Source of the DNA: Haloferula luteola
Lineage (GTDB): Bacteria; Verrucomicrobiota; Verrucomicrobiia; Verrucomicrobiales; Akkermansiaceae
Direction of reading: 5' to 3'
DNA length: 64,000 bases
Assembly (NCBI RefSeq): GCF_014201715.1
Contig: NZ_JACHFD010000014.1
Location: 1 to 64,000, forward strand
Each line of letters opens with the position of its first letter. The stretch's first letter is position 1. Below are positions 1 through 64,000 of the stretch, piece after piece. The translations under genes were made by a program, and so were the position numbers. The notes under the pieces are model-generated. The model was not told the DNA's origin, ran no database searches, and saw only the letters and a list, made by a program, of their open reading frames with translations.

Positions 1-2
1 CG

Positions 3-62
3 AAGAAGCTCAGCCGGATCATCCAACTAACCAAGCTCGCCCAAGACGCTGGCATCACCTGA
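3..62 (+). CDS. C-terminal tail of an unidentified protein (5' truncated by window)
   Basis: The only frame that stays open from the window edge to a stop with coding-like composition encodes about 19 residues ending QDAGIT before TGA at 60-62. It would be the end of a rightward gene converging on the ABC ATPase gene, whose stop lies 8 bases further on. Too little is visible to name it, and it may be chance. Confidence 0.35.
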   Translation, partial: KKLSRIIQLTKLAQDAGIT

Positions 63-70
63 TATGCCTG

Positions 71-910
71 CTACTTTTCGGACGATGCACTAGTGGGGGG
101 CGGGGGCGGGGCTGCCCGGCGTTCGGCGAAGCAGTGGATGTGGCCGGTCTGGGTCTGGGTGATCGTCGCCTCGATCTCGAAGACCTGGCGCAGATGATCG
201 GACGTCAGGACCTGACTTGGAGGGCCTTGGCAGGCGATCTTGCCCTGGTGGAGCATCACGAGATGATCCGCGTAGCGAGCGGCAAGATGGAGATCGTGAA
301 GAACCAGGACTAGGGTTTTGCTCATTTCCTGTTTCATCCGGACGACCAATTCCATCAGGTCAAACTGATGGGCGAGATCGAGGAAGGTGGTGGGTTCATC
401 GAGAAACAGGAACCGGGTTTCTTGCGTGAGAGCCATGGCGATCCAGGCCAACTGTCTTTGCCCGCCACTCAGCTCAGCCACAGGACGGTGTCGCAGGGCG
501 GCAAGGTCCGTCAGGTTGAGAGCTTTCTCGACCGCGGCAAAGTCATCGGAAGTCGGTCCGTGAAGAAAGCGGCTATGGGGATACCTTCCGTGGAGAGCAA
601 GTTCTTCGACTGTGATTTCGCCGGGAGGGCGATGTTCTTGAAAAAGGATGCCGAGGGTTCGGGCGAAATCGCCGGGAGCTAGCCGGTGAATGGATTGGTC
701 TCCGAGCAGAACCTCACCGGATTCCGGAGTGAGTTGGCGGGCGAGAGTTTTGAGCAGTGTACTTTTCCCCGATCCATTGGGTCCGATGAGGACGGTGATG
801 CATCCGTCGGGAATGGCCAGGGAGACTTGGCGAAGGATCTCGGGCTGCCGGGAGGAGTAGCGAACCCGGAGATCCATGGCGGTGAGTCCAAGGGAAGTGG
901 TAGGATTCAT
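71..910 (-). CDS. FecE/FhuC-type ABC transporter ATP-binding protein (iron/metallophore/B12 class)
   Basis: A 279-residue ATPase that would power inner-membrane import of a metallophore complex. Visible motifs are Walker A GPNGSGKS (about 43-50), Q-loop at Gln91, signature LSGGQ (about 147-151), Walker B FLFLDEP (about 167-173) and the H-loop His205. The order and the LHDLHLAARYAD segment are typical of the FecE/FhuC/BtuD branch. The C-terminus carries a Pro/Ala-rich tail. The start at 910 overlaps the permease stop by 4 bases (ATGA), implying translational coupling; a second ATG 11 codons in is possible. It is the last gene of the leftward uptake operon. The reading frame stays open far upstream, but that extension lies antisense to the permease reading and is not coding. 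Confidence 0.93.
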   Translation of the reverse strand: MNPTTSLGLTAMDLRVRYSSRQPEILRQVSLAIPDGCITVLIGPNGSGKSTLLKTLARQLTPESGEVLLGDQSIHRLAPGDFARTLGILFQEHRPPGEITVEELALHGRYPHSRFLHGPTSDDFAAVEKALNLTDLAALRHRPVAELSGGQRQLAWIAMALTQETRFLFLDEPTTFLDLAHQFDLMELVVRMKQEMSKTLVLVLHDLHLAARYADHLVMLHQGKIACQGPPSQVLTSDHLRQVFEIEATITQTQTGHIHCFAERRAAPPPPPTSASSEK

Positions 911-2007
911 GGCTTTCCGAAGTGGCGGCGCCGCCGCATGAGGAAGAGAAAGAAAATTCCGCCAAGGCAGCCGGTGACGATGCCGACCGGCAATTGCACC
1001 GGACTTAACAAGAGGCGAGCCACGGCATCCGCCGTAAGGAGTAATGCTGGGCCCGCGATGGCACAGCCCAAGAGAAGGCGGCGGTGGGAGCTGCCGACAA
1101 GACTGCGGACGATGTGGGGGACGATCAACCCAACAAAGCCGATGAGACCTGCGACTGCTACGGCTGCTCCCGTAGCGATCACGGCAATCGCGGCCAGCAG
1201 AAAGCGCACGCGTTCGACCCGCATTCCCAGAGAGAGCGCGGTGGCTTCTCCGAGATGCAGAACATCGAGTTGGCGAGTCGCGGAGAGGCCGAGAACGAGG
1301 CTGACCAGAGTCCAGGGGGCGATCTGGCGAACCTGAACCCAGCCGGTTCCGGTGAGCGATCCGGTGGTCCATGCCATGGCGTTTTGGATGACGGTGAGAT
1401 CCTTGGCCATGAAGAACAGAGCTGTCTGCAACGAGCCTGCGATGGAGGCGATGACGACTCCGGCGAGCACCAACCGGACGGGGCTCGTGCCACGATTCCA
1501 GGCGATTGCATAGACCAGCAAGAACGCGGCTCCACCGCCGAGCATGGCGATGGCAGGGATGGCAGGAGAGAATGCGGGAAAAAGGACCAAAACGAGAATG
1601 ACGGCGAGGCCAGCGCCGGAACTCATGCCCAAGAGGTAAGGGCTGGCCATTTCGTTGCGGGTGACGGCCTGGAGGATGGTTCCCGCGAGGCTGAGATTGA
1701 TGCCGACGAAGAGGGCGGCGAGAAGCCGAGGAAGCCGGACGTTCCAAACGATGAGGGTTTCGGTGGATAAGGGGGCGGCAGCCCCGAAATGAAATGCATT
1801 GGCGAGTGCATCGCCAAGGACCAGACGAGCGAGCGTGTTGGGTTGTGCCCACACAGCCGGGTCGGAAAGGGCGGCGGCCGCTGAGCTACGGGTCATCTCG
1901 TACGATCCCATGGCGAGCTGTGCCAGCCCGGCAAGCAGAATCAAGAGGCTTGATCCGATCGCGAGTCCGATGAGGTTTCTGCGTGGGCTTCCGCGGCGTT
2001 CAGTCAT
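907..2007 (-). CDS. FecCD-family ABC transporter permease
   Basis: A 366-residue, very hydrophobic protein with about ten membrane segments, matching the usual length of FecCD/BtuC permeases. Family signatures include the early VRLPRLLAALFVG segment, the AVTRNEMASPYLLG segment, which resembles the 'RNPLADPxxLG' block, and the late GLIGFVGLIVPHIVR block. It should form the membrane channel with the downstream ATPase. I start it at the ATG at 2007, which overlaps the end of the binding-protein gene by 8 bases; an upstream start at 2040 would lie deeper inside that gene. Substrate is inferred only from the TonB receptor in the same operon. Confidence 0.93.
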   Translation of the reverse strand: MTERRGSPRRNLIGLAIGSSLLILLAGLAQLAMGSYEMTRSSAAAALSDPAVWAQPNTLARLVLGDALANAFHFGAAAPLSTETLIVWNVRLPRLLAALFVGINLSLAGTILQAVTRNEMASPYLLGMSSGAGLAVILVLVLFPAFSPAIPAIAMLGGGAAFLLVYAIAWNRGTSPVRLVLAGVVIASIAGSLQTALFFMAKDLTVIQNAMAWTTGSLTGTGWVQVRQIAPWTLVSLVLGLSATRQLDVLHLGEATALSLGMRVERVRFLLAAIAVIATGAAVAVAGLIGFVGLIVPHIVRSLVGSSHRRLLLGCAIAGPALLLTADAVARLLLSPVQLPVGIVTGCLGGIFFLFLMRRRRHFGKP

Positions 2008-3193
2008 TTTCCCGGGGCGAGATCCGTAACGCTTCGACAACCTCCGCGCGATTGAAAAGGCATTCGTTGGCCGGGAAGTTCAGGTCTTCTCGAAAGGTTC
2101 CGAAGATTTCCGGATAGATTTGCTTGGCTGCCATTTCGAGCTGGAAGAGGTAATCGAGAGGGCCTTGAAGCGGGGTTCCGCCGGGGTAAATCCGGTGAGT
2201 TTCAAAGGCGGTGAGACGGCCCAAGAGGGGATCGTCGGCGAGTTGGAGCAGTTGGGAATAGTTCTCTCTCGCGTTTCCGGGATAGAGCGCGAAAGGCATG
2301 ATCAAAATGTCGGGATCAAGCGCAAGGAGCCCTTCAGAGTCGAGGGGGGAACCACTAGGGCCACCACCGGAAGCACCATAGGTACGATCGGAAATCGAGG
2401 CGAAGGCATCCTGGGCTCCAAGGTCGCGGTATTGGACCTGTCCGAAACCTTCGTGAGTGAGGCTGTAGGGGACGAACTTGCCATTCGAATAGAAGACAAG
2501 GCCGACACGTGGTCGATCCGGAAGCGGGGGAAGCTGGGCTTGAATGTTGGCGACCATGCGATCTCCGATGGCTTGGAGCGCGTGGATGACTTCAGGCTTT
2601 CGATAGACTTCGGCGACTTTCTCCGAGAGTTCCCAGAGGGAGTAGTAGGTGTAGGGGGAATCGCCCGGATGGCTATTTTCGCGGCTGTAGCGGTTCGCGA
2701 AAAATGGACCGACGTTGCGGGCGATTTCCTCGACATCCGCGGGGCTCCATCCACGCATGGAAGCGAGTTGGAGCGGGTCGATGTGGTGAACATCGGCGTG
2801 CAGGGCATAGAGCCGTTCTTTGTCGAACTGGCCTCCCCCTGCGGAGGATAGGACCGGAATGGTGGTCGCGGAAAAACCGGGCTGAATGCCGCCAAGCTGA
2901 GGATAGAAGGTGTTGTGGAAGTTGTCTCGATAGCCGGTTGCCACGATTTTCCCTGCTTCCTGCAGGGCGATCAGCATGTCGTTGTAGTTGGCATCCATGG
3001 TGACGACCCGCTCGGGAGTTTTCGCAAAATGGACGTCGCCGGCGGGCGAGAGATGGACGGTGTAGGCCTCGGCGGGCGATGGGGCTAAGGTCACCAAGGG
3101 ACTGGCATCCTCCCCCCCTCGCCACAGGACGAAGATTCCTGTGGTGACCGCACTGGCGACAAAAACGACGAGGGCGACGACGCGGTAGTTCAT
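2000..3193 (-). CDS. Membrane-anchored periplasmic substrate-binding protein (FecB/BtuF-like)
   Basis: A 397-residue protein with one N-terminal hydrophobic segment (about residues 4-23) and no lipobox, so it is probably anchored rather than soluble or lipidated. The body has the two-lobed helical-backbone binding-protein pattern: ERVVTMDANYNDMLIALQEAG near the start of the first lobe, LYALHADVHHIDP, and a second lobe with PRVGLVFYSNG and DPDILIMPFALYPG. It precedes and overlaps the permease gene, so it should deliver the ligand to that transporter. The start at 3193 lies 10 bases after the methyltransferase stop; a longer frame to 3322 would run inside that gene. Ligand identity cannot be read from sequence. 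Confidence 0.85.
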   Translation of the reverse strand: MNYRVVALVVFVASAVTTGIFVLWRGGEDASPLVTLAPSPAEAYTVHLSPAGDVHFAKTPERVVTMDANYNDMLIALQEAGKIVATGYRDNFHNTFYPQLGGIQPGFSATTIPVLSSAGGGQFDKERLYALHADVHHIDPLQLASMRGWSPADVEEIARNVGPFFANRYSRENSHPGDSPYTYYSLWELSEKVAEVYRKPEVIHALQAIGDRMVANIQAQLPPLPDRPRVGLVFYSNGKFVPYSLTHEGFGQVQYRDLGAQDAFASISDRTYGASGGGPSGSPLDSEGLLALDPDILIMPFALYPGNARENYSQLLQLADDPLLGRLTAFETHRIYPGGTPLQGPLDYLFQLEMAAKQIYPEIFGTFREDLNFPANECLFNRAEVVEALRISPREND

Positions 3194-3203
3194 GGTCGGC
3201 AGT

Positions 3204-3998
3204 TCATTTTCTGCCGACGACGATGTAAGGATGGGACGTTCCGACGGCGACCTCCGCATCGCGCTGGCGAAGTTGTTCGCGAGCACTCTCAAGCCCGGCG
3301 ATTGGCAGGCGCCGAATTTCACTCAGACCCGCGGCTTCCATGACCACCTGCAAGTCGGTGGGTTTGTGGTCCATGAAGGGAAGTTGATCGAGTGCGGATC
3401 GGTAGTGGTCGTCGACCTGCCAGCCTCGTTTCGGAGGAGCTTGCAAGGCGGTTGTCGTTGGTGTCGGTGGGGGCGAGTTGTCGGGGCGTTCGTGACCAAT
3501 GAGTAGAAGTTTGCCACCGGGTTCGAGGAGCTGCACCCACCGCCGGACGGCGTAGCCGGGGTGGGGCAGCGTGTAGAGGACGAAGCGGGTCGAGATGACG
3601 CCAAAGCTTTGATCTCCGACGGGGGGATCTTCCGCATCGCCTTCGATGAACTCGAGGTTGAGGCCTCGGCTGGTTGCCAGCTTATGGCCTGCCTCGAGCA
3701 TTCCGGGGGAAAAATCGATGCCTGTGGTGCGAAAGCCCAGCTCTGCCCACATGGACGCGATGGTGCCAGGGCCGGTGCCCAGATCGAGGGCTCGGTCGCT
3801 GGGGGCGAGTTGGACGGCTTCGGAGAGGGCGTCCTTCCACGCCTGACGGCAGGCTTCGTCGTGAAATTCGGCATGCAATCCTCCTTTGACCCATCCGGCG
3901 ACTCGCTCGGGATGGCTCCAGCCTTCGCGAAAGACGGCCTTGAGTTTGCGGGCGGTCTCGAAGTCGGCGGTGATGCCGTTTAGAACGTCAGGGTGCAT
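3204..3998 (-). CDS. Class I SAM-dependent methyltransferase in metallophore operon
   Basis: A 264-residue protein with the class I methyltransferase fold: motif I DLGTGPGT at about 72-79, the acidic ribose-binding end of beta-2 (TTGIDFSPGMLEAG), motif II-like EGDAEDPP, and LLEPGGKLLLIGHE. It resembles UbiE-like small-molecule methyltransferases. It sits between the TonB receptor and the binding protein, overlapping the receptor stop by 19 bases, which ties it to uptake. Inference: it could modify the imported chelate or corrinoid, or act on a metallophore made elsewhere. No metallophore synthase is visible in the window. The substrate is unknown. Confidence 0.85.
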   Translation of the reverse strand: MHPDVLNGITADFETARKLKAVFREGWSHPERVAGWVKGGLHAEFHDEACRQAWKDALSEAVQLAPSDRALDLGTGPGTIASMWAELGFRTTGIDFSPGMLEAGHKLATSRGLNLEFIEGDAEDPPVGDQSFGVISTRFVLYTLPHPGYAVRRWVQLLEPGGKLLLIGHERPDNSPPPTPTTTALQAPPKRGWQVDDHYRSALDQLPFMDHKPTDLQVVMEAAGLSEIRRLPIAGLESAREQLRQRDAEVAVGTSHPYIVVGRK

Positions 3999-6118
3999 CG
4001 AGCCGTGGCTGCTAGAGGGGTTCCCGGTTGGACGGATGCCGTGCTGGTAGAGGACTCGTAGTAGGTTCGATCCAGCGCATTCATGACGTTGACCTGAAAT
4101 TTGAGGTCCTGCCCATGCGCCAGTTCGGTGCGGTACCAAGCAGCAAGGTCGATGCGGGCGTATCCTGGTAGGTCAAAGGATCCATTGTTGTCTCCAGACT
4201 TGGCGCTCGCGGCGAACACCCCAGCTCCCATGCCAAAACCTTGAAGGGGGCCGGAGGTGAAATCGTATTTCAGCCACAGGCTCCCGGAATGCAGGGGAAT
4301 GTTGGCAAAGCGGGCTCCGACGGGGAGAGACGTGGAATTCAGGACTTCCGTGTCGGTGTAAGCGTAGCTGCCGATCAGTTGCAGGTTGGGAGTGATCTTG
4401 CCGAGCACGTCGAACTCGAATCCACTGCTTCGAAGTTCGCCGCCATTGACGACGAACCCGGGATTGTAGGGATCGGAAACGGGAACGTTGTCCTTGGTGA
4501 TTTGATAGACGGCTGCTGTCATCGAGAGGCGATCTTCGAAAGCCGAGTATTTCGTGCCGACCTCATATTGGATGCCGGTCGTGGGATCGATGGTTTCGCC
4601 ACCAATGCCGATGTTGGAACCCGCGTTGTTGGGATTGAAGGACCGGCTGGCATTGCCAAAGACGGATAGGCAGGGAGTCAGATCATAGACGACGCCACCG
4701 CGGCCCGTGAGCCCGGTGTCTTCCTGCCAGGATTCGATGCCGGTTGAGAAGGGACGTGAATATTGGTCGACCCAGTCGACTCGACCGCCGACGAGGATGT
4801 GCAAACGGTCGTCCATGGCATCGATCTGATCCTGCAGGTATCCGGACCAGGTTTCGGTAACGACGTTCTGGCGGAAGTTTCCGGGAGTCAGTACGAGCGG
4901 GCCAGCAGGCTCGATCGGTTGGAAGATGGAGACCGGAAATCGAGAGGATGTCAGTCGCTGGTAAGTGTAGTCGGTGCGATCGAACTCAAAGCCTGCGAGC
5001 ACTTGATGGGAGGTGGGGCCGAGTTCGAATTTCCACAGGGCATCGGCGATGAAGTCGTATTCCCAGTTTCCGAAAATGGAGGCGTCGAGGTAGGCATTGA
5101 CGTTATTTCCGGCACCCGGCGACCAGCGGAAGGCGTCGTTCTCTCCACGGAAATGGTGGACCAATGCACGAGCACGCACGGAGAAGCTCTCGTTGACTTC
5201 GTGGTCGATTTGCGCACTGAAGACCGAGTCTTCGATTTCTTGGTTGTGGTGGCGGGAGCCGGTGAGGTTCCGGGTGATGGGGCCGACCGGATAGCCCATG
5301 GGTGAAAACGCCACCCCGTTATCGACGGGACGGTCGAGGTTTTGATACCACATCCATGTGGTCAGGCGCGTGTCGTCAGAGATTTTCCAGGTGAGGCTCG
5401 GGGCGACGAGAATGGAGCGATAGTCGAGGAAGTCGCGGAAGGTGTCGCTGTCGTGGTAGTCGCCAATGAAGCGCAGCGCGATGTCATCATTGGCGGTCCA
5501 ACCGAGGTCGACCCCGGCGCGGTAAGAATCGAAGCTCCCGACTTCTCCGTAGAGGGAGGAGCGACTGTTGAACTCGGCCGTTTTGGCGAGGGCATTGACC
5601 ATGCCACCGGGCTCCATGGCACCGTAAAGGGCGGATGAGGGGCCTTTCAGAACTTCCACCCGTTCGATCCCGGCAAGGTTCAGGGTGGGCATGGTGTAGA
5701 GCTGAACCCCATCAATGGAGAGCCTCTGGGAAAAGCCGCGCACGTAGGCATCCTCGAATTGAATGCCACGGCCTTCGGTTTTGACCGGGGCGACGCCGCT
5801 GACGTTGCGATAGACGTCCTTGAGACGGGTTGCGTTCTGGTCCTCGATGATTTCTTTTGGAACGACCTGAATGGAGAGGGGCGTTTCCTGAATTGGGACA
5901 TCGGTCCGGGTGGCGGTGCGTGCGGTTTGAACCGAATAATCATCGTCCTTCTTGTCCGCCTCGACGGTGAGCGGATCGAGGCGGTTGTCCGCCGTCGAGG
6001 GGGCGGCGTGGGCTGCGGGCAGAGTGAAGAGAGTGGCGAGTCCAGCGAGCCCCATGAGGTGGAGTCGGAGGAAGCCGGGATAGGGACGATGGGCGGGAAG
6101 GCGGAGTGACGGTTTCAT
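3980..6118 (-). CDS. TonB-dependent siderophore-type outer-membrane receptor
   Basis: A 712-residue receptor with a signal peptide ending near AAHAA, a possible TonB box around DPLTVEA (about 45-52), a plug domain (ETPLSIQVVPKEIIEDQ, VYRNVSGV, YVRGFSQRLSIDG, VEVLKGPSSALYGAMEPGG) and a long beta-barrel ending in a terminal Phe, typical of barrel insertion. The plug wording matches the siderophore-receptor subfamily. It should import a ferric chelate or similar ligand using TonB energy and pass it to the binding protein encoded two genes downstream. The start at 6118 is followed by a normal basic-hydrophobic leader; 109 bases separate it from the MFS gene, so it may have its own promoter, probably iron-regulated, but no clear Fur box was identified. 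Confidence 0.93.
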   Translation of the reverse strand: MKPSLRLPAHRPYPGFLRLHLMGLAGLATLFTLPAAHAAPSTADNRLDPLTVEADKKDDDYSVQTARTATRTDVPIQETPLSIQVVPKEIIEDQNATRLKDVYRNVSGVAPVKTEGRGIQFEDAYVRGFSQRLSIDGVQLYTMPTLNLAGIERVEVLKGPSSALYGAMEPGGMVNALAKTAEFNSRSSLYGEVGSFDSYRAGVDLGWTANDDIALRFIGDYHDSDTFRDFLDYRSILVAPSLTWKISDDTRLTTWMWYQNLDRPVDNGVAFSPMGYPVGPITRNLTGSRHHNQEIEDSVFSAQIDHEVNESFSVRARALVHHFRGENDAFRWSPGAGNNVNAYLDASIFGNWEYDFIADALWKFELGPTSHQVLAGFEFDRTDYTYQRLTSSRFPVSIFQPIEPAGPLVLTPGNFRQNVVTETWSGYLQDQIDAMDDRLHILVGGRVDWVDQYSRPFSTGIESWQEDTGLTGRGGVVYDLTPCLSVFGNASRSFNPNNAGSNIGIGGETIDPTTGIQYEVGTKYSAFEDRLSMTAAVYQITKDNVPVSDPYNPGFVVNGGELRSSGFEFDVLGKITPNLQLIGSYAYTDTEVLNSTSLPVGARFANIPLHSGSLWLKYDFTSGPLQGFGMGAGVFAASAKSGDNNGSFDLPGYARIDLAAWYRTELAHGQDLKFQVNVMNALDRTYYESSTSTASVQPGTPLAATARCTLTF

Positions 6119-6227
6119 GGGAGAATTCCGGGACGGTGGAGGTCCACACGAGCATGCCTGAGCGGCATTTCGGGGCAGCAACGGCCAGAGAGGAATTCGT
6201 CTTGGGCATTTTCCTCGCAGCGATGTG

Positions 6228-7478
6228 TCATGCGGGTGCCATTTTGGCAGGGCGTCGGCACAGCCAAGCGATCAGCAGGGGAAGGGCGGGAAGGCCAATC
6301 GGCCAAAGCGCTTGGGGGGAAAGGGGTTCGCTGTTCGCGGTGGAGGCATCGATGCAGGCTCCGAGCAAGGGCGCCCAAACGGCAGCTGCCACCGATTTGG
6401 CTTGGGCTTCGACACTGAGCACGGTCGCTCCGATCCCCTCGGAAGAGTTTTCGTCGAAGCGACCCACGTGAATGGGTCGCCAAAGATTTTGCATCAAGCC
6501 GAGGGCGACAAAGCCGCCAGCAGCCAGCCAAGGGAGGTGAGCGATGAGGGTGACGGGAACGAGTGCGAGAACGATGCCGCTGAGGAGAAGGAGGTGGCGA
6601 GTGGCGGGTTCATTGCCCCCACAAGTGCTTTCCCAGCGGTGGGCGCGGCGGGATGCGGCGCTTCCTGCTGCAAACACGACTGCATAGGTGATTCCGGTGA
6701 CCCAGGCAGTTCGGTGAACGGCGGGGGTGGCCGCCATCACGGGAAGGGTGAGGGCAGCGGTTTGCAGGACGGGTTGAAGGTAGTCTTTGACGACTTCATA
6801 GCTGCCTTCTATGGCGACCGATTCGCCGACGAGCCGCCGAAGTGGACCGAGGTTTTTGAATTCGCGAAACGAATCCACGAGGGTTTGCCAGGTGGCGGCG
6901 AAGAGCCCCTTTTTGAGGCCATGGCAACCGCCGTCGAGAGCCTTGGGGTAGCTGGCGAGGTTGACGACATTCAGGAACGAGGGAAGGGCGCTCCAATAGA
7001 AAACAGAGGCATAGTTTCCGGACCAGGTGACGAGGGCTGCGGCAATCAGAGCTGAAATCGCCGAGCCCATTTTGGACCACGAGCGGGTATATCCATAGAC
7101 CGCAGTCTTCTCCTTTTCCCGCCCCTGACTGCGGAGCCAGGTGTAAATCATGGCTTTGTGGGTCCCGGAGCGGAAGGCGTCACCGAGTCCGTAGAGCACC
7201 ATTGCGATGGCCATGGGGGCGAAGCTTTGTGCTGCCCCGAGGAGGAGGAAGCAGGCGACGTAGGCGCTCATGCTTCCGACCATGCAAAGTTTGCGGCCCC
7301 AGGCATCGGCCGCGGCCCCTGAGGGGATCTCAAGGATATGGGTCGTGATTTCGCGGATGGAAATCAGGGTGCCGATGGCGAGGAAGTCAAAGCCGCGTTC
7401 GCGAAGGGCGAGGATCAGAAAGGCCTCGAAGAAGCGAAGGTTTTTAAGGAAGCCGTAGAGGGAGAAGCGGAAGATCAT
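6228..7478 (-). CDS. Major facilitator superfamily transporter
   Basis: A 416-residue polytopic protein with about twelve hydrophobic segments and the MFS loop 2-3 motif region (EIPSGAAADAWGRK, a form of GxxxDxxGRR). It lies directly upstream of the TonB receptor and faces the same way, 27 bases after the release-factor-like gene. In comparable clusters MFS proteins export a siderophore or move a chelate across the inner membrane; which applies here is inference. The substrate is unknown. Confidence 0.85.
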   Translation of the reverse strand: MIFRFSLYGFLKNLRFFEAFLILALRERGFDFLAIGTLISIREITTHILEIPSGAAADAWGRKLCMVGSMSAYVACFLLLGAAQSFAPMAIAMVLYGLGDAFRSGTHKAMIYTWLRSQGREKEKTAVYGYTRSWSKMGSAISALIAAALVTWSGNYASVFYWSALPSFLNVVNLASYPKALDGGCHGLKKGLFAATWQTLVDSFREFKNLGPLRRLVGESVAIEGSYEVVKDYLQPVLQTAALTLPVMAATPAVHRTAWVTGITYAVVFAAGSAASRRAHRWESTCGGNEPATRHLLLLSGIVLALVPVTLIAHLPWLAAGGFVALGLMQNLWRPIHVGRFDENSSEGIGATVLSVEAQAKSVAAAVWAPLLGACIDASTANSEPLSPQALWPIGLPALPLLIAWLCRRPAKMAPA

Positions 7479-7505
7479 CGACGGACGTGGCGAGAGGGAA
7501 GAGAG

Positions 7506-7910
7506 TCAATCGTCGCGCCCGGGAGACCGACGGAGATTCTTTTTCTGCGATAGAATCCGTTTGTCCTGGATGGAACGTTGCTTGGAGCGGCGGGATCGGC
7601 GGCGCTTTTGACGACGGATTTTTTCGGCCTCTTGGCGACGTTTGGAAGCGCGGCCCAACCGGATTTCGTCGAGCGCGTCGCAAAGCTCTTTGCGGGCGAG
7701 GAATCGATTGAGTTCCCGGGATCGGGATGCCTGGCATTTGATTTCCAGCCCTGTGGGCTCGTGCTTCAGGTAGACGCACGAGTGGGTCTTGTTGATTTTT
7801 TGGCCGCCAGCTCCGGAGCCGAGGATGAATTTTTCGACAAGCTCGGCTTCGACGACGCCGAGCTTGGCCATGCGTTCCTCAAGGGCGGCTTGTTTCTCCG
7901 GAGAGATCAT
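7506..7910 (-). CDS. Peptide chain release factor-like protein with GGQ motif (ArfB/RF-H type)
   Basis: A 134-residue protein carrying only the catalytic domain of class I release factors: GSGAGGQKINKT at about 31-42, with GGQ at 35-37, then the VYLKHEPTGLEI strand. It lacks the codon-recognition domain and ends in a strongly basic tail (many Arg/Lys), which in ArfB-type proteins enters the mRNA channel of stalled ribosomes. Its likely role is hydrolysis of peptidyl-tRNA on stalled ribosomes. The start at 7910 overlaps the panB stop by 4 bases, indicating coupling; a longer open frame to 8276 is antisense-frame noise inside panB. Confidence 0.85.
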   Translation of the reverse strand: MISPEKQAALEERMAKLGVVEAELVEKFILGSGAGGQKINKTHSCVYLKHEPTGLEIKCQASRSRELNRFLARKELCDALDEIRLGRASKRRQEAEKIRRQKRRRSRRSKQRSIQDKRILSQKKNLRRSPGRDD

Positions 7911-8674
7911 GGCCCTTGAACCCGATGTTGATAGGCCCGGGCGGCCTCCCGAATCGATGAGGAAATATCCGCCTCCGGTCGAGCAAAGGGTGGAACGAAC
8001 CAAGGGAAGGAGCCCACCAAGTCGCTCACGACGGCCACTTCCCCGTCGCAGGTGGTTTCTCCGCAACCAATGCCAATGGTCGGGACAGGTAAAGTGGCGG
8101 TGAGTTCGGCAGCGACTTCTGGAACCACACTTTCGAAGACGATGGCGAAAACACCGGCTTCGACGAGGGCGCGAGCACCTTCCTGAAGCCATTCGATTTG
8201 TTCGGGCGTTCGGCCTTTCTTCTTGTAGCCGCCTTCTTCGAGAACTCGCTGAGGAAGCATGCCGAGGTGGCCACACACGGGGATCCCTGCGGCGGTGAGG
8301 GCCGCTACCTTTTCCGCCTGGCGGATGCCCCCTTCCAATTTGACTGCATCAGCGCCAGCCTCAATCAGGCGTCGAGCATGGGCGAGAGTGGTCTCCGGAT
8401 CCGGGTAGGTGCCGATGGGGAGATCCGCGACCAAGAGGCCTTTCGGTTGGGCTCGAGCCACGGCTGCCGTGTGATGCAGCATGTGATCGAAAGTCACGTG
8501 TGTGGTGTCCGGAAAACCAAGGACGACCATCCCCAATGAGTCCCCAACGAGCAGCATGTCGATGCCGGCTTCATCGAGCAATCGTGCCGTCGGGTAGTCG
8601 TAGGCGGTGAGGGCGGTGATGCGGCGGCCGCCTTTTCGGTGGCGGAGGGCTTGGGCTTTTTCGGTTCCGTTCAC
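7907..8674 (-). CDS. panB: 3-methyl-2-oxobutanoate hydroxymethyltransferase
   Basis: A 255-residue enzyme of pantothenate and coenzyme A synthesis, transferring a hydroxymethyl group from methylene-THF to ketoisovalerate. Family blocks are clear: ITALTAYDYPTARLLDEAG, LLVGDSLGMVVLG (Mg-binding Asp), GADAVKLEGG, VCGHLGMLPQ, and the late DLVGSFPWFVP region. Length is at the normal value. The start codon is GTG at 8674, following folK by 42 bases. The stop overlaps the start of the release-factor-like gene. No other pan genes are in the window. Confidence 0.95.
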   Translation of the reverse strand: MNGTEKAQALRHRKGGRRITALTAYDYPTARLLDEAGIDMLLVGDSLGMVVLGFPDTTHVTFDHMLHHTAAVARAQPKGLLVADLPIGTYPDPETTLAHARRLIEAGADAVKLEGGIRQAEKVAALTAAGIPVCGHLGMLPQRVLEEGGYKKKGRTPEQIEWLQEGARALVEAGVFAIVFESVVPEVAAELTATLPVPTIGIGCGETTCDGEVAVVSDLVGSFPWFVPPFARPEADISSSIREAARAYQHRVQGP

Positions 8675-8716
8675 GGGGAAGAATCTCGAAGGATAGGATG
8701 GATGAATCCAATCAGG

Positions 8717-9223
8717 TCACCAGATCGGATGGACCTTTTGGAGAGGCGGTTCAGAAGACTTAAGGCGCGCGAGATGCTGACCGATCGTCATGAGATCTCC
8801 GGGTAACCGCCATTCCGAGCGAATCTCGGCGAGGGGCTCGAGGACAAAGCGTCGCTGGGTCAGTCGTGGGTGAGGTAGGTCAAGCTGGGGTGAGGCGATT
8901 TGGTGATCTCCCAAATAAAGCAGATCGACATCGAGGGTGCGCGGTGCGTGGCGCTCGGTTCCGCGGATGCGGCCGAGGCGTGATTCCAGGGCGAGGGCTG
9001 CGCCCAGCAGCTCTTCGGGGCTGCCCGCGAAGTCGAAATCGACCACGGTGTTCAGAAAATCCGGGGCGTCATCGGGGCATGCGACCGGGGCGGTCTGATA
9101 GACCGATGCCTGGAGAAATCGTGGGCCGATGGCGATTTCCCGGAGGAAATCGCGTGCCGCCTGGAGGTGGACGAGGCGCTCGCCGAGATTGGAGCCCAGA
9201 GCGATGCCAGCGGGTCGAGACAT
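8717..9223 (-). CDS. folK: 2-amino-4-hydroxy-6-hydroxymethyldihydropteridine pyrophosphokinase
   Basis: A 168-residue enzyme that pyrophosphorylates the pterin precursor of folate using ATP. Diagnostic segments are IALGSNLGER near the N-terminus and the signature RTLDVDLLYLGD followed by LPHPRLTQRRFVLEPLAEI. Length is typical for a monofunctional HPPK. It lies 31 bases after dapB and 42 before panB in the same leftward run. Pairing folate with pantothenate genes is sensible because PanB needs methylene-THF. Confidence 0.95.
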   Translation of the reverse strand: MSRPAGIALGSNLGERLVHLQAARDFLREIAIGPRFLQASVYQTAPVACPDDAPDFLNTVVDFDFAGSPEELLGAALALESRLGRIRGTERHAPRTLDVDLLYLGDHQIASPQLDLPHPRLTQRRFVLEPLAEIRSEWRLPGDLMTIGQHLARLKSSEPPLQKVHPIW

Positions 9224-9254
9224 GGTGGTGGTGCGGGCGAAGGGCCCGCGGTCC

Positions 9255-9998
9255 TTATTTCAAGCCGAGCACATCCTGCATGTCATAGAGGCCAGCCGGT
9301 TGCTCGGCGAGCCACACGGCAGCGCGTACGGCACCTGCGGCGAAGGTCATGCGGGAGGATGCTTTGTGAGTGAGTTCGACGCGCTCGCCGTCCGCTGCGA
9401 ACAGAACCGTGTGGTCGCCCACCACGTCGCCACCGCGGAGGGTGTGCATGCCGATTTCCCGGGAAGGGCGAGCTCCGGTGATGCCGAAGCGACCGTGCTT
9501 CACGTCGTCCTGATACGAAGTGCCGGTCTCCTCATTGAGGATTTCCAACAAGCGGCGAGCGGTTCCAGAAGGAGCGTCAATTTTGTGGCGGTGATGCATT
9601 TCCACGACTTCGATGTCGAAGCGATCCTGAGTCAGGATGCGTGCTGCATGCCGCGTCAGCCAAAACAAGGTGTTCACACCGACCGAATAGTTCGGGGCGA
9701 AAACGATTGGCAGCGTCTCGGCTGCTTGGGCGATGATGGCCCGCTCTTCGTCGCTGTGGCCGGTAGTCCCGATGACGAGACGGGTGCCATGTTTCAGGGC
9801 TGCCTGAACCACCTCTTCCGTAAAGGAATGAATGGTGAAATCGATGACGGTGTCAGCCTGAGCGATCGCCTCCAGCAGGTTTTCTCCGTTGTCATGCGTG
9901 GCCACCAACTTGGTGTCCGGATGGGCATCGGTGGCGGCGATGATGGCCTGCCCCATGCGGCCCGATTTTCCGGTGACGAGAATACGATTCATGGTCAT
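9255..9998 (-). CDS. dapB: 4-hydroxy-tetrahydrodipicolinate reductase
   Basis: A 247-residue NAD(P)H-dependent reductase, the second committed step of the diaminopimelate/lysine pathway. Shown by the Rossmann motif VTGKSGRMGQ, DFTIHSF, FAPNYSVGVN, and the signature EMHHRHKIDAPSGTA containing the catalytic His and Lys. The ATG at 9998 overlaps the dapA stop by one base (TGATG), so the two are translationally coupled; a second ATG two codons later is equally plausible. Confidence 0.96.
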   Translation of the reverse strand: MTMNRILVTGKSGRMGQAIIAATDAHPDTKLVATHDNGENLLEAIAQADTVIDFTIHSFTEEVVQAALKHGTRLVIGTTGHSDEERAIIAQAAETLPIVFAPNYSVGVNTLFWLTRHAARILTQDRFDIEVVEMHHRHKIDAPSGTARRLLEILNEETGTSYQDDVKHGRFGITGARPSREIGMHTLRGGDVVGDHTVLFAADGERVELTHKASSRMTFAAGAVRAAVWLAEQPAGLYDMQDVLGLK

Positions 9999-10879
9999 CA
10001 GAGGAGTTCGTGAGCTTCGAGGAGGCTGCGCAATTGAGCGAGCTTGGTGTCATCAAGTCCCACCAAAGGAAGACGGAAATCCCTTCCGCAGTGGCCCTGG
10101 AGCGCAACCGCTTCCTTGATGGGAACCGGGTTGGTGTCGAGGGACATCAATCCGCGGAACAGGGGATACCACTGCTTCTGTAAAGCCAAGGCTTCGCTGA
10201 AATCGCCGCTCAGGCAGGCGCGAACGAGCCGGACCATGACGTCGGGAATCAAATTCGAGGCGACCGAAATCAAGCCGATCGCGCCACACGACATGAACGG
10301 CAAGGTTAATGGGTCGTCGCCTGAAAGAATGCTGAATCCTTCTGGAAGGGCTTGGACCAGTTGGTTGATGCGCTCGACGTCGCCACCGGCTTCCTTGATC
10401 GACACCACGGTTGGGCAATCCGCGGCCAATCGGGCAGCGACCTCTACCGGGATCGGGATCCCTGATCGACCTGGGACGCTGTAAAGCATGACCGGGAGGT
10501 CAGTGGCGGAGGCCACGGCCTTGTAGTGTTGATAAAGGCCCTCGGCAGACGGCTTGTTGTAGTAAGGACAGACCTGAAGCGTGCCCGTCGCGCCCACTTT
10601 CGCGGCCGCTTCGGTCAGTTCGATCGCCTCGGCAGTGGCGTTGGCGCCCGTGCCGGCGACGACTTCGCAGCGCCCAGCAGAGTATTCGACGGCGAGCTGG
10701 ATCACCTCGATGTGCTCATCCATATCGAGCGTGGGCGATTCCCCCGTGGTGCCGACGGGCACGATGCCATCGATTCCGGCCTCGATCTGGCGGTCGACGA
10801 GGGCTTTGAAGGCTGGGCGATCAACCTGGCCGTCACGGAAGGGAGTGATGAGAGCGGTGTAAGTGCCTCGGAAGCTCAT
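9998..10879 (-). CDS. dapA: 4-hydroxy-tetrahydrodipicolinate synthase
   Basis: A 293-residue TIM-barrel lyase condensing pyruvate with aspartate semialdehyde. Seen: VGTTGESPTL (Thr pair at about 44-45), the PYYNKPSAEGLYQHY segment with the catalytic Tyr near 106-107, and the Schiff-base Lys162 in SIKEAGGD. It is the middle of a dapF-dapA-dapB order, with 75 bases from dapF and a one-base overlap with dapB. All active-site residues expected for the family are present. Confidence 0.97.
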   Translation of the reverse strand: MSFRGTYTALITPFRDGQVDRPAFKALVDRQIEAGIDGIVPVGTTGESPTLDMDEHIEVIQLAVEYSAGRCEVVAGTGANATAEAIELTEAAAKVGATGTLQVCPYYNKPSAEGLYQHYKAVASATDLPVMLYSVPGRSGIPIPVEVAARLAADCPTVVSIKEAGGDVERINQLVQALPEGFSILSGDDPLTLPFMSCGAIGLISVASNLIPDVMVRLVRACLSGDFSEALALQKQWYPLFRGLMSLDTNPVPIKEAVALQGHCGRDFRLPLVGLDDTKLAQLRSLLEAHELL

Positions 10880-10954
10880 GGGGAGGGAGGGTGTACGGGG
10901 GAACCCGTTCGTCCAACCTTGAACGACAGGTCATGGAAAAAAATGCAGGGGGGG

Positions 10955-11767
10955 TCAGATTTCGATGTCGCCTTCGAAAATGAAATCCGCAGGGCCTGTC
11001 AGCGTCACCTCCTTGAAGGAGCCATCCCCCACGGCTTCAAAGCCGATCTCGAGAGTATCGCCTCCTTTGACGTCGACCCTGATGGGCGAGGGATCGCCAG
11101 AGCGAAGATGGTGGATCAGGGCACAGGCGACCATGCCGGTTCCGCAGGCCAAAGTTTCATCTTCGACTCCTCGCTCATAGGTCCGGATCGCGATGTGGCC
11201 GGGGGCCAGAACCGTGGCGAAATTGGCATTGGTCCCTGCAGGAGAAAAGGCGTCATGGTGGCGGATGGCGCGACCGAGAGCGAAGACATCGGTCCCTGCG
11301 AGGTCGTCGACAAAGGCAACGACGTGGGGGACGCCCGTGTTGATGAAGCTCAGTGGGCTTTCCCATCCAGGGAGCTGGGCTCCTGTTTCCATCTGGAGAT
11401 CCTTGGGATCTGACATGGCGATGCGGATGTGATCATCGACGATTTCTGCAGCGAGGATGCCTGCGATGGTTTCAAAAGTCACCCGATCCGGCTCGATTTC
11501 CATCAGCGCGGAGGTAAAGCGGCCAAAGCAGCGGGCGCCATTTCCGCACATTTCCGCTTCGCCACCATCCGCATTGTAATAGCGGAACTTGAAGTCGGCA
11601 CCTTGCTCGGCGGGTTCCACGGCGAGCAGTCCGTCGGCTCCAATGCCGCGGTGACGATCGCAGAGAAGCGCAATTTGTTCCCCGGTCAATTGGAGAGCCA
11701 AGTCACGATTGTCGACAACGACGAAGTCGTTGCCGGCGCCGTTCATTTTGTAGAAGTGGAGTAGCAT
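10955..11767 (-). CDS. dapF: Diaminopimelate epimerase
   Basis: A 270-residue PLP-independent epimerase converting LL- to meso-diaminopimelate for peptidoglycan and lysine. Both catalytic cysteines are visible: CGNGARC (Cys74) in the first lobe and ACGTGMVAC in the second. The N-terminus FYKMNGAGNDFVVVDN is typical. It follows trpA by 45 bases in the same direction. With DapA and DapB it covers three steps; dapC/dapL and lysA are not in the window. Confidence 0.96.
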   Translation of the reverse strand: MLLHFYKMNGAGNDFVVVDNRDLALQLTGEQIALLCDRHRGIGADGLLAVEPAEQGADFKFRYYNADGGEAEMCGNGARCFGRFTSALMEIEPDRVTFETIAGILAAEIVDDHIRIAMSDPKDLQMETGAQLPGWESPLSFINTGVPHVVAFVDDLAGTDVFALGRAIRHHDAFSPAGTNANFATVLAPGHIAIRTYERGVEDETLACGTGMVACALIHHLRSGDPSPIRVDVKGGDTLEIGFEAVGDGSFKEVTLTGPADFIFEGDIEI

Positions 11768-11812
11768 CGGTGTGCCGGGTTGGGTGCAAAGAGCAGAAAT
11801 GGGAAAGTGAGA

Positions 11813-12607
11813 TCAAGTACCGTGGGTGGCTTCAATCAAGGGAATGACAAACTCGCGGACGGCGGCAGCCGCGCGCTCGGGATGGAGTTCGATTTGCTTC
11901 ACGATGGCGGAGCCCACAATCACACCGGAACCTGCTTTGGCAACCATGGCGGCTTGCTCGGGGGTGGTGATTCCGAATCCAACGCATACCGGCGTCTCGG
12001 TGTGCTGGACGATGCGGGCGACCTGATCGGCGATCTGTTCCGACGGGGCCACATGGCCGCCGGTCACCCCCGTGCGGGAAAGGGCATAGATGAACCCCTC
12101 GGAGCCTTCGGCGAGAAGAGGAACGCGGGCATCGGGTGTCGTGGGAGCAATCAGGCGGATGTGCTTCAGACCCTCACCGCGGGCAAGATCCGTGTTCTGG
12201 CGGGCTTCATCGGGCGGCAAGTCGAGAAGCAGAATGCCATCCGCGCCGGCGGCCGCGGCGTCGGCATGGAATTTTTCATACCCGTAAGTGAAAACCGGAT
12301 TGAGATAGGTGAAGAGAACGATCGGAGTCTCGTGGGATTGGCGAAAGGCGCGGATCAAATCAAGAACCCGCGAGGTCGTCATCCCTGCTTTCAGGGCCCG
12401 GTCGGCGGCCATCTGGTTCACGATGCCATCGGCCAGTGGATCGGAAAAGGGGACCCCGAGCTCAATGATGTCTGCGCCGGCTTCGGCAAGGGCGCAGATG
12501 ACTTCGAGCGATGTGTCAAATTGGGGGTCGCCAGCGCAGACGTAGGCGACGAAGGCCTTGCTGTTTTCGGCGCGGAGTTGGGCAAAAGTGGCGTCGATGC
12601 GATTCAT
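11813..12607 (-). CDS. trpA: Tryptophan synthase alpha subunit
   Basis: A 264-residue TIM barrel cleaving indole-3-glycerol phosphate to indole. Catalytic Glu49 (IIELGVPFSDP) and Asp60 (DPLADG) sit at the canonical positions, and GVTGG plus the phosphate-binding VGFGIT and VGSAIV loops are present. Start at 12607 gives MNRIDATFAQLR. A long open frame extends upstream to 13696, but this is antisense to nuoB and nuoC. trpB is not adjacent; trpA instead heads the dap/fol/pan run. Confidence 0.96.
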   Translation of the reverse strand: MNRIDATFAQLRAENSKAFVAYVCAGDPQFDTSLEVICALAEAGADIIELGVPFSDPLADGIVNQMAADRALKAGMTTSRVLDLIRAFRQSHETPIVLFTYLNPVFTYGYEKFHADAAAAGADGILLLDLPPDEARQNTDLARGEGLKHIRLIAPTTPDARVPLLAEGSEGFIYALSRTGVTGGHVAPSEQIADQVARIVQHTETPVCVGFGITTPEQAAMVAKAGSGVIVGSAIVKQIELHPERAAAAVREFVIPLIEATHGT

Positions 12608-12668
12608 GGCGCGGTGGAAATAGGTGGGGGGGGGAGGAAAGGAAAGTGCGGAGTGCAGTAGGGACGGC

Positions 12669-12686
12669 TTGTGAAAACTTTCACAA
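12669..12686. promoter_or_regulatory. Perfect palindrome between divergent trpA and nuoB
   Basis: TTGTGAAA and TTTCACAA form an exact 8-base inverted repeat with a two-base AC spacer. It lies 48 bases before the chosen nuoB start and 62 before trpA. Size and symmetry fit the operator of a dimeric helix-turn-helix regulator. The regulator and regulated direction are unknown. Confidence 0.55.
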
Positions 12687-12733
12687 ACCGCTTGAGGGTC
12701 GGCCCGACGCGCGGCATGGTCCGCCTGCCTGCC

Positions 12734-13273
12734 ATGGTTTCTGAATCCTCTCAATCCGCCCAAGTGGCCTACGACTCGAAGATCGAGGGCAACATCATCG
12801 TGACCCGAGTCGACGCTGCCATCAACTGGATGCGAAAGAACTCGTTGTGGCCCATGCCGATGGGCTTGGCGTGCTGTGCGATCGAGATGATGGCGTCGGC
12901 ATGTTCCCGTTTCGACCTTTCTCGTTTTGGGATGGAAGTGATGCGCTTTTCTCCTCGGCAGGCAGACGTGATGATCGTTTCCGGCACCGTCACCTACAAG
13001 ATGGCTTTGGCAGTGAAGCGGATTTGGGATCAGATGCCTGAGCCGAAATGGTGCATTGCGATGGGGGCCTGTGCATCCAGTGGTGGCATGTATCGGAGCT
13101 ACGCGACCCTTCAGGGAATCGATCGCCTGATTCCGGTGGACGTTTACATTTCGGGTTGCCCGCCTCGTCCTGAGGCCTTGATTCAGGGGCTGATGAAGCT
13201 TCAGGAGAAGATCGATCAGAGCCATGCTCTCGCTGAGCAGAAGAAGGAACTTTTGGAAGACATCGCATCCTGA
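12734..13273 (+). CDS. nuoB: NADH-quinone oxidoreductase subunit B
   Basis: A 179-residue peripheral-arm subunit of respiratory complex I that holds the terminal Fe-S cluster N2. The four ligand cysteines are present: the CC pair (Cys47-48, GLACCAIEM), Cys113 in MGACASSGG and Cys142 in [11 protein letters not shown] codons at 12671 and 12716 would add 21 or 6 residues; I chose 12734 because MVSESSQ begins just before conserved sequence. The nuoC gene follows after 6 bases. No nuoA lies upstream. Confidence 0.94.
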
Positions 13274-13279
13274 GCGGAC

Positions 13280-13852
13280 ATGAGCACGGCGATTGAAGAC
13301 ATGGAGGTCATCCGTGGCCGTTGGGCCGATGGAGTGGTAGCGGTGGTGGATTTTCGTGGCGAGCATACGATCGAGGTGAAGCTTGGCGTGCTCGCGGAAG
13401 TCATGGCTTTTTGCCGCAAGGAAGCGGGCTACGAGATGCTGCTCGACGTTGCGAGCCTTGATCATTTCGGTGAGCATCCGCGTTTTGAGATGGTTTACGA
13501 ATTGGCGCCGGTCGATGACTCGAAGCACCTGAGGGTGCGCGCCAAGGTGGCTGAAGAAGAGGAGGTCCCGTCGGTAGTGGCCTTGTGGGCAGGTGCTGAA
13601 TGGCACGAACGCGAGGTGTACGACATGATGGGCATTCGCTTCACCGATCACCCTGATTTGCGGCGAATTCTCATGTGGGAAGGCTATCCGTTCCATCCCT
13701 TGCGCAAGGATTTCCCCTTGGCCGGTCGGCCCAGCGAAATGCCGGATGTGGCGTTCAGTGATAAGGCTCCATTGGAAGGGGGACCCTTCGTGACGAGCGC
13801 AGGTGCCAAAGGTCCGGTGCGACGCGAGCCGCGTTCCCGCGAGATCGATTGA
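13280..13852 (+). CDS. nuoC: NADH-quinone oxidoreductase subunit C
   Basis: A 190-residue complex I 30 kDa-type subunit. The signature is the block HEREVYDMMGIRFTDHPDL with RRILMWEGYPFHPLRKDFP, which packs against NuoB and NuoD. It is not fused to NuoD. The next gene is a rhomboid protease rather than nuoD, so the rest of complex I must be encoded elsewhere. Confidence 0.94.
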   Translation: MSTAIEDMEVIRGRWADGVVAVVDFRGEHTIEVKLGVLAEVMAFCRKEAGYEMLLDVASLDHFGEHPRFEMVYELAPVDDSKHLRVRAKVAEEEEVPSVVALWAGAEWHEREVYDMMGIRFTDHPDLRRILMWEGYPFHPLRKDFPLAGRPSEMPDVAFSDKAPLEGGPFVTSAGAKGPVRREPRSREID

Positions 13853-13898
13853 TTTAGGATCGCGCCTGCTTAGAAAGTGAACTTAGATCGGAGCCGGA

Positions 13899-14594
13899 AT
13901 GAAGATTCATGCCGGCTTCTTGCGTTTTTTCCAGGACGGCCGGCTTCAGGTGGTTGTCGGATCCTGCGTGTTGCTGGGGATTCAGGCGGTGTTGAGTCTG
14001 TTGGGTGGGCCTGAGAGGGTGCCTTGGGTTTATGAGCGTTGGGGTCTCAGTCGGGAAAGTGCGCTCGGCGAATGGGGGCTACCATTGCTTACCTATGCTC
14101 TGCTCCATGGAGGATGGTTTCACCTGTTGACTAATCTTGCGGGCTTGTATGCGGTGACCCCCCACTTGGTGCGGATGTTGGGCGGACGCTGGGCACTTGG
14201 ATCCTTGTTCGCTGGAGTCATCGTTGGTGGATGGGCTCATTTGGCGACTTCCCCAGAGGCTCTGTTGGTGGGGATTTCGGGAGGAGTGTCAGCGATGATG
14301 CTGCTGATGACGACACTCGCGCCGGAGATGCAAATGAGGTGGATCCGGGTGTCGGCGGGAAATCTGGGCAAAGGATTTTTGTTGGCTTCCGCGATCCTTG
14401 GCGTCCTCTCGTTGTCGCGCATCGGTTCGTCTCATCCCTTGTGGTCGAGCCAGGTCTTCCAGATTGCTCATTTTTGTCACTTGGGTGGAGCGCTGGCAGG
14501 GTGGGCCATGGGGAGGTGGATCCTCAGACCTCGGGCCAATCTCCGGAAACTGAAAGCCGCCCGCGCGAGACGCGAGGGCGGCTGGGAGCTTTGA
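13899..14594 (+). CDS. Rhomboid-family intramembrane serine protease
   Basis: A 231-residue membrane protein with about six helices. Active-site landmarks are H75-x3-N79 in helix 2 (HGGWFHLLTNL), the catalytic serine Ser127 in GISGG (usual form GASG) and the catalytic His194 in HFCHLGGALAGW. Both dyad residues are therefore intact. The C-terminus is a short basic cytoplasmic tail. The gene begins 46 bases after nuoC behind a GGAG-type ribosome site and converges with the lipoprotein gene. The substrate is unknown. Confidence 0.9.
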   Translation: MKIHAGFLRFFQDGRLQVVVGSCVLLGIQAVLSLLGGPERVPWVYERWGLSRESALGEWGLPLLTYALLHGGWFHLLTNLAGLYAVTPHLVRMLGGRWALGSLFAGVIVGGWAHLATSPEALLVGISGGVSAMMLLMTTLAPEMQMRWIRVSAGNLGKGFLLASAILGVLSLSRIGSSHPLWSSQVFQIAHFCHLGGALAGWAMGRWILRPRANLRKLKAARARREGGWEL

Positions 14595-14624
14595 TCGGAT
14601 CTGGCGAGCCCTTTTGGCTTCGGA

Positions 14625-15488
14625 TTACCAAGGTCCCGTGGCGCGCTTTTTGTGTGGATTCTCCAATGATGATTGACCCTGTTGCTGGCGCTGCCGGTTC
14701 GCATTTTGGGAATTCGGAGTGGGTCGGGTCATTTGTTGGCGTTGCGGCGCGCTAGGGGTCGGTTGGGCCTGGCGTTGTTGACGTTGCTGGGCAGGTTGGG
14801 CCTGGCGTTGTGCTTGCCGTTGAGCCTGCTGTTGCCACGAAGAAGGGGCCTGCTGCCGCTGCGGAACTTGGGCCCTTTGCGGGGATTGAGCTCGTTGCGG
14901 CCATCCGTTTGACGGTTGGCTTTGGCCTCTGGAGGGGCTCTGGTTCACCCAATTGGGCTGGCGGTTGCCGTTGTTTGGTTGCTGATTGGCCCGGTTATTG
15001 GGTTGATTCTGCTGGCGTTTCCAATTGGCGGCGCGTTGGGCTTGTTGGCGTTGCCAATTGGCCACCGAGGCGTCCTGTCGAATCTGAGCCTGGTTCGCCC
15101 AAGAATAGTTCCTCGCGCGGAGTTGAGGCAGGCGGTTGTCGTAGTTGTGGAGCTGGGTGTAGCGCACGTTGTTGGGGACGGGGCAGGTGCCACGGCCATT
15201 CCAGCCATACGGATGGGGGGCGTGGTAGATCGGCCGCGGGCAGTAGCCCGACGGGTAGTAACCGTAGAGGAAGGGGTCGTAGTAGAGGCTGCGCTGGACG
15301 TCGTAGTAGCAGCGGACACTCGGGTCGTAGAGCCAGCGGCTGCTGCTGGTGTAGACAAAGGTCGTGCCTCCGTAGCTTGGCGAGCCATAGCTGGAGCCGT
15401 AGGCGGTGCCGTAACTGTCATAAACGCAGGAGCTGAGACCAGCTGCGGCCAGGGCCAGAAGGGCAAAGTGGCGGATGGTGGGGATCAT
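14625..15488 (-). CDS. Low-complexity Gln/Asn/Arg-rich lipoprotein
   Basis: A 287-residue protein with a lipoprotein signal peptide (hydrophobic leader, LSSC lipobox, Cys21). The lipid anchor is followed by a Tyr/Ser/Gly-rich stretch (repeated YGS/YDP/YYP pieces, residues about 24-95) and a long region of Gln, Asn, Arg, Ala and Pro with many QRQQ and QAQ repeats from about 140 to the end. No enzyme motif is visible. Such compositions suit a disordered, basic surface polymer. It faces galE divergently and converges with the rhomboid gene. Function unknown. Confidence 0.75.
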   Translation of the reverse strand: MIPTIRHFALLALAAAGLSSCVYDSYGTAYGSSYGSPSYGGTTFVYTSSSRWLYDPSVRCYYDVQRSLYYDPFLYGYYPSGYCPRPIYHAPHPYGWNGRGTCPVPNNVRYTQLHNYDNRLPQLRARNYSWANQAQIRQDASVANWQRQQAQRAANWKRQQNQPNNRANQQPNNGNRQPNWVNQSPSRGQSQPSNGWPQRAQSPQRAQVPQRQQAPSSWQQQAQRQAQRQAQPAQQRQQRQAQPTPSAPQRQQMTRPTPNSQNANRQRQQQGQSSLENPHKKRATGPW

Positions 15489-15577
15489 GGCAATGAAACG
15501 ATTCGGTGTTGGATTTTATTCAAGGGGCTCGTCGACGTTGACACCCCGGCGTGGGTCCCGTTTTCTCGGGGCTCGAA

Positions 15578-16585
15578 ATGAATTCAGATTCACCCATTTT
15601 GGTTACAGGGGGGGCAGGTTACATTGGCTCCCATACGGTGAGACTTCTTGCGGAACAAGGCCGGCGCGTGGTGGTGCTGGATAATTTGGTTTTTGGTCAC
15701 CGGGAAGCGATTGTGAGCGAAGGCGTCGAATTCGTTCAGGGAGCTGTGGGTGACCGGGAATTGTTGAAGGACCTCTTCACTCAACACCAGTTTTCTGCGG
15801 TCGTCCACTTTGCTGCGTATGCGTATGTGGGTGAGTCGGTCACCAATCCCCTCAAGTATTACCGCAACAACACGGCTGAGCCGCTTACTTTGCTCGAAGT
15901 GATGCAGGAATTTGGCTGCAAAAACTTCGTTTTTTCATCGACCTGCGCGACCTACGGAGTGCCGGCGTCGATTCCGATTGTGGAGTCCAATCCGCAAGAT
16001 CCCATCAATCCTTATGGTCGTAGCAAGCTGATGCTGGAGTGGGTGTTGCGCGACTGCGACAGTGCCTGGGGACTTAAAAGTGCCTGCCTGCGTTATTTCA
16101 ATGCCAGTGGCGCTGCGGAAGATGGCTTGATCGGCGAAGACCACGACCCCGAAACGCACTTGATTCCGCGGGTCCTCATGGCTGTGACGGGCGAGATTTC
16201 CCACCTCGATGTGTTTGGGACGGACTACCCGACGCCCGATGGTACCTGCATCCGTGACTACATTCACGTCAACGACCTTGCTGGTGCGCACGCCAAAGCG
16301 CTCGATTTCCTCGCAGGAGGTGGGGATTCGGTGCGCTGCAATCTCGGCACGGGAGTGGGGGTATCGGTCCGTCAAATCATTGACGCGGTCGAGGAAGTGA
16401 CGGGCAAAGAGGTGCCGGTGCAGTATGGACCGCGCCGCGAAGGCGACCCGCCTCAGCTCTTGGCCGATCCGAGTTACGCCCGTGACACCCTAGGTTGGGA
16501 AGCTCAGCATAAAGATGTCCGCGACATGGTGCGTTCCGCCTGGGCGTGGATGAATGGTCCTCACCAAGGGCGCTACCCAAGGTGA
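15578..16585 (+). CDS. galE: UDP-glucose 4-epimerase
   Basis: A 335-residue short-chain dehydrogenase-type epimerase interconverting UDP-glucose and UDP-galactose. Seen: NAD-binding GGAGYIGSH, the catalytic Tyr/Lys in NPYGRSKLMLEW, FSSTCATYG, YFNASGAAEDG and IRDYIHVNDLAGAH. Start ATG 15578 leaves a short leader before the first strand; an ATG nine codons upstream is less likely. It may feed the exopolysaccharide pathway encoded at the right end of the window, though it is not linked to it. Confidence 0.93.
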   Translation: MNSDSPILVTGGAGYIGSHTVRLLAEQGRRVVVLDNLVFGHREAIVSEGVEFVQGAVGDRELLKDLFTQHQFSAVVHFAAYAYVGESVTNPLKYYRNNTAEPLTLLEVMQEFGCKNFVFSSTCATYGVPASIPIVESNPQDPINPYGRSKLMLEWVLRDCDSAWGLKSACLRYFNASGAAEDGLIGEDHDPETHLIPRVLMAVTGEISHLDVFGTDYPTPDGTCIRDYIHVNDLAGAHAKALDFLAGGGDSVRCNLGTGVGVSVRQIIDAVEEVTGKEVPVQYGPRREGDPPQLLADPSYARDTLGWEAQHKDVRDMVRSAWAWMNGPHQGRYPR

Positions 16586-16666
16586 GAGCTGTGTATTCTC
16601 GATGTAACCACATTCCGCCTTGCCATCCGCAAGGATAAACGGCAGGTTCCTTTCAAATAAAGCCCC

Positions 16667-17359
16667 ATGTTCCCAAAAAAAACCACCCGTACCAGCGGTT
16701 TCACTCTGGTCGAGTTGCTTGTGGTCGTTTTGATCATCAGCATCTTGCTGACTTTAGGAGCTTCAGCGTTGAAAGGCGCTGGAGGTAAGGGCGTGACGAC
16801 TGCAGTCGCCACGTCGGAAGCGATCTTTGAGGAAGCCCGTTCGATCGCGATTGGCAAGGGCACGACCTCGCGCGTTCTGGTCGACATCAACAATGTCCGT
16901 TCGGAGACTTACCTGCGGAAGATTTTGGTGGCCTTTCAGAAGCTCGATGATGACGGCGAGCCCATGGAGGGAAATTGGGAACTCTCAAGTCGTGGGTTCA
17001 CCTTTCCGGACGGTGTGTTTTTTAGTAAGGAATTCAGTAAGAAGGCCTTTCAGTCGGGGGGGGCTCAGTTGGATGAAATGACGCTCTCGGGAGTGTCGCC
17101 TCTTTTCAACGGCCGTTACATCTACTACGAATTCAACTCCGAGGGCATTTGCACGACGGGCTTGAGCTCTACCGGTGACTACCAGAGCCCAAGTTTTGTG
17201 GTGGGTCATGGCGCTCGTCCTGCCGGTCAGCCCGATCCCCGCACGACTTCCGAAGGCCGGCGTGATTTCGGTGGCTTTGTCGTTTGGCGCAATGGTGCCA
17301 CTTCCATGTTCCGGGATGCTTCTCAAATCCTGTCCGATCGCGACCCGACCACTTTCTGA
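16667..17359 (+). CDS. Type IV pilin-like (pseudopilin) protein, first of three
   Basis: A 230-residue protein with a type III (prepilin) signal: a short basic leader, then the cleavage/methylation motif GFTLVELLVVVLIISILL with Glu at +5, followed by an alpha-helical stem and a globular domain. It begins the three-gene run 16667-19042 and resembles the 'Verru_Chthon cassette' pilin-like families (D-type) known from Verrucomicrobia. Cleavage would need a prepilin peptidase, which is not in the window. Role inferred as part of a pilus or type II-like secretion filament. Confidence 0.8.
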   Translation: MFPKKTTRTSGFTLVELLVVVLIISILLTLGASALKGAGGKGVTTAVATSEAIFEEARSIAIGKGTTSRVLVDINNVRSETYLRKILVAFQKLDDDGEPMEGNWELSSRGFTFPDGVFFSKEFSKKAFQSGGAQLDEMTLSGVSPLFNGRYIYYEFNSEGICTTGLSSTGDYQSPSFVVGHGARPAGQPDPRTTSEGRRDFGGFVVWRNGATSMFRDASQILSDRDPTTF

Positions 17360-17367
17360 ATAAACCT

Positions 17368-18078
17368 ATGAAGAACCTTGGATATCGAGCCTCCGGCAGG
17401 GGCTTTACCCTGATGGAAACGGTGATCGCCATTGGTGTGCTCGCCGTGCTTTTGACCGCCTTCCTTGCCGTTTTTGGCCCTGCAGCTCAGGGAATCCGGC
17501 GTGCGGTGAGCGTGCAGGATGCGGATCGCCTTGCCTACGCTTTGGAGAAAGAACTGGTGACCTTGCGCACGGGAAGTGGTGACAGCTACACGACGGGATT
17601 TGAGAAGGCCTACAACTGGATCAAGGAAAGCACGGAAGAGCCTCTCTTGATCTACCAATACAAGGGCAATCCGGAATCGATCCGCGATGATGGCACCATG
17701 GAGCCCTATACCGATCAGAATGGCACCGCAGGAGAAGACTTCATTGTCCAGCCTGTGGTTCGCCGCCGTGGGGATCCGGAAATGGAGGAGGAATTGCGGG
17801 CAATTGAAGGTCGTGTTTTCACCGCGAAGCTGACTCAGCTTGTTTTCAATGGAGAGAGTTGGGTCAAGGGAGAGGCCGGAGACATTGTCGACCCCACTCC
17901 TGACGACGGCGATGCTTCTTCGGGTTCGGGCGTCGAGTCCTATCCTGAGGCGGTGATTGCCTTTTCTGCCGAGTTCTATGCGGTGCCCAACAACTCGTAT
18001 GAGTACATTAGCTCCCGCTTGAACGTGGACAACCTCACCAACCCGATCTTCGTGCGGAACCTCGCGGTTCGCCGCTGA
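17368..18078 (+). CDS. Type IV pilin-like protein, second of three
   Basis: A 236-residue protein starting MKNLGYRASGRGFTLMETV, with prepilin motif GFTLMETVIAIGVLAVLL and Glu at +5. The globular part is rich in acidic and Asp/Gly segments (TPDDGDASSGSG). It starts 8 bases after the first pseudopilin stop, so the genes are co-transcribed. It looks like the B-type member of a Verru_Chthon cassette, but without a search this is family-level resemblance only. Confidence 0.8.
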   Translation: MKNLGYRASGRGFTLMETVIAIGVLAVLLTAFLAVFGPAAQGIRRAVSVQDADRLAYALEKELVTLRTGSGDSYTTGFEKAYNWIKESTEEPLLIYQYKGNPESIRDDGTMEPYTDQNGTAGEDFIVQPVVRRRGDPEMEEELRAIEGRVFTAKLTQLVFNGESWVKGEAGDIVDPTPDDGDASSGSGVESYPEAVIAFSAEFYAVPNNSYEYISSRLNVDNLTNPIFVRNLAVRR

Positions 18079-18100
18079 TTCCTCTAAGGCACTAAACGCC

Positions 18101-19042
18101 ATGAAAAACCTACCCAAACCCCTCCGCCGCGGTGGCTTCACCCTCATCGAATTGATGGTGGCGATGGGCATCACGGCTGTCATCGTCACTGTGTTGGTGA
18201 CCATCACGGGCGTCGCTACCGACACCTGGACTCGGAGTCGCTCGGAGATTCGTGCGGCTCGCCAAGCGAAGGTGATGCTCGATACCATGGCCAAAGATTT
18301 CGAATCTTTGGTCGCTCGCCGCGGTTCGAACGCCGAGTGGCTGTATGCAGGCGTGGAATCTGTTTCCGGGATGCCCAAGGTGACCCAGGGCGGTGGCAGC
18401 AGCGGCAGTGCTGCTGAGCTGACGTTCATGACGGCAGCTACCGATCGCTATGCGGGTCAGATTGGTGATGCCACCATGGACAAAGGTGGAGACGTATCCT
18501 GTGTTTCCTACCGTCTGCGCTTTGAGGACCCAATCAACGGCTCACAAGATCAAGAGGCGGCGACCTACGTTCTTTTTCGGAAGTTGGTGAATCCCGACGA
18601 GACGTTCGAGCAACTTCTCGGAGAGGAAGATTTGCAGTCGGCCTTTTCCGCGTTCGATTCAGACGTCGACCAGCAGCAAAACTTCGTTTGCGAGAATGTG
18701 CACCAGTTCACGGTGACGTTTCTCGTAGAGATTCCCCGCGGGCAGCAGGGAGCGGGCGTGGACTTGGGTTATGATACCGTAAGGTTGACGCTTTCACCGG
18801 GTTCCACTTCTTCAAACTTCCGCCTCGATGGCACGGGCATTGAGACCAACTTGTCGACCTCGGGTTACACCACGGAGGAGATTCAATCAGGCCGGCTTAC
18901 TGGTGTCGAAATCAGCATCTCGGTGCTCTCCGATGCTGCTCTCGTGCGCTTGAAAACGGGTGGGAACCGAGGCCTCAATTCCGACGATTACGCCCGGAAC
19001 GTGTATCACTATTCGCGTTTGGTCACGGTCCCGTCGATGTAA
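18101..19042 (+). CDS. Type IV pilin-like protein, third of three
   Basis: A 313-residue protein with prepilin motif GFTLIELMVAMGITAVIV (Glu at +5) after a basic leader. It is the largest of the three, similar to GspJ or cassette C-type members that cap pseudopilus tips. It begins 22 bases after the second pseudopilin and is followed after 28 bases by a strong terminator, so the three genes end one transcript. No secretion ATPase or secretin gene is nearby. Confidence 0.8.
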   Translation: MKNLPKPLRRGGFTLIELMVAMGITAVIVTVLVTITGVATDTWTRSRSEIRAARQAKVMLDTMAKDFESLVARRGSNAEWLYAGVESVSGMPKVTQGGGSSGSAAELTFMTAATDRYAGQIGDATMDKGGDVSCVSYRLRFEDPINGSQDQEAATYVLFRKLVNPDETFEQLLGEEDLQSAFSAFDSDVDQQQNFVCENVHQFTVTFLVEIPRGQQGAGVDLGYDTVRLTLSPGSTSSNFRLDGTGIETNLSTSGYTTEEIQSGRLTGVEISISVLSDAALVRLKTGGNRGLNSDDYARNVYHYSRLVTVPSM

Positions 19043-19070
19043 GACGGTCTTACGACTCTCAGACTTTCCG

Positions 19071-19102
19071 AGCTCGAAGGCCAGCGGCCTTCGAGCTTTT
19101 TT
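19071..19102 (+). terminator. Rho-independent terminator after pseudopilin operon
   Basis: A perfect 12-base stem (AGCTCGAAGGCC paired with GGCCTTCGAGCT) with a three-base loop is followed by a run of T. It lies 28 bases after the third pseudopilin stop. Confidence 0.92.
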
Positions 19103-19118
19103 AATGAGAACAGAGGGG

Positions 19119-20207
19119 TCAGGAACCACTGCCACGGAGGACTTCAATCGCTTCTTCGAGATCGGTCGGCGTGATTTGATCGGACACGAAGGCATCGCCG
19201 GCACGGCGAAGGAGGACAAACCGAATGCGACCGGTGTCGAACTTTTTGTCCTTGGAGAGCTTTTCCATGACGGTGGCGGTGGAAATCGACTCGGGTAAGG
19301 TAAGGGGAAGTTGGAAGCGTTCCAATAAGGCCAGAATCTTGCGGGAAACTTGGGGGGCAAGTTGCGCGTGCTTCTCGCTAAGGAATAGCGCCGCGCGAAT
19401 GCCGAGAGAAATGGCTTCACCATGAAGCATTTCGCCGTAGGGAACGGCCGCTTCGATGCCGTGGCCGATCGTATGTCCGAAGTTGAGGAGGGCTCGTGTC
19501 CCGGTGGTTTCTTTTTCGTCCTCGATGACGATGGCAGCTTTGATCGCGACATTGCGTGCGATGAGATCGGTGGGAACGTCCGGCGAGTGAGGGTCGATGT
19601 CCGCCAATTCGTCGAGCATGGCAGCATCTCGAATGGCTGCATGTTTGATGACTTCGGCAAAGCCTTCGCGGAATTCTCGACCCGGCAAGGTACGGAGCGT
19701 GTGAGGGTCGATGAGGACTCGAACCGGTTGGTGAAATGCCCCGACGAGGTTTTTGCCCTGTTTCAAATTGATGCCGGTCTTCCCCCCGACCGATGAATCG
19801 ACTTGGGCGACGATGGTGGTGGGGATCTGGATGAAGGGAATTCCGCGGAAGTAGGAAGCGGCGACGAATCCTGCGAGGTCTCCCACCACTCCGCCTCCAA
19901 GGGCGACGATGAACGAAGCCCGATCATGCCCAGCGGCTGCCATTTCTTCACAAAGCTGGGCGAAGCACGCAAAGGATTTGGAGGCTTCACCGGAGGGGAT
20001 GACGTGGCGACTGACCTGAAATCCGGCGGATTCGAGAGAGTCGTGGGTGGTGTCGGCATGAAAGGCGGCCACCTTCTCATCCGTGATCAACGCACACCGG
20101 GAGCGCAGACCAAGGCCTTGGATTAGAGTTCCACAGGAGGACAAGATGCCCGGTTCAACGAGGATGTCATACTCACGGCCGGGAAGTGGAACATGGGTGG
20201 TCGGCAT
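19119..20207 (-). CDS. aroB: 3-dehydroquinate synthase
   Basis: A 362-residue NAD-dependent shikimate-pathway enzyme. Recognisable blocks are ALGGGVVGDLAGFVAAS, the PTTIVAQVDSSVGGKTGIN segment, LPGREFREGFAEVIKHAAI, and the metal-binding NFGHTIGHGIEAA. Length and motif order are normal. It lies 43 bases after an exonuclease gene in the same direction and converges with the pseudopilin operon. No other aro genes are near. Confidence 0.97.
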   Translation of the reverse strand: MPTTHVPLPGREYDILVEPGILSSCGTLIQGLGLRSRCALITDEKVAAFHADTTHDSLESAGFQVSRHVIPSGEASKSFACFAQLCEEMAAAGHDRASFIVALGGGVVGDLAGFVAASYFRGIPFIQIPTTIVAQVDSSVGGKTGINLKQGKNLVGAFHQPVRVLIDPHTLRTLPGREFREGFAEVIKHAAIRDAAMLDELADIDPHSPDVPTDLIARNVAIKAAIVIEDEKETTGTRALLNFGHTIGHGIEAAVPYGEMLHGEAISLGIRAALFLSEKHAQLAPQVSRKILALLERFQLPLTLPESISTATVMEKLSKDKKFDTGRIRFVLLRRAGDAFVSDQITPTDLEEAIEVLRGSGS

Positions 20208-20250
20208 GCCGGGAAGACAGCAAAAGCCGGGTGGGGCAGGCGAGGGAAAA

Positions 20251-20901
20251 TCACGACCTGCGGTGCGCGGACCAACGAGTCAGATTGGGGTGAAGGAGGA
20301 TTTCGAGGTCGCGATCGGCCAGTTCATGACGGGTCAGGAGGTGTTCGAGCAGGACCAATGATGCGGTGGCGTCAAACAAGGCGTCGTGCCACTGGCGATC
20401 CGGTTGAAAGCGGGAGACGGTTTCCGAGAGTCCGAGAGTTTCGCACAGATCGGACAAGGCGTGGGATGGAAGCTCCGGGAAAGCGGCTCGGGTGAGGAGG
20501 AGGGTATCGATCCAGGGTCCGAAGGAGTGTCCCGGAAAGGCTCGGAGAAAGCGTTTCTCGGTTCCCATGCCGTGAGCCACGACAATGGCCCCATGGAGGG
20601 CGGCGCGCAGGGTGGGCCAAAGTTCCTGGAGAGAAGGGGCTCCGAGGAGGTCTTCGTCGCGAATTCCATGCACTTTTCGGGCTGACCAGGTGATCGGACG
20701 ATCGGTGCGCAAATAGGAATGGTAGGGGGAGTGGTGCCCGGTTTCCATGGACCAACACGCCAAGCCAACTTGGACCGGGGCGTCCGTTTTTCCGCGGGCA
20801 GAGCCGGCGGATTCGAAGTCGATAGCGGTGAAATCGAGATGACGGATCTTTGAGGAGAGCGGCACGGACTTCAGACAAGCGCGGCAACAAATTTCCTGCA
20901 A
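20251..20901 (-). CDS. DnaQ-like 3'-5' exonuclease
   Basis: A protein of up to 216 residues with the RNase H-like exonuclease fold: Exo I Asp28 and Glu30 (AIDFESAG), the VHGI segment, Exo II-like ALHGAIVVAHG, and Exo III-type WHDALFDA with the general-base His and metal Asp. It resembles the DnaQ epsilon or PolC-exonuclease group rather than RNase T. The 5' end is uncertain: TTG at 20901 or GTG at 20865. It is divergent from the membrane protein gene with little space between. Confidence 0.85.
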   Translation of the reverse strand: MQEICCRACLKSVPLSSKIRHLDFTAIDFESAGSARGKTDAPVQVGLACWSMETGHHSPYHSYLRTDRPITWSARKVHGIRDEDLLGAPSLQELWPTLRAALHGAIVVAHGMGTEKRFLRAFPGHSFGPWIDTLLLTRAAFPELPSHALSDLCETLGLSETVSRFQPDRQWHDALFDATASLVLLEHLLTRHELADRDLEILLHPNLTRWSAHRRS

Positions 20902-20967
20902 ACCTGATTCGGGGTCATGAGCTCGGGCTTGCCATCCTGCAAGGAGGCGCGAAGGTGGCGGGGTCTG

Positions 20968-21879
20968 ATGTCGAACGTGCGCACCCCGTGGTGGTTATGG
21001 CCAAGCCTTTTGAGTCTCGACGCGCCTTTGGTGGCGCTGGCATGGTTGTACATGTTTGCGAGTGCCTGGCAGGTGAATTTCCTGCCTTGGCCATCGTATG
21101 CGGTTTTGGGGCTGGCGGTGTGGATGGTGTATGTGGTGGATCGATTGTTGGATGGGCGTCTTTCCATGGCGGACGATCCCTTGCTGGGGCGTCAGCATGA
21201 GTTTCACGCGCGGCACCGCAATAAGTTCAAACTCGGGCTTTTGGTGGCGTTGGCTCTTGAGCTTTGGTTGTTGGTTCACGAGGTCACCGGGGCGATTTTT
21301 TCGCCCTATGGGATGTTGGGTTTCAATTACCTGACTCCGGGATTGGGACTGGTGGTGGTGTTTTTCGTTTTGGTGGTGAATTCCAGTGGCAGCAGGGAGA
21401 TTCCCTTCTTCCGGAATTTCGTCGCGGGCGCTGCCTTTGGTTACGGAACGGCGATGATGGCGCACATCTATGTGCCGTCCCAAGAGGTGTTCTCGCTGTT
21501 GGTGTCGCGTGAGATGATCGGGTTCAGTGTGTTGTGTGCGGTGAACATCACGGCCATCCATCTTTGGGAGCGCTCCCGGTTGTCGGTGGATCCGGATGAA
21601 AAAGCGGCGATGGAGGGTTTTCTGACGATCTTGCTGACGGTGGTGGCGGCGAGTTCGGTGGTGTTTGCCTATCTCGATAATCCGAATCTTTTTTCCGGTG
21701 GGCTGGATGGGGGCTCCTACCGAGCGCGACCTTTTTTCTATGCGATCCTGATCAGTTGTTCGTTGCTTTTGGCGATCAACCGCAGTCGGCGGCGTTTTTC
21801 TTTGGCGGCGCTGCGCACGATGGCGGACTTTGCAATGATCGTGCCCTTGCCGCTTTTCCTCATCCTTTCGAGGGATTGA
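20968..21879 (+). CDS. Polytopic membrane protein, possibly UbiA-prenyltransferase-like
   Basis: A protein of about 303 residues with roughly eight hydrophobic segments. The segment VYVVDRLLDGR after helix 2 resembles the aspartate-rich first motif of UbiA-type prenyltransferases, but a clear second DxxxD motif is not obvious, so function is uncertain. ATG 20917 would add 17 residues of poorer membrane-protein character and sits 16 bases from the divergent exonuclease start. The adenylate kinase gene follows. Confidence 0.65.
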   Translation: MSNVRTPWWLWPSLLSLDAPLVALAWLYMFASAWQVNFLPWPSYAVLGLAVWMVYVVDRLLDGRLSMADDPLLGRQHEFHARHRNKFKLGLLVALALELWLLVHEVTGAIFSPYGMLGFNYLTPGLGLVVVFFVLVVNSSGSREIPFFRNFVAGAAFGYGTAMMAHIYVPSQEVFSLLVSREMIGFSVLCAVNITAIHLWERSRLSVDPDEKAAMEGFLTILLTVVAASSVVFAYLDNPNLFSGGLDGGSYRARPFFYAILISCSLLLAINRSRRRFSLAALRTMADFAMIVPLPLFLILSRD

Positions 21880-21926
21880 TCAACGCTTGCCCGCATCCGG
21901 CGGGGTTTCTAGGTTGGCGGTTCTTC

Positions 21927-22559
21927 ATGACCGCCACTTTTGTCGAACGCCGTCCTGCCTTTCTCTTCTTGGGTGCTCCAGGCTCTGGAAAAGGAACCCA
22001 GGGGAAGATCCTCGGATCGATTCCCCGTTTCTTCCACTGCGCCTGTGGTGATATTTTTCGTTCGCTCGATACTCGTACGGAATTGGGTCAGAAGTTCGTG
22101 GCCTATTCGAGCCGGGGAGAACTGGTTCCCGATGAATTGACGATCCAATTGTGGAAAGCGCAGGTCGACAATTGGGCGGAGAGCCACGTTTATAAGCCTG
22201 ATATCGATTTCCTGGTGCTCGACGGCATTCCACGAAATGTCGCTCAAGCTCGAATGATCGACGATTTTCTGGAGGTGCACCAGGTGTTCCATTTGTCGTG
22301 TCCCAACCGAGCTGAATTGGCGCGGCGGATGCGCAAACGGGCCCTCAAAGACAATCGTTTGGACGATGCTTCGGAGTCCGTCATCCAGAATCGCATTTCG
22401 ACCTATGAGGCGGAGACGAAGCCGATTTTGGATCACTATGGGCCGGGATTGGTGACGGAAATCGATGCGACCCGGCAACCGGTGGAAGTGGTGGCTGCGA
22501 TACTTTCGACCATCATCCATCTTCCGTTCTACAAGACATTCACTCGACTCGGTGTTTGA
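21927..22559 (+). CDS. adk: Adenylate kinase (short-LID form)
   Basis: A 210-residue nucleoside monophosphate kinase converting AMP and ATP to two ADP. Seen: P-loop GAPGSGKGTQ, AMP-binding FHCACGDIFRS, and FLVLDGIPRNVAQA. Where long adenylate kinases carry a 30-residue LID insertion there is only a short stretch (RKRALKDNRLDD), so it is a short-form enzyme with no zinc cysteines. The open frame extends upstream to 21756 but lacks family sequence there. Its stop abuts the fmt start. Confidence 0.88.
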   Translation: MTATFVERRPAFLFLGAPGSGKGTQGKILGSIPRFFHCACGDIFRSLDTRTELGQKFVAYSSRGELVPDELTIQLWKAQVDNWAESHVYKPDIDFLVLDGIPRNVAQARMIDDFLEVHQVFHLSCPNRAELARRMRKRALKDNRLDDASESVIQNRISTYEAETKPILDHYGPGLVTEIDATRQPVEVVAAILSTIIHLPFYKTFTRLGV

Positions 22560-23498
22560 ATGAAGAAGCCGCGCATTGTTTTCATGGGCACGGGGGAAAT
22601 TGCCCTGCCTGCTTTTCGTTGGTTGCTCGATTCGGCGACACCACCGGTGGCTCTCGTCACGCAACCGGATCGGCCAGCAGGGCGGCGCCGTGAGCTCAAG
22701 CCCTCCGAGCTCAAAGGGCTCGCTATGCAGGCGGAAGTTCCGGTCTTGCAGCCGGAGAAGGTGAGGGATGTTCGATTTCTCGACGAACTTGCCCAAATCG
22801 CGCCCGATTTGGTCGTGGTGATGGCCTATGGGCAGATTCTGCCGCAGCGGTTGATCGACTTGCCACCGCTCGGGTGCGTCAACCTCCATGCCTCGCTCCT
22901 GCCCAAGTATCGGGGAGCTGCGTGCATTCAGGCGGCGTTGGACGCTGGCGATGCGGAAACCGGAATCACCTTGATGCATGTGGTGAAGGCTCTCGATGCC
23001 GGAGATGTGATCCTCTCTCACTCCATTCCGATCTCTTCCACGGATACCGGTGGGACCCTCCACGATCGCTTGGCAGAAGTGGCTCGAGAGGTGCTTGCCG
23101 ATGGATTGCCTGGGTTGTTGGAAGGGACTGCGCCGCGGACGCCCCAAGAGGAATTGGGGGAAGCCAGCCACGTTCCCAAATTGGATCGTGAAGACGGGAG
23201 GTTGGATTGGCGGAATTCGGCTGAGCGATTGCAGCGCCGAATTCGGGCTTATCATCCGTGGCCAGGATGTTGGTGCGAATTGCCTGGTGGAAAGCGCCTC
23301 AAGATCGTGTCCGCGAGCGAGAGTTGCGAAGAAAGGGGTGAACCTGGACAACTTTTCGAGAACTCGGAGGGGCCCGTGGTCACGTGCGGAGAGGGGGCAT
23401 TGCAGTTGGGCGAAGTTCAGGCGGAAGGCTCCCGATCGATGTCAGCGGCGGATTGGTGGCGGGGCTTTCGTGGACATCCCCCCGAACGACTTCATTGA
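22560..23498 (+). CDS. fmt: Methionyl-tRNA formyltransferase
   Basis: A 312-residue enzyme formylating initiator Met-tRNA. N-terminal domain blocks: IVFMGTGEIALPAFRWLL, VTQPDRPAGRRREL, the catalytic Asn-His region GCVNLHASLLPKYRGAA and KALDAGDVI; the C-terminal domain has AYHPWPGCWCEL. It starts in the base following the adk stop (TGA-ATG), so the two are coupled. No def gene is adjacent. Length is normal. Confidence 0.96.
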   Translation: MKKPRIVFMGTGEIALPAFRWLLDSATPPVALVTQPDRPAGRRRELKPSELKGLAMQAEVPVLQPEKVRDVRFLDELAQIAPDLVVVMAYGQILPQRLIDLPPLGCVNLHASLLPKYRGAACIQAALDAGDAETGITLMHVVKALDAGDVILSHSIPISSTDTGGTLHDRLAEVAREVLADGLPGLLEGTAPRTPQEELGEASHVPKLDREDGRLDWRNSAERLQRRIRAYHPWPGCWCELPGGKRLKIVSASESCEERGEPGQLFENSEGPVVTCGEGALQLGEVQAEGSRSMSAADWWRGFRGHPPERLH

Positions 23499-23529
23499 TC
23501 CCCGAGTTCCTGCGTGGCAGGATTTTGTC

Positions 23530-24069
23530 ATGAAAGTGCCGATACTATGGCTGGCTTTTGCCGGTTGGATTCATGCCACGACACTCACCGTGGTTCCTGT
23601 CTACGAGCCATTGAGTTTGCGGGCCACGGATGTCGATGATCTGCTGGATGAATCCGAGGAAGCCCTTCAGGCCACGGTGATGGCGCGACCGATGGCTTTG
23701 AGTGGGGCATTTCCCGAAACCATGGTGGAGGCGGTAGCGACTCCTCATCGTTTCCCCACCAATGATCCGGAGTATGTGATCGAAGAGGTCAACCTCCTGG
23801 TGATTTGCCGGGTGAGCCTTTCCGCATGGGTCAAGGAGGATGGCCTGCATGTCATCATGGATTTGTCGAAGTTGAGCATTCCGGACGAGGTGGATCTCAC
23901 CGCACGGCAGTTGGTGAGGTTGGGATTGTTGGCGGTTAGGCGCACCTTGGAGGAATATCAGCGTCCCCAAGCGGAGGAGCTTCGGGTGTTTCTCTCGATT
24001 GACGGGACCACTTTGGAAACCGAATCTCTGAAGGAGCTAGGAACGGAGTATGTGTTGAAAGGGGCATGA
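23530..24069 (+). CDS. Secreted hypothetical protein
   Basis: A 179-residue protein with an N-terminal signal peptide (MKVPILWLAFAGWIHATT) and a mixed alpha/beta body containing an acidic patch DVDDLLDESEEA. No recognisable motif. It follows fmt by 31 bases in the same direction and probably shares its transcript. A longer open frame from 23050 overlaps fmt and is not credible. Function unknown. Confidence 0.65.
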   Translation: MKVPILWLAFAGWIHATTLTVVPVYEPLSLRATDVDDLLDESEEALQATVMARPMALSGAFPETMVEAVATPHRFPTNDPEYVIEEVNLLVICRVSLSAWVKEDGLHVIMDLSKLSIPDEVDLTARQLVRLGLLAVRRTLEEYQRPQAEELRVFLSIDGTTLETESLKELGTEYVLKGA

Positions 24070-24278
24070 GGGTAGAAGCCCACGGCCCCGAGGAAATGCG
24101 AGGGCGTCCGCAGACCGAAAGAGCGAAAAGTATGACCCGGCGGGATGTGAGGCAATGTCAGGTCGATCAAGGAGTGGGGAAGGATGGATGAGTGATTTGG
24201 CTGAATGCCGCGGGGTCGGGAGGGGGATTTGCCCTTTCATTCGCTCCTAGCAGCTGTTTGGATGCGGCCAGCGCCTGC

Positions 24279-25013
24279 ATGAGCTCCTCAACCACCGAAT
24301 CCCGTCGTCGTGTCGTCCTGAAGTTAAGTGGTGAAGCCCTCCGTGAACGGGGAAGCACCGATAATATTTCTCCGGAAATTGTCGACCGGATGGCGACGGA
24401 GGTGAAGGAGGCGGTGAGTTCTGGGAATCTGGAACTGGGAATCGTGGTCGGAGGTGGAAACTTTTGGCGAGGTGCTGCTGCCAGCGCCCGCGGCATGGAC
24501 CGGGCGACCGCGGATTACGTGGGCATGCTTGCGACCGTGATGAACGCGCTCGCTCTGCAAGGGGCTCTGGAGGATAAGGGAGTGACCTGTGTGGTCCAAT
24601 CCGCGATCGAAATGAAGAACGTTGCAGAGACGTTCATTCGGCGGAAGGCGGATCGTCACTTGAGCGAAGGCCGGGTGGTGATCTTCGCCGCTGGAACCGG
24701 GAGCCCATTCTTTTCGACGGATACGACGGCCGCCTTGCGAGCCAGCGAAATGAGCGCGGATGTGGTGCTGAAGGCAACCATGGTCGACGGCGTTTATGAT
24801 TCGGATCCGAAGAAGAATCCGGACGCCAAGCGCTACGATCGGGTTTCCTACAAAGAGTGCCTCAGCAAACAGCTGAAGGTGATGGACGCGACGGCATTCA
24901 GTCTTTGCATGGACAATCACATTCCGATCGTGGTGTTTGATTTGGCCCCTGTCGGCAATGTCCGCCGGGCCTTGGTGGGCGAAGACATCGGCACGGTCGT
25001 GGATGCGGGTTGA
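24279..25013 (+). CDS. pyrH: Uridylate kinase
   Basis: A 244-residue UMP kinase of the amino-acid-kinase fold. Seen: [40 protein letters not shown], the ATP-site [14 protein letters not shown], and [17 protein letters not shown]. It starts at ATG 24279; upstream in-frame sequence to 24192 is not family-like. frr follows, an order widely conserved (often tsf-pyrH-frr), though tsf is not here. The 209 bases between the secreted protein gene and pyrH show no gene. Confidence 0.97.
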
Positions 25014-25045
25014 CCCGCCGGGAAGAGCCCCCCATTTTCACCGCC

Positions 25046-25612
25046 ATGGACCCGGAGGAATCTTTGCTCGAGACGGAAGAGGCAATGCACAATGCGCTGG
25101 AGCATCTGGCGCATGAATTTGCAACGGTGCGCACCGGGAAGGCTTCCCCAGCACTGATCGAAAACCTCGATGTTTTTGTGCGTAGCTACGGCAGCAACAT
25201 GAAGCTGAAGCAGCTGGCGGTGATCAGTTCACCGGAGCCGCGAATGCTGAATGTTTCGCCCTTCGATCCTTCCACCACTCCAGAGATCGAACGTGCGATT
25301 CGCGAGTCGAAGCTGGGATTGAATCCGGCGGCGGCGGAACGCTCGATTCGCGTGCCGATTCCTGAGCTTTCAGAAGAGCGCCGCCGCGAGATGGTGAAAT
25401 TGGTCAAACAGCTGGGAGAGGAAGCCAAGGTGCGCATTCGAGGCATCCGGAAGGATGGCATGGATGCTGCCAAAAAAATGAAGGCTGACAATTCTCTGAC
25501 TGAGGATGGCCAGAAGGATCACGAGGCAGAGGTGCAGAAGCTGACCGATAGCCACGTCAAGAAAGTGGAGGAGCTGGTGACCGCCAAGGAGGCCGATGTG
25601 ATGAAGGTCTGA
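25046..25612 (+). CDS. frr: Ribosome recycling factor
   Basis: A 188-residue protein that splits the post-termination ribosome with EF-G. Typical blocks: EHLAHEFATVRTGKASPALI, PEPRMLNVSPFDPS, IPELSEERRREMVKLVK and VRIRGIRKDGMDAAKK. ATG 25046 gives a normal-length protein. A TTG at 25010 overlapping the pyrH stop would add 12 residues without family similarity. Confidence 0.96.
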   Translation: MDPEESLLETEEAMHNALEHLAHEFATVRTGKASPALIENLDVFVRSYGSNMKLKQLAVISSPEPRMLNVSPFDPSTTPEIERAIRESKLGLNPAAAERSIRVPIPELSEERRREMVKLVKQLGEEAKVRIRGIRKDGMDAAKKMKADNSLTEDGQKDHEAEVQKLTDSHVKKVEELVTAKEADVMKV

Positions 25613-25639
25613 GGCGAGTCTCCTCTATCCGAGATTTTT

Positions 25640-25671
25640 ACCGGCCTGCACCTTTTGGGGTGTGGGCCGGT
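25640..25671 (+). terminator. Hairpin between convergent frr and nagZ-like genes
   Basis: ACCGGCC and GGCCGGT close a stem with further pairing of GCACC with GGTGT around a T/G loop. There is no T-run after it on either strand, so if it terminates it does so weakly or with a protein factor. Confidence 0.45.
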
Positions 25672-25688
25672 CTGCGGATGGGGTGAGA

Positions 25689-26759
25689 CTAGTAGGTGGT
25701 GACGGGGGATTCGCCTTTCAGGTCCGTGAGGGTCGGGACCTGAGCGCGGATGTCGGCGAGGGCAGAGCAGGTCTTTTCCCAGGCTTCGTCCTTCCAAGTG
25801 AGAGGTGAGGTAAGGCCTTTGCGGAAGCGATGCAGTCGCTTTTCCGATTCGGCGAGAAGGTCCGGCGAAAGCTGGGCGACTCGCGCTGCTGCATCACGGA
25901 CGCGGCCGATGCGATGGCAGATGAGGGCCAAGTCATTGCCCGCTTCAAGAGCGGCAGTGACATCGGTATTGTCCGGAAAACGGTCGGCGATGGCTCCCAT
26001 GTCCAAGTCGTCAGTGAGGACGAGGTGGTGATCGAAGCCCAGCTGACCGCGGAGGAACCCTTGGATCAGGGTGGGAGACAGGGAAGACGGGAGTTCGGGA
26101 TCCACTCGGGGAAACAACACGTGCGCGAGCATAATCGAGTCGAGCTCGGGCATGAGGGCGGTGTAGGGAAGGACGTCCTCCTTCAAGAAGTCCTCGATGG
26201 TGGCTTCGGATCGCGGAAGATCGAAGTGAGGGTCACTGGTGGCCCGACCGCAAGCGGGGAAATGTTTGGCGCAGGACTTCAGACCCCGTTTTCTTAGCCA
26301 CCGATTCCATTGTCCGGCGTGGTCGATGACTCGTTGGGGGTCACGGCCCCAACACCGGGAGCTGAGCGAGTTGTTGGCCTCGGGGTGATGATCGAGGTCG
26401 AGAACGGGTGCGAAGTTCCAATTGATGCCCATCAAGCGGAGCAAATCGGCGGTATGGGCTGCCGCATTGGCGATGGCAGCCGGACGTTCCGGAGATTCAA
26501 AGGCAGCGAACTCTGCCGCAGACGGCGGTGCCGGTGCGAACGCTGCGGTGCGAGTGACATGGCCCCCTTCTTGATCGATCGCGATCAGAGGCGGATCGGG
26601 ATGAAGGGAACGAAGATGATCGGTCAGCTCGCGGGCCTGAACAGGGCTCTCGAGATTCCGAGAGAAAAGGATGTAGCCAGCCGGTTGGAGGTCGGTGAAG
26701 AGCGAGATCTCTTCGTTGTTCAGGGTGGTCGACGCAATGCCGAGAATGAAAGGGGTCAT
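25689..26759 (-). CDS. nagZ: Glycoside hydrolase family 3 beta-N-acetylhexosaminidase (NagZ-like)
   Basis: A 356-residue enzyme expected to remove N-acetylglucosamine from muropeptides in wall recycling. Seen: AGYILFSRNLESP, LIAIDQEGGHVTR, NFAPVLDLDHHP, the KHFPACGRATSDPHFDLP segment carrying the His of the NagZ-specific acid/base loop, and the nucleophile Asp in LVLTDDLDMGAI. The loop differs from the usual KHFPGHGDTxxDSH wording but keeps Asp-x-His. No signal peptide, so cytoplasmic as in Gram-negative NagZ. It converges with frr. Confidence 0.88.
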   Translation of the reverse strand: MTPFILGIASTTLNNEEISLFTDLQPAGYILFSRNLESPVQARELTDHLRSLHPDPPLIAIDQEGGHVTRTAAFAPAPPSAAEFAAFESPERPAAIANAAAHTADLLRLMGINWNFAPVLDLDHHPEANNSLSSRCWGRDPQRVIDHAGQWNRWLRKRGLKSCAKHFPACGRATSDPHFDLPRSEATIEDFLKEDVLPYTALMPELDSIMLAHVLFPRVDPELPSSLSPTLIQGFLRGQLGFDHHLVLTDDLDMGAIADRFPDNTDVTAALEAGNDLALICHRIGRVRDAAARVAQLSPDLLAESEKRLHRFRKGLTSPLTWKDEAWEKTCSALADIRAQVPTLTDLKGESPVTTY

Positions 26760-26767
26760 GAAGGGCC

Positions 26768-27064
26768 TCAGTGCTGGGATTCTCGGGCGAGCATTTCTTC
26801 CTCTTCTTCGTGGGAGTGAATTTGGAGAGTCGCTTGAACACTGGCTCGTTCGGCGGCTGCTTTCATCACCGCACGAATGGCCGAAGCACTGAATCCGTTG
26901 CGGCCAATGAGCAGGGCGACATCGGATTTCTCAAGCACCAGCTTAAAGCGCAGCTTCTGGGGGCCCAGTTCGGCCACCTTGAGTTGGGCTTTTTCCGGAT
27001 GTTGGATGAATTGAACCGCAATGTACTGAATGAAACTGCGGATCTGATCGGTGACGACCTGCAT
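26768..27064 (-). CDS. KH-domain RNA-binding protein (KhpA-like)
   Basis: A 98-residue protein consisting mostly of one type II KH domain with the GxxG loop as GRNG in VALLIGRNGFSASAIRAVM. The C-terminus is acidic. KhpA proteins bind small RNAs and ribosomal RNA with KhpB/Jag. ATG 27064 is chosen; GTG 27079 and TTG 27082 are in-frame alternatives. It lies 8 bases upstream of the nagZ-like gene. Confidence 0.82.
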   Translation of the reverse strand: MQVVTDQIRSFIQYIAVQFIQHPEKAQLKVAELGPQKLRFKLVLEKSDVALLIGRNGFSASAIRAVMKAAAERASVQATLQIHSHEEEEEMLARESQH

Positions 27065-27129
27065 GGAGGGAATCTTCACCAAAGTGGGGGAAGCATCAAC
27101 CTTCGAGCGAAGACGAGATCAAATCTTCT

Positions 27130-27168
27130 GAGAAGAAAGAAGGCCACCGGTAGAAGCTACCGGTGGCC
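27130..27168 (-). terminator. Terminator after the small heat-shock gene pair
   Basis: A perfect 12-base stem (GGCCACCGGTAG with CTACCGGTGGCC) and three-base loop, read leftward, is followed by a T-rich tract (TTCTTTCTTC). A second GC-rich hairpin lies just upstream at about 27174-27210. Confidence 0.85.
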
Positions 27169-27228
27169 CTGGTCCCGGCCGTTCAGCCTCGACTGACGGG
27201 CCGGGTGCCTACTCCCCCTGAAAAAGAA

Positions 27229-27615
27229 TCATTCGACTTCGATGCGCTTGGGCTGCGCGGTTTCGACCAGTGGCAGTTGGAGGCGAAGAATGCCGTCGGC
27301 GAGTTTGGCCGTGAGGCGGTGCGCGTCGAGAGACTCACTGATTCGAAGTTTGAGCCGGTAGCCGGTTGGCGCCGACGATCCGTGGATGAGCTTGCCCAAG
27401 GGGGCTTCGGGAGCTCGGGTTGCCTCAAGCACGAGGTGAGACGCTTGAACTTCTAGCTTCAAATCGTCCCGTTTGACGCCTGGAAGGACCACTTCGAGGT
27501 TCACTCCGCTTTCTTCACGGAAGGCGCGCCAGTGCGGTGGGGAGAAGGACGTTTCGGTGGGGGCAGCCGTTGGGGTCGATTTCACAGCCGTCGTTTCGTT
27601 GCAGCAGGTGTTCAT
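27229..27615 (-). CDS. Small heat-shock protein (Hsp20/alpha-crystallin), second of pair
   Basis: A 128-residue chaperone. The alpha-crystallin domain runs from about residue 37 (NLEVVLPGVKRDDLKLEV) to the conserved GILRLQLP strand near 112-119, followed by a short tail. The N-terminal arm is short, starting MNTCCNETT with a Cys pair. It lies 36 bases after the first Hsp20 gene and is followed by a strong terminator, so the two form a small operon for holding unfolded protein. Confidence 0.9.
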   Translation of the reverse strand: MNTCCNETTAVKSTPTAAPTETSFSPPHWRAFREESGVNLEVVLPGVKRDDLKLEVQASHLVLEATRAPEAPLGKLIHGSSAPTGYRLKLRISESLDAHRLTAKLADGILRLQLPLVETAQPKRIEVE

Positions 27616-27651
27616 AAGTTTTGGAAGTTGGGTAGGAATGGAATCGAGAGG

Positions 27652-28035
27652 TTAGAGAATTTCGATGCGGCGGGTGTCGGCAGAAGTTTCAGCTCGGGGG
27701 AGGCGAACTTGGAGGACTCCGTCTTTCATTTGGGCTGAGATGGCCGATGCATCCACGGACCTGCCCAAGGGCAGAGAGCGGGAGGGCTGGTCGTCGATCT
27801 GGAGGAGAAGTGCTCGATCGCGGACTTCGAGGTGAATCGCGTCTTTCCCCACACCGGGGAGGTCAAATTCAAGGGTCCAACCGCTGTCATGTTCGTAGAG
27901 GCGGAAGGGCTGCCCTGGAGCTTCAAAATGGCGAATGGATTGGTCGACGAACTGACCGAAGTCTTGGAGCCAGTTGCGAGAGTTCATGAGATGGGGTGCG
28001 AGAATCATGATGGATTGGTTTGGAATGATCCCCAT
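27652..28035 (-). CDS. Small heat-shock protein (Hsp20/alpha-crystallin), first of pair
   Basis: A protein of up to 127 residues with an alpha-crystallin domain: WTLEFDLPGVGKDAIHLEV, RALLLQIDD, and the conserved GVLQVRLPR strand. Start is ambiguous among ATG 28035, 28008 and 27987; none has a clear ribosome site. It leads the Hsp20 pair. A palindrome at 28143-28158 lies about 108 bases upstream and may be its regulatory site. Confidence 0.88.
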   Translation of the reverse strand: MGIIPNQSIMILAPHLMNSRNWLQDFGQFVDQSIRHFEAPGQPFRLYEHDSGWTLEFDLPGVGKDAIHLEVRDRALLLQIDDQPSRSLPLGRSVDASAISAQMKDGVLQVRLPRAETSADTRRIEIL

Positions 28036-28142
28036 TTCGCAGCTTGGATGCCGAACGGTGAGGGATTCATGTAAGTCATTGGTTGAGAGGTGGATCGATG
28101 GATGTGGGTGGAATCGGATGGAAGGATTTCATTGGAGCAAAA

Positions 28143-28158
28143 TGACGCAAATGCGTCA
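28143..28158. promoter_or_regulatory. Palindrome upstream of the hsp20 operon and GNAT gene
   Basis: TGACGCA and TGCGTCA form an exact 7-base inverted repeat with an AA spacer in the divergent region between the Hsp20 gene and the acetyltransferase gene. It fits a dimeric-regulator operator, and does not match the classic CIRCE element bound by HrcA. Confidence 0.5.
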
Positions 28159-28232
28159 GATTGTCGGGTAGGATTGTCGCGGTCGATAAATTGGACTTTC
28201 GGCGGGTGCAGGGCGCGGGTAGGGAGGGGGGC

Positions 28233-28703
28233 ATGATCGACATGTTGGTGCGGCTCTATGATCTCCCCTCGGGTGGAGATGGGGAGGCGCGGATGGAGGC
28301 TCAGGGCATCACCCTGCGGCGGGCACGAGCGTTCGAATGTCACACCGTGCGGGAGTTTGTCGGGGAGCACTTTTCGCCGAAGTGGGTCAGCGAAGTGGAG
28401 GTCGCGATGAGTCGCCAACCCATCACGTGCTTCATCGCGACGAAGGATCGCAAGGTGGTGGGATTTGCCTGCTACGAAACGACCTGCCGTGGATTCTTTG
28501 GTCCGACGGGAGTGGTGGAATCGGCACGGGGCACAGGGGTGGGGAAAGCTCTTTTATTCAAAGCTCTGGGCGGGCTGAAAGAGTTGGGGTATGCCTATGC
28601 GGTGATCGGTGGGGTGGGGCCTCGTGAGTTTTACGAAAAGGCCTGTGGGGCGATCGAGATCCCCGGTAGTGACCCTGGAACCTATACCGATTTGCTTCCC
28701 TGA
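28233..28703 (+). CDS. GNAT-family N-acetyltransferase
   Basis: A 156-residue acetyl-CoA-dependent transferase. The fold is shown by CFIATKDRKVVGFACYE (beta-4) and the acetyl-CoA pyrophosphate loop region VVESARGTGVGKALL, a form of QxxGxG/A. ATG 28233 is preceded by a G-rich ribosome site; a TTG at 28161 is unlikely. ubiE begins one base after its stop, so they share a transcript. Substrate unknown. Confidence 0.85.
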   Translation: MIDMLVRLYDLPSGGDGEARMEAQGITLRRARAFECHTVREFVGEHFSPKWVSEVEVAMSRQPITCFIATKDRKVVGFACYETTCRGFFGPTGVVESARGTGVGKALLFKALGGLKELGYAYAVIGGVGPREFYEKACGAIEIPGSDPGTYTDLLP

Positions 28704-28704
28704 A

Positions 28705-29391
28705 ATGGCGAACGGAACCATTCAAGATCCCGGATATGTGCGCGAAGCGTTCGCGCGAATCGCGGACCGCTATGTGACGACGAACCATGTGCTTAGCATG
28801 GGGACGGATATCCTTTGGAGACGCAAGGTCGCGCGGATGGTGAGGCGCTGGCGGCCCGAGGATTTGCTGGATGTGGCCAGCGGAACCGGCGACTTGGCGT
28901 TGGAGATCCAAGATGCGTGCCCGGACATCGACATCATCGCAACGGACTTTTGTGCCGAGATGTTGGTCCACGCCAAGGAGCGGGGATTGGCGAAGACTTT
29001 GGTGGCCGATGCTCTGAATCTTCCATTCGAGGATGGCCGTTTCGATGTCGTGACCGTGGCTTTCGGGCTGAGGAATATGGCGGACTACAGAGCCGCGCTC
29101 CGGGAAATGCGCCGAGTCTTGCGACCGGGTGGGCACCTGTTGGTGCTGGATTTCTCGCTGCCGGAGGGCCCCATGCGAGGGCCCTACCGCTGGTATCTGC
29201 ACCGAATCCTCCCGAAGTTGGCGGGATGGCTCACGCGGCAGAAGGATGCCTACGAGTATTTGGGCGGCTCGATCGAGGAGTTTCCCAGCGGCGAGGTGAT
29301 GTGCCGATTGATCGAGGAGAGTGGATATGCCGAGGCCGAGGCGGTGCCTCTGACCTGCGGCGTTGCCAGCATCTATACGGCGCGAGCTTGA
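28705..29391 (+). CDS. ubiE: Demethylmenaquinone/ubiquinone C-methyltransferase
   Basis: A 228-residue SAM methyltransferase of quinone synthesis (called menG when acting on menaquinone). Signatures: YVREAFARIADRYVTTNHVLS near the N-terminus, LLDVASGTGDLA (motif I), VTVAFGLRNMADY and EMRRVLRPGGHLLVLDF. It starts one base after the GNAT stop and converges with an ABC ATPase gene. It supplies the quinone used by complex I, two subunits of which are in this window. Confidence 0.94.
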   Translation: MANGTIQDPGYVREAFARIADRYVTTNHVLSMGTDILWRRKVARMVRRWRPEDLLDVASGTGDLALEIQDACPDIDIIATDFCAEMLVHAKERGLAKTLVADALNLPFEDGRFDVVTVAFGLRNMADYRAALREMRRVLRPGGHLLVLDFSLPEGPMRGPYRWYLHRILPKLAGWLTRQKDAYEYLGGSIEEFPSGEVMCRLIEESGYAEAEAVPLTCGVASIYTARA

Positions 29392-29397
29392 GGGGAG

Positions 29398-30330
29398 TCA
29401 GTCGCGGCGCGTGAGTTCAACGAATACGTCCTCCAAGGTGGATTCTCTGCGGAACAGGCTTCGAACAGGCCAAGATTTCCGCACGGCGAGTTCGTGGATG
29501 CGTTCGCGGGCGTCGGTGCCGGAATCGACCAGGACTTCAAGCGCCGCCCATCCATCTTCGAGGGCGGTGGGTTGGACACGTTTGACGTGATCAAGTTGGG
29601 CGATGGCGTCGGCGATCACGGCGGCATCGCCGAGGATTTCTGCTTGGACTTTGCCGGCTGCCCGCATGTTTTCGACGAGTGCCTTGGGGGTGTCCTGGGC
29701 ACGGATTTTCCCCCCATCGATGATGATTACGCGGCTGCAGGTCATTTCCACCTCGCTGAGGATGTGGGTGGAAAGAAGGATGGTGTGGTTTTCGCCGAGG
29801 CGTTTGATGAGTTCGCGGATCTGCCGGATTTGGTTCGGGTCGAGTCCATTGGTGGGCTCGTCGAGGATCAACAGGTCGGGGTCGTGGACCAAGGCATCGG
29901 CGAGGCCAACGCGTTGGCGATAGCCTTTGGACAGCACGCGGATCATTTTGCGGCGGACGGATTCAAGCCCGCAGGTTTCGATCACTTCATTGACCCGCTG
30001 GCGTGTTTCGCGCGGGCTGAGGCCTTTCAGGCGGGCTCGGAATTTGAGATACTCGCGAACCCGCATGTCGTCGTAGAGCGGGACGTTTTCGGGCATGTAG
30101 CCGATTTTTCTGCGGGCATGGATGGAATCACGGAACACATCGCAGCCGCCGATCTGGATGCTGCCGGAGGTGGGAGGGAGGTAGCCGGTGAGCATCCGCA
30201 TGGTGGTCGTCTTTCCGGCACCATTGGGGCCGAGGAAACCGACGATTTCGCCCTTTCCGACGGAAAAGCTGAGTTCGTTCACGGCGGTGTGCCGGGCGAA
30301 GCGCTTGGTGAGGTCTCGGACTTCGATCAT
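29398..30330 (-). CDS. ABC-2-type transporter ATP-binding protein
   Basis: A 310-residue ATPase: Walker A GPNGAGKTT, signature region LSKGYRQRVGLADAL, Walker B LLILDEPTNGLDP, H-loop STHILSEVE, and a C-terminal extension ending TLEDVFVELTRRD typical of ABC-2 exporters and GldA-like gliding/secretion ATPases. No permease gene is adjacent: the next gene left is convergent ubiE and the next right is divergent sucA, so its partner is elsewhere. Confidence 0.9.
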   Translation of the reverse strand: MIEVRDLTKRFARHTAVNELSFSVGKGEIVGFLGPNGAGKTTTMRMLTGYLPPTSGSIQIGGCDVFRDSIHARRKIGYMPENVPLYDDMRVREYLKFRARLKGLSPRETRQRVNEVIETCGLESVRRKMIRVLSKGYRQRVGLADALVHDPDLLILDEPTNGLDPNQIRQIRELIKRLGENHTILLSTHILSEVEMTCSRVIIIDGGKIRAQDTPKALVENMRAAGKVQAEILGDAAVIADAIAQLDHVKRVQPTALEDGWAALEVLVDSGTDARERIHELAVRKSWPVRSLFRRESTLEDVFVELTRRD

Positions 30331-30492
30331 GATAAGAAACGCGGCAATGACTGCAAATGCTGCAAAATCCGTGGCATGAGGGTGGTGTTCGATTGACGGT
30401 GCCCGGACAGCCCCTTACCTAAGCGCTGCGCGGCGGGGGCCAAGCTGGAAATGCCGGAACCCCTTTGGCCGCGCATGTCGCATCCGTTGCTC

Positions 30493-33258
30493 ATGAATTC
30501 GTCGGTTTCCGCCCGCCAGAATCTGGCCCTTCTCGAAGAGATGTATTCCCAGTGGAGCGAAGACCCCCAGTCGGTTGAACCGAACTGGGCGGCCTTCTTC
30601 GAAGGTTTCGAACTGGGTGTCGCCCAGCCGAAAGGCCGCGGGGAGTCCGCGCCTGCCGCGGCGACACCTGCAGCTGGAGGGTCCGGGGATCTCGGATTTT
30701 ACGGCAAGGTCGTCAGCCTCGTCTACAATTACCGGACCCTGGGACACACGCAGGCAGACATCAATCCGCTAGGCGCTGCGGAGAGAAATCCGCGGCTGAC
30801 ACCGGAGCAATTCGGGTTTTCTGCAGCAGATATGGAGCGTGAAGCTTCGAATCCCTTCTTCCGCAATGGCTCGGCGATGAAGCTGCGCGATATGGTGGAG
30901 GCTCTGGAAGCGACTTACTCGGGCACCATCGGCTTCGAGTTCATGCACATCCACAACACGGTGGTTCGCCACTGGGTGCGGGAGAAGATCGAAGCGCGGG
31001 TGATGCGCGAAGCCGATCCAGCCGATCGCCAAGCGGAGGCCCTCAAGTCTTTGTTGGAGTCGGAGGCATTCGAAAATTTCCTCGGCAAGAAGTTCCTCGG
31101 GGAGAAGCGTTTCTCGCTGGAGGGTGGAGAAGGGTCCATGGTGGTCTTGAACACGATCCTCCAAGCTTGCCCGACTTCCGGTGTGCTGGAGATCGAGATG
31201 GGAATGGCTCACCGCGGCCGTCTCAATGTGTTGGCGAATTTCGTGGCGAAGTCGCTACCGACGATTCTTTACGAGTTCACACCGAATTACGTGCCCGACT
31301 TGGTGGCTGGAGATGGCGACGTGAAGTATCACCTCGGCTACGAAAGCGTTCGCAAACTTCCTGATGGGGAGGTGCGTGTGAGCTTGGCCGCGAATCCGAG
31401 TCACTTGGAAGCGGTGAACCCGGTGGTGGAGGGCAAGGCCCGCGCCCGCCAGCGCTTGATTGGTGATGACGGCGTGAAGACCGATCGCAAGCGAGTGTTG
31501 CCGATTCTTTTGCACGGAGATGCTGCTTTTGCAGGGCAAGGCTCGGTGGCGGAGGTGCTGAACCTTTCCCAGCTGCCAGGGTACCGAACTGGCGGGACGA
31601 TCCACCTGATCGTCAACAACCAGATCGGCTTCACCACGATGCCGGCAGATGCCCGTTCGTCGTCGTATGCGACTGATGTGGCGAAAATGATCGAGGCGCC
31701 CATTCTTCACGTGAACGGTGAGGAGCCGATGGAGCTCTATTGGGCGGCGCGATTTGCACTTGAGTTCCGCCAGAAGTTCGGTCGCGACGTGGTGATCGAC
31801 ATGTATTGCTACCGGCGCCAGGGGCACAACGAGACGGACCAAGCCGCGTTCACCCAGCCGCATATTTACCGCCAGATCCAGTCCCGCGAGACGGTAGGTC
31901 AGATCTACAAAAAGCGCCTGATTGAGGGCGGGGTTCTGACGACTGCGCAGACCGACGCGATCGAATCGGCCATCCAGCAGCGTCTCGATGAGGGCTATGA
32001 GAAGATGCGCGAGCACGAGGCGAAGGGCGACAAAACCGTCTTCTCCGGGTCCACTGCGGTGGAGCAGGTGAGCTATCATCACGCGCCGGTACCGACCGGA
32101 GTGGTGAAGGAGATGATCGACCATGTCGGGCGCGTGCTGACCACGGTGCCTGACGGTTTTCATCTTCATCCGACCTTGGCCAAGCGCTTCATTCCTCGTC
32201 GCATAGAAGCCCTCGAAAATGGCGGTCCTGTGGACTGGGCCTTCGCTGAATCTCTGGCATTCGGATCGCTCTTGATGGAGGGCAATCCGGTTCGGCTTTC
32301 AGGTCAAGATTGCCGCCGCGGCACGTTCTCCCAGCGGCATGCGGTGTTTTACGATTCGGAGACTCGGGAGCGCTACATTCCGCTCCAGCATCTGGCGGGC
32401 GATCAGGCGAAATTCTGCGTCTACAATTCCCTGCTTTCGGAGTTCGCCGTTTTGGGCTTCGACTACGGCTACTCGCTGGGGGCTCCTAACATGTTGACGA
32501 TGTGGGAAGCGCAGTTCGGTGACTTCTCGAATGGTGCCCAGGTGATCATCGATCAGTTCATCGCGTCGGCGGAATCGAAGTGGCAGACTCCGAGTGACAT
32601 CGTTTTGCTGCTGCCGCACGGCTATGAAGGGATGGGGCCGGAGCACTCGAGTGCTCGTTTGGAACGCTTCCTGCAACTTTGCGCAGCGAAGAACATGATC
32701 GTCGGCAACTTCACCACGCCTGCTCAATACTTCCACGCGCTGCGTCGACAGAAGAAGCGGGAGTTCCGCAAGCCGATGGTGCTGATGACTCCAAAGAGCT
32801 TGTTGACGCGTCCGGAAGCGGTTTCAAAGGTCGAGGATTTCCTGGAAGGTTCTTGTTTCCAAGAGGTGCTTCCTGATCCGAAGAATTTCACGGATCCATC
32901 GGCTGTGACGCGGATCGTGTTCTGCACCGGCAAGCTTTACTACGACCTTGCTGCTTACCGCGAGGAGCAGGAAGTGGGCGATGCGGCAATCCTACGGATT
33001 GAGCAGCTGTATCCCTTCCACGAGGAAATGGTGGCGGCTTTGGTGAGCCAGTATCCGAAAGCTTCCCAATTTGTGTGGGCTCAGGAAGAGCCTCTCAACA
33101 TGGGCGCTTGGTCCTACATTTTCCCACGATTGGAAAAGGCCCTTGGGCACCGAGTCCGGTATGCGGGCCGGGGTCGCGCATCGAGCCCGGCGGCGGGTTC
33201 GAAGGCAATGCACTACCGCGAACAGAAAGCGCTCATTGAAAAGGCCTTCACGGTTTGA
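30493..33258 (+). CDS. sucA: 2-oxoglutarate dehydrogenase E1 component
   Basis: A 921-residue thiamine-diphosphate enzyme that decarboxylates 2-oxoglutarate in the TCA cycle. Seen: the N-terminal LALLEEMYSQWSEDPQSVEP E2-interacting segment, the E1o core EIEMGMAHRGRLNVLANF, HGDAAFAGQGSVAEVLNLSQ, the GTIHLIVNNQIGFTT block, RQGHNETDQAAFTQP, and the pyrimidine-domain LLPHGYEGMGPEHSSAR. ATG 30493 is chosen; ATG 30451 and 30475 are in frame and would add 14 or 6 residues. sucB follows after 24 bases. Confidence 0.97.
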   Translation: MNSSVSARQNLALLEEMYSQWSEDPQSVEPNWAAFFEGFELGVAQPKGRGESAPAAATPAAGGSGDLGFYGKVVSLVYNYRTLGHTQADINPLGAAERNPRLTPEQFGFSAADMEREASNPFFRNGSAMKLRDMVEALEATYSGTIGFEFMHIHNTVVRHWVREKIEARVMREADPADRQAEALKSLLESEAFENFLGKKFLGEKRFSLEGGEGSMVVLNTILQACPTSGVLEIEMGMAHRGRLNVLANFVAKSLPTILYEFTPNYVPDLVAGDGDVKYHLGYESVRKLPDGEVRVSLAANPSHLEAVNPVVEGKARARQRLIGDDGVKTDRKRVLPILLHGDAAFAGQGSVAEVLNLSQLPGYRTGGTIHLIVNNQIGFTTMPADARSSSYATDVAKMIEAPILHVNGEEPMELYWAARFALEFRQKFGRDVVIDMYCYRRQGHNETDQAAFTQPHIYRQIQSRETVGQIYKKRLIEGGVLTTAQTDAIESAIQQRLDEGYEKMREHEAKGDKTVFSGSTAVEQVSYHHAPVPTGVVKEMIDHVGRVLTTVPDGFHLHPTLAKRFIPRRIEALENGGPVDWAFAESLAFGSLLMEGNPVRLSGQDCRRGTFSQRHAVFYDSETRERYIPLQHLAGDQAKFCVYNSLLSEFAVLGFDYGYSLGAPNMLTMWEAQFGDFSNGAQVIIDQFIASAESKWQTPSDIVLLLPHGYEGMGPEHSSARLERFLQLCAAKNMIVGNFTTPAQYFHALRRQKKREFRKPMVLMTPKSLLTRPEAVSKVEDFLEGSCFQEVLPDPKNFTDPSAVTRIVFCTGKLYYDLAAYREEQEVGDAAILRIEQLYPFHEEMVAALVSQYPKASQFVWAQEEPLNMGAWSYIFPRLEKALGHRVRYAGRGRASSPAAGSKAMHYREQKALIEKAFTV

Positions 33259-33282
33259 TTTTTCCTAACTTCCTCTGATTCC

Positions 33283-34680
33283 ATGGCTATCGAAGTGAAA
33301 GTTCCAGCCGCAGGTGAGTCGATCACCTCGGCGAATGTCGCCAACTGGCGTTTTAAGGATGGAGACCCGGTTCGTGCGGGAGATGTGCTGGTGACTCTGG
33401 AGACCGACAAGGTTTCCAACGAGCTCACGGCAGAGGCTTCCGGGACGATTCAAATCCTGGTCGGTGAAGGGGAGGAAGTGGCGATCGGCACGGTAATTGC
33501 CAAGATCGAAGAAACCGCGGCCAGTGCGCAAGAGGTCGCGGAGTCCCCTCCTACAGGCACGAGCGACAGCACAGAATCCAACGACGCAGGACGCGTGGTT
33601 TCGGTGAAGGTGCCTGCTGCGGGAGAATCGATCGCTTCGGCCAATGTGGCGACTTGGCATAAGCGCAATGGCGATGTGGTTGCGAAAGGAGAGGTGCTGG
33701 TGACTTTGGAAACCGACAAGGTTTCGAGTGAGTTGGAAGCTGATGTGGCTGGCACGCTGACGATTTTGGTCGCCCAGGGTGAGGAGGTTTCGATTGGCAC
33801 TGAGATTGCCCAAATCACGACGGGCGCGACGCCTGCTCCTGCGCCCGCTGCTGAGAAAAAGGTGGAGGAGCCAGTGGCGAAGCCGACTTCTTCAGCGACA
33901 GCGGCTAAGCCTGCTGCGGCTCCCAAGATCTCGTTGCCGGTGAGTGCTGCCGAGAAGCCGGATACGAAGGCCACCTCGGACGGTCGCACGACCCGCAAGA
34001 AGATGAGCATGTTGCGGCGCAAGATTGCGACGCACCTGGTCAACGCCCAGCAAACTGCGGCGATCCTAACGACCTTCAATGAGGCGGATATGTCCGCTGT
34101 CATGAAGCTCCGCAAGGATGTGCAGGATACCTTCGTGTCGAAATATGGCGTGAAGCTGGGCTTCATGTCCTTTTTCGTGAAAGCGGTGGTTCAGGCGCTC
34201 AAGGATGTTCCTGCCGTGAATGGGATGATCGATGGTACCGATATCATCGAAAACCACTTCTACGACATTGGCGTGGCCATCGGGACCGAAAAGGGGCTGG
34301 TGGTGCCGGTGTTGCGTGACTGCGACAAGAAAAGCTTCGCGGAAATCGAGTCGGAGATCATCGATTATGCGATGAAGGCTCGTGACGGCAAAATCCAGAT
34401 TGAAGACCTCCAAGGCGGGGTGTTCACGATTTCCAACGGTGGCACCTATGGATCGCTGTTGAGCACTCCGATTCTGAATCCTCCCCAGAGCGGCATTCTC
34501 GGAATGCATACCATTCAACAGCGGCCGGTTGCGGTTGCGGGGAAAGTGGAAATCCGTCCGATGATGTATCTGGCGATGAGCTACGATCACCGTCTGGTGG
34601 ATGGCAAGGAAGCCGTGACTTTCCTGATTCGGATCAAGGAGTGCATCGAGAATCCGACGCGCTTGCTGCTGGAAATGTAA
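33283..34680 (+). CDS. sucB: Dihydrolipoamide succinyltransferase (E2) with two lipoyl domains and no visible E3-binding domain
   Basis: A 465-residue E2 component. Two tandem lipoyl domains carry lipoylation Lys43 and Lys146 (each in LETDKVS). An Ala/Pro-rich linker (about 165-235) leads straight into the catalytic domain ([13 protein letters not shown] to the end), with the active-site SYDHRLVDG. The peripheral subunit-binding domain that usually precedes the catalytic domain (SPxxRxLAxE...GTGxxGR) is not visible. The protein length is normal because the second lipoyl domain replaces it. lpd is not in the window. Confidence 0.95.
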
Positions 34681-34746
34681 GGAGGTCCCCCGGGGAGGCG
34701 TGGTGTTCCTGCCGGCGCCTCCTGGATCCCACCCAATGATTCTCAT

Positions 34747-34786
34747 GGCCCCGGGCTCCCCTAGGAGCGAGCGGGGCCTTTTTTTT
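34747..34786 (+). terminator. Rho-independent terminator after sucAB
   Basis: GGCCCCG pairs with CGGGGCC, with inner pairing of GCTCC with GGAGC, followed by eight T. It ends the sucA-sucB transcript and also lies downstream of the convergent metX gene. Confidence 0.92.
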
Positions 34787-34833
34787 GGGCCGATTTTTGG
34801 AAGAAAATGGGCCCGCGATTGGCGGACGGGCAT

Positions 34834-35979
34834 CTACTGGCTGAGGAGCCAGGAAATGTGCGGAGTGTAGAGGTCCGGCTCGAGCAGGAAAGAGTCGTGG
34901 CCTTTGTCGGAATGGACGGTGATGTACATCGCTTCCGTGCCGGAGTCCTGAAGGTGGTGGACGAGTTCCGCCTGTTCTTCCGGGTAAAAGCAGAAGTCCG
35001 AGTCGATGGAGAAGACCAACCATTTTTGGCCATGTTCCTGGCAGCGAGAAAACAGGTCTTCGGGAGTTTCGGCGTCGCCTTCGCGTGCGCCATCGAATTT
35101 CGACCAGAGATCGATGATGCGCAGGTAGGTATTGGCGTCGAAACGTTTCACGAACTTCTTTCCTTGGTGGAGCATGTAGCTCTGGAATTGATCGCGGACA
35201 CGGTACCAGGAGAGCGATGCGGTGTCATGGACCACATCGCGGCGTGCACGGCGCTCGAAGGTATCGAGGTGGACGAAGGTCTTATGGGAGATCATCCGGG
35301 CCAGGGCGAGGCCGTAGGAGGGCTCGCCGTTGTCATAGTAGTCACCGCCGTTGAAAAACGGGTCGTTCTCGATGGCGAGGATCTGCTCGAAGAGGATCAG
35401 CCGATTGAGAACGGTGGTCTTGTAGCCGGCGGCAATGGAGACCACGCGTGGGCAGCGTTCAGGGAACCGAGTGGCAAAAGTCAGAGCCAAAAGTCCGCCG
35501 ACGGAGGGGCCGACGACGGCATGGAGTTGGCCGATGCCAAGGTGGTCGAGCAGCTTTGCCTGATATTCGACCTGATCGGCTGCCGTGAGGTGAGGAAAAG
35601 TCGATCCGTAGGGCTTGCCCGTGCGGGGATCGATGCTCGCGGGGCCTGTGGAACCATAGCAGCCGCCCAGGTAATTGGCGCAGATGATGAAGAATTTGTC
35701 GGTGTCGAGCGCTTTGCCGGGGCCGATGATGCCTTCCCACCAACCGTCGTGCATTTCTGGCTGCCAGCGATGACCGATTCCGGGGATCGCAGGGTTGTGG
35801 CCTGCGGCGTGATGGCTGCCGGAGAGGGCGTGGAAAAGGAGGATGGCATTGGAGCCATCGGCGTTCAACTCGCCCCAGGATTCGTAGGCGAGGGTGATTT
35901 CGGGCACCTCGCCGCCTTCGCGCAGGCTCAGCGGTCCGTCCTCCCGGAAGGTGACGAAGTGAGTGGAGATTTCAGACAC
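34834..35979 (-). CDS. metX: Homoserine O-acetyltransferase (MetX type)
   Basis: A 381-residue alpha/beta hydrolase-fold enzyme acylating homoserine for methionine synthesis. Seen: the N-terminal ITLAYESWGELNADGSNAIL, LFHALSGSHHAAG, ANYLGGCYGSTGP, the nucleophile elbow VVGPSVGGLLAL (Ser in place of the usual GGSMGG context), the acid DSDFCFYPEEQ region and the late GHDSFLLE His. The start codon is GTG. Whether acetyl- or succinyl-CoA is used cannot be settled here. It is last in a leftward run after the lipase gene. Confidence 0.93.
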   Translation of the reverse strand: MSEISTHFVTFREDGPLSLREGGEVPEITLAYESWGELNADGSNAILLFHALSGSHHAAGHNPAIPGIGHRWQPEMHDGWWEGIIGPGKALDTDKFFIICANYLGGCYGSTGPASIDPRTGKPYGSTFPHLTAADQVEYQAKLLDHLGIGQLHAVVGPSVGGLLALTFATRFPERCPRVVSIAAGYKTTVLNRLILFEQILAIENDPFFNGGDYYDNGEPSYGLALARMISHKTFVHLDTFERRARRDVVHDTASLSWYRVRDQFQSYMLHQGKKFVKRFDANTYLRIIDLWSKFDGAREGDAETPEDLFSRCQEHGQKWLVFSIDSDFCFYPEEQAELVHHLQDSGTEAMYITVHSDKGHDSFLLEPDLYTPHISWLLSQ

Positions 35980-36040
35980 GGGACGGGTGGTCTAGTGGGC
36001 GGGACGACTCGTGCCAAGTGTTGAGTGTCTTCGTCCCGCA

Positions 36041-37708
36041 TCAACGCCGCCCCGGAGGGCCCTGGTGGAACTCGATCGAGGAGGGAGTGGGATTGGGAGG
36101 GATGTAACTGAAGGGCGCAGGGGCCAGGCCGATGTGCCGGCGGAGAATTTGGCGCACTTCGTCGATGCCTTCTGGGGATTGATGCCCGCTGTGCCAAGAG
36201 GGAACGATTCTTTCGCTGGTGGCGCCATCCAGGTGAGAACTCCAGTAAGCGACGACTCCGTCGCTGGAACGAGGCGTGTTGCCGAAGCCTCGGTCACCGA
36301 TGATCGAATGGTAGGGGATTCCGGTGGCGATGGGGAGGGGATCGACAGCGCGAATGAAGGGGCTGCGAGGAGAAAGGGTGTCGATGCTGTTGGGGACGCG
36401 ATCGAGAACCAGGCCCGAAGAATCGGCGGTGACAACACTCAGGGTGGCATCGCGGACGTCGGCGAGGAAGGTGGGCAACTTGACGAGCCGAGAGCCGATG
36501 CGGCCGATCCAGTTGGTGGCGAGATCGGAGCCGCGGTGGGGTGCATTGATGAAGATGGCGCGGGAAATGTCGCTGCGGGCCTGGAAGATCAGGGATTCTT
36601 CCAGAATACGTCGGCTTTCTCCCCGAACTCGAGACTGGGCAGGCGGGGCGCCGAAATAGTTGCGCCAGATTTGATCGCCGGCATCGGTGACCATGAGGCG
36701 CGAAATCAGTCCCCCCATGCTATGCCCGATGATCACGATCTCTTGATGGCCGGGGCATTCCCGTTGCATGCGATCGAGCTCCCGCCGCAGCAGGGCGGCC
36801 GACCAAGGATACGGATAGCCGCTGGGGTAACTGAAGGTCCAGAATTGGTAGTGTTTCCGGATCTCTGGGTCGGCCATCAGGTTGTAGTACATCGGCGCAA
36901 AGGTGGCCGGAGTATCCTGAAGACCATGAACGAAGAGTATGGGGACCCGTTCTGGATCGTAGGGTTGGATGGGGTGAATCTGAGCGGTGTCGGAGAATCG
37001 ATCCGGGCGGATAAGGCGAATCAGCCCGAATTTGTCGATTCGGGTTTGGCTGAGCGTGAAGCAAGTATTGGAAAGGTAGTCGGCTGCCAGGGGGTAGGTG
37101 TGATTGCCGATGGTGACGGTGGGGTGGTCGTAGGGATCGAGGAAGGTGAGTTCGGCGTGATCTTTGTCGAAACGGACCACGGCCGTGAGCGTCTTGGCGC
37201 GAATATCCGGAGGGAGTGGCCCGGTGGAGGGAGGCGGGTTTTTGATCGAACTGATGAAGGGGGCTCCGATGCCGGGTTGGAGATCGGGGCGGGTGGAGTA
37301 TTTGCCGGTGAATTCGACCGCATCCGTAGGGAGCAGGTCGTAACCATCGGTGTGAAACGCGCAATCGGAGGCTCCGGCGAGAGAAAAAGCGGTGCCCTTG
37401 GAGTGCCAGGTGGCCTGCCACGGATGGAGCTGGGCTTCGTTGAGGTGGCCCACCAAACGCGCGGTGAGGTAATTGTATTCTGGAATGGCCTCGGATTGGC
37501 CGGCGGCGACCGCTCGCCATGCGATTTGAAGATTCTGAAGGAGGTCGGTGAGATCGTCCTCTCCATGAGTGGCGCGAGCCGCTTCGAGATGGTCGGCGGA
37601 GGTGACGATGGAGGGTGGAACGGGCGGCGGAACTTCGCGACGGGCAATCGGAGCCACGCAGGAAGCCGCCAGAAGGCCGAGGGGAAGGAGTCGATGAAAA
37701 GAGTTCAG
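36041..37708 (-). CDS. Predicted lipoprotein with alpha/beta-hydrolase (lipase-like) domain
   Basis: A protein of about 555 residues. The C-terminal half is an alpha/beta hydrolase: VPILFVHGLQDTPATF (oxyanion region), VIIGHSMGGLISRL (nucleophile Ser) and a late SGHQSP His. It resembles PGAP1/triacylglycerol-lipase-type enzymes. A GTG at 37657 opens the shortest plausible frame, but 17 codons upstream in the same frame encode a hydrophobic leader ending LLAASC, a lipobox, and the only start-like codon there is CTG at 37708. I extend to it, marking the start as uncertain. Substrate unknown. Confidence 0.7.
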   Translation of the reverse strand: MNSFHRLLPLGLLAASCVAPIARREVPPPVPPSIVTSADHLEAARATHGEDDLTDLLQNLQIAWRAVAAGQSEAIPEYNYLTARLVGHLNEAQLHPWQATWHSKGTAFSLAGASDCAFHTDGYDLLPTDAVEFTGKYSTRPDLQPGIGAPFISSIKNPPPSTGPLPPDIRAKTLTAVVRFDKDHAELTFLDPYDHPTVTIGNHTYPLAADYLSNTCFTLSQTRIDKFGLIRLIRPDRFSDTAQIHPIQPYDPERVPILFVHGLQDTPATFAPMYYNLMADPEIRKHYQFWTFSYPSGYPYPWSAALLRRELDRMQRECPGHQEIVIIGHSMGGLISRLMVTDAGDQIWRNYFGAPPAQSRVRGESRRILEESLIFQARSDISRAIFINAPHRGSDLATNWIGRIGSRLVKLPTFLADVRDATLSVVTADSSGLVLDRVPNSIDTLSPRSPFIRAVDPLPIATGIPYHSIIGDRGFGNTPRSSDGVVAYWSSHLDGATSERIVPSWHSGHQSPEGIDEVRQILRRHIGLAPAPFSYIPPNPTPSSIEFHQGPPGRR

Positions 37709-37739
37709 GACTTCGGTCTATTCGAGAAGAAGGGAGGAT

Positions 37740-38363
37740 TCAAGGCAGCAGGCCCGGAGGGGTGCCGTATCCAACGAGGCGAGACTTCGAGTCGGCGCGC
37801 GGGACTCTCAGATCATAAACTCCGAATCCGCAACGAGGGACGCCTCGGTAGCTGCGACCATCGGTCGATCCGATCATCACAGGACGTCCATCTTTTTCCC
37901 AACCGAGAAACATCTGAACGTGCGTGACGCCATTGGTGCGGCCATCGGTGGGTTGATAGGTGCCCGACCAGAAAATCAGATCGCCGGGTTGAAGAAGGTT
38001 GAAGGCGGGGTGGGTGAGATCGCGCGCGCCAGGGGGGACATGCACAAGATTGCCGGATGCTTCGATCCAATCGAACTGGGCGGACGAACTGCGAGGCGGT
38101 TCGAGTCCAGCGCGGTGGAGAAGATAGACCATGGAGCCGGAACAATCGAAGCCCCCCTGGTCGGGATCGGCGCTGCCGAAAATATAAGCGGAGAGCTGGA
38201 GATCTCGAGCGGTGGTCAGGGCATCTGCGACGAGCTTCCTGGGGGCCTCGGGGAGGTCCGAAGGAAGCTTCAATGCGTCCCATTCCAACTGTGCGGGCTT
38301 TTCCCTCGGCGCGGCGGTGAGGGATGCCAGGAGCAGCGGAAGCAATGCAAGTCGACGGATCAT
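37740..38363 (-). CDS. NlpC/P60-family cysteine peptidase, secreted
   Basis: A 207-residue protein with a signal peptide (MIRRLALLPLLLASLTA). The NlpC/P60 domain has the catalytic Cys74 in GFDCSGSMVYLLH, the LLQPGDLIFW strand and the His of GVTHVQMFLG. It would cut peptide bonds in peptidoglycan stems. The stop is 31 bases before the CTG start of the lipase-like gene and the M16 gene is 53 bases upstream; all run leftward. Confidence 0.9.
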   Translation of the reverse strand: MIRRLALLPLLLASLTAAPREKPAQLEWDALKLPSDLPEAPRKLVADALTTARDLQLSAYIFGSADPDQGGFDCSGSMVYLLHRAGLEPPRSSSAQFDWIEASGNLVHVPPGARDLTHPAFNLLQPGDLIFWSGTYQPTDGRTNGVTHVQMFLGWEKDGRPVMIGSTDGRSYRGVPRCGFGVYDLRVPRADSKSRLVGYGTPPGLLP

Positions 38364-38416
38364 GGCACCTCCAATCTAGCACGAGATGGGGAGTGGGCCG
38401 AGGTCGATACCAAGCA

Positions 38417-40924
38417 TTATTCGGGCATCACGATACTGACGCAGGGTGGGAGGGCCAGCAGTCGGGAGGCTGCCGAGCGTACCTCATCCGGCGTGAGGGC
38501 CTGATAGATCCCGGTCAACTCACGGTGGTGAGTGGCAGGGAGCCCAAAGAGCGTGTCGATCGCTGCGTGGCGGGCGATCGAGGCCGGAGATTGTTGGTCG
38601 AGTGCCGTGGCCGATAGGACTGTGGCCCGCACCCGTTCGAAGGCTTCCTCGGGAATGCCCTGGGTGGCGAGTTGGGAGATTTCTTTGAGCAACTCGGTGC
38701 GGGCGAGTTCGAGTTGGCTGGGGTCGGTGGCGAGGTAGAAAGCAAAGAGGCCGGTATCGAAACCGTGGAATTGGGTCGCGCCAACCTGGTAGGCCAGGCC
38801 GAGATCTTCGCGAATGCGCATGAAGAGGGGGCCCGCCATGTCGCTGCACCACTCTTGGAGGAAACGCAGGGCATGACGATCCTCGTCGAGCGCTGCGCAA
38901 CCTCGATAGCCGAGGGTGAGGACAGCTTGTTTTTTGGCGAGGTGTTGGAGTCGCTCTCCTGATTCGGGAAGCTTGGAAGCGGCAGGGAGCCAAGGATCCC
39001 CGCCTTCCAAGCCTGCAAAGGCGGCCGTGATCAGTTCGCGGGCTCGTGACAGGTCGAAGTCTCCAGCAAGTGCCAAAGTAAGGTTTGGACCTCGGAAGTG
39101 CAGAGAATGGTGGGCAGCCAGGGCGAGGCGATCGAGGTGCGCGAGAGAGGTCTCGGTGCCGAGAGAGGCGAGCCCGTATCCACTTTCTCCAAAGAGCAAT
39201 GGGCGCAGGTTGCGGAATGCGAGGGAAAGGGGGTCTTCTTGGGTCTCTTGGAGGGTGGCGAGCTGGGATGCTCGTTCTCGCTCGATGGCATCTGATGGCA
39301 GAGCGGGGGAGCAGAGAATTTCACCAAACAAGGGCAGCAGGGTTTCAAGATCTCCGGACAATCCTGAGAGCTGCGCGATGATGGAGTTGTTCCCGGCGGA
39401 GGCTCCGAACGAAGCTCCCAGGGATTCCAGAGTGAGCGCCAGCTCGGCGGCATCGTGCCTGAGGGTTCCGTGAGGCAGCGCGGCTGCGAGAAGCCGATTG
39501 ATGCCAGCCGTTGCTGACGATTCGGCGGGCGCTCCGGCGCGAATGACGGCCTGAAGGGAAATCAGGGGAATGCGAGCATCGGCGAGGAGGGAGACTTGGG
39601 TTCCATTGGGGAGAGAGAAGGACTCCGGCGATGGGGCTTCGACTGCCATTCGTGCGGTGGCGGTGGATTCCGGAGCGTCGATAGGATCGAGAAACGTCAG
39701 GATCTCTGGTGTGGTCAGCAAGTTGCCAAGAGCACGGCGAATATCGGCAGCGGTGACCCGATCGAGCTGTTGAAGGTAGTGACGCGTGTGGTCGAGATCA
39801 CGAGCTTCGTGCCAATTGGAGGCGAGGTCGGTGGCGCGTCCCGATACGGTGGTAAGGGTCTTGATCTGGGTGCTGGCGATTTGGCGACGAGCCTTTTCGA
39901 GATCGTGATCGAGAGCTGTCGACGGAAAGGCGGCGATCAACTGTCGCAGGGCAGCGAGCAATTCATCGCGATGTTCAGGGAGGACCTCCGCGGAGACGGC
40001 GAACAGTCCGGGTGAACCCACGGGCGTCCAGCACCAGGCACTGATCTCCAGGGCCAGAGGGCGCTCTTCGCGGAGGGCGCGATAGAGACGGGCGGAGCGG
40101 CCGCGGCCAAGGATCGCCGCGGCAAGATCCAAGGCAGGTTGATCGGGATGGCCCGCAGGAGGGGTTTGCCAGGCCAAGGTGAGTCGACTCGCAGGCACGG
40201 CGAAGGTGGCGCGACCGACACGGGGGGAGAGTAGGTGGGGCTCACTGGGGAGAGTGGGCTCATGTTCCATTCCGCGGGGAAGGTCGCCAAATAGGGAAAG
40301 GATGGTTTCCCTCACTTCTGCGGGATCGAAATCGCCCGATAAGCACAGACAGGCCCGGTTGGGGGTGTAGCGGGTGGCGTGGTAGCGGCGGAGATCGTCG
40401 TAGGTGATTTGGTCGAAGAGTTCGCGGTGGCCAATCACGGGTTGGCGGCGAGCATCGCGGATGAATGCGGTGTCAAAGAGCAGGCGATGGCCGCGATCAT
40501 CAGGATCGTCGAGCCCCATGTCGATTTCGCGGCGGATCACGTCTTTTTCCTTCTCGAACTCCGATTCGGGGAGATGGGGGTGAAAAACCATGGCGGCGAG
40601 GACCTCGAGGAACGATCGAAGTCCCAAGGCGGGGCCATCGATGTAGTAAACGGTGCGATCGAAGGTGGTGTAGGCATTCCAGTGACCGCCTCCTGCCTGA
40701 ACGGTTTCGGCCAACTCGGAAGGTCCGAAGCGTCCCCCTCCCTTGAAGACCATGTGTTCGAGGAAGTGCGAGAGGCCGGAGCCAAGGAGGGGGCCTTCAT
40801 GGATGGAACCGGTTTCCACCCAAACTTGGGCAGAAACGACGGGTGCAACCGGGGAAGGATCGAGGATAAGAGTGAGCCCGTTAGGGAGGGTTTCGGAAGT
40901 GGCTGCAGTCGCTGGGAAATCCAT
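38417..40924 (-). CDS. M16-family (insulinase/pitrilysin) metallopeptidase
   Basis: A protein of 835 residues with two tandem M16 domain pairs, as in fused pitrilysin-type enzymes. The inverted zinc motif HFLEH (His53, Glu56, His57) is in the first half, with downstream TYDDLRRYHATRYTPNRACL. The second half, starting about residue 430, lacks the HxxEH motif, as expected for the structural half. No signal peptide is evident, so location is uncertain. ATG 40924 is preferred over the TTG three codons earlier. Confidence 0.9.
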   Translation of the reverse strand: MDFPATAATSETLPNGLTLILDPSPVAPVVSAQVWVETGSIHEGPLLGSGLSHFLEHMVFKGGGRFGPSELAETVQAGGGHWNAYTTFDRTVYYIDGPALGLRSFLEVLAAMVFHPHLPESEFEKEKDVIRREIDMGLDDPDDRGHRLLFDTAFIRDARRQPVIGHRELFDQITYDDLRRYHATRYTPNRACLCLSGDFDPAEVRETILSLFGDLPRGMEHEPTLPSEPHLLSPRVGRATFAVPASRLTLAWQTPPAGHPDQPALDLAAAILGRGRSARLYRALREERPLALEISAWCWTPVGSPGLFAVSAEVLPEHRDELLAALRQLIAAFPSTALDHDLEKARRQIASTQIKTLTTVSGRATDLASNWHEARDLDHTRHYLQQLDRVTAADIRRALGNLLTTPEILTFLDPIDAPESTATARMAVEAPSPESFSLPNGTQVSLLADARIPLISLQAVIRAGAPAESSATAGINRLLAAALPHGTLRHDAAELALTLESLGASFGASAGNNSIIAQLSGLSGDLETLLPLFGEILCSPALPSDAIERERASQLATLQETQEDPLSLAFRNLRPLLFGESGYGLASLGTETSLAHLDRLALAAHHSLHFRGPNLTLALAGDFDLSRARELITAAFAGLEGGDPWLPAASKLPESGERLQHLAKKQAVLTLGYRGCAALDEDRHALRFLQEWCSDMAGPLFMRIREDLGLAYQVGATQFHGFDTGLFAFYLATDPSQLELARTELLKEISQLATQGIPEEAFERVRATVLSATALDQQSPASIARHAAIDTLFGLPATHHRELTGIYQALTPDEVRSAASRLLALPPCVSIVMPE

Positions 40925-41050
40925 GTGGATCAAAACTGTCCATCGCAGAGCTTCAGCGGAAAGGGAAAATTCGCGGCAGCGTCGTTAGGTCACGAGAGTG
41001 AACGGGTTTCTCACTTGGATTCGTAGCCGGATCGGCGTAGTTCCGATGCT

Positions 41051-41512
41051 ATGAATCGCAATGCGGGCGTGTGGATTTGGTTGGGAGTTTTGGGCGTTTT
41101 GACGCTCTGCGCCGCCTTTGGAGGCTATAAGGTTTATCAAAAGTGGCAGGCCCGAAAATGGATGCAATGGGAGGGACGGATGGTCTGGCAGGCGCCGGAG
41201 CCTCTGAGCGACGACAAGCTCGCCGAACTGGCGAAAAAGATGGATGAAAACCTCGATTTGGCGGAGGTGGTCGATCCTGTGATGGAGGAGCTATCGTTGC
41301 CTGCCAAATGGGATCTCGATCGAGATGCTGCAAGGGCCAAGCTTCGGGAGGCCACCACCGTCAAAGTGGTGGACGGGCAAATTCTGATCACCGTGCGTGA
41401 TCGCGAGAAAGAAATGGTGCCGGTGCTGCAGAAGTCCTTGGCAGCGTCTTACGATTTGGCCGCTCGCCGGAAGATGGGCGCTGCAGGGGCGCCTGTGGAG
41501 ACTTCTCCCTGA
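41051..41512 (+). CDS. Single-pass membrane protein of unknown function
   Basis: A 153-residue protein with one N-terminal hydrophobic segment (about 7-27, WIWLGVLGVLTLCAAFGG) and a charged, helical remainder in which a strand-like VVDGQILITVRDREK is visible. No known motif. It starts after the divergent M16 gene and converges with a PEP-CTERM gene. Function unknown. Confidence 0.65.
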   Translation: MNRNAGVWIWLGVLGVLTLCAAFGGYKVYQKWQARKWMQWEGRMVWQAPEPLSDDKLAELAKKMDENLDLAEVVDPVMEELSLPAKWDLDRDAARAKLREATTVKVVDGQILITVRDREKEMVPVLQKSLAASYDLAARRKMGAAGAPVETSP

Positions 41513-41515
41513 AGA

Positions 41516-41546
41516 AAATAGAGCCGACCGGTGTCCCGGTCGGCTC
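41516..41546 (-). terminator. Terminator after PEP-CTERM gene 41572-42378
   Basis: An exact 11-base stem (GAGCCGACCGG with CCGGTCGGCTC) and four-base loop is followed, reading leftward, by TATTTTCTTC. It ends the PEP-CTERM transcript; the convergent membrane-protein gene stops just before it. Confidence 0.8.
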
Positions 41547-41571
41547 CAAAGCATGAGCGAATCCGATTTGA

Positions 41572-42378
41572 TTAGATTCGACGACGGCGAACCAAACCGA
41601 AGGCACCCAAGGCGCCGAACAGGATAGCGGCCGAAGGTTCAGGCACGGCTTCACCACTGATGGCCATGACGGCGAGCTTTCCGCCCCCCGTGTTGGTGAT
41701 GGTGACAGACTCAAGGACTTTTGCCTGGTCCGTGGCGGTAAGAGTCAGCAGTGACTCGTTGATGGCAATCGAGTCGCTGGTGCCGCGGAACAGCACGGTG
41801 TAGCCTTCCTCGCTTTTGTTCGCCGCACGGCCTCCGACCACCACCGCGCGGTCCGCATTGGTGTTGAACCAATCGGTTCCGATGCCGGTTCCTGAAGCGA
41901 TCGTGTATTCCGAGGTGGAAGAATCGGAGAAGGTCAAAGTCACGGTGGCGGAAGTCGCGCCACCCGAAGTGGACCCGAACAGGGCGATCGAGGAGTAGCT
42001 GGCAGGTGTGGACAGCGTCAGCGTGCCAGTGAGCAGCGGGCCGGACGGACCGGCGCTCGTCAGAAGCAGAGCATTGGAGCCAGAGAAACTTTGGAACTCG
42101 AAGGTTCCATTGCCCGTCATGCTGGCGATGGTGCCGGAGGTGAGACCTTCGAAGAACTCGCTCGAGCCGGAGGTGCCGAGGTAGTTGCCTTCTTCAATCC
42201 ACGTCCAGTTCTCGAACGAGCCGAGACCATTGTCCATGGTGGAGGTGACAGCGGTGCTATACGGGGATGGATCGTTGAGGACAATGTCCTCACTCCATCC
42301 CGTGACCGCGATCGTACTGACGGCGGCGTGAACCGAGGGGAGGGCCAACGCGAGTACGCTTGGGATCAGGTGCTTCAT
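41572..42378 (-). CDS. PEP-CTERM-anchored secreted protein (first of three)
   Basis: A 268-residue secreted protein with a signal peptide (MKHLIPSVLALALPSVHAA) and a C-terminal sorting signal: VPEPSAAILFGALGAFG then RRRR. The body is Ser/Thr/Gly-rich and beta-strand-like (GTLTLSTPASYSSIALFG), without an enzymatic motif. PEP-CTERM proteins are processed by exosortase and are usually linked to exopolysaccharide. No exosortase lies in the window. The exact domain is unknown. Confidence 0.85.
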   Translation of the reverse strand: MKHLIPSVLALALPSVHAAVSTIAVTGWSEDIVLNDPSPYSTAVTSTMDNGLGSFENWTWIEEGNYLGTSGSSEFFEGLTSGTIASMTGNGTFEFQSFSGSNALLLTSAGPSGPLLTGTLTLSTPASYSSIALFGSTSGGATSATVTLTFSDSSTSEYTIASGTGIGTDWFNTNADRAVVVGGRAANKSEEGYTVLFRGTSDSIAINESLLTLTATDQAKVLESVTITNTGGGKLAVMAISGEAVPEPSAAILFGALGAFGLVRRRRI

Positions 42379-42608
42379 TTGGGTTGATAGGTTGGGTTGA
42401 TCGCCGTGGGTCGGCGTCTCCCTTACTTAAAGCACCCCTCATGCCTGAATGTCGAGCACCTGCTGCTTCCTGCATTCGCACGGCTCATGGGCGTCTTGCA
42501 TTCGCCCTCCATTTTCTCAGGTGTGAAACGATTCCTGTTAGTTTCTTGGGAGAACTCTAGCCTCCGAAAAAAGTTGGGAGGCGGGTTCCTCCCATGAAGG
42601 GTCCTCGG

Positions 42609-44240
42609 TTAGGCTGTCACGGCGCCGCGATCATCATTGAGGCCGGACTTCTCGAGGAAGTAGTCGTAGCCTCCGGTGTAGCGGGTCATGACGCTGTGGG
42701 TGTCGTCCTCGCTGCGGGCGATGTGCAGAGTGGTCTCCGCGAGGTGGCGGATGAAGTGCACGTCGTGGGAGATGAAGACGAGAGTGCCCTCATAGGTCTT
42801 CAAGGCATTGACCAGCGAGTCGATGGAAAGAATGTCGAGGTGGGTGGTCGGTTCGTCCATCAGCAGGAGGTTGGGCGGATCGACGAGGAATTTCACCAGG
42901 TTGAGACGGGATTTTTCCCCTCCTGAGAGCACGCCGCAGCGTTTCTCGACATCGGCTCTGCGGAAGAGGAAGGATCCCAGAATGGCGCGGGCATCTTCTT
43001 CACGCAGGGTGGGGCAGGAGCCGAGGACCTCCTCGAGGACGGTATTGTCCTCGTTGAGCGTTTCCGAACGGTGCTGAGAGTAGTATCCCATCTTTGTCAG
43101 GTAGCCGACTTCGCGTTTGCCACCGGTGATTTCGAGTTGCCCGGCGAGGAGTTTGAGAAGGGTGGATTTGCCCGCGCCGTTGGGACCGACGAGAACGATC
43201 TTGTCGCCACGTTCGATGGTCAAATCGAGGCCCTGATAGATGGTCTTGTCGTTGCCATAGGAGAAGTCGATCTTGTCGAGTTCGACGACCTTTTGGTTTG
43301 AGCGAGCAGGCTGAGGAAACTGAAATTTGAAGGGTTTCCGTGGTGCACGGGGCTTTTCCACTTTGTCCAATTTCTCGAGAAACTTGATTCGCGATTGGAC
43401 TTGAGAGGCCTTGGATCCGACTTGGCGGAAGCGGTCGATGAATTCCTGATGGCCAGCGATTTCCTTCTGCTGGTTTCGGTAGGCTTGAACTTTTTGTTCG
43501 TAGCGTGCTTCTCGTTGTTCGAGGTAGCTGGAGTAGTTTCCGGTGTAGTGGATGAGTTCGGCGGCATCGGGGTCGATCTCGACGACGGTTTCGACGATGG
43601 CATCCATGAAATCTCGGTCGTGGGAAATCATGAAGATGGCTCCGGGGTAATTCTGAAGGTACCGCTGGAACCAAAGGAGGGAAAGCAGGTCGAGGTGGTT
43701 GGTGGGCTCGTCCAACATCAGGAGGTCGGGCTCCATGACCAGCAATCGGGCGAGGTAAGCACGCATCACCCAGCCGCCGGAGTATTCGCGGGCAGGCTTG
43801 TTGAAGTCGGCTTCTTTGTAGCCGAGTCCCGAAAGAATTTTCTTCGCCTTGGGTTCGAGTTGGTAGCCGTTGTGGAGATTGAACTGATCCTGGGCGTGGG
43901 CGTATTCGGGGGTGTCGATGGTGCCGGCCTTTTCGTGTTCGCGCATGGTGCGGAGGTCGTCCACCATCTCGGGAGTGACGCCCATGGCGATCTCCAGCAC
44001 CGTTTCGTCGCCGGGGTCCCCCGCTTCCTGGGCGAGACTGCCGGTGATGGCGTATTCGTCGCGCTCCACGGTGCCGCTGTCGATTTCCTCGGATCCGAGG
44101 ATCATTTTGAAGAGGGTGGACTTTCCGGCGCCGTTCGGTCCGACGAGGGCGACACGTTCGCCCCAGTTGATCGTCAGATCGGCCTCGCGGAAAAGCGTGC
44201 GGCCGCCGAGGGTTTTGGAGAGGTTGTGAATCGTGAGCAC
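42609..44240 (-). CDS. ABC-F family ATPase (ribosome-associated, EttA/Uup-like)
   Basis: A 543-residue soluble protein with two ABC domains: Walker A GPNGAGKSTL in both halves, signature YSGGWVMRAYLARLL in the first and LSGGEKSRLNLVKFL in the second, Walker B LLMLDEPTNHLD and LLLMDEPTTHLD, and a charged linker (KQVQSRIKFLEKLDK region). No membrane segments. ABC-F proteins act on the ribosomal E site. GTG at 44240 (VLTIHNLSK) is preferred over a TTG at 44282. Confidence 0.93.
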   Translation of the reverse strand: MLTIHNLSKTLGGRTLFREADLTINWGERVALVGPNGAGKSTLFKMILGSEEIDSGTVERDEYAITGSLAQEAGDPGDETVLEIAMGVTPEMVDDLRTMREHEKAGTIDTPEYAHAQDQFNLHNGYQLEPKAKKILSGLGYKEADFNKPAREYSGGWVMRAYLARLLVMEPDLLMLDEPTNHLDLLSLLWFQRYLQNYPGAIFMISHDRDFMDAIVETVVEIDPDAAELIHYTGNYSSYLEQREARYEQKVQAYRNQQKEIAGHQEFIDRFRQVGSKASQVQSRIKFLEKLDKVEKPRAPRKPFKFQFPQPARSNQKVVELDKIDFSYGNDKTIYQGLDLTIERGDKIVLVGPNGAGKSTLLKLLAGQLEITGGKREVGYLTKMGYYSQHRSETLNEDNTVLEEVLGSCPTLREEDARAILGSFLFRRADVEKRCGVLSGGEKSRLNLVKFLVDPPNLLLMDEPTTHLDILSIDSLVNALKTYEGTLVFISHDVHFIRHLAETTLHIARSEDDTHSVMTRYTGGYDYFLEKSGLNDDRGAVTA

Positions 44241-44326
44241 GTGAGGGGGGTAGGGGGGATTGCCGGGATTTTCAATCTTCAACGGGCGATTTTCCCGAGA
44301 TCAAGGGACTTGAAGGGAAAGCCGGG

Positions 44327-45361
44327 ATGGCGGAGAACGAGAAGGTGAATCGGAGACATTGGTTGTTATTGGCGGGAGGTGGATGGGTCGGCGGTTGTTT
44401 GCCCTTTTCCGGTGGCGGCGTGCGGAGCTGGGATCGCGGGACGCTTGATGAGGCGGAGAAGATCCTTTCTGCGACGGGTTGCAGGGGCTGGGGAGCCTGG
44501 GAAGAGGGCACTCTGAAGAAAGCCTGGCGCACTCACGAGCAGGGGCCGGTGATGAGCATCACCAAGACGCTGGCGATGCTTGGCGGAGTCAAAGCTGCGG
44601 AGCAGGGTTGGCTTTCCCTTGATGAACGAGTGGCGGAAACGTTGACGGAGTGGCAGGGAGTTGAAGGCAAGCAAGAGATCCGGATTCAGATGCTTTTGCA
44701 GATGACAGCGGGTTTGGATGAGGGGGTGGCAGCGCTCTACCGCGCGCATCCGCAAGACAAGGGAAGCGTGGCGATGGCATTGCCCTTGCGTGAGGCTCCG
44801 GGGGAAGGGTTTCGATATGGCCCCGCGTGCTGGGAGCTCCTGGGTGAGGTGCTGAAAAGGAAATGCGCCGCACGAGGGACGACGGTGGAGAGGTTTCTTC
44901 AGTCGGCGGTGATGCGCCCTATCGGTCTCACGGGTGGTGATTGGAAGAAGGATGGCAGTGGGCAGATCTATCTATCGACAGGAGCCGAGTTGACGGTCAC
45001 TGGTTTGGGGCGTTTGGGGAGGACCTTGGTGGAGTTGCTCAATGGCCGCGATGCGGCGGGGCTGAGTGCCTCTCATTTCCGCGCTTGGACTCGCCCTTCA
45101 TCGGCGAATTCGATGTTTGGAGGGGGGCTTTGGAGAAATCGTGGGAGTCGGGAAATCGAGGTCGAAGATCAGTTGGACCAGCCTCAGTCCGCAGCGTTCT
45201 GGAATGGGGCATGCCTATCGCGTCATCAGCCGGGATCGCTGGTGGCTTTGATCGGCTCGTCAGGGCAGCGGGTGTGGATCTGGCCAGAAGAAGGGCGTGT
45301 GCTGGCCCGCTTAGGGTACTCTCCTCAATGGAAAGATCGGCCACTTTTGGCAGTGGTCTGA
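44327..45361 (+). CDS. Beta-lactamase-fold serine hydrolase
   Basis: A 344-residue protein with a hydrophobic N-terminal leader preceded by RR (VNRRHWLLLAGGGWVGGC, possibly Tat or lipoprotein type). The SxxK motif is S77-I-T-K80. The second motif region (FRYGPACWELLG) keeps Tyr but has Pro where class C enzymes carry Asn. A GSSG near the C-terminus may stand for the third motif. It may be a D-Ala-type peptidase or esterase rather than an antibiotic resistance enzyme; activity is unproven. Confidence 0.75.
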   Translation: MAENEKVNRRHWLLLAGGGWVGGCLPFSGGGVRSWDRGTLDEAEKILSATGCRGWGAWEEGTLKKAWRTHEQGPVMSITKTLAMLGGVKAAEQGWLSLDERVAETLTEWQGVEGKQEIRIQMLLQMTAGLDEGVAALYRAHPQDKGSVAMALPLREAPGEGFRYGPACWELLGEVLKRKCAARGTTVERFLQSAVMRPIGLTGGDWKKDGSGQIYLSTGAELTVTGLGRLGRTLVELLNGRDAAGLSASHFRAWTRPSSANSMFGGGLWRNRGSREIEVEDQLDQPQSAAFWNGACLSRHQPGSLVALIGSSGQRVWIWPEEGRVLARLGYSPQWKDRPLLAVV

Positions 45362-45401
45362 GCTGTTGAGGCTCCGTGGGGAAGAGGCGTGGGGGAGAAT
45401 G

Positions 45402-45430
45402 AAAAAGCCCCGGCATGGGCCGGGGCTTTC
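45402..45430. terminator. Bidirectional-type terminator hairpin
   Basis: AAAGCCCCGGC and GCCGGGGCTTT form a stem between the convergent serine-hydrolase and PEP-CTERM genes. Read leftward it is followed by five T; read rightward it has only three. Confidence 0.8.
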
Positions 45431-45455
45431 CCTGAGACCGGAAGATTGCCGAGCT

Positions 45456-46097
45456 TCAGCGACGGCGCAGGAAAAGTCCAAGGAGGCCCAGTCCGCCGAA
45501 TAGGGCGATCGAAGGCTCCGGGACCACGGTTCCGGCGGAGCCCACATCACCATTGGCGGCGGTGTAGGCACCATTTTCTCCTGCGACGGAGATGCCGAGT
45601 GAGTTCCCCTCGGTATCCCAAATGAAGGAATATCCGGTGGTGGAAGTGCCGAAATAGGCAGAGGCAACAAGGTTGGCGGTGCCGGCATTCGGGTCTGCAT
45701 CCCAGATCTCAATCTGGTCGCCGTTCGCCGAGAGCCCCGAAAAGGTATTCGGGCCTCCGAAGGTTTCACTAGAATAGGCCACGACGCTGCCGCCCCAGGC
45801 GGTCACCCAGGCGGAGAGATTGGTGGCATTTTCATCGACGATCACAATGGAATCGCCAGCACCGATCACGATTCCGGGGAACAAGGATCCGTCATTGGCG
45901 GAGGACCCACCGTCGTCCCAATAGTAGCCGGTAAGATCGATGGCGACGGATCCGGTGTTGGTGAGTTCGAACCAGTCACCGTTGGTGGCACCGGTTTCGG
46001 AGCCGGAATTGGCCATGACTTCGGTGATCACCAGCGCGCCGGGAGCTGAGGTGGCCGCGAGAAGCAAACAGGCGGAGAGGAGGATTTTGGTTTTCAT
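45456..46097 (-). CDS. PEP-CTERM-anchored protein with lamin-tail-like domain (second of three)
   Basis: A 213-residue secreted protein with a signal peptide (MKTKILLSACLLLAATSAPG) followed directly by a lamin-tail-like domain: ALVITEVMANSGSE, GDWFELTNTGSVAIDLTGY, and IVIVDENATNLSAW. The C-terminal signal is VVPEPSIALFGGLGLLGLF then RRR. Bacterial lamin-tail domains are seen in extracellular nucleases and surface proteins; here no nuclease domain is attached. Longer in-frame sequence upstream of 46097 is not signal-like. Confidence 0.87.
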   Translation of the reverse strand: MKTKILLSACLLLAATSAPGALVITEVMANSGSETGATNGDWFELTNTGSVAIDLTGYYWDDGGSSANDGSLFPGIVIGAGDSIVIVDENATNLSAWVTAWGGSVVAYSSETFGGPNTFSGLSANGDQIEIWDADPNAGTANLVASAYFGTSTTGYSFIWDTEGNSLGISVAGENGAYTAANGDVGSAGTVVPEPSIALFGGLGLLGLFLRRR

Positions 46098-46227
46098 TCG
46101 AAAGGAGGATAGGATCTTCGTTTCGTGGTTAAGCTGAGGGGTGATGGGGGCCGGAGGCGAGCCCCAAACGAGAAACTTGATCGGGTTGGGCGGATGGATC
46201 GCTGAAGATCCATGGGAGATCTGCCAT

Positions 46228-47859
46228 CTAGCAGACGGGGCACTGGCTGATCTGCTTGAAGAAATCATTGCCCTTGTCATCCACCAGAATGAAGGCGGGG
46301 AAGTTCTCCACGGTGATCTTCCAAACGGCTTCCATGCCCAGTTCGGGGAATTCGACGACTTCCTGGGATTTGATATGTTCTTTGGCGAGCAACGCGGCGG
46401 GCCCCCCGGCCGAGCCGAGATAGAAGCCGCCATGTTGATGGCAGGCATCGGTGACTTGCTGGGATCGATTGCCTTTGGCAAGCATCACCATGGATCCTCC
46501 GTGGCTTTGAAACAGGTCGACGTATCCGTCCATGCGCCCTGCTGTGGTCGGGCCAAACGAACCCGAAGCGTAACCGGCAGGGGTTTTCGCGGGGCCAGCG
46601 TAGTAGACAGGGTATTTTTTGAGATATTCGGGAAGGTCGCCCGTGGTCTCGAGGATCTCTTTGATTTTGGCGTGGGCGATGTCTCGCGCGACGATGATCG
46701 TACCGGTTAGGGAAACTGCGGTCGTCACCGGGTATTTGGAGAGGGTGGCAAGCGTGTTCTCCATGCCCTGATCGAGATCGATTTCGACGCCCTTGAACTT
46801 CCAGTCGCGGTATTTTTCCGGGATGTACTGTCCGGGGTTGGTTTCGAGCTGTTCGAGGAAAATCCCGTCGCGGGTGATTTTGGCTTTGGCCTGGCGATCG
46901 GCGGAGCAGGAGACCCCGATGCCGACTGGGCAAGAAGCGCCGTGGCGAGGGAGGCGAACAACCCGCACATCGAGAGCAAAGTACTTCCCTCCGAATTGAG
47001 CCCCGATTCCCACTTCACGTGCGGCAGCGAGGAGTTCCTTTTCCAGTTCCAGATCTCGAAAGGCGCGCCCGTGCTCGTTTCCGCTTGTCGGCAGGCTATC
47101 GTAGTAGCGAGTGGATGCCATTTTGACCGTTTTAAGGCAGGTCTCCGCCGAGGTGCCACCGATGACCAAAGCGAGGTGATAGGGTGGGCAGGCGGCAGTG
47201 CCTAGCGAGCGCATTTTTTCGATGGCAAACTCTTTGAGGCGCTGGGGATTCAGTAGGGCCTTGGTCTCTTGGTAGAGGAAGGTTTTGTTGGCGGACCCGC
47301 CGCCCTTGCTGACAAAGAGAAATCGATAAGCCTCACCCTCGGTGGCATAGAGGTCGATTTGAGCAGGCAGGTTGGTGCGGGTGTTGACCTCTTCATACAT
47401 GGTGAGAGGCGCCGTCTGGGAGTAGCGGAGGTTTTCTTCGGTGTAAGTTTGATGAATGCCTTTGGAGATCCATTCCGCATCGTCGCAACCGGTCCATACC
47501 TGTTGGCCTTTCTTGCCGATCACCGTGGCGGTGCCCGTATCCTGGCAATTGGGCAAGATGCCGTTCGCGGCGATTTCGGCATTTTTCAGGAGCATCAGGG
47601 CGACCATGCGGTCGTTATCGGTAGCTTCGGGGTCCTCGAGAATCGCGGCCACTTGCTTCAGGTGGCTCGGCCGGAGGGTGAAATTGATGGCCTTGAATGC
47701 CTCGTTGGCCAGGAGGGTGAGGCCTTCGGGAGTGACTTTGAGGATCGATTTGCCGTCGAAGTCGGCAACGGAAACATGCTCGCTCGTCAGGAGTCGATAT
47801 TCGGTGGTATCGGGTCCCAGCGGAAAGGGATCCTGATAAACGAAAGGCTTTTCGGACAT
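46228..47859 (-). CDS. fumA: Class I (iron-sulfur) fumarate hydratase
   Basis: A 543-residue TCA-cycle enzyme interconverting fumarate and malate. It is the class I type, recognised by [20 protein letters not shown] (cluster Cys), the [14 protein letters not shown] block, [16 protein letters not shown], the [17 protein letters not shown] block, and the C-terminal half [20 protein letters not shown]. Length matches single-chain FumA rather than split subunits. The [4Fe-4S] cluster makes it oxygen-sensitive. Start at ATG 47859 is chosen over 47913. Confidence 0.95.
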
Positions 47860-47950
47860 GCGAGCAGAATAGGACGACAGCTTGCGGCGTCCAGCGCATG
47901 AAAAGAAACGCATGAAGCTTGTTGGAATCCGGTCAATCCCCGGACGTCAA

Positions 47951-47988
47951 AATGACAACGCCGCCGACCTCAGTGAGGACGGCGGCGT
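47951..47988 (-). terminator. Terminator-like hairpin after PEP-CTERM gene 48011-48769
   Basis: ACGCCGCCG pairs with CGGCGGCGT, with inner CCTC/GAGG pairing. Read leftward it is followed by a modest T-rich tract (TTGTCATTTTG). It would end the third PEP-CTERM transcript just ahead of fumA. Confidence 0.65.
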
Positions 47989-48010
47989 CGAAAAAGGTTC
48001 GCAAAGGCGA

Positions 48011-48769
48011 TCAGCGGCGGCGGCGCAAAACCAGTCCGAAGGTTCCGACCAATCCAAGCAGGGCGACCGAGGGCTCTGGAATGGTCACGGTGCCCAAGGC
48101 GACCCAGATCCGGTCCTGCTGACCGTCGACGGAATCGGCATAGAAGTAGGTCATGCCTCCTTCATCGGACCAGGTCCCATCGGTGACGTTGGCCAACCAG
48201 CTGTTGGCGAGATTGACGGCATCTGTCGCATCGCCCACGCCGGTGTCGGCAATGTTGGCGGACAGGTTCTGGCCCGCGATAGAGGAATCGAGAGTGTAGG
48301 TAGGGTCGAGGCCGAGGTAAGGATTGCCGTCCTCAATGATTTCCCAAATGCCAAGCTGGATGGCCGCGGCATACGTGCCGGTGGAAGTGGAAAGGAAGAG
48401 GGGCAGGGCGTTGGAGAGAAACACCTGAAGGGCATCCTGCTTGGCCGTGGAAAGGCTCCCGAGGCCAACCGAGACGTCGTAAACCGGTGGCGTGCTCAGG
48501 CCGACATAAAGCTCAGAGCAAAAATCGTAAACCGAGACGCTCGAGCCATCTGGAGTGATCACCGTGGTACGGTATCCGCCCACGGGGACCACCGTCATGG
48601 TTCCGGAGGTGGTATTGAAACCCACCTGATCGACGACCCAGCTGTTGGTGTGATGATAAGTCTCCGGGTCAAACGGAAAGGTATCGTCGTAACTGAGATT
48701 GATCGACTGCGCACCAGCTGAGGCGGCAAGCCCGAGCATCGCAGCCAAGACGGGACACTTGGCAAACAT
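48011..48769 (-). CDS. PEP-CTERM-anchored protein with thioester-domain-like motifs (third of three)
   Basis: A 252-residue secreted protein: signal peptide ending SAGAQ, a beta-rich body, and sorting signal IPEPSVALLGLVGTFG then RRRR. Cys84 in YDFCSELYVG and Gln138 in AAIQLGIWEI match the Cys and Gln motifs that form an internal thioester in bacterial surface adhesins. A covalent-binding role is inference. A 16-base palindrome lies 34 bases upstream of the start. Confidence 0.83.
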   Translation of the reverse strand: MFAKCPVLAAMLGLAASAGAQSINLSYDDTFPFDPETYHHTNSWVVDQVGFNTTSGTMTVVPVGGYRTTVITPDGSSVSVYDFCSELYVGLSTPPVYDVSVGLGSLSTAKQDALQVFLSNALPLFLSTSTGTYAAAIQLGIWEIIEDGNPYLGLDPTYTLDSSIAGQNLSANIADTGVGDATDAVNLANSWLANVTDGTWSDEGGMTYFYADSVDGQQDRIWVALGTVTIPEPSVALLGLVGTFGLVLRRRR

Positions 48770-48802
48770 GGGGGTGGGTGGGGTAGAGGGTGATAGAAAC
48801 GG

Positions 48803-48818
48803 GGGATGACGTCATCCC
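48803..48818. promoter_or_regulatory. 16-base perfect palindrome upstream of PEP-CTERM gene
   Basis: GGGATGACGTCATCCC is self-complementary over its full length and lies 34 bases before the ATG at 48769, in the 5' untranslated or promoter region. A regulator operator is likely; none is identified. Confidence 0.5.
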
Positions 48819-48909
48819 GTAGGATGAACGCCGGACACACGGGGGGATAGCAGAGATCTCTCGGGGCTGACAAGCCTGAATTTCAAGCCCTTGTCGGGCG
48901 GCCAAGTTC

Positions 48910-49329
48910 TCAAAGGCGACCTTCGTCTGCATCGATGTAGTCCATGAAGCTACGAATGTCGTCCCGATGGGCGAAGCCGGATTCCTGTTTGCGGGTCGCC
49001 AAGCGCTCAGCAAGGTCGTCGCGGCTTCCGCGGTGAAGCATGTAGCTCCTCCACCATGCGGCTTCGTAGGGTGGGCGTTCGATGCCATTTTCACGGGCCC
49101 ATGAGAGCGTTTCTTCATCGGTTTTGCCGTTGAGGACGAAGGCTTTCAGGTCCTCGTATTCGACCCCGAGAAACTGGCAGGTCCAGAGGTCCATCCCGGA
49201 GCCGAGATTCGCATGGTAGTCGGTGGCAAGGGTGCCGGCAGCCATGCGGCGGATCTTGTCGCAGAGGCGGGGGAAGTAGATGACTCCGTCGGTTTCCAGG
49301 AAGGGACTGCAAGGAATGGTATCGGTCAC
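48910..49329 (-). CDS. DUF5069 domain protein
   Basis: A 139-residue protein beginning VTDTIPCSPFLETDGVIYF and containing LPRLCDKIRR-like and WRSYMLHRGSRDDLAERL segments, which recall the DUF5069 family of uncharacterised proteins frequent in Verrucomicrobia and Planctomycetes. No membrane segment or catalytic motif. The start is uncertain: GTG 49329 gives the usual family length; TTG 49416 would add 29 residues. It is divergent from the DUF1460 gene. Function unknown. Confidence 0.7.
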   Translation of the reverse strand: MTDTIPCSPFLETDGVIYFPRLCDKIRRMAAGTLATDYHANLGSGMDLWTCQFLGVEYEDLKAFVLNGKTDEETLSWARENGIERPPYEAAWWRSYMLHRGSRDDLAERLATRKQESGFAHRDDIRSFMDYIDADEGRL

Positions 49330-49445
49330 GGCGACAGTCTGCCGACCGGTCGTGAGGTGCCGCAATACGCGAATCGGGCGAAATTCTGCGGAACGCTCGG
49401 GTTGGTGGCTTTCCAAGAATCCGCCTTCTCGGATAAGCTGCCATC

Positions 49446-50420
49446 ATGAATCGTGGATGGTGGTGGATCATGATGGCCATGCTGCTTGGATGGGCGACGC
49501 CGCAAGGGACAGCTCAAGAGCTTGCTGGAGCCCCGGCGGTGCCTGCGGCCTGTCCGCAACGCTTGCCCTTGCGCACCACCTTCACGGGCCAGCAGAAGTT
49601 TCGAGCGATGGTGGCCAAGGCGGAGGCGGAGAATTGGCGGGTCCGACCGATCGGTGTGCGAACGATGCTCGCGGCGCGCGAGATGGTGGGCACGCCCTAC
49701 GTGAACTTCACTTTGGAGGCTGATGATCGCATTGAGAATCCCATCGTGAATCTCGAAGGGATGGATTGCTGGACGTTCTACGAGAACGCGTTGGCATTTG
49801 CCCGAATGCTGCGCTTCAAGCCCGGGCCTTATCGACCCGAGGATATGTTGCACATGATTGAGGTCGAGCGATATCGCAATGGAGTGTGCACAGGGAGTTA
49901 CTTGAGTCGGATGCATCACCTGGAGGAGGTGTTTTTCAACAACGAGAGCCGGAAGCTTGCCCAAAACATCACGCCTCATCTACCGGGAGCGGTGCGCTTG
50001 CAGCGGGAAATTCGGGAGATGACCGTGCAGTGGAAAAGTTACCGATATTTGCGCAGCAATCCCCGGCTAGTTCCCGAAATGGGGAAGGTTGAAGCCCGGG
50101 TTTCGACACTTCCAGTGTGGCATGTGCCGAAAGACAAGGTGCGAAACATCGAGAAGGACCTTGCGGATGGCGACGTGTGCGCGATCACCACCCATTGGAA
50201 GTATGGGTACACCTCGCATGTGGGTCTGATTTTGAAGATCAAGGGGAGAGCCTACTTTTGCCACGCCACCTCCGATCGTGACAAAGGCCGGATGACGATC
50301 ATTGATCGTCCGATCACCGATTACTTGATGGGGGCCTCGAAGCATGCCGGCATTGCGGTGTGTCGTCCCGCGGATGTGCCCCCGTCTGCTTTATGGAGGC
50401 AGCCTTCGGTGCGGCGTTGA
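49446..50420 (+). CDS. DUF1460-type (NlpC-like amidase) secreted protein
   Basis: A 324-residue protein with a signal peptide (MNRGWWWIMMAMLLGWATP). The family-specific LEGMDCWTFYENALA segment carries the likely catalytic Cys, followed by SYLSRMHHLEE; YGYTSHVGLILK supplies the conserved His strand. DUF1460 proteins are NlpC/P60-like and predicted N-acetylmuramoyl-L-alanine amidases. It lies upstream of lexA in the same direction with 72 bases between. Confidence 0.82.
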   Translation: MNRGWWWIMMAMLLGWATPQGTAQELAGAPAVPAACPQRLPLRTTFTGQQKFRAMVAKAEAENWRVRPIGVRTMLAAREMVGTPYVNFTLEADDRIENPIVNLEGMDCWTFYENALAFARMLRFKPGPYRPEDMLHMIEVERYRNGVCTGSYLSRMHHLEEVFFNNESRKLAQNITPHLPGAVRLQREIREMTVQWKSYRYLRSNPRLVPEMGKVEARVSTLPVWHVPKDKVRNIEKDLADGDVCAITTHWKYGYTSHVGLILKIKGRAYFCHATSDRDKGRMTIIDRPITDYLMGASKHAGIAVCRPADVPPSALWRQPSVRR

Positions 50421-50464
50421 GGGGCTTCGATTTCTTGCTTGCCGGAATCCGTGATTGGGGGTTT

Positions 50465-50478
50465 TGTTCCTTCGAACA
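50465..50478 (+). promoter_or_regulatory. LexA-binding site (SOS box) before lexA
   Basis: TGTTC-CTTC-GAACA is a perfect TGTTC-N4-GAACA inverted repeat ending 14 bases before the lexA ATG. This matches the LexA motif I recall as described for Verrucomicrobia. Its position over the translation-start region fits autorepression of lexA. Confidence 0.85.
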
Positions 50479-50492
50479 CTGTTCTCAATGTC

Positions 50493-51107
50493 ATGTCGGA
50501 GCCACTTACCCCACGCCAGCGAGAGATTTTCGAGTATCTGCAGGAGTATCAGCGCATGTGCGGGTTGATGCCGTCGACGCGTGAGATCCAGCATTTCTTT
50601 GGCTTTGCCAGTCAGACAGCGGCGATGAGTCATTTGCGGGCTCTCGAACGCAAAGGGGTGATCCAACGCCTACCCAATAAGGCGCGAGCGGTGGTATTGC
50701 CTCAGCAACTCGATCGTGAACCGATCGTGGACATCCCCATTTACGGGCAAATTGCGGCGGGCATGGCGCAGGACACCACCGCGGAGAGCGAGGGGTGCAT
50801 TTCGATCGATATCAGTTCGCTGGGGATTCGGCCATCGGCGCGGACCTTTGCCCTAAAAGTGCGTGGAGATTCGATGATCAACGCCCACATCTGCGATGGC
50901 GACACGGTGATCTTGGAGTTCCGAGAACCAAGAAAGGGTGACATTGTGGCCGCGTTGATCGATGGAGAAACAACCTTGAAGCGATACGTTTTGAAGGACC
51001 GCCGACCTTATCTTCAGGCAGAGAATCCTGACTATCCGGACCTGATCCCGGCGCGAGAATTGGTCATTCAGGGGGTGCTCGTCGGTTTGATCCGCAAAGC
51101 CGCCTAA
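50493..51107 (+). CDS. lexA: LexA repressor, SOS response regulator
   Basis: A 204-residue repressor-peptidase. The N-terminal winged-helix domain (LTPRQREIFEYLQEYQ, MPSTREIQHFFGFAS) binds the SOS box; the C-terminal S24 domain has cleavage site Ala89-Gly90 (QIAAGMAQ), nucleophile Ser127 in GDSMINAHICDGD and general base Lys163 in TTLKRY. All autocleavage residues are present. Its own promoter carries a matching box. The stop overlaps the convergent GT11 stop. Confidence 0.96.
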   Translation: MSEPLTPRQREIFEYLQEYQRMCGLMPSTREIQHFFGFASQTAAMSHLRALERKGVIQRLPNKARAVVLPQQLDREPIVDIPIYGQIAAGMAQDTTAESEGCISIDISSLGIRPSARTFALKVRGDSMINAHICDGDTVILEFREPRKGDIVAALIDGETTLKRYVLKDRRPYLQAENPDYPDLIPARELVIQGVLVGLIRKAA

Positions 51108-51979
51108 TCGCTCAATGAAGCGTCGAGTCGATTCGCAATCCTGAGCCAGTGAGGTTCTGGAACGACGGGCCAGCCGGGATTTTCAGGCGTCCAAACCCAT
51201 TTGGTTTCTGAGTCTCGAAGCCATGCGGCCCACCAACTGAATGAGCTGTTCGCCACGATGGCGTGGCGGCAGGCCTGCATGAGGCGGAAGTCACGAAGTT
51301 CATTGGACACGTCGCCATCGTGAAATCGCACCGGAAGGGCCCCGAAATCGAGATGAGTTCGAGCCCAAGCTAAGTCGTCTCCAAACACTTCAAATCGAAC
51401 TCCGGACACACGTTGGGAGGCATCGACAAGAGCCCTCTGGTAGTAGTCGGAGTCGAGACGGGGCGAATATCGAACCCGTCGGATATGAACGAATACGGAG
51501 GGTTGATCGAGGAACTCTTGTTCGAGTGCGAGATCGGAGGCGACCTCAAGGGGCGGTGGAGTGAGTTCGCGGCGCAGTGGGGTGGCAAAGTCGCGAAAGT
51601 AATCTCCATCCTGCCAGTAGCCGTTGAGAAAAATCGTTTTCCGAGAGGAGGAAAAGTTCAGGAGGTCGGAAGGTCTCGTCGATTTTCTTTCCACCCAGTA
51701 CGAGCGGGAGTCGGCCGGGAAAAAGCGATCGAAGAGACGTCGGCTGCGGTGGCGGAAAGAGCGACTGGACCCGAGTCGAAGTGACGCTGGGGCGAGGGAC
51801 GACTCGATCGGAAATTCCCCCAAGCGAAACTGCCGACTGTATCCGTCGCGCAGAAATCCGGACTCCGGGTCGACCCATAGTGTCCGCTGGGTGCGCAGAG
51901 CGAGGGCTCGCGCTGCAGCGTAGGAAAAGAGCTGGTTTCCCAGCCCGCCTTTGATGAGCGCGACAATTGAGCAATCCAC
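51104..51979 (-). CDS. Glycosyltransferase family 11 (alpha-1,2-fucosyltransferase type)
   Basis: A protein of about 291 residues. Family landmarks are KGGLGNQLFSYAAARALA at the N-terminus, the segment VFVHIRRVRYS, aligned with the GDP-fucose-binding HxRRGDY block, and ANSSFSWWAAWL near the C-terminus. The Gly-Asp of the HxRRGD motif is replaced by Val-Arg, which could change donor use. Start is GTG 51979 or TTG 52003. It is the last gene of the acylation operon. Confidence 0.82.
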   Translation of the reverse strand: MDCSIVALIKGGLGNQLFSYAAARALALRTQRTLWVDPESGFLRDGYSRQFRLGEFPIESSLAPASLRLGSSRSFRHRSRRLFDRFFPADSRSYWVERKSTRPSDLLNFSSSRKTIFLNGYWQDGDYFRDFATPLRRELTPPPLEVASDLALEQEFLDQPSVFVHIRRVRYSPRLDSDYYQRALVDASQRVSGVRFEVFGDDLAWARTHLDFGALPVRFHDGDVSNELRDFRLMQACRHAIVANSSFSWWAAWLRDSETKWVWTPENPGWPVVPEPHWLRIANRLDASLSD

Positions 51980-52025
51980 GGCAAAGAGAGTTCGGGATGT
52001 CAAAGATCCAAGGGAGCGAATGCCA

Positions 52026-53555
52026 TCAGAATTGGAAATAGATGAACTCGCTCAGTTTGTCGAATTCGCGGCTCACGGCATAGAGCAGGGCGAGAGTGAA
52101 CAAAAGCCAGCCGGTGGTGGGTCTCCATTGCCAGCGTTTGCGTGGGCCCAGGGCACCTCCTGGAAGTTGGGCGAGTCCGAGAGCCGGGAAGTAGCGACGC
52201 ATGAACTGCTGGGTGTTGGGGAGAAACCAAACGAGGATGAGACCTAGGCAAATCGGGCGCCAAGCACGGGTCGAACTGGCGACGATGCCCGATTCCGATG
52301 GCCAGAACTCCAAGCCATGCAGCCCGGCCATTGACGACAGGATCGAGCGAGTGGCCTCAAGCGCATCGTGCATGGATCCTGTTGCCACGAGCTCGTAGTT
52401 GCCCGCGCGGAAGGGAATCCAGGCAAGGATCACGGCGAGGAAGGTGATGGGGATGGACAGCACCTTGGGGATGGCGGGGAGGGAGAATTTTTTCCTCAAG
52501 GCAACCCAGCCATGGTTGATGCAGAGGTAGAGGCCGTGCAGGCCACCCCAGATAAGAAAGGTCCATCCCGCTCCGTGCCACAGTCCACCCAAGAGCATGG
52601 TCATGAGAAGATTGCCATAGCGCCGGAGGGGGCCGCGGCGATTCCCTCCTAGCGGAATGTAGAGGTAGTCGCGCAAGAAGCGGGAAAGGGTGATGTGCCA
52701 GCGCCTCCAGAAATCGATGACGGAAACGGCCTTGTAAGGGGAGTGGAAGTTGACCGGAAGCTTGATTCCGAAGAGTCGAGCCGACCCGATGGCCATGTCG
52801 CTGTAGCCTGAGAAATCGAAGTAGATCTGGAGGGCATAGGCCAAAGTAGCGGCCCAAGCTTCCCCGCAGGTGAGGCTGCGATCCCCCGAGGCTGCGAGAT
52901 CAAATAAGGGAGTTGAAGTCCGGGCAAGGTAGTCGGCGATGACGACCTTTTTGAAGAGTCCGACGACGAGGATGACGGCACCAATGGAAAGATCATTCGC
53001 GCTCAGGCCCTTTCCCTTGTGGCGCACGAACTGTGGGAGCATCTCCTTGTGGTGGACGATGGGCCCGGCAATCAGTTGGGGGAAGAAAGTCACAAAGAGG
53101 AGGTAGTCCCAAAAGTGGTATTCTTTGGTTTCCCCGCGCCACGCATCGACGAGATAGGCGACCTGCTGGAAGGTGAAAAACGAAATCCCGAGAGGCAAAA
53201 TGATGGCGGGAATATCAAAGTCAGCATGGGCCCATGAGGTCGCCATTTTGGCGAAAAACCCAGCGTACTTGTAGTAAGAAAGGATGCCCAAGTTGGCGAT
53301 GACTCCCGCGGTGAGGATGGCGAAACCGGATTTGCTCGGACGGCGTCTGGAAATGGCTCGGCCAGCGAAGAAATTGGCGATGCATGAACCCCCGATGATC
53401 CAGAGATTGTTCCAGTCCCACCAACCATAGTAGATGAGGCTAGAGACGACGAGGAATGCGACACTGACCCTGAACGGCGCCCGGCGCAGCAGGTGAAAAC
53501 CCAGAAGCACCAGCGGCAGGAAAAAAAGCAGGTAGGTGTAAGAGTTGAAGAGCAT
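52026..53555 (-). CDS. MBOAT-family O-acyltransferase, copy 1 (AlgI-like)
   Basis: A 509-residue polytopic membrane protein of the AlgI/DltB type that moves acyl groups across the inner membrane for polysaccharide acetylation. Seen: LPLGISFFTFQQVAYLVDAW, FFPQLIAGPIVHHKEMLPQF, DFWRRWHITLSRFLRDYLYIP and the catalytic-His motif LWHGAGWTFLIWGGLHG. Its C-terminus (KLSEFIYFQF) is identical to that of copy 2. It follows the fourth paralogous SGNH-like gene by 6 bases. Confidence 0.93.
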   Translation of the reverse strand: MLFNSYTYLLFFLPLVLLGFHLLRRAPFRVSVAFLVVSSLIYYGWWDWNNLWIIGGSCIANFFAGRAISRRRPSKSGFAILTAGVIANLGILSYYKYAGFFAKMATSWAHADFDIPAIILPLGISFFTFQQVAYLVDAWRGETKEYHFWDYLLFVTFFPQLIAGPIVHHKEMLPQFVRHKGKGLSANDLSIGAVILVVGLFKKVVIADYLARTSTPLFDLAASGDRSLTCGEAWAATLAYALQIYFDFSGYSDMAIGSARLFGIKLPVNFHSPYKAVSVIDFWRRWHITLSRFLRDYLYIPLGGNRRGPLRRYGNLLMTMLLGGLWHGAGWTFLIWGGLHGLYLCINHGWVALRKKFSLPAIPKVLSIPITFLAVILAWIPFRAGNYELVATGSMHDALEATRSILSSMAGLHGLEFWPSESGIVASSTRAWRPICLGLILVWFLPNTQQFMRRYFPALGLAQLPGGALGPRKRWQWRPTTGWLLFTLALLYAVSREFDKLSEFIYFQF

Positions 53556-53561
53556 GGAGAA

Positions 53562-54788
53562 TCAGTGCCGGGCAGCGGCGTGAAGGAGTGACTGACGCCA
53601 AGCGAGGTCCCTTCCGCCAGGACCGTCGAGGTAGGACTGGGCATCGCGAAGGTAGTTTTCTCGCCACACAGGCAGGGATGCGAGGGTCAAGGGGGTGCCG
53701 TAGTTTTGGCCCTCGGCTGAGAGAATGGGCCATCCAGAGATGCGCGCGAGAATGGTGCGACCGACTTCCGGGGTGTAGTGGCCGAAGTCGAGCCAATGTT
53801 CCATACGCTCCCCTGCGCCTAGGGGCATGGGATCGCAGTTCCAAGCGAGGGGGCCTTGGAAGTCCCAGACCGGAGTGGGGAGTTGTTGGGGAAACTTGCC
53901 GTCGGCATGCCGCACGAGTTGGAGAATGGCCTCGTTTTCACGTGGGACTGTGATCGGGGTGGCTCCGGATGGGGGCAGGCGGGTGAGGAAATGGCTGGGG
54001 TGAAGAACAAGAATTAGGCGAATTCCACGTTGATGAGAGGTTTCGACGAGGTGGTGGAGGAGCCGCGCTTTGTCAGGAAGCAGGCGGGCTCCCGACTCGA
54101 GGGATTCCGGGAAAGCTTGAGGTCGACGGCGGTTGAGGAGAGCCGCAAGAAGTTGCCGTTGGTCCGTCGAAAACCATTCGGGGCCGAGGCGGTGAAGGCC
54201 TCGTGGCGTGAACTTAGGGGATTCGTGGCGTGAGGCGCGTCGAAGAGTTCGGAGGGACTCGGTGAGGGTCGAAATGCCGACGGCATATCGGAGTTCGCGC
54301 TCAAGGTCGAAGCCGCCATCAGCAAGCGGCGAACTGGCAAAGTCGGCCAGACGACGGGTATCAAAATCGCTCGTGAGATCTCCGGGGTCGATTCCGAAGA
54401 AGACGGCTTCAGGTTGGTGGTGACGGAGCAGTTCGTCGAAAACGGCTACGTTCTCGTAGAAGAAGCTACCGCTGGCCGCGAGGTTGTAGACATCATTGCG
54501 TTGCCAATCCGGGAGGTCGGGGTCCCACGCAGTCATGACCCGAGAGGAGCCGATGAGCGCGATGCCAATGTGCTCCGCGGATCGAATCAAACCACATTTT
54601 CCCGTGCGAAGCTGGGATTCGATTTCCCGATAGGCATCGAGCTTCGAAGATTGGAGGGGGCTGGCGAGGATGCGGAATGGATCGACCACCAGATTGATGG
54701 CCAAGCTGAGCAGCAAGATCCCCAAAAGGCAGGTGAGCAATGCCACCGCATAGCGGGTGGCGGGGGCTCGGCGAATGGGGTGACTCAT
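53562..54788 (-). CDS. Membrane-anchored SGNH-hydrolase-like protein A (polysaccharide acylation)
   Basis: A 408-residue protein with one N-terminal membrane segment (about 14-34) followed by NLVVDPFRIL. Block I is LIGSSRVMTAW (Ser nucleophile position); a middle block is FFGIDPGDLTSDFDTRRL; a C-terminal block WLDFGHYTPEVGRTI carries the Asp-x-x-His dyad. The module resembles AlgX/DltD-type acyl transferases that partner MBOAT proteins. A conserved LRTGKCGLIRS segment follows the anchor. One of five paralogs; belongs to the LVV(D/N)P subfamily. Confidence 0.8.
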   Translation of the reverse strand: MSHPIRRAPATRYAVALLTCLLGILLLSLAINLVVDPFRILASPLQSSKLDAYREIESQLRTGKCGLIRSAEHIGIALIGSSRVMTAWDPDLPDWQRNDVYNLAASGSFFYENVAVFDELLRHHQPEAVFFGIDPGDLTSDFDTRRLADFASSPLADGGFDLERELRYAVGISTLTESLRTLRRASRHESPKFTPRGLHRLGPEWFSTDQRQLLAALLNRRRPQAFPESLESGARLLPDKARLLHHLVETSHQRGIRLILVLHPSHFLTRLPPSGATPITVPRENEAILQLVRHADGKFPQQLPTPVWDFQGPLAWNCDPMPLGAGERMEHWLDFGHYTPEVGRTILARISGWPILSAEGQNYGTPLTLASLPVWRENYLRDAQSYLDGPGGRDLAWRQSLLHAAARH

Positions 54789-54834
54789 GAGGATCCGAAA
54801 GGACGGAGGGTGAAGGAGGTCGCTCGCTGGGAGG

Positions 54835-56076
54835 TCAGTCCGGTTTGCGTGCTTTCTCGATCACCGAGATTTTCCATAGGATGTCATCATGCCCGGCGCC
54901 TTCGATGTAGCGGGTATAGCCATCGACGCAGTGCTGGGTCCAAGAGGCAAGGTTTTCGGATGTTAGGCGAATGCCGTAGTTTTCGCCCTCGGGGATGGGG
55001 AGATTCCAGTCGAAGATTCGGGCCAACATCAGATGACCCATGGAGCTGGAGTAGTGTTCGAAGTCTGCCCAATGGGGCATGCGGGACTCCGCATCGGGAG
55101 GAATGGGGTCGCAATTGAGCGGGTGAGCATCACGGAAGTCCCAAACCACGGTGGGCGGCTTGTCGGGGTGGGCGGCATCGGACGAGGCGACGATCTCAAC
55201 GATCCCTTCACGCTCGAGACTGAGTGGTGGTTGGGTCGGAGGGGTAAGATCGGCGTAGGGGAGAACGTGCTGGGGATGGAGAAGCAGAATGAGGCGAATA
55301 TCCTTTTCGTGGCAGGTATCGATGATTCCCCGGAGCAGTCTTCCTTTGTCTTCGCGAATCGGATTGGCGATGCGATCTTTGGTGACAAAGCCGAATGCGG
55401 CCTGAGTGCGAAAGGCTTCTGCGAGGAAGGCGCGCTGACTCGATCGGGTCTTCGCTTTGGCTTTGCTTTTGTCTTTGAGACGAAAGCCGCGGGGGCTGAA
55501 CTTCGGAGGGGTATCGCGCGCGGCGCGAATCAGGGTTTGGATGGATTCTTCCAGGCTGGAGACACCAATGTGGTATCGAAGTTCGCGATCGATGCGGGTT
55601 TTGGCATCGCCGAGAGGGGAGGCATAGTAGTCACCCATTGGGCGGCTATCGAGATCGCTGCTGAGGTCGCCGGGATCAATGCCGAGGACGATCGTTTCCG
55701 GATTCTGGTGGGCAACGAGGTACCGAAACATGGCCTCATTTTCGTAGAAGAAGCTCGCACTCGCACCGAGGTTGTAGACGTCGTCGCGTCCCCAATCCGG
55801 GAGTTCAGGATCCAGGGCAAGCATGACCCGAGAGGAACCTAAGAGGGCGATTCCGATGTGCGGAGCGGAACGAACAAATCCACATTTTCCGGTTCGAGTC
55901 TGTGAGGAAATGTCGCGATAAGGATCGAGCGATTTCGAATGGAAGGGGGTGGCCAAAAGTCGCCAGGGATCGACCACCAAATTGGTGCCCAGCGCGAGGG
56001 TGAGGACGATGCCAATGATCAGGAGGAAGCTCGCGATGAACTTCCAGCTCGGAGGGCGGGCGCGGAAAAAACTCAT
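54835..56076 (-). CDS. Membrane-anchored SGNH-hydrolase-like protein B
   Basis: A 413-residue paralog of protein A: membrane anchor then NLVVDPWRLL, TRTGKCGFVRS, block I LLGSSRVMLALDPELPDW, VLGIDPGDLSSDLDSRPM, LLLHPQHVL and terminal dyad block HWADFEHYSSSMGHLM. An internal Lys-rich stretch (KDKSKAKAKTRSSQ) is unique to it. ATG 56076 has a GAGGTG ribosome site; the stop of protein C lies 10 bases upstream. Expected role is acyl transfer or removal at the outer side of the inner membrane. Confidence 0.8.
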   Translation of the reverse strand: MSFFRARPPSWKFIASFLLIIGIVLTLALGTNLVVDPWRLLATPFHSKSLDPYRDISSQTRTGKCGFVRSAPHIGIALLGSSRVMLALDPELPDWGRDDVYNLGASASFFYENEAMFRYLVAHQNPETIVLGIDPGDLSSDLDSRPMGDYYASPLGDAKTRIDRELRYHIGVSSLEESIQTLIRAARDTPPKFSPRGFRLKDKSKAKAKTRSSQRAFLAEAFRTQAAFGFVTKDRIANPIREDKGRLLRGIIDTCHEKDIRLILLLHPQHVLPYADLTPPTQPPLSLEREGIVEIVASSDAAHPDKPPTVVWDFRDAHPLNCDPIPPDAESRMPHWADFEHYSSSMGHLMLARIFDWNLPIPEGENYGIRLTSENLASWTQHCVDGYTRYIEGAGHDDILWKISVIEKARKPD

Positions 56077-56086
56077 GGTGAGCACC

Positions 56087-57322
56087 TCAGTTGGGTTTCC
56101 AAAGATTCATGTGATTTTCGACCCAAGCAAAATCCTCCGGATGGTCCTTTTGGTAGCGCAGGTAGCCATCGCGCAACGTCTGTTCCCGGTCGTCGAGGTT
56201 CTCTGTTGTGAGAGGGGTGCCGTAGGTGGCGTCTTCGGGATGGGCGGGTGGCAAGTCCATCATGCGCGAAAGCATGATCGAGCCAAGCGTGGGAAGAGCG
56301 TGCGTGCCATCTGCCCAGTAGTAGGTGGGTTTGCGGGGTTGGTCGATGGGTGGCAGGGCCTCGCAATTGTAGGGGTGGAAATCGTTGAAGTCCCACAGAG
56401 TGATTGAGGAAGCGTCGTTGCCTTGGGTTTCCTCGGCGATGACTGAAGTCATGATTTCCCGGTCGGTGCGAAAGCCGGGATCGGGGTCGCCTTTGAGTCG
56501 AAAGACCGAGAGGAAAGCGGCGTGATTGGGGGGGATGCAGAGAAACAGCCGCAGATGGTGATCGAGGCAGAAACGGATGATTTGGCGATAGTCTTCCACT
56601 TTGTCCGGGTTGCCGGCGATGCCCTTGTGGCGTTCTTTGATGAATCGGTTGGCCCACATGAACGATTCATATTGGAGGACTTGACGGAGGGGTCGCTTGT
56701 CGAGTTGGCGAACCCATTGCCCCTGGGGACTGTAGGCGGAAAGGCGCTTGGTGAAGCGGTAGTCGAGGGTCTTGACGCTCATCTCGAAGGCGGAGGTGCC
56801 AAAGCGATAGCGCAGTTCCTTTTCGAAGGGATCTCCGGACTCGCTGAGGGGGGATTCTTGGAAGCCGGCGACGTCGAGGACGTCATGTCGGGAGGTAAGA
56901 TCGGCAAGGTCGACGCCGACAACGACCAGCTTGAGAGGTTGCCGTGCGTAAGCATACTCGAGCATGGCCCGATGCTCGGTGATGGTTCCTCCACGCAGAG
57001 CGAGGTTGGCAACCCGCAGGTCTCCGAAGGCGGGATGCTGCGGATCGAAGGCGATGTCGACACGCGAAGATCCGAGCAGAATGGCATCCCATTTTCCACT
57101 TCGCACCAAGCCGGTCTTCCCGAGACGAGGGTGTTTGTGAACGGGTTTGTAGTGGTCAAAACTGGCGGAAGACCAAGGGGAAGGGGTGATCCAGAGAGGG
57201 TTCACCCAAGTGGCGAGAAAGCCAAAGACGAGCATGATGGATCCAAACCATGCCAGCAATCCAAGGGTGTGCTTGCGAAGGCCCTGGCGGGCACGGTGGT
57301 AGGAAGGGTCGGACGCGGACAT
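56087..57322 (-). CDS. Membrane-anchored SGNH-hydrolase-like protein C
   Basis: A 411-residue paralog of the NPLWITPSPWSS subfamily: N-terminal anchor, PRLGKTGLVRS, block I LLGSSRVDIAFDPQHP, VVGVDLADLTSRHDVLDV, LCIPPNHAAFL, and terminal dyad block WADGTHALPTLGSIM. It shares with protein D the post-anchor 'PLW(I/V)TPSPW' wording and the 'xSPL' after the middle block. In-frame sequence upstream of 57322 overlaps protein D and is not used. Confidence 0.8.
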   Translation of the reverse strand: MSASDPSYHRARQGLRKHTLGLLAWFGSIMLVFGFLATWVNPLWITPSPWSSASFDHYKPVHKHPRLGKTGLVRSGKWDAILLGSSRVDIAFDPQHPAFGDLRVANLALRGGTITEHRAMLEYAYARQPLKLVVVGVDLADLTSRHDVLDVAGFQESPLSESGDPFEKELRYRFGTSAFEMSVKTLDYRFTKRLSAYSPQGQWVRQLDKRPLRQVLQYESFMWANRFIKERHKGIAGNPDKVEDYRQIIRFCLDHHLRLFLCIPPNHAAFLSVFRLKGDPDPGFRTDREIMTSVIAEETQGNDASSITLWDFNDFHPYNCEALPPIDQPRKPTYYWADGTHALPTLGSIMLSRMMDLPPAHPEDATYGTPLTTENLDDREQTLRDGYLRYQKDHPEDFAWVENHMNLWKPN

Positions 57323-57345
57323 GCCAGATGGAGAAAAAGGTCGGA

Positions 57346-58554
57346 TCAAAAACCGCCGCCCTGGTCCTTCAGGACGAGCGAACTGACCCACTCCCAGTCG
57401 CGGGCGTGGGTGCTGCGGTAGGTGGCGTAGCCGAGCGAAATCTCTCGCTCGCGGGAAGAAAGCGATTCGGGGAGGAGAATGCAACCGTAGTTGTCTTGAC
57501 TGGAGGGAGTCGAGGAGGGCTGGAGCATTCTTGAGATCATGAGATCACCGAGCTTGGGCGAGCCGTGAATGCCATCGATCCACCAGTGGGCTGAGGCGGT
57601 GGGACCCGCGGGGATGGCTTCGGTGTTGGCTGAGTCGAACCCAGTGAAGTCCCATAGTGAAACCGGGGGGGTATCGGGGTGGGCTTGATTCTCCTCTGCA
57701 ACGAGGCGGGTGAGGGCCGATCGTTCGGTAAAAAAGAACGGGTCCTGAACTTCGAGGATGGCCGGAATGGCAGCGGTTGCTGCGTGGTCAGGAGTGAGAA
57801 ACAGAGTGATTTCGACCTGATGGTGGCGGCCTGCTGCGAGGATATCCCGCACGGCCGCCATTTTGACCGAGCTGACTTCGGGAGTGTGACGGCGGGATTT
57901 GGCGGTTCTCAGGGCGACGGGAGCGGAGTCACTCCGAAACATGCTGCGGAAGCCGCGTCCACCGATGGGGTTTCTCCAGAATCCTTGGGGGGTGAAAGGG
58001 GCCGGTTCAAGGGCGCGGCGGGAATTCCAAGTGGCGATCGAAGCGGTGAAGGTGGAAATGCCCACGTATTTTCGGAGGTCGTATTCCAGATTGTCGTTTC
58101 GAGGATTGAGTGGAGATGACGCAAAGCCAGTCACGGATCGAAGGTCGTAGCTGGAGCTGAAATCGTTGAGATCGAGACCGACGAAGATCCGTCGCAAGGA
58201 GGGTTGATGGTCGAGCGCATAAGCGACCATGGCGGCATTTTCAGTGATGCTGCCGGCCCAGAGGCCGAGATTGATGCCGTGGTGACCGCTCCAAGCAGGC
58301 TCGGTCGGATCGAAGGCGGCAGCGACGCGGGAAGAACCTGCCACGGCGAAGTCCCATGGCTCCGCTGTCACCATGCCGGCTTTGGCCGTTCGGAGGCTGC
58401 GGTAAATTTGTTTGTAGGGCGCGAATCCGGGATCGGTCCACGGGCTGGGAGTCACCCACAGAGGGTCGATGCGGGTGTTGGCGGCAAAGAATGCCACCAA
58501 CAGCAGGAGGAACCCTGCGACCAGCCCTGAGGCGTAGCGGCAATGGCTCCGCAT
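57346..58554 (-). CDS. Membrane-anchored SGNH-hydrolase-like protein D
   Basis: A 402-residue paralog closest to protein C: anchor, DPLWVTPSPWTD, LRTAKAGMVTA, block I VAGSSRVAAAFDPTEPAW, FVGLDLNDFSSSYDLRSV, LFLTPDHAATA and terminal dyad block WWIDGIHGSPKLGDLM. ATG 58554 gives a clear anchor; a TTG at 58590 would add 12 residues. It lies 55 bases downstream of the second MBOAT gene. The substrate and acyl group are unknown. Confidence 0.8.
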   Translation of the reverse strand: MRSHCRYASGLVAGFLLLLVAFFAANTRIDPLWVTPSPWTDPGFAPYKQIYRSLRTAKAGMVTAEPWDFAVAGSSRVAAAFDPTEPAWSGHHGINLGLWAGSITENAAMVAYALDHQPSLRRIFVGLDLNDFSSSYDLRSVTGFASSPLNPRNDNLEYDLRKYVGISTFTASIATWNSRRALEPAPFTPQGFWRNPIGGRGFRSMFRSDSAPVALRTAKSRRHTPEVSSVKMAAVRDILAAGRHHQVEITLFLTPDHAATAAIPAILEVQDPFFFTERSALTRLVAEENQAHPDTPPVSLWDFTGFDSANTEAIPAGPTASAHWWIDGIHGSPKLGDLMISRMLQPSSTPSSQDNYGCILLPESLSSREREISLGYATYRSTHARDWEWVSSLVLKDQGGGF

Positions 58555-58609
58555 CGAGCGCCCAGAGCTGGAGCCGAAGAGGGGTGCCAACCGAAGAAGC
58601 GGGTTGAGG

Positions 58610-60160
58610 TTAGAATTGGAAGTAAATGAACTCGCTGAGTTTATCGAACTGATAAAGCGTGGCGAGCATCAGAAGGAGGGTGAATGCGAACCAGCGGCTG
58701 TTCGGGCGCCATTGCCACCATTTTCGTGGACCGATCTGGTAGTCTTCAAAGTGAGATGGGTCCATGGCGGGCTGGTAGCGGCGCATGAATTGCTGGGTAT
58801 TGGGAACAAACCAGCAGACGAAGACCAACAGACAGGCACGGAGGGCGTGGCTTTCCTTCACCACTTGCGTGGCGACGTCGGGCCAGCCGCCGAGGCCGTG
58901 GAAGCCGAACATGGCGGCGAGCATCTCGCGGGTGGCGGCAAGGGCCTTGGTGGTCGAGCCACTGGATCCCAGTTCGAAGGTGCCGGCGCGGAAGGGAACC
59001 CAGGCGATGATGACCAGAAGGAACGTGATGGCGATGGCCATGGGCTTGGGAACCTTCGGAAGGCCGCGCTTTTTGCGAAGGAAGATCCAGCCGTGGTTCA
59101 CGCAAAGGAAGACCCCATGGAGGAGCCCCCAGAGCAGATAGGTCCAGCCTGCACCGTGCCAGAATCCCCCGAGCACCATGGTGATGAGGAGATTGACGTA
59201 GCGACGGGACTTGCCTTTCCGGTTTCCGCCGAGAGGGATGTAGAGGTAGTCGCGCAGGAAACGGGAAAGGGTGATGTGCCAGCGGCGCCAGAAGTCGACG
59301 ATGGAGACGGCCTTGTAGGGAGAGTGGAAATTGAGAGGTAGGCGAATGCCGAACAAACGGGCGGAGCCGATGGCCATGTCGGTGTAGCCGGAGAAGTCGA
59401 AGTAAATCTGAATGCCGTAGGCGATGGCTCCCGCCCAAGCTTCCAAGAACCCGGGGGGGCGACCGGTGCCTCCAGCCATTTCAAAGATGGCATTGGCGAC
59501 TGGGGCGACGTTGTCGGCGATCACCACCTTTTTGAAGAGGCCGATGATAAGGATTGTGAGGCCAGCGGAAGTGTCGACCCAGCGGTGGTTTTTCCAAGTT
59601 TGCTTCTCGAACTGGGGAAGCATCTCCTTGTGGTGAACGATCGGACCGGCAATCAATTGGGGCCAGAACGAGACGAACAGGAGGTAGTCGGTGAAGCGGT
59701 ATTCTTCGGTTTCACCCCTCCAGGCATCGACGAGGTAGGCGATTTGTTGGAAGGTGAAGAAGGAGATGCCCAGAGCGAGGACGACATTGGGAAGGTGGAA
59801 GGAGAAATCTCCGAGTTGTTCGATGAGCCGGCCGACAAAGCCGGTGTATTTGAAGTAGGCGAGCAGGATCAGGTTGGCGGAGACACCGCTGATCAACAGC
59901 GTTTTTCCCCGGGAAGTGCCACGGTGTCGGGCGAGGTATTCTCCTATCCAAAAGTTGAAGAGACAGGAGCCGAGAATGAGCAGCACATACCAAGGCTTCC
60001 AAGGCTGGGAGGGATCGGGGTTCCACCATCCGTAGTAGACGATACTGGCGATCACCAGCCAAACAAAGGCGGCCCGAACCGCGATGCGTGCCGCGAAGAA
60101 AAAGCCTATCAGGGCCAGCGGCAGAAACAGCAGAAGGTAAGTGTAGGAATTGAAAATCAT
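58610..60160 (-). CDS. MBOAT-family O-acyltransferase, copy 2 (AlgI-like)
   Basis: A 516-residue paralog of the MBOAT at 52026-53555, sharing MxFNSYTYLL, LGISFFTFQQ, LIAGPIVHHKEMLPQF, the DFWRRWHITLSRFLRDYLYI block, FWHGAGWTYLLWGLLHG and the C-terminus KLSEFIYFQF. It has an insertion after the second helix (PDPSQPWKPWYV) and another near QPAMDPSHFEDYQ. At DNA level long stretches match copy 1 closely, so the two probably arose by duplication. It sits between SGNH-like genes D and E. Confidence 0.93.
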   Translation of the reverse strand: MIFNSYTYLLLFLPLALIGFFFAARIAVRAAFVWLVIASIVYYGWWNPDPSQPWKPWYVLLILGSCLFNFWIGEYLARHRGTSRGKTLLISGVSANLILLAYFKYTGFVGRLIEQLGDFSFHLPNVVLALGISFFTFQQIAYLVDAWRGETEEYRFTDYLLFVSFWPQLIAGPIVHHKEMLPQFEKQTWKNHRWVDTSAGLTILIIGLFKKVVIADNVAPVANAIFEMAGGTGRPPGFLEAWAGAIAYGIQIYFDFSGYTDMAIGSARLFGIRLPLNFHSPYKAVSIVDFWRRWHITLSRFLRDYLYIPLGGNRKGKSRRYVNLLITMVLGGFWHGAGWTYLLWGLLHGVFLCVNHGWIFLRKKRGLPKVPKPMAIAITFLLVIIAWVPFRAGTFELGSSGSTTKALAATREMLAAMFGFHGLGGWPDVATQVVKESHALRACLLVFVCWFVPNTQQFMRRYQPAMDPSHFEDYQIGPRKWWQWRPNSRWFAFTLLLMLATLYQFDKLSEFIYFQF

Positions 60161-60233
60161 CGGAGGCGGACCGCGGGAAGGGCGGGATTGGAATGAATCT
60201 TCAGGAGCTGGTCAAGGAGCGTGGGCTGGGGAG

Positions 60234-61460
60234 TCAGGGTCGGGTCGAGGTTTGGGTGACCTTGCGGGCCCACTCGATTTCCTGAGGCATTTGCTGGCGA
60301 TATTCGGCTTCGGTGCGGACAAGATCCGCGAGAAAGGCATCAATGTTGGAGCCATCAACATGCCAGCCAAAGGGGGGACCCGCGTGTTCCGGACCCTGGG
60401 TGCCGGCGATGCGTGCCGCCATGATCGCTCCGAGAAGAGAGTTCGGATGGGAGTGATCGATCCAGTGATCGGTGCCCCCCAAGTGCTTGCCCACGGGGGG
60501 GAAAGGTTCGGTCGTCAGGGGGTGGAATAGGGAGAAGTCCCACCAATCGAGTTGCTGATCGGGGTATTTCAGCCGCATGGCGTCGACGACTGAAGCGAAG
60601 TATCGGCGCTCGGTTTCCCAGACAGGGCCAGGTGCGGGATCTTCACCGAGCCAGGCTTGGGTGAGGGCCTGCATGGGGATGCAGGTGAGCGTGACTCGGA
60701 TTCCTTGGCTGAGACAGCGGTCGAGCAATGCCACGAAGCAAGCCTTGCGGGCTTCCCGCAGAGCTTCGGGGTGATTGCCGTACTGTTGATCGCGGCCTTT
60801 TTTGCGGTCGCGGAGGTGCTGGGCGAGAAGTTGCCGGGGTTCGTCAATGTGCCAGGTCAGCCAATCGCCGCGCGGCGAGAATTGGGAGGTCTCGCCCTCG
60901 GCGGCTCGCTTCAGGGTGTCGATGGACCCGATCAGGGTGGAGGTGCCGACGAGGTAGCGTAGGTTTCTTTCCAGTGGAGGGGAGGGGGAAAAGGGCGATT
61001 CGTAGAAATCGGCCAGAGCTCGACTGTCGCCATCCGACATGAAAGTGCCGTAGTCGAGGTTCAGGATGAGCCAATCGGTTTCAGGAAGGCGATCGAGGGA
61101 GTAATGGGCGACCGTGGTGTTCTCGATGATGTTGCCGCACGGGACACCGACGTTGAGTGCAGGAAGGCCCTGCCAAGCGGGATCGTTGGAACGCATGGCG
61201 ATGGCCACCCGCGAGGAACCGAACATGGCCAGTTGGGTGTCCGGGTGGGTCAGCACGACCCCGGCTTTGCCGGTGCGGGTGTGGCGGGGAAAGTCACGCC
61301 AGGGCTCCAAGGACTTGGAGGAGAGGAAAGTGGGGAGGACCCGCCAGGGGTTGACCACCAGATTGGTGACGCCGATGAGGAGGAGGGTCAGGGCGATGGT
61401 GCTGAGGATGAACCGGGTGTATCGGCGGTGCGGAACGCAGGGCATCAGGCGCGTAGCCAT
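60234..61460 (-). CDS. Membrane-anchored SGNH-hydrolase-like protein E
   Basis: A 408-residue paralog: anchor then NLVVNPWRVL, TRTGKAGVVLT, block I MFGSSRVAIAMRSNDP, ILNLDYGTFMSDGDSRAL, LTCIPMQALTQ, and terminal dyad block WIDHSHPNSLLGAIM. The wording after the anchor places it with A and B, but blocks II-III diverge. It is the first gene of the leftward operon, starting 175 bases from a divergent glycosyltransferase gene; the shared region must hold both promoters. Confidence 0.8.
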   Translation of the reverse strand: MATRLMPCVPHRRYTRFILSTIALTLLLIGVTNLVVNPWRVLPTFLSSKSLEPWRDFPRHTRTGKAGVVLTHPDTQLAMFGSSRVAIAMRSNDPAWQGLPALNVGVPCGNIIENTTVAHYSLDRLPETDWLILNLDYGTFMSDGDSRALADFYESPFSPSPPLERNLRYLVGTSTLIGSIDTLKRAAEGETSQFSPRGDWLTWHIDEPRQLLAQHLRDRKKGRDQQYGNHPEALREARKACFVALLDRCLSQGIRVTLTCIPMQALTQAWLGEDPAPGPVWETERRYFASVVDAMRLKYPDQQLDWWDFSLFHPLTTEPFPPVGKHLGGTDHWIDHSHPNSLLGAIMAARIAGTQGPEHAGPPFGWHVDGSNIDAFLADLVRTEAEYRQQMPQEIEWARKVTQTSTRP

Positions 61461-61635
61461 ATCCGAAGGCCCGGAGCTTGTCCAATGCGGCGGGCTTCGT
61501 GGTTTGGAGTGCGGGTTTTCCGCTTGTTGGTGGGCATCGCGTCACGGACGATCCGCCGGGAAATGCCCGCTCGATCCTTGTCAGTCGCCGATTTTGACGG
61601 CCACCTGCCACCCTTTTCAAAGAAGGGAGGGCACG

Positions 61636-62640
61636 ATGTCTGAAGTTCTTCCCGTAGGAATCGTGGTGCCTGTGAAGCAGTGTCGGCCGGCTTTGGATGC
61701 CCATATCGCCGATCTCCTGGAGCTTCTCCCTCATGTGGAGCAGGTGGTGGTGGTCGATAGCGCATCGACGGATGGCACCATGGAAGCGCTCCAGGCGGCG
61801 TTGCAGCATCCTGGAGCGGAGTTTCACGATCGGCCTCCTGGGCTGTATCAGGCGTGGAATTTTGGGATTTCGCAGGTCACCTCCCGCTACGTTTACATGG
61901 CGACCGTAGGCGACTGTATCGGGCTGAAGGGGTTGCAGCAATTGGTGCAAACGGCGGAGTCGTTGCAGGTTGACGCTGTGATCAGCCCCCCGGAGTTGGT
62001 GAATGATTCGGGCCAGGCGTTGGGGAAGACCTGGCCGGTCCATGAGTTGGTGCGAGAGCGGAAGCTGGAAGCCCCTGTGGTGCTTCCGGTACGAGAATGG
62101 TTAGGACGCTGCCTAGCGGCCTATCCGGCAACCCTGATTGGAAGCAGCGCGAGCAATCTCTACCGTGCCGATTTCCTGCAAGCGCATCCGCTTCCTGTCG
62201 AGTATGGCCATGCCGGAGATGCGGCTTGGGCGGTAAAAATGAGTTTTCAGGCGCGTTGGGCGGTCGATCCCACGGTGCCATCAAAATTTTGGATTCATGA
62301 GACGCAACCGGGAGTGGTGGGGATTCGCGGCGATCTGGTAGAGCGCTTGTTGGGGGCTCCGGAGGAACTGGCCGCCGAGGCGGAGGGCCGCTGGGCGGAG
62401 GATCCCGTGTTGCCGCGCATCATGGCGGCTTATCGTCAGCTCCAACCGCGCATGGTTTCACGCATGCATGGAATGGCGGCTTATCGCGAGCGCTGTGCAA
62501 GCTCTCCCTGGGCTCAATTTCTCCCATCGGTCCGCAGGTGGCGTCGCCATCTGAGGAAAGAGAAACGAGAGATCGAAGCTCTGCAGGAGAGCATGCAATC
62601 CCTGCTCACCGAGTATCCGATGGATGGGGAGCGTGGCTAG
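61636..62640 (+). CDS. GT-A fold glycosyltransferase (family 2-like)
   Basis: A 334-residue glycosyltransferase. Seen: PVGIVVPVKQC, VVVVDSASTDGTMEAL (sugar-nucleotide binding), DRPPGLYQAWNFGISQVTS, and the metal-binding acidic site VGDCIGLKGL in the DxD position. No membrane segment; cytoplasmic. ATG 61636 has a strong GAAGGGAGG ribosome site. It is divergent from the acylation operon, and its stop shares the CTAG with the convergent sulfotransferase. Confidence 0.88.
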   Translation: MSEVLPVGIVVPVKQCRPALDAHIADLLELLPHVEQVVVVDSASTDGTMEALQAALQHPGAEFHDRPPGLYQAWNFGISQVTSRYVYMATVGDCIGLKGLQQLVQTAESLQVDAVISPPELVNDSGQALGKTWPVHELVRERKLEAPVVLPVREWLGRCLAAYPATLIGSSASNLYRADFLQAHPLPVEYGHAGDAAWAVKMSFQARWAVDPTVPSKFWIHETQPGVVGIRGDLVERLLGAPEELAAEAEGRWAEDPVLPRIMAAYRQLQPRMVSRMHGMAAYRERCASSPWAQFLPSVRRWRRHLRKEKREIEALQESMQSLLTEYPMDGERG

Positions 62641-63365
62641 CGCATGGAGCGACCCAGAAGCCGTTGGATCAGGCTGCAGCGCAGCGTCGAGGCTTCGGCA
62701 AGATGCAATCGTTTGGCGCAATCGTAGACGGCAAATTCCAATTCATGGCGTTCTCGAAAGGCCTTTTGGGCTTGCTCGCAGATGGTGCCTTCCCTTGAGC
62801 AGCGGTTTTTGACCGGAACATAGCGGGGGGGACGCTTGCCAAGTTTGCGTGCGATCACCGCCATCGAGCAGGAGAGCTTTTCGGTAATCCCGATGTGGAC
62901 GAAATGCTCGTGGATCACCTCCTCGTAGTTGTCGATCGAGGTGTCGGTGGGGAAATGTTGAAGCATATCGATGCGGCACTCTCGAAGATAATCGTTGATA
63001 GTGAGATCCAGGGTTTCGGGACTTTGCTTCCAGTCTTTGCCATTTTTTCGAGTGTAGAAATAACGCGAAATGGCCAGCGCAAGAGGATCGCGGAGAATCG
63101 TCACGAACTGCCGAACCTCGGGGTAGTAATCGGGGATGCCGGCACCGCGGCGACGATTGAAGTGCCCGAAAATCACCGCAGGTTGGGAGGGGCAATGCAC
63201 CTGTGCCAAGTCAACGGGAGCGGGCAGGCTGCCGTCCATTTCGTTGATGTAATGGGTGTGAAAATTCGGCTCAAACCACGAACGGACGATATTGCGCGAC
63301 GAGGTGCCGCCGGCTTTCGGCATGTGAATGAAAATGAGCGGCTGTTTGGGGTCGTAGGGGATCAA
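62637..63365 (-). CDS. Sulfotransferase-family protein
   Basis: A 242-residue PAPS-type sulfotransferase. The 5'-phosphosulfate loop is FIHMPKAGGTSSRNIV; the 3'-phosphate-binding segment is TILRDPLALAISRYFY with Arg and Ser. FGHF and an N-terminal His context fit the sulfotransferase-2 family (heparan 2-O-type). Its presence beside glycosyltransferase and acylation genes suggests a sulfated polysaccharide. The stop overlaps the convergent glycosyltransferase gene by 4 bases. Confidence 0.87.
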   Translation of the reverse strand: MIPYDPKQPLIFIHMPKAGGTSSRNIVRSWFEPNFHTHYINEMDGSLPAPVDLAQVHCPSQPAVIFGHFNRRRGAGIPDYYPEVRQFVTILRDPLALAISRYFYTRKNGKDWKQSPETLDLTINDYLRECRIDMLQHFPTDTSIDNYEEVIHEHFVHIGITEKLSCSMAVIARKLGKRPPRYVPVKNRCSREGTICEQAQKAFRERHELEFAVYDCAKRLHLAEASTLRCSLIQRLLGRSMR

Positions 63366-63625
63366 GTCGCAGGTAACGAGTTGGATTTCAGTGAGGTGGT
63401 TTTCACTTTTTCTGAGGCGGCGACCTCATGCATGGGATGAAAGATGATGGGAAGGAAAGCAAATTCGGGGCCGTGACCCTTGAGTCACAACGAGCAAAGC
63501 TTGGGGCTCGTCTCCGGGGAATGGCGGCTCCGGGCTTGCCAGCGGTCGATGCTCCTGTTTTCTCGGTGGAACCCACCGACGGTGTGAGAGTTTTCCTCAC
63601 CGTCTCCACTTTTTGACGACCGAAG

Positions 63626-64000
63626 ATGATTTCCCTCAAACACCAGTTCTTATTCATCCACGTTCCCAAGACCGGGGGAAATAGTATCCAGAATATCCTC
63701 AAGGATTATTCCGAGGATGACATCGTGATCATGGGCGAACATCAGGATGGGGTGGAGCGTTTTGAGGTTCGCAACGCGAACTATCAAATCACCAAGCACG
63801 CGACTCTTGCTGAATACCGCGAGGTTTTGGACCGTGCGACCTTCGAGAAGTTGTTCAAGTTTGCGACGCTGCGAAATCCATGGGACATGATGATCTCATT
63901 TTATTTTTCTCCGCATCGTAAAGTGAGTGCGTGGGATCGGGATGATTTTCTCTCCTTGTTGGCCGAGACACCGACCCTGAGGCACTACGTGCATTGCCCG
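63626..64000 (+). CDS. Sulfotransferase-family protein (3' truncated by window)
   Basis: At least 125 residues, open to the window edge: MISLKHQFLFIHVPKTGGNS begins the protein, with the 5'-phosphosulfate loop HVPKTGGNSIQNIL and the 3'-phosphate-binding segment FATLRNPWDMMISFYF. It is a paralog of the sulfotransferase at 62637-63365, pointing the opposite way. The 260 bases between them show no convincing gene; an imperfect hairpin (63579-63604) lies 22 bases before this start. Confidence 0.85.
   Translation, partial: MISLKHQFLFIHVPKTGGNSIQNILKDYSEDDIVIMGEHQDGVERFEVRNANYQITKHATLAEYREVLDRATFEKLFKFATLRNPWDMMISFYFSPHRKVSAWDRDDFLSLLAETPTLRHYVHCP

Follow-up and report, generated by a model that had tools for sequence, protein, structure and literature searches.

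The window, by which we mean the whole stretch of Haloferula luteola DNA analysed here (64,000 nucleotides), carries genes for five SGNH-like proteins together with two MBOATs. The question raised by this locus is whether the five share the two MBOATs as one dedicated system, as a sequence-only reading had proposed, or whether the run is composed of smaller units. We favour the latter: with a probability of roughly 0.7, two MBOAT–SGNH acyltransferase modules stand side by side, each with two SGNH proteins, accompanied by a fifth SGNH protein (E) and a GT11 glycosyltransferase, and would acylate a surface glycan.

Organization of the gene run

Eight minus-strand ORFs, all open, were found at 51104-61460, in the transcription order E, MBOAT2, D, C, B, A, MBOAT1, GT11:

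60234..61460, minus strand: SGNH E, 408 aa, DltD-like; hydrophobic anchor at the N-terminus; residues 81-84 GSSR, with D335/H338; on a long branch
58610..60160, minus strand: MBOAT2, 516 aa; His335 in LGGFWHGAGW; C-terminal FIYFQF; nearest labelled relatives partnered by type I SGNHs
57346..58590, minus strand: SGNH D (type I), 414 aa, or 402 with ATG 58554; adjoins MBOAT2 in the MBOAT-first order of other type I pairs
56087..57322, minus strand: SGNH C (type I), 411 aa; in a clade with one G017 copy (L070) and one C1_MAG_00076 copy (L075)
54835..56085, minus strand: SGNH B (type III, sister of A), 416 aa; residues 83-86 GSSR, with D341/H344; modelled with pLDDT 93
53562..54788, minus strand: SGNH A (type III), 408 aa; separated from MBOAT1 by 6 nt and preceding it, the SGNH-first order of other type III pairs
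52026..53555, minus strand: MBOAT1, 509 aa; His327 in LGGLWHGAGW; C-terminal FIYFQF
51104..52003, minus strand: GT11 glycosyltransferase, PF01531; homologue of the last gene in the type II operon of the genus

The start of SGNH C was set at ATG 57322, which fits the family; the ORF as listed begins earlier. With the starts used, the gaps from E to GT11 were 73, 19, 23, 1, 46, 6 and 22 nt, so the nearly gapless leftward run described before is present in full. Since promoter-like sites (3 versus 2.5) and terminator-like sites (10 versus 10.1) were no commoner in the run than in shuffled sequences, it is the gene spacing that suggests co-transcription of the eight genes. Upstream of E there is one promoter-like site, at 61620-61591 on the minus strand.

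The five SGNH proteins belong to one family, with a predicted DltD/PatB-like fold in B and E

The five proteins aligned end to end with pairwise identities of 25-45% (45% for A versus B, 34% for C versus D) and 41 invariant columns. A profile search with them found these five and no others in their own genome, and 58 copies in 17 of the 18 genomes of the genus (own genome counted, all candidates scored); they are therefore paralogues and not chance matches. Each contained a single N-terminal hydrophobic stretch (best 19-mer 2.0-2.7, against 0.9-1.3 elsewhere in the protein), in agreement with the anchoring suggested earlier. The GSSR motif was kept in all five and in 58/58 copies of the genus, and the Asp and His of the D-x-x-H motif likewise in the five and in each of the 53 copies found elsewhere. 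Neither the alignment nor the sequences revealed an extra domain in any of the five.

Known profiles did not account for this family. A Pfam search with the five proteins and 29 family members gave no credible match, and the family had no NCBIfam match. PF04914 (DltD) did not match the five at E <= 1 and had zero matches across their genome, against matches in 2 of 14 control genomes; PF16822 (AlgX/AlgJ) matched only one of the 29 family members, with E 0.061 at best. The profile families named earlier for a check thus did not claim the five SGNH proteins. A sequence search for relatives of solved structure returned just two implausible matches to DNA-binding proteins (E 0.6-4), which we rejected.

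We then turned to predicted structures of B and E (pLDDT 93 and 90.4). Both models consisted of an N-terminal helix followed by a domain matching SGNH structures. With Foldseek, B had 12 matches at E <= 0.001, every one of them a DltD (best 2.6e-5), with low TM-scores (0.35-0.38 by query length, rmsd 11-14). By VIA, B matched DltD with Z 12.8 (rmsd 4.8 over 268 residues) and PatB with Z 10.8, and E matched DltD with Z 11.6 over 254 residues and PatB with Z 11.5. AlgX and AlgJ chains were absent among the 50 matches listed for either model, an absence that does not exclude them; VIA re-ranks only the best 1000 matches of Foldseek. These confident models indicate that B and E resemble solved DltD and PatB, and the supposed SGNH-type fold was thereby recovered in both, with GSSR and D-x-x-H retained in all five proteins. 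Esterases scored only 1-2 Z below DltD for B and equally with DltD for E, so the fold is compatible with both acyl transfer and hydrolysis.

Both MBOATs end in an acyl-shuttle motif

PF03062 matched the two MBOATs with E 1.3e-39 and 1.2e-37 (136.9 and 130.4 bits, cut-off 27), and PF01531 matched the GT11 protein with E 2e-21 (77 bits, cut-off 23.9), in line with the functions assigned to these genes from the letters. The catalytic His is conserved in LGG[LF]WHGAGW, and both C-termini consist of FIYFQF, which fits the FXYXXF acyl-shuttle motif; F[IL]YFQF ends all 51 MBOATs listed. The Tyr of this motif is described as acetylated in PatA and D-Ala-bearing in DltX (PMC12148441), and the DltX version is given as FLYFGF (PMC11035591). 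The DltB model also matched both MBOATs (E 1.7e-52 and 1.3e-51, below the model's cut-off). None of nine matches to the DltA ligase model in the own genome was above its cut-off.

Relatives carry MBOAT–SGNH pairs

The family accompanies MBOATs across the genus (Luteolibacter/Haloferula relatives), mostly as 1:1 MBOAT–SGNH pairs of three types, each genome having between one and three such sites. An MBOAT gene on the same strand adjoined 46 of the 58 SGNH genes with a gap of less than 250 nt. SGNH types were set from the SGNH tree before order and partners were counted; the MBOAT came first in 17/17 adjacent pairs of type I and 14/14 of type II, and the SGNH in 13/13 of type III, although near-copies among related genomes inflate these pair counts and those from the trees. 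Outside the genus, where 14 genomes had an SGNH match (copy numbers being lower bounds, with at most four candidates scored per genome), an MBOAT gene stood beside the SGNH gene in 7 of the 7 loci examined, one each from the seven genomes that offered a locus; two of these (G128 and G114) were in the search profiles. Adjacency in relatives, the shuttle motif, the catalytic residues and the fold together lend good support to the earlier view of an MBOAT–SGNH locus for acylation of a surface polymer.

Against this background the window run resolves into [MBOAT2–D–C] of type I abutting [B–A–MBOAT1] of type III, plus E and GT11. One dedicated system of five SGNH proteins sharing two MBOATs does not describe the run best, and since only the pair modules recur in the genus, we reject a single five-SGNH system conserved across it. 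Scattering of these genes in relatives had been named as an argument against a dedicated system, and the comparison of neighbourhoods divides on this point, in that the eight-gene composition was not conserved and the pair modules were.

Phylogenetic trees were used for assigning partners within the modules. SGNH A and B were sisters (support 100/99), and C and D each formed a clade with one G017 and one C1_MAG copy (100/96 and 98/90). Only the L075 and L087 loci were added to the SGNH tree, L080 being a near-copy of them and the other loci repeating genomes already present; G128 and G114 were left out of this tree and of those used for placing E. MBOAT1 grouped with MBOATs whose SGNH partners are of type III (99/93, 99/95). 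When 38 of the 51 MBOATs were labelled by partner type (rows from the window, G017, unlabelled and 'other' rows left out, two G006 MBOATs missing), the two trees required 3 or 4 changes of type, compared with shuffled means of about 18. MBOAT2 grouped with type I MBOATs in the first tree (the labelled type I rows holding together at 92/98). This grouping broke up in a later tree with three rows added, from L075/L087, and the divergent third MBOAT (L053) left out, where MBOAT2 and its G017 relative were sister (83/88) to a mixed group of 28 rows; a constraint holding type I MBOATs together was not rejected (AU p 0.322). The partnership of MBOAT1 with A/B is thus well supported, and that of MBOAT2 with C/D moderately so.

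The C1_MAG orthologues of C and D are each preceded by their own MBOAT, and these two MBOATs are sisters (100/99). This indicates a single kind of MBOAT as partner of C and of D; since C1_MAG has one for each, their sharing of MBOAT2 in the window can only be presumed. For E, constrained placements with type II (AU p 0.164), with the divergent L075_331 (0.36) and with L054_4884 (0.149) were all compatible with the data, none being rejected. L054_4884 also precedes an MBOAT gene followed by a type I SGNH gene.

Are the additional SGNH proteins redundant, sequential or antagonistic?

The extra SGNH genes could be redundant tandem duplications acting through dosage, with no division of labour. 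Of the genomes examined, only that of the window shows the A/B split, and it is also the sole one of the 18 in which SGNH proteins of this family exceed the total of PF03062 MBOATs (5 to 3); both observations suit such redundancy. We nevertheless consider this explanation unlikely, given the divergence of A from B and of C from D, their unequal branch lengths (A 0.89, B 0.49; C 0.82, D 1.33), the catalytic residues kept in all five and the retention of both C and D in three lineages.

That same retention suggests that both copies are needed, which would also suit a relay of the kind proposed for AlgJ/AlgX, in which the SGNH proteins act sequentially: one would accept the acyl group from the MBOAT and another pass it to the polymer, the five forming one chain or two instead of working in parallel on different acceptors; AlgI is described as paired with two SGNH-like proteins, AlgJ and AlgX, of distinct roles (PMC4148444). 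However, most relatives have about one SGNH protein per neighbouring MBOAT, DltB:DltD is given as probably 1:1 (PMC11035591), all five proteins in the window are anchored and align end to end without an extra domain, and the separate MBOATs of the C and D orthologues in C1_MAG would be needless for a C–D relay, so that we regard such a chain as quite improbable. Very improbable, and without specific support, is the acylation-plus-deacylation option of the sequence-only reading, in which at least one SGNH protein, E or D as those with the longest branches, trims acyl groups as an esterase: esterases do share the fold and E does deviate at 3 of the 24 positions invariant in the 53 outside copies (C at 1), one being D139T within the conserved GxDxxD stretch, but GSSR, D-x-x-H and the anchor are kept in all five and the family adjoins MBOATs in every out-of-genus locus examined.

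Neighbouring genes suggest a sulfated glycan

Upstream of the run lie sulfotransferases, glycosyltransferases and an ABC exporter, the first of them within the window:

61114..62640, plus strand: divergent GT2 glycosyltransferase, PF00535 at ORF residues 183-306
62637..63365, minus strand: possible sulfotransferase, with a short N-terminal match to the adjoining Sulfotransfer_2 gene
63626..64000, plus strand: first part of a Sulfotransfer_2 (PF03567) gene running on past the window (L074:2626-3273)

The 5' part of the GT2 ORF overlaps E in antisense, and its true start is probably well inside the ORF. The match of the 62637..63365 product to its neighbour covered 12/28 aa (E 3e-6 in a two-sequence comparison), and this product had no Pfam match at E 10. 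In seven relatives a sulfotransferase gene was located less than 500 nt from an SGNH gene. These neighbours suggest a sulfated surface glycan, and the acceptor is probably a sulfated surface polysaccharide or exopolysaccharide made by their products.

A proposed path for the acyl group

The catalytic His of the MBOATs and their FIYFQF tails make likely a path from acyl donor to MBOAT Tyr, SGNH Ser and glycan. The MBOAT would take an acyl group, most likely acetyl, from cytosolic acyl-CoA and load it onto the Tyr of its own tail (Y506 in MBOAT1, Y513 in MBOAT2). The tail would pass it to the catalytic Ser (GSSR; Asp-x-x-His) of a membrane-anchored DltD-like SGNH protein, which would deliver it to a hydroxyl of the surface glycan. 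MBOAT1 would most likely load A and B, and MBOAT2 C and D, perhaps also E. The five enzymes thus most likely place acyl groups on a surface sugar polymer, and the duplicate SGNH proteins probably differ in acceptor site or residue, so that the gene content would fit the site- or residue-specific acylation first suggested. More tentatively, the run may encode a combinatorial acylation code, in which each MBOAT charges two (or three) diverged SGNH proteins in alternative complexes, each writing its own position on a sulfated glycan of Verrucomicrobia.

Relation to known acylation systems

The PatA/PatB pair for peptidoglycan O-acetylation in Gram-negative bacteria likewise consists of an MBOAT with a conserved His and a C-terminal FXYXXF and a separate SGNH protein, Ser first and Asp-His last, which matches our B and E models. 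In contrast, the window SGNH proteins lack a credible Pfam family, several stand with each MBOAT, and the neighbours point to a sulfated glycan and not to peptidoglycan. As for the DltB/DltX/DltD system for teichoic acid D-alanylation, B has its best match among solved structures in DltD, the DltB model matches our MBOATs and DltX has a motif of the same kind, which in the window is fused to the MBOAT; the genome of the window has neither a PF04914 match nor a DltA above the cut-off. In alginate O-acetylation by AlgI/AlgJ/AlgX, too, a single MBOAT works with several SGNH-like proteins, and on an exopolysaccharide (PMC4148444). AlgJ and AlgX are described as circularly permuted, with H before S and a DXH motif (PMC9487903), whereas in E and B the order is unpermuted, GSSR (81-86) being first and D-x-x-H (335-344) last, and we saw no additional carbohydrate-binding domain.

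Also close is the type II operon of the genus (FkbM methyltransferase–GDSL–MBOAT–SGNH–GT11; 14 genomes), whose MBOAT and SGNH are of the families seen here and whose GT11 is homologous. In one genome (G002, locus L043) it shares its neighbours with the window run, namely LexA-like, AmiA-like, DUF5069, PEP-CTERM and fumarase genes. It differs in having a single MBOAT with a single SGNH, of another subtype, and FkbM and GDSL are missing from the window run; a search of the own genome for the GDSL gene, weak for want of a positive control, did not find it.

In titles and the starts of abstracts we found no described system with this exact gene content, and in the library searched no paper combines MBOAT, SGNH and Verrucomicrobi-. 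The acylation chemistry is of a known kind, and the five-to-two expansion of SGNH proteins over MBOATs is unusual. The locus adds a family without Pfam or NCBIfam match to the known MBOAT–SGNH acylation systems. If the combinatorial code were true, the SGNH protein, and not the MBOAT, would be the interchangeable specificity unit of such systems. Because SGNH:MBOAT ratios in the genus range from 1:1 upwards and the types can be traced, the seat of acyl-site specificity is testable there by removal of single genes, in relatives such as Luteolibacter marinus and Haloferula rosea.

The SGNH family and its gene cluster

The eight genes of the acylation cluster agreed with the sequence-only reading, in which five SGNH-like proteins and two MBOATs shared one minus-strand run (E, MBOAT2, D, C, B, A, MBOAT1, GT11). 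Proteins A–E formed a single family with 25–45% identity pair by pair and 41 invariant columns in the alignment of the five. Their profile matched just those five proteins in the window's own genome, and profile searches of Pfam and NCBIfam gave no credible match for any of them. The other two acyl-transfer genes of the run encode MBOATs (PF03062) and the last gene a GT11; for the start of C, the ATG at 57322 fits better.

The sequence GSSR was found in 58/58 copies of the family from the Luteolibacter/Haloferula genomes (hereafter the genus), and its second Ser, by analogy with GDS motifs, is presumably the nucleophile. In the D-x-x-H block, neither D nor H varied among the 53 copies from outside the window, and A–E retain both residues. 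These 53 copies share 24 invariant columns in all, of which A, B and D retained 24, C 23 and E 21; the three deviations of E lie outside GSSR and D-x-x-H, and its change D139T falls in the conserved GxDxxD stretch. The family shows the ordinary SGNH order, Ser first and Asp-His last, whereas the blocks of AlgX/AlgJ are permuted, as described in excerpts of PMC9487903.

Predicted structures of B and E

AlphaFold models were obtained for B (pLDDT 93, pTM 0.91) and for E, the most divergent of the five (pLDDT 90.4, pTM 0.90), and in both an N-terminal helix leads into an alpha/beta domain. In Foldseek searches with B all 12 matches at E <= 0.001 were DltD chains, with low TM-scores of 0.35–0.38. 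VIA with B placed DltD at the top among the matches listed (Z 12.8, rmsd 4.8 over 268 residues); sialate and PAF acetylesterases scored Z ~11 and PatB Z 10.8. The same comparison with E resulted in a tie of DltD (11.6 over 254 residues), PatB (11.5), several esterases and a designed scaffold.

MBOATs and the likely path of the acyl group

Both MBOAT1 and MBOAT2 contain the His motif LGG[LF]WHGAGW and end in FIYFQF, and F[IL]YFQF terminates 51/51 MBOATs listed from the loci examined. According to excerpts of PMC12148441, PatA auto-acetylates the Tyr of its C-terminal FXYXXF motif, and an acetyl-Tyr hexapeptide can be used as donor by PatB. In DltX the motif is FLYFGF (PMC11035591, in part), whereas the window MBOATs carry FIYFQF, which fits FXYXXF, at their own C-terminus. 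Given the His motif, the tails and these precedents, it is very likely by analogy that the acyl group would pass from the MBOAT tail Tyr to the SGNH Ser and then to the polymer. We assign the mechanism to the MBOAT–SGNH class with high confidence. Since the window's own genome held no DltA match over the curated cut-off (9 were weaker) and profile search found PF04914 DltD absent from it, we infer that the donor is more likely acyl-CoA, probably acetyl, than D-alanine.

A third, divergent MBOAT of this genome (L053:9271-10800, G000:C31) likewise ends in FIYFQF. No A–E-family SGNH was found within the surrounding 20 kb examined; the adjacent gene, L053:8356-9270, encodes a 304-aa product that matched nothing in Pfam at E 10 and might be a further partner of a family without a model.

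Distribution in relatives

The first search of relatives matched 22/144 genomes, 17 from the genus, counting that of the window, and 5 from another family of the order, and a phylum-wide sample matched 17/387, 10 of them outside the genus. MBOAT neighbourhoods were covered for 7 of the 14 out-of-genus genomes matched in either search, and in 7/7 the SGNH gene had an MBOAT as its same-strand neighbour. Within the genus the family occurred in 17/18 genomes with 58 copies in total; the single genome lacking it is 61% complete. A same-strand MBOAT adjoined 46/58 of these genes at a gap of < 250 nt (47 adjacencies, one SGNH being counted twice). The window's genome has five SGNHs to two neighbouring MBOATs, the third MBOAT being on another contig, and this ratio was the highest in the genus among the loci examined. 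In those loci SGNHs also outnumbered neighbouring MBOATs in G003, G010, G013, G016 and G017; when all PF03062 matches were counted, they did so only in the window's genome, 5 to 3.

A very divergent SGNH copy (L075:331-1530 and L087:1633-2832, two related MAGs) scored ~300 bits with the family profile. Some 3 kb further on comes an MBOAT and, after it, a D-like SGNH; like E, the divergent copy has no firm place on the SGNH tree.

Cognate pairs of MBOATs and SGNHs

The SGNH tree supported the subtypes I, II and III, type II comprising 15 rows (100/100). Type II operons have the order FkbM–GDSL–MBOAT–SGNH–GT11 in 14 genomes, and types I and III form two further pairs, often arranged SGNH_III–MBOAT–MBOAT–SGNH_I. 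Gene order in adjacent pairs tracked SGNH type, with the MBOAT first for type I (17/17) and type II (14/14) and the SGNH first for type III (13/13); these counts include the window and the relative G017, and three more adjacencies have SGNHs of no type. On an MBOAT tree, partner type required 3 changes among 38 labelled rows (window and G017 not counted; least possible 2; shuffled mean ~18, 0/200 as low), and a second tree, built from a different set of rows, required 4 (shuffled mean 18.2, 0/200 as low), a contrast with the shuffles that is inflated by near-copies among genomes. MBOATs and SGNHs have thus for the most part descended together as cognate pairs, although some swapping has occurred.

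The GDSL-like protein encoded between FkbM and the MBOAT in the 14 genomes may be another SGNH-like enzyme of the type II operon; the example at L040:9850-10740 matched PF13472 at E 0.0037, below the cut-off.

Modules of the window's cluster

MBOAT1 grouped with type III-partnered MBOATs on both trees (99/93; 99/95). The ten nearest labelled relatives of MBOAT2 all have type I SGNH partners, but the clade of MBOAT2 is less firm: on the second tree MBOAT2 and its G017 relative were sister (83/88) to a mixed group, and a single type I MBOAT clade including MBOAT2 was not rejected by the AU test (p 0.322). C and D fell beside type I SGNHs, and because each formed a clade with one copy from G017 and one from C1_MAG_00076, the relative carrying L075 (100/96; 98/90), their split is older than these three genomes. 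A and B were sisters (100/99) inside type III, and G017 has one relative of the pair; among the genomes sampled, their split is therefore confined to the lineage of the window. The order of the window recurs in G017 with a ~7.5 kb gap (MBOAT–D'–C' ... AB'–MBOAT–GT11). The order in C1_MAG_00076 is MBOAT–D'–GT11–MBOAT–C', its two MBOATs are sisters (100/99), and C' and D' have an MBOAT each, both of one kind. From the tree groupings and the gene orders of relatives, the window run is therefore [E][MBOAT2–D–C][B–A–MBOAT1][GT11]. Our confidence is fairly high for the pairing of A/B with MBOAT1, moderate for C/D with MBOAT2, and low to moderate for the SGNHs serving separate acceptor sites. E has a branch length of 2.6–2.7 on the SGNH tree, and AU tests rejected none of three homes for it (type II, L075_331 kin, L054_4884 kin).

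Beside GT11, at 46228-51107, lie fumarase, PEP-CTERM, DUF5069, AmiA-like and LexA-like genes. They are syntenic with the genes that flank the type II operon in G002 (L043), which suggests the old type II site as the location of the window's cluster.

PEP-CTERM motif matches at the C-termini of the products of 41572-42378 (-) (E 0.00049, 20.5 bits) and 48011-48769 (-) (E 0.0093, 16.5 bits) fall short of the 20.7-bit cut-off but hint that this genome has an exosortase system. A 638-aa ORF at 36011-37927 (+) had no Pfam match at E 0.01.

The acceptor polymer

Upstream of E a divergent GT2 comes first, and beyond it a possible sulfotransferase, Sulfotransfer_2, Sulfotransfer_3, another GT2, an ABC exporter and a further glycosyltransferase.

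62637-63365 (-), possible diverged sulfotransferase, 242 aa, short N-terminal match to the neighbouring Sulfotransfer_2

This product was without a Pfam match even at E 10; in a two-sequence comparison it matched the neighbouring Sulfotransfer_2 protein at E 3e-6, and by sequence it may be a diverged sulfotransferase. A sulfotransferase gene lies < 500 nt from an SGNH gene in 7 relatives, in three of which (G010, G013, G016) it sits between two SGNH genes. Sulfated GAG-like exopolymers are reported from Pontiella, a member of another class of the phylum, in excerpts of PMC7356697. Our best guess for the acceptor is a sulfated, acylated surface glycan, and these neighbouring genes may all act on one polymer. 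A 308-aa gene (L074:7306-8232), whose product had no Pfam match at E 10, adjoins the ABC exporter and clusters with a gene in L052.

In open-licence PMC text, no description of such an SGNH expansion was found in titles and abstract starts, and MBOAT, SGNH and Verrucomicrobi- never occurred together in one paper. Mechanistically the system belongs to a known class, MBOAT–SGNH; what is new is an SGNH family missed by the family libraries searched and the expansion of SGNHs inside cognate modules.
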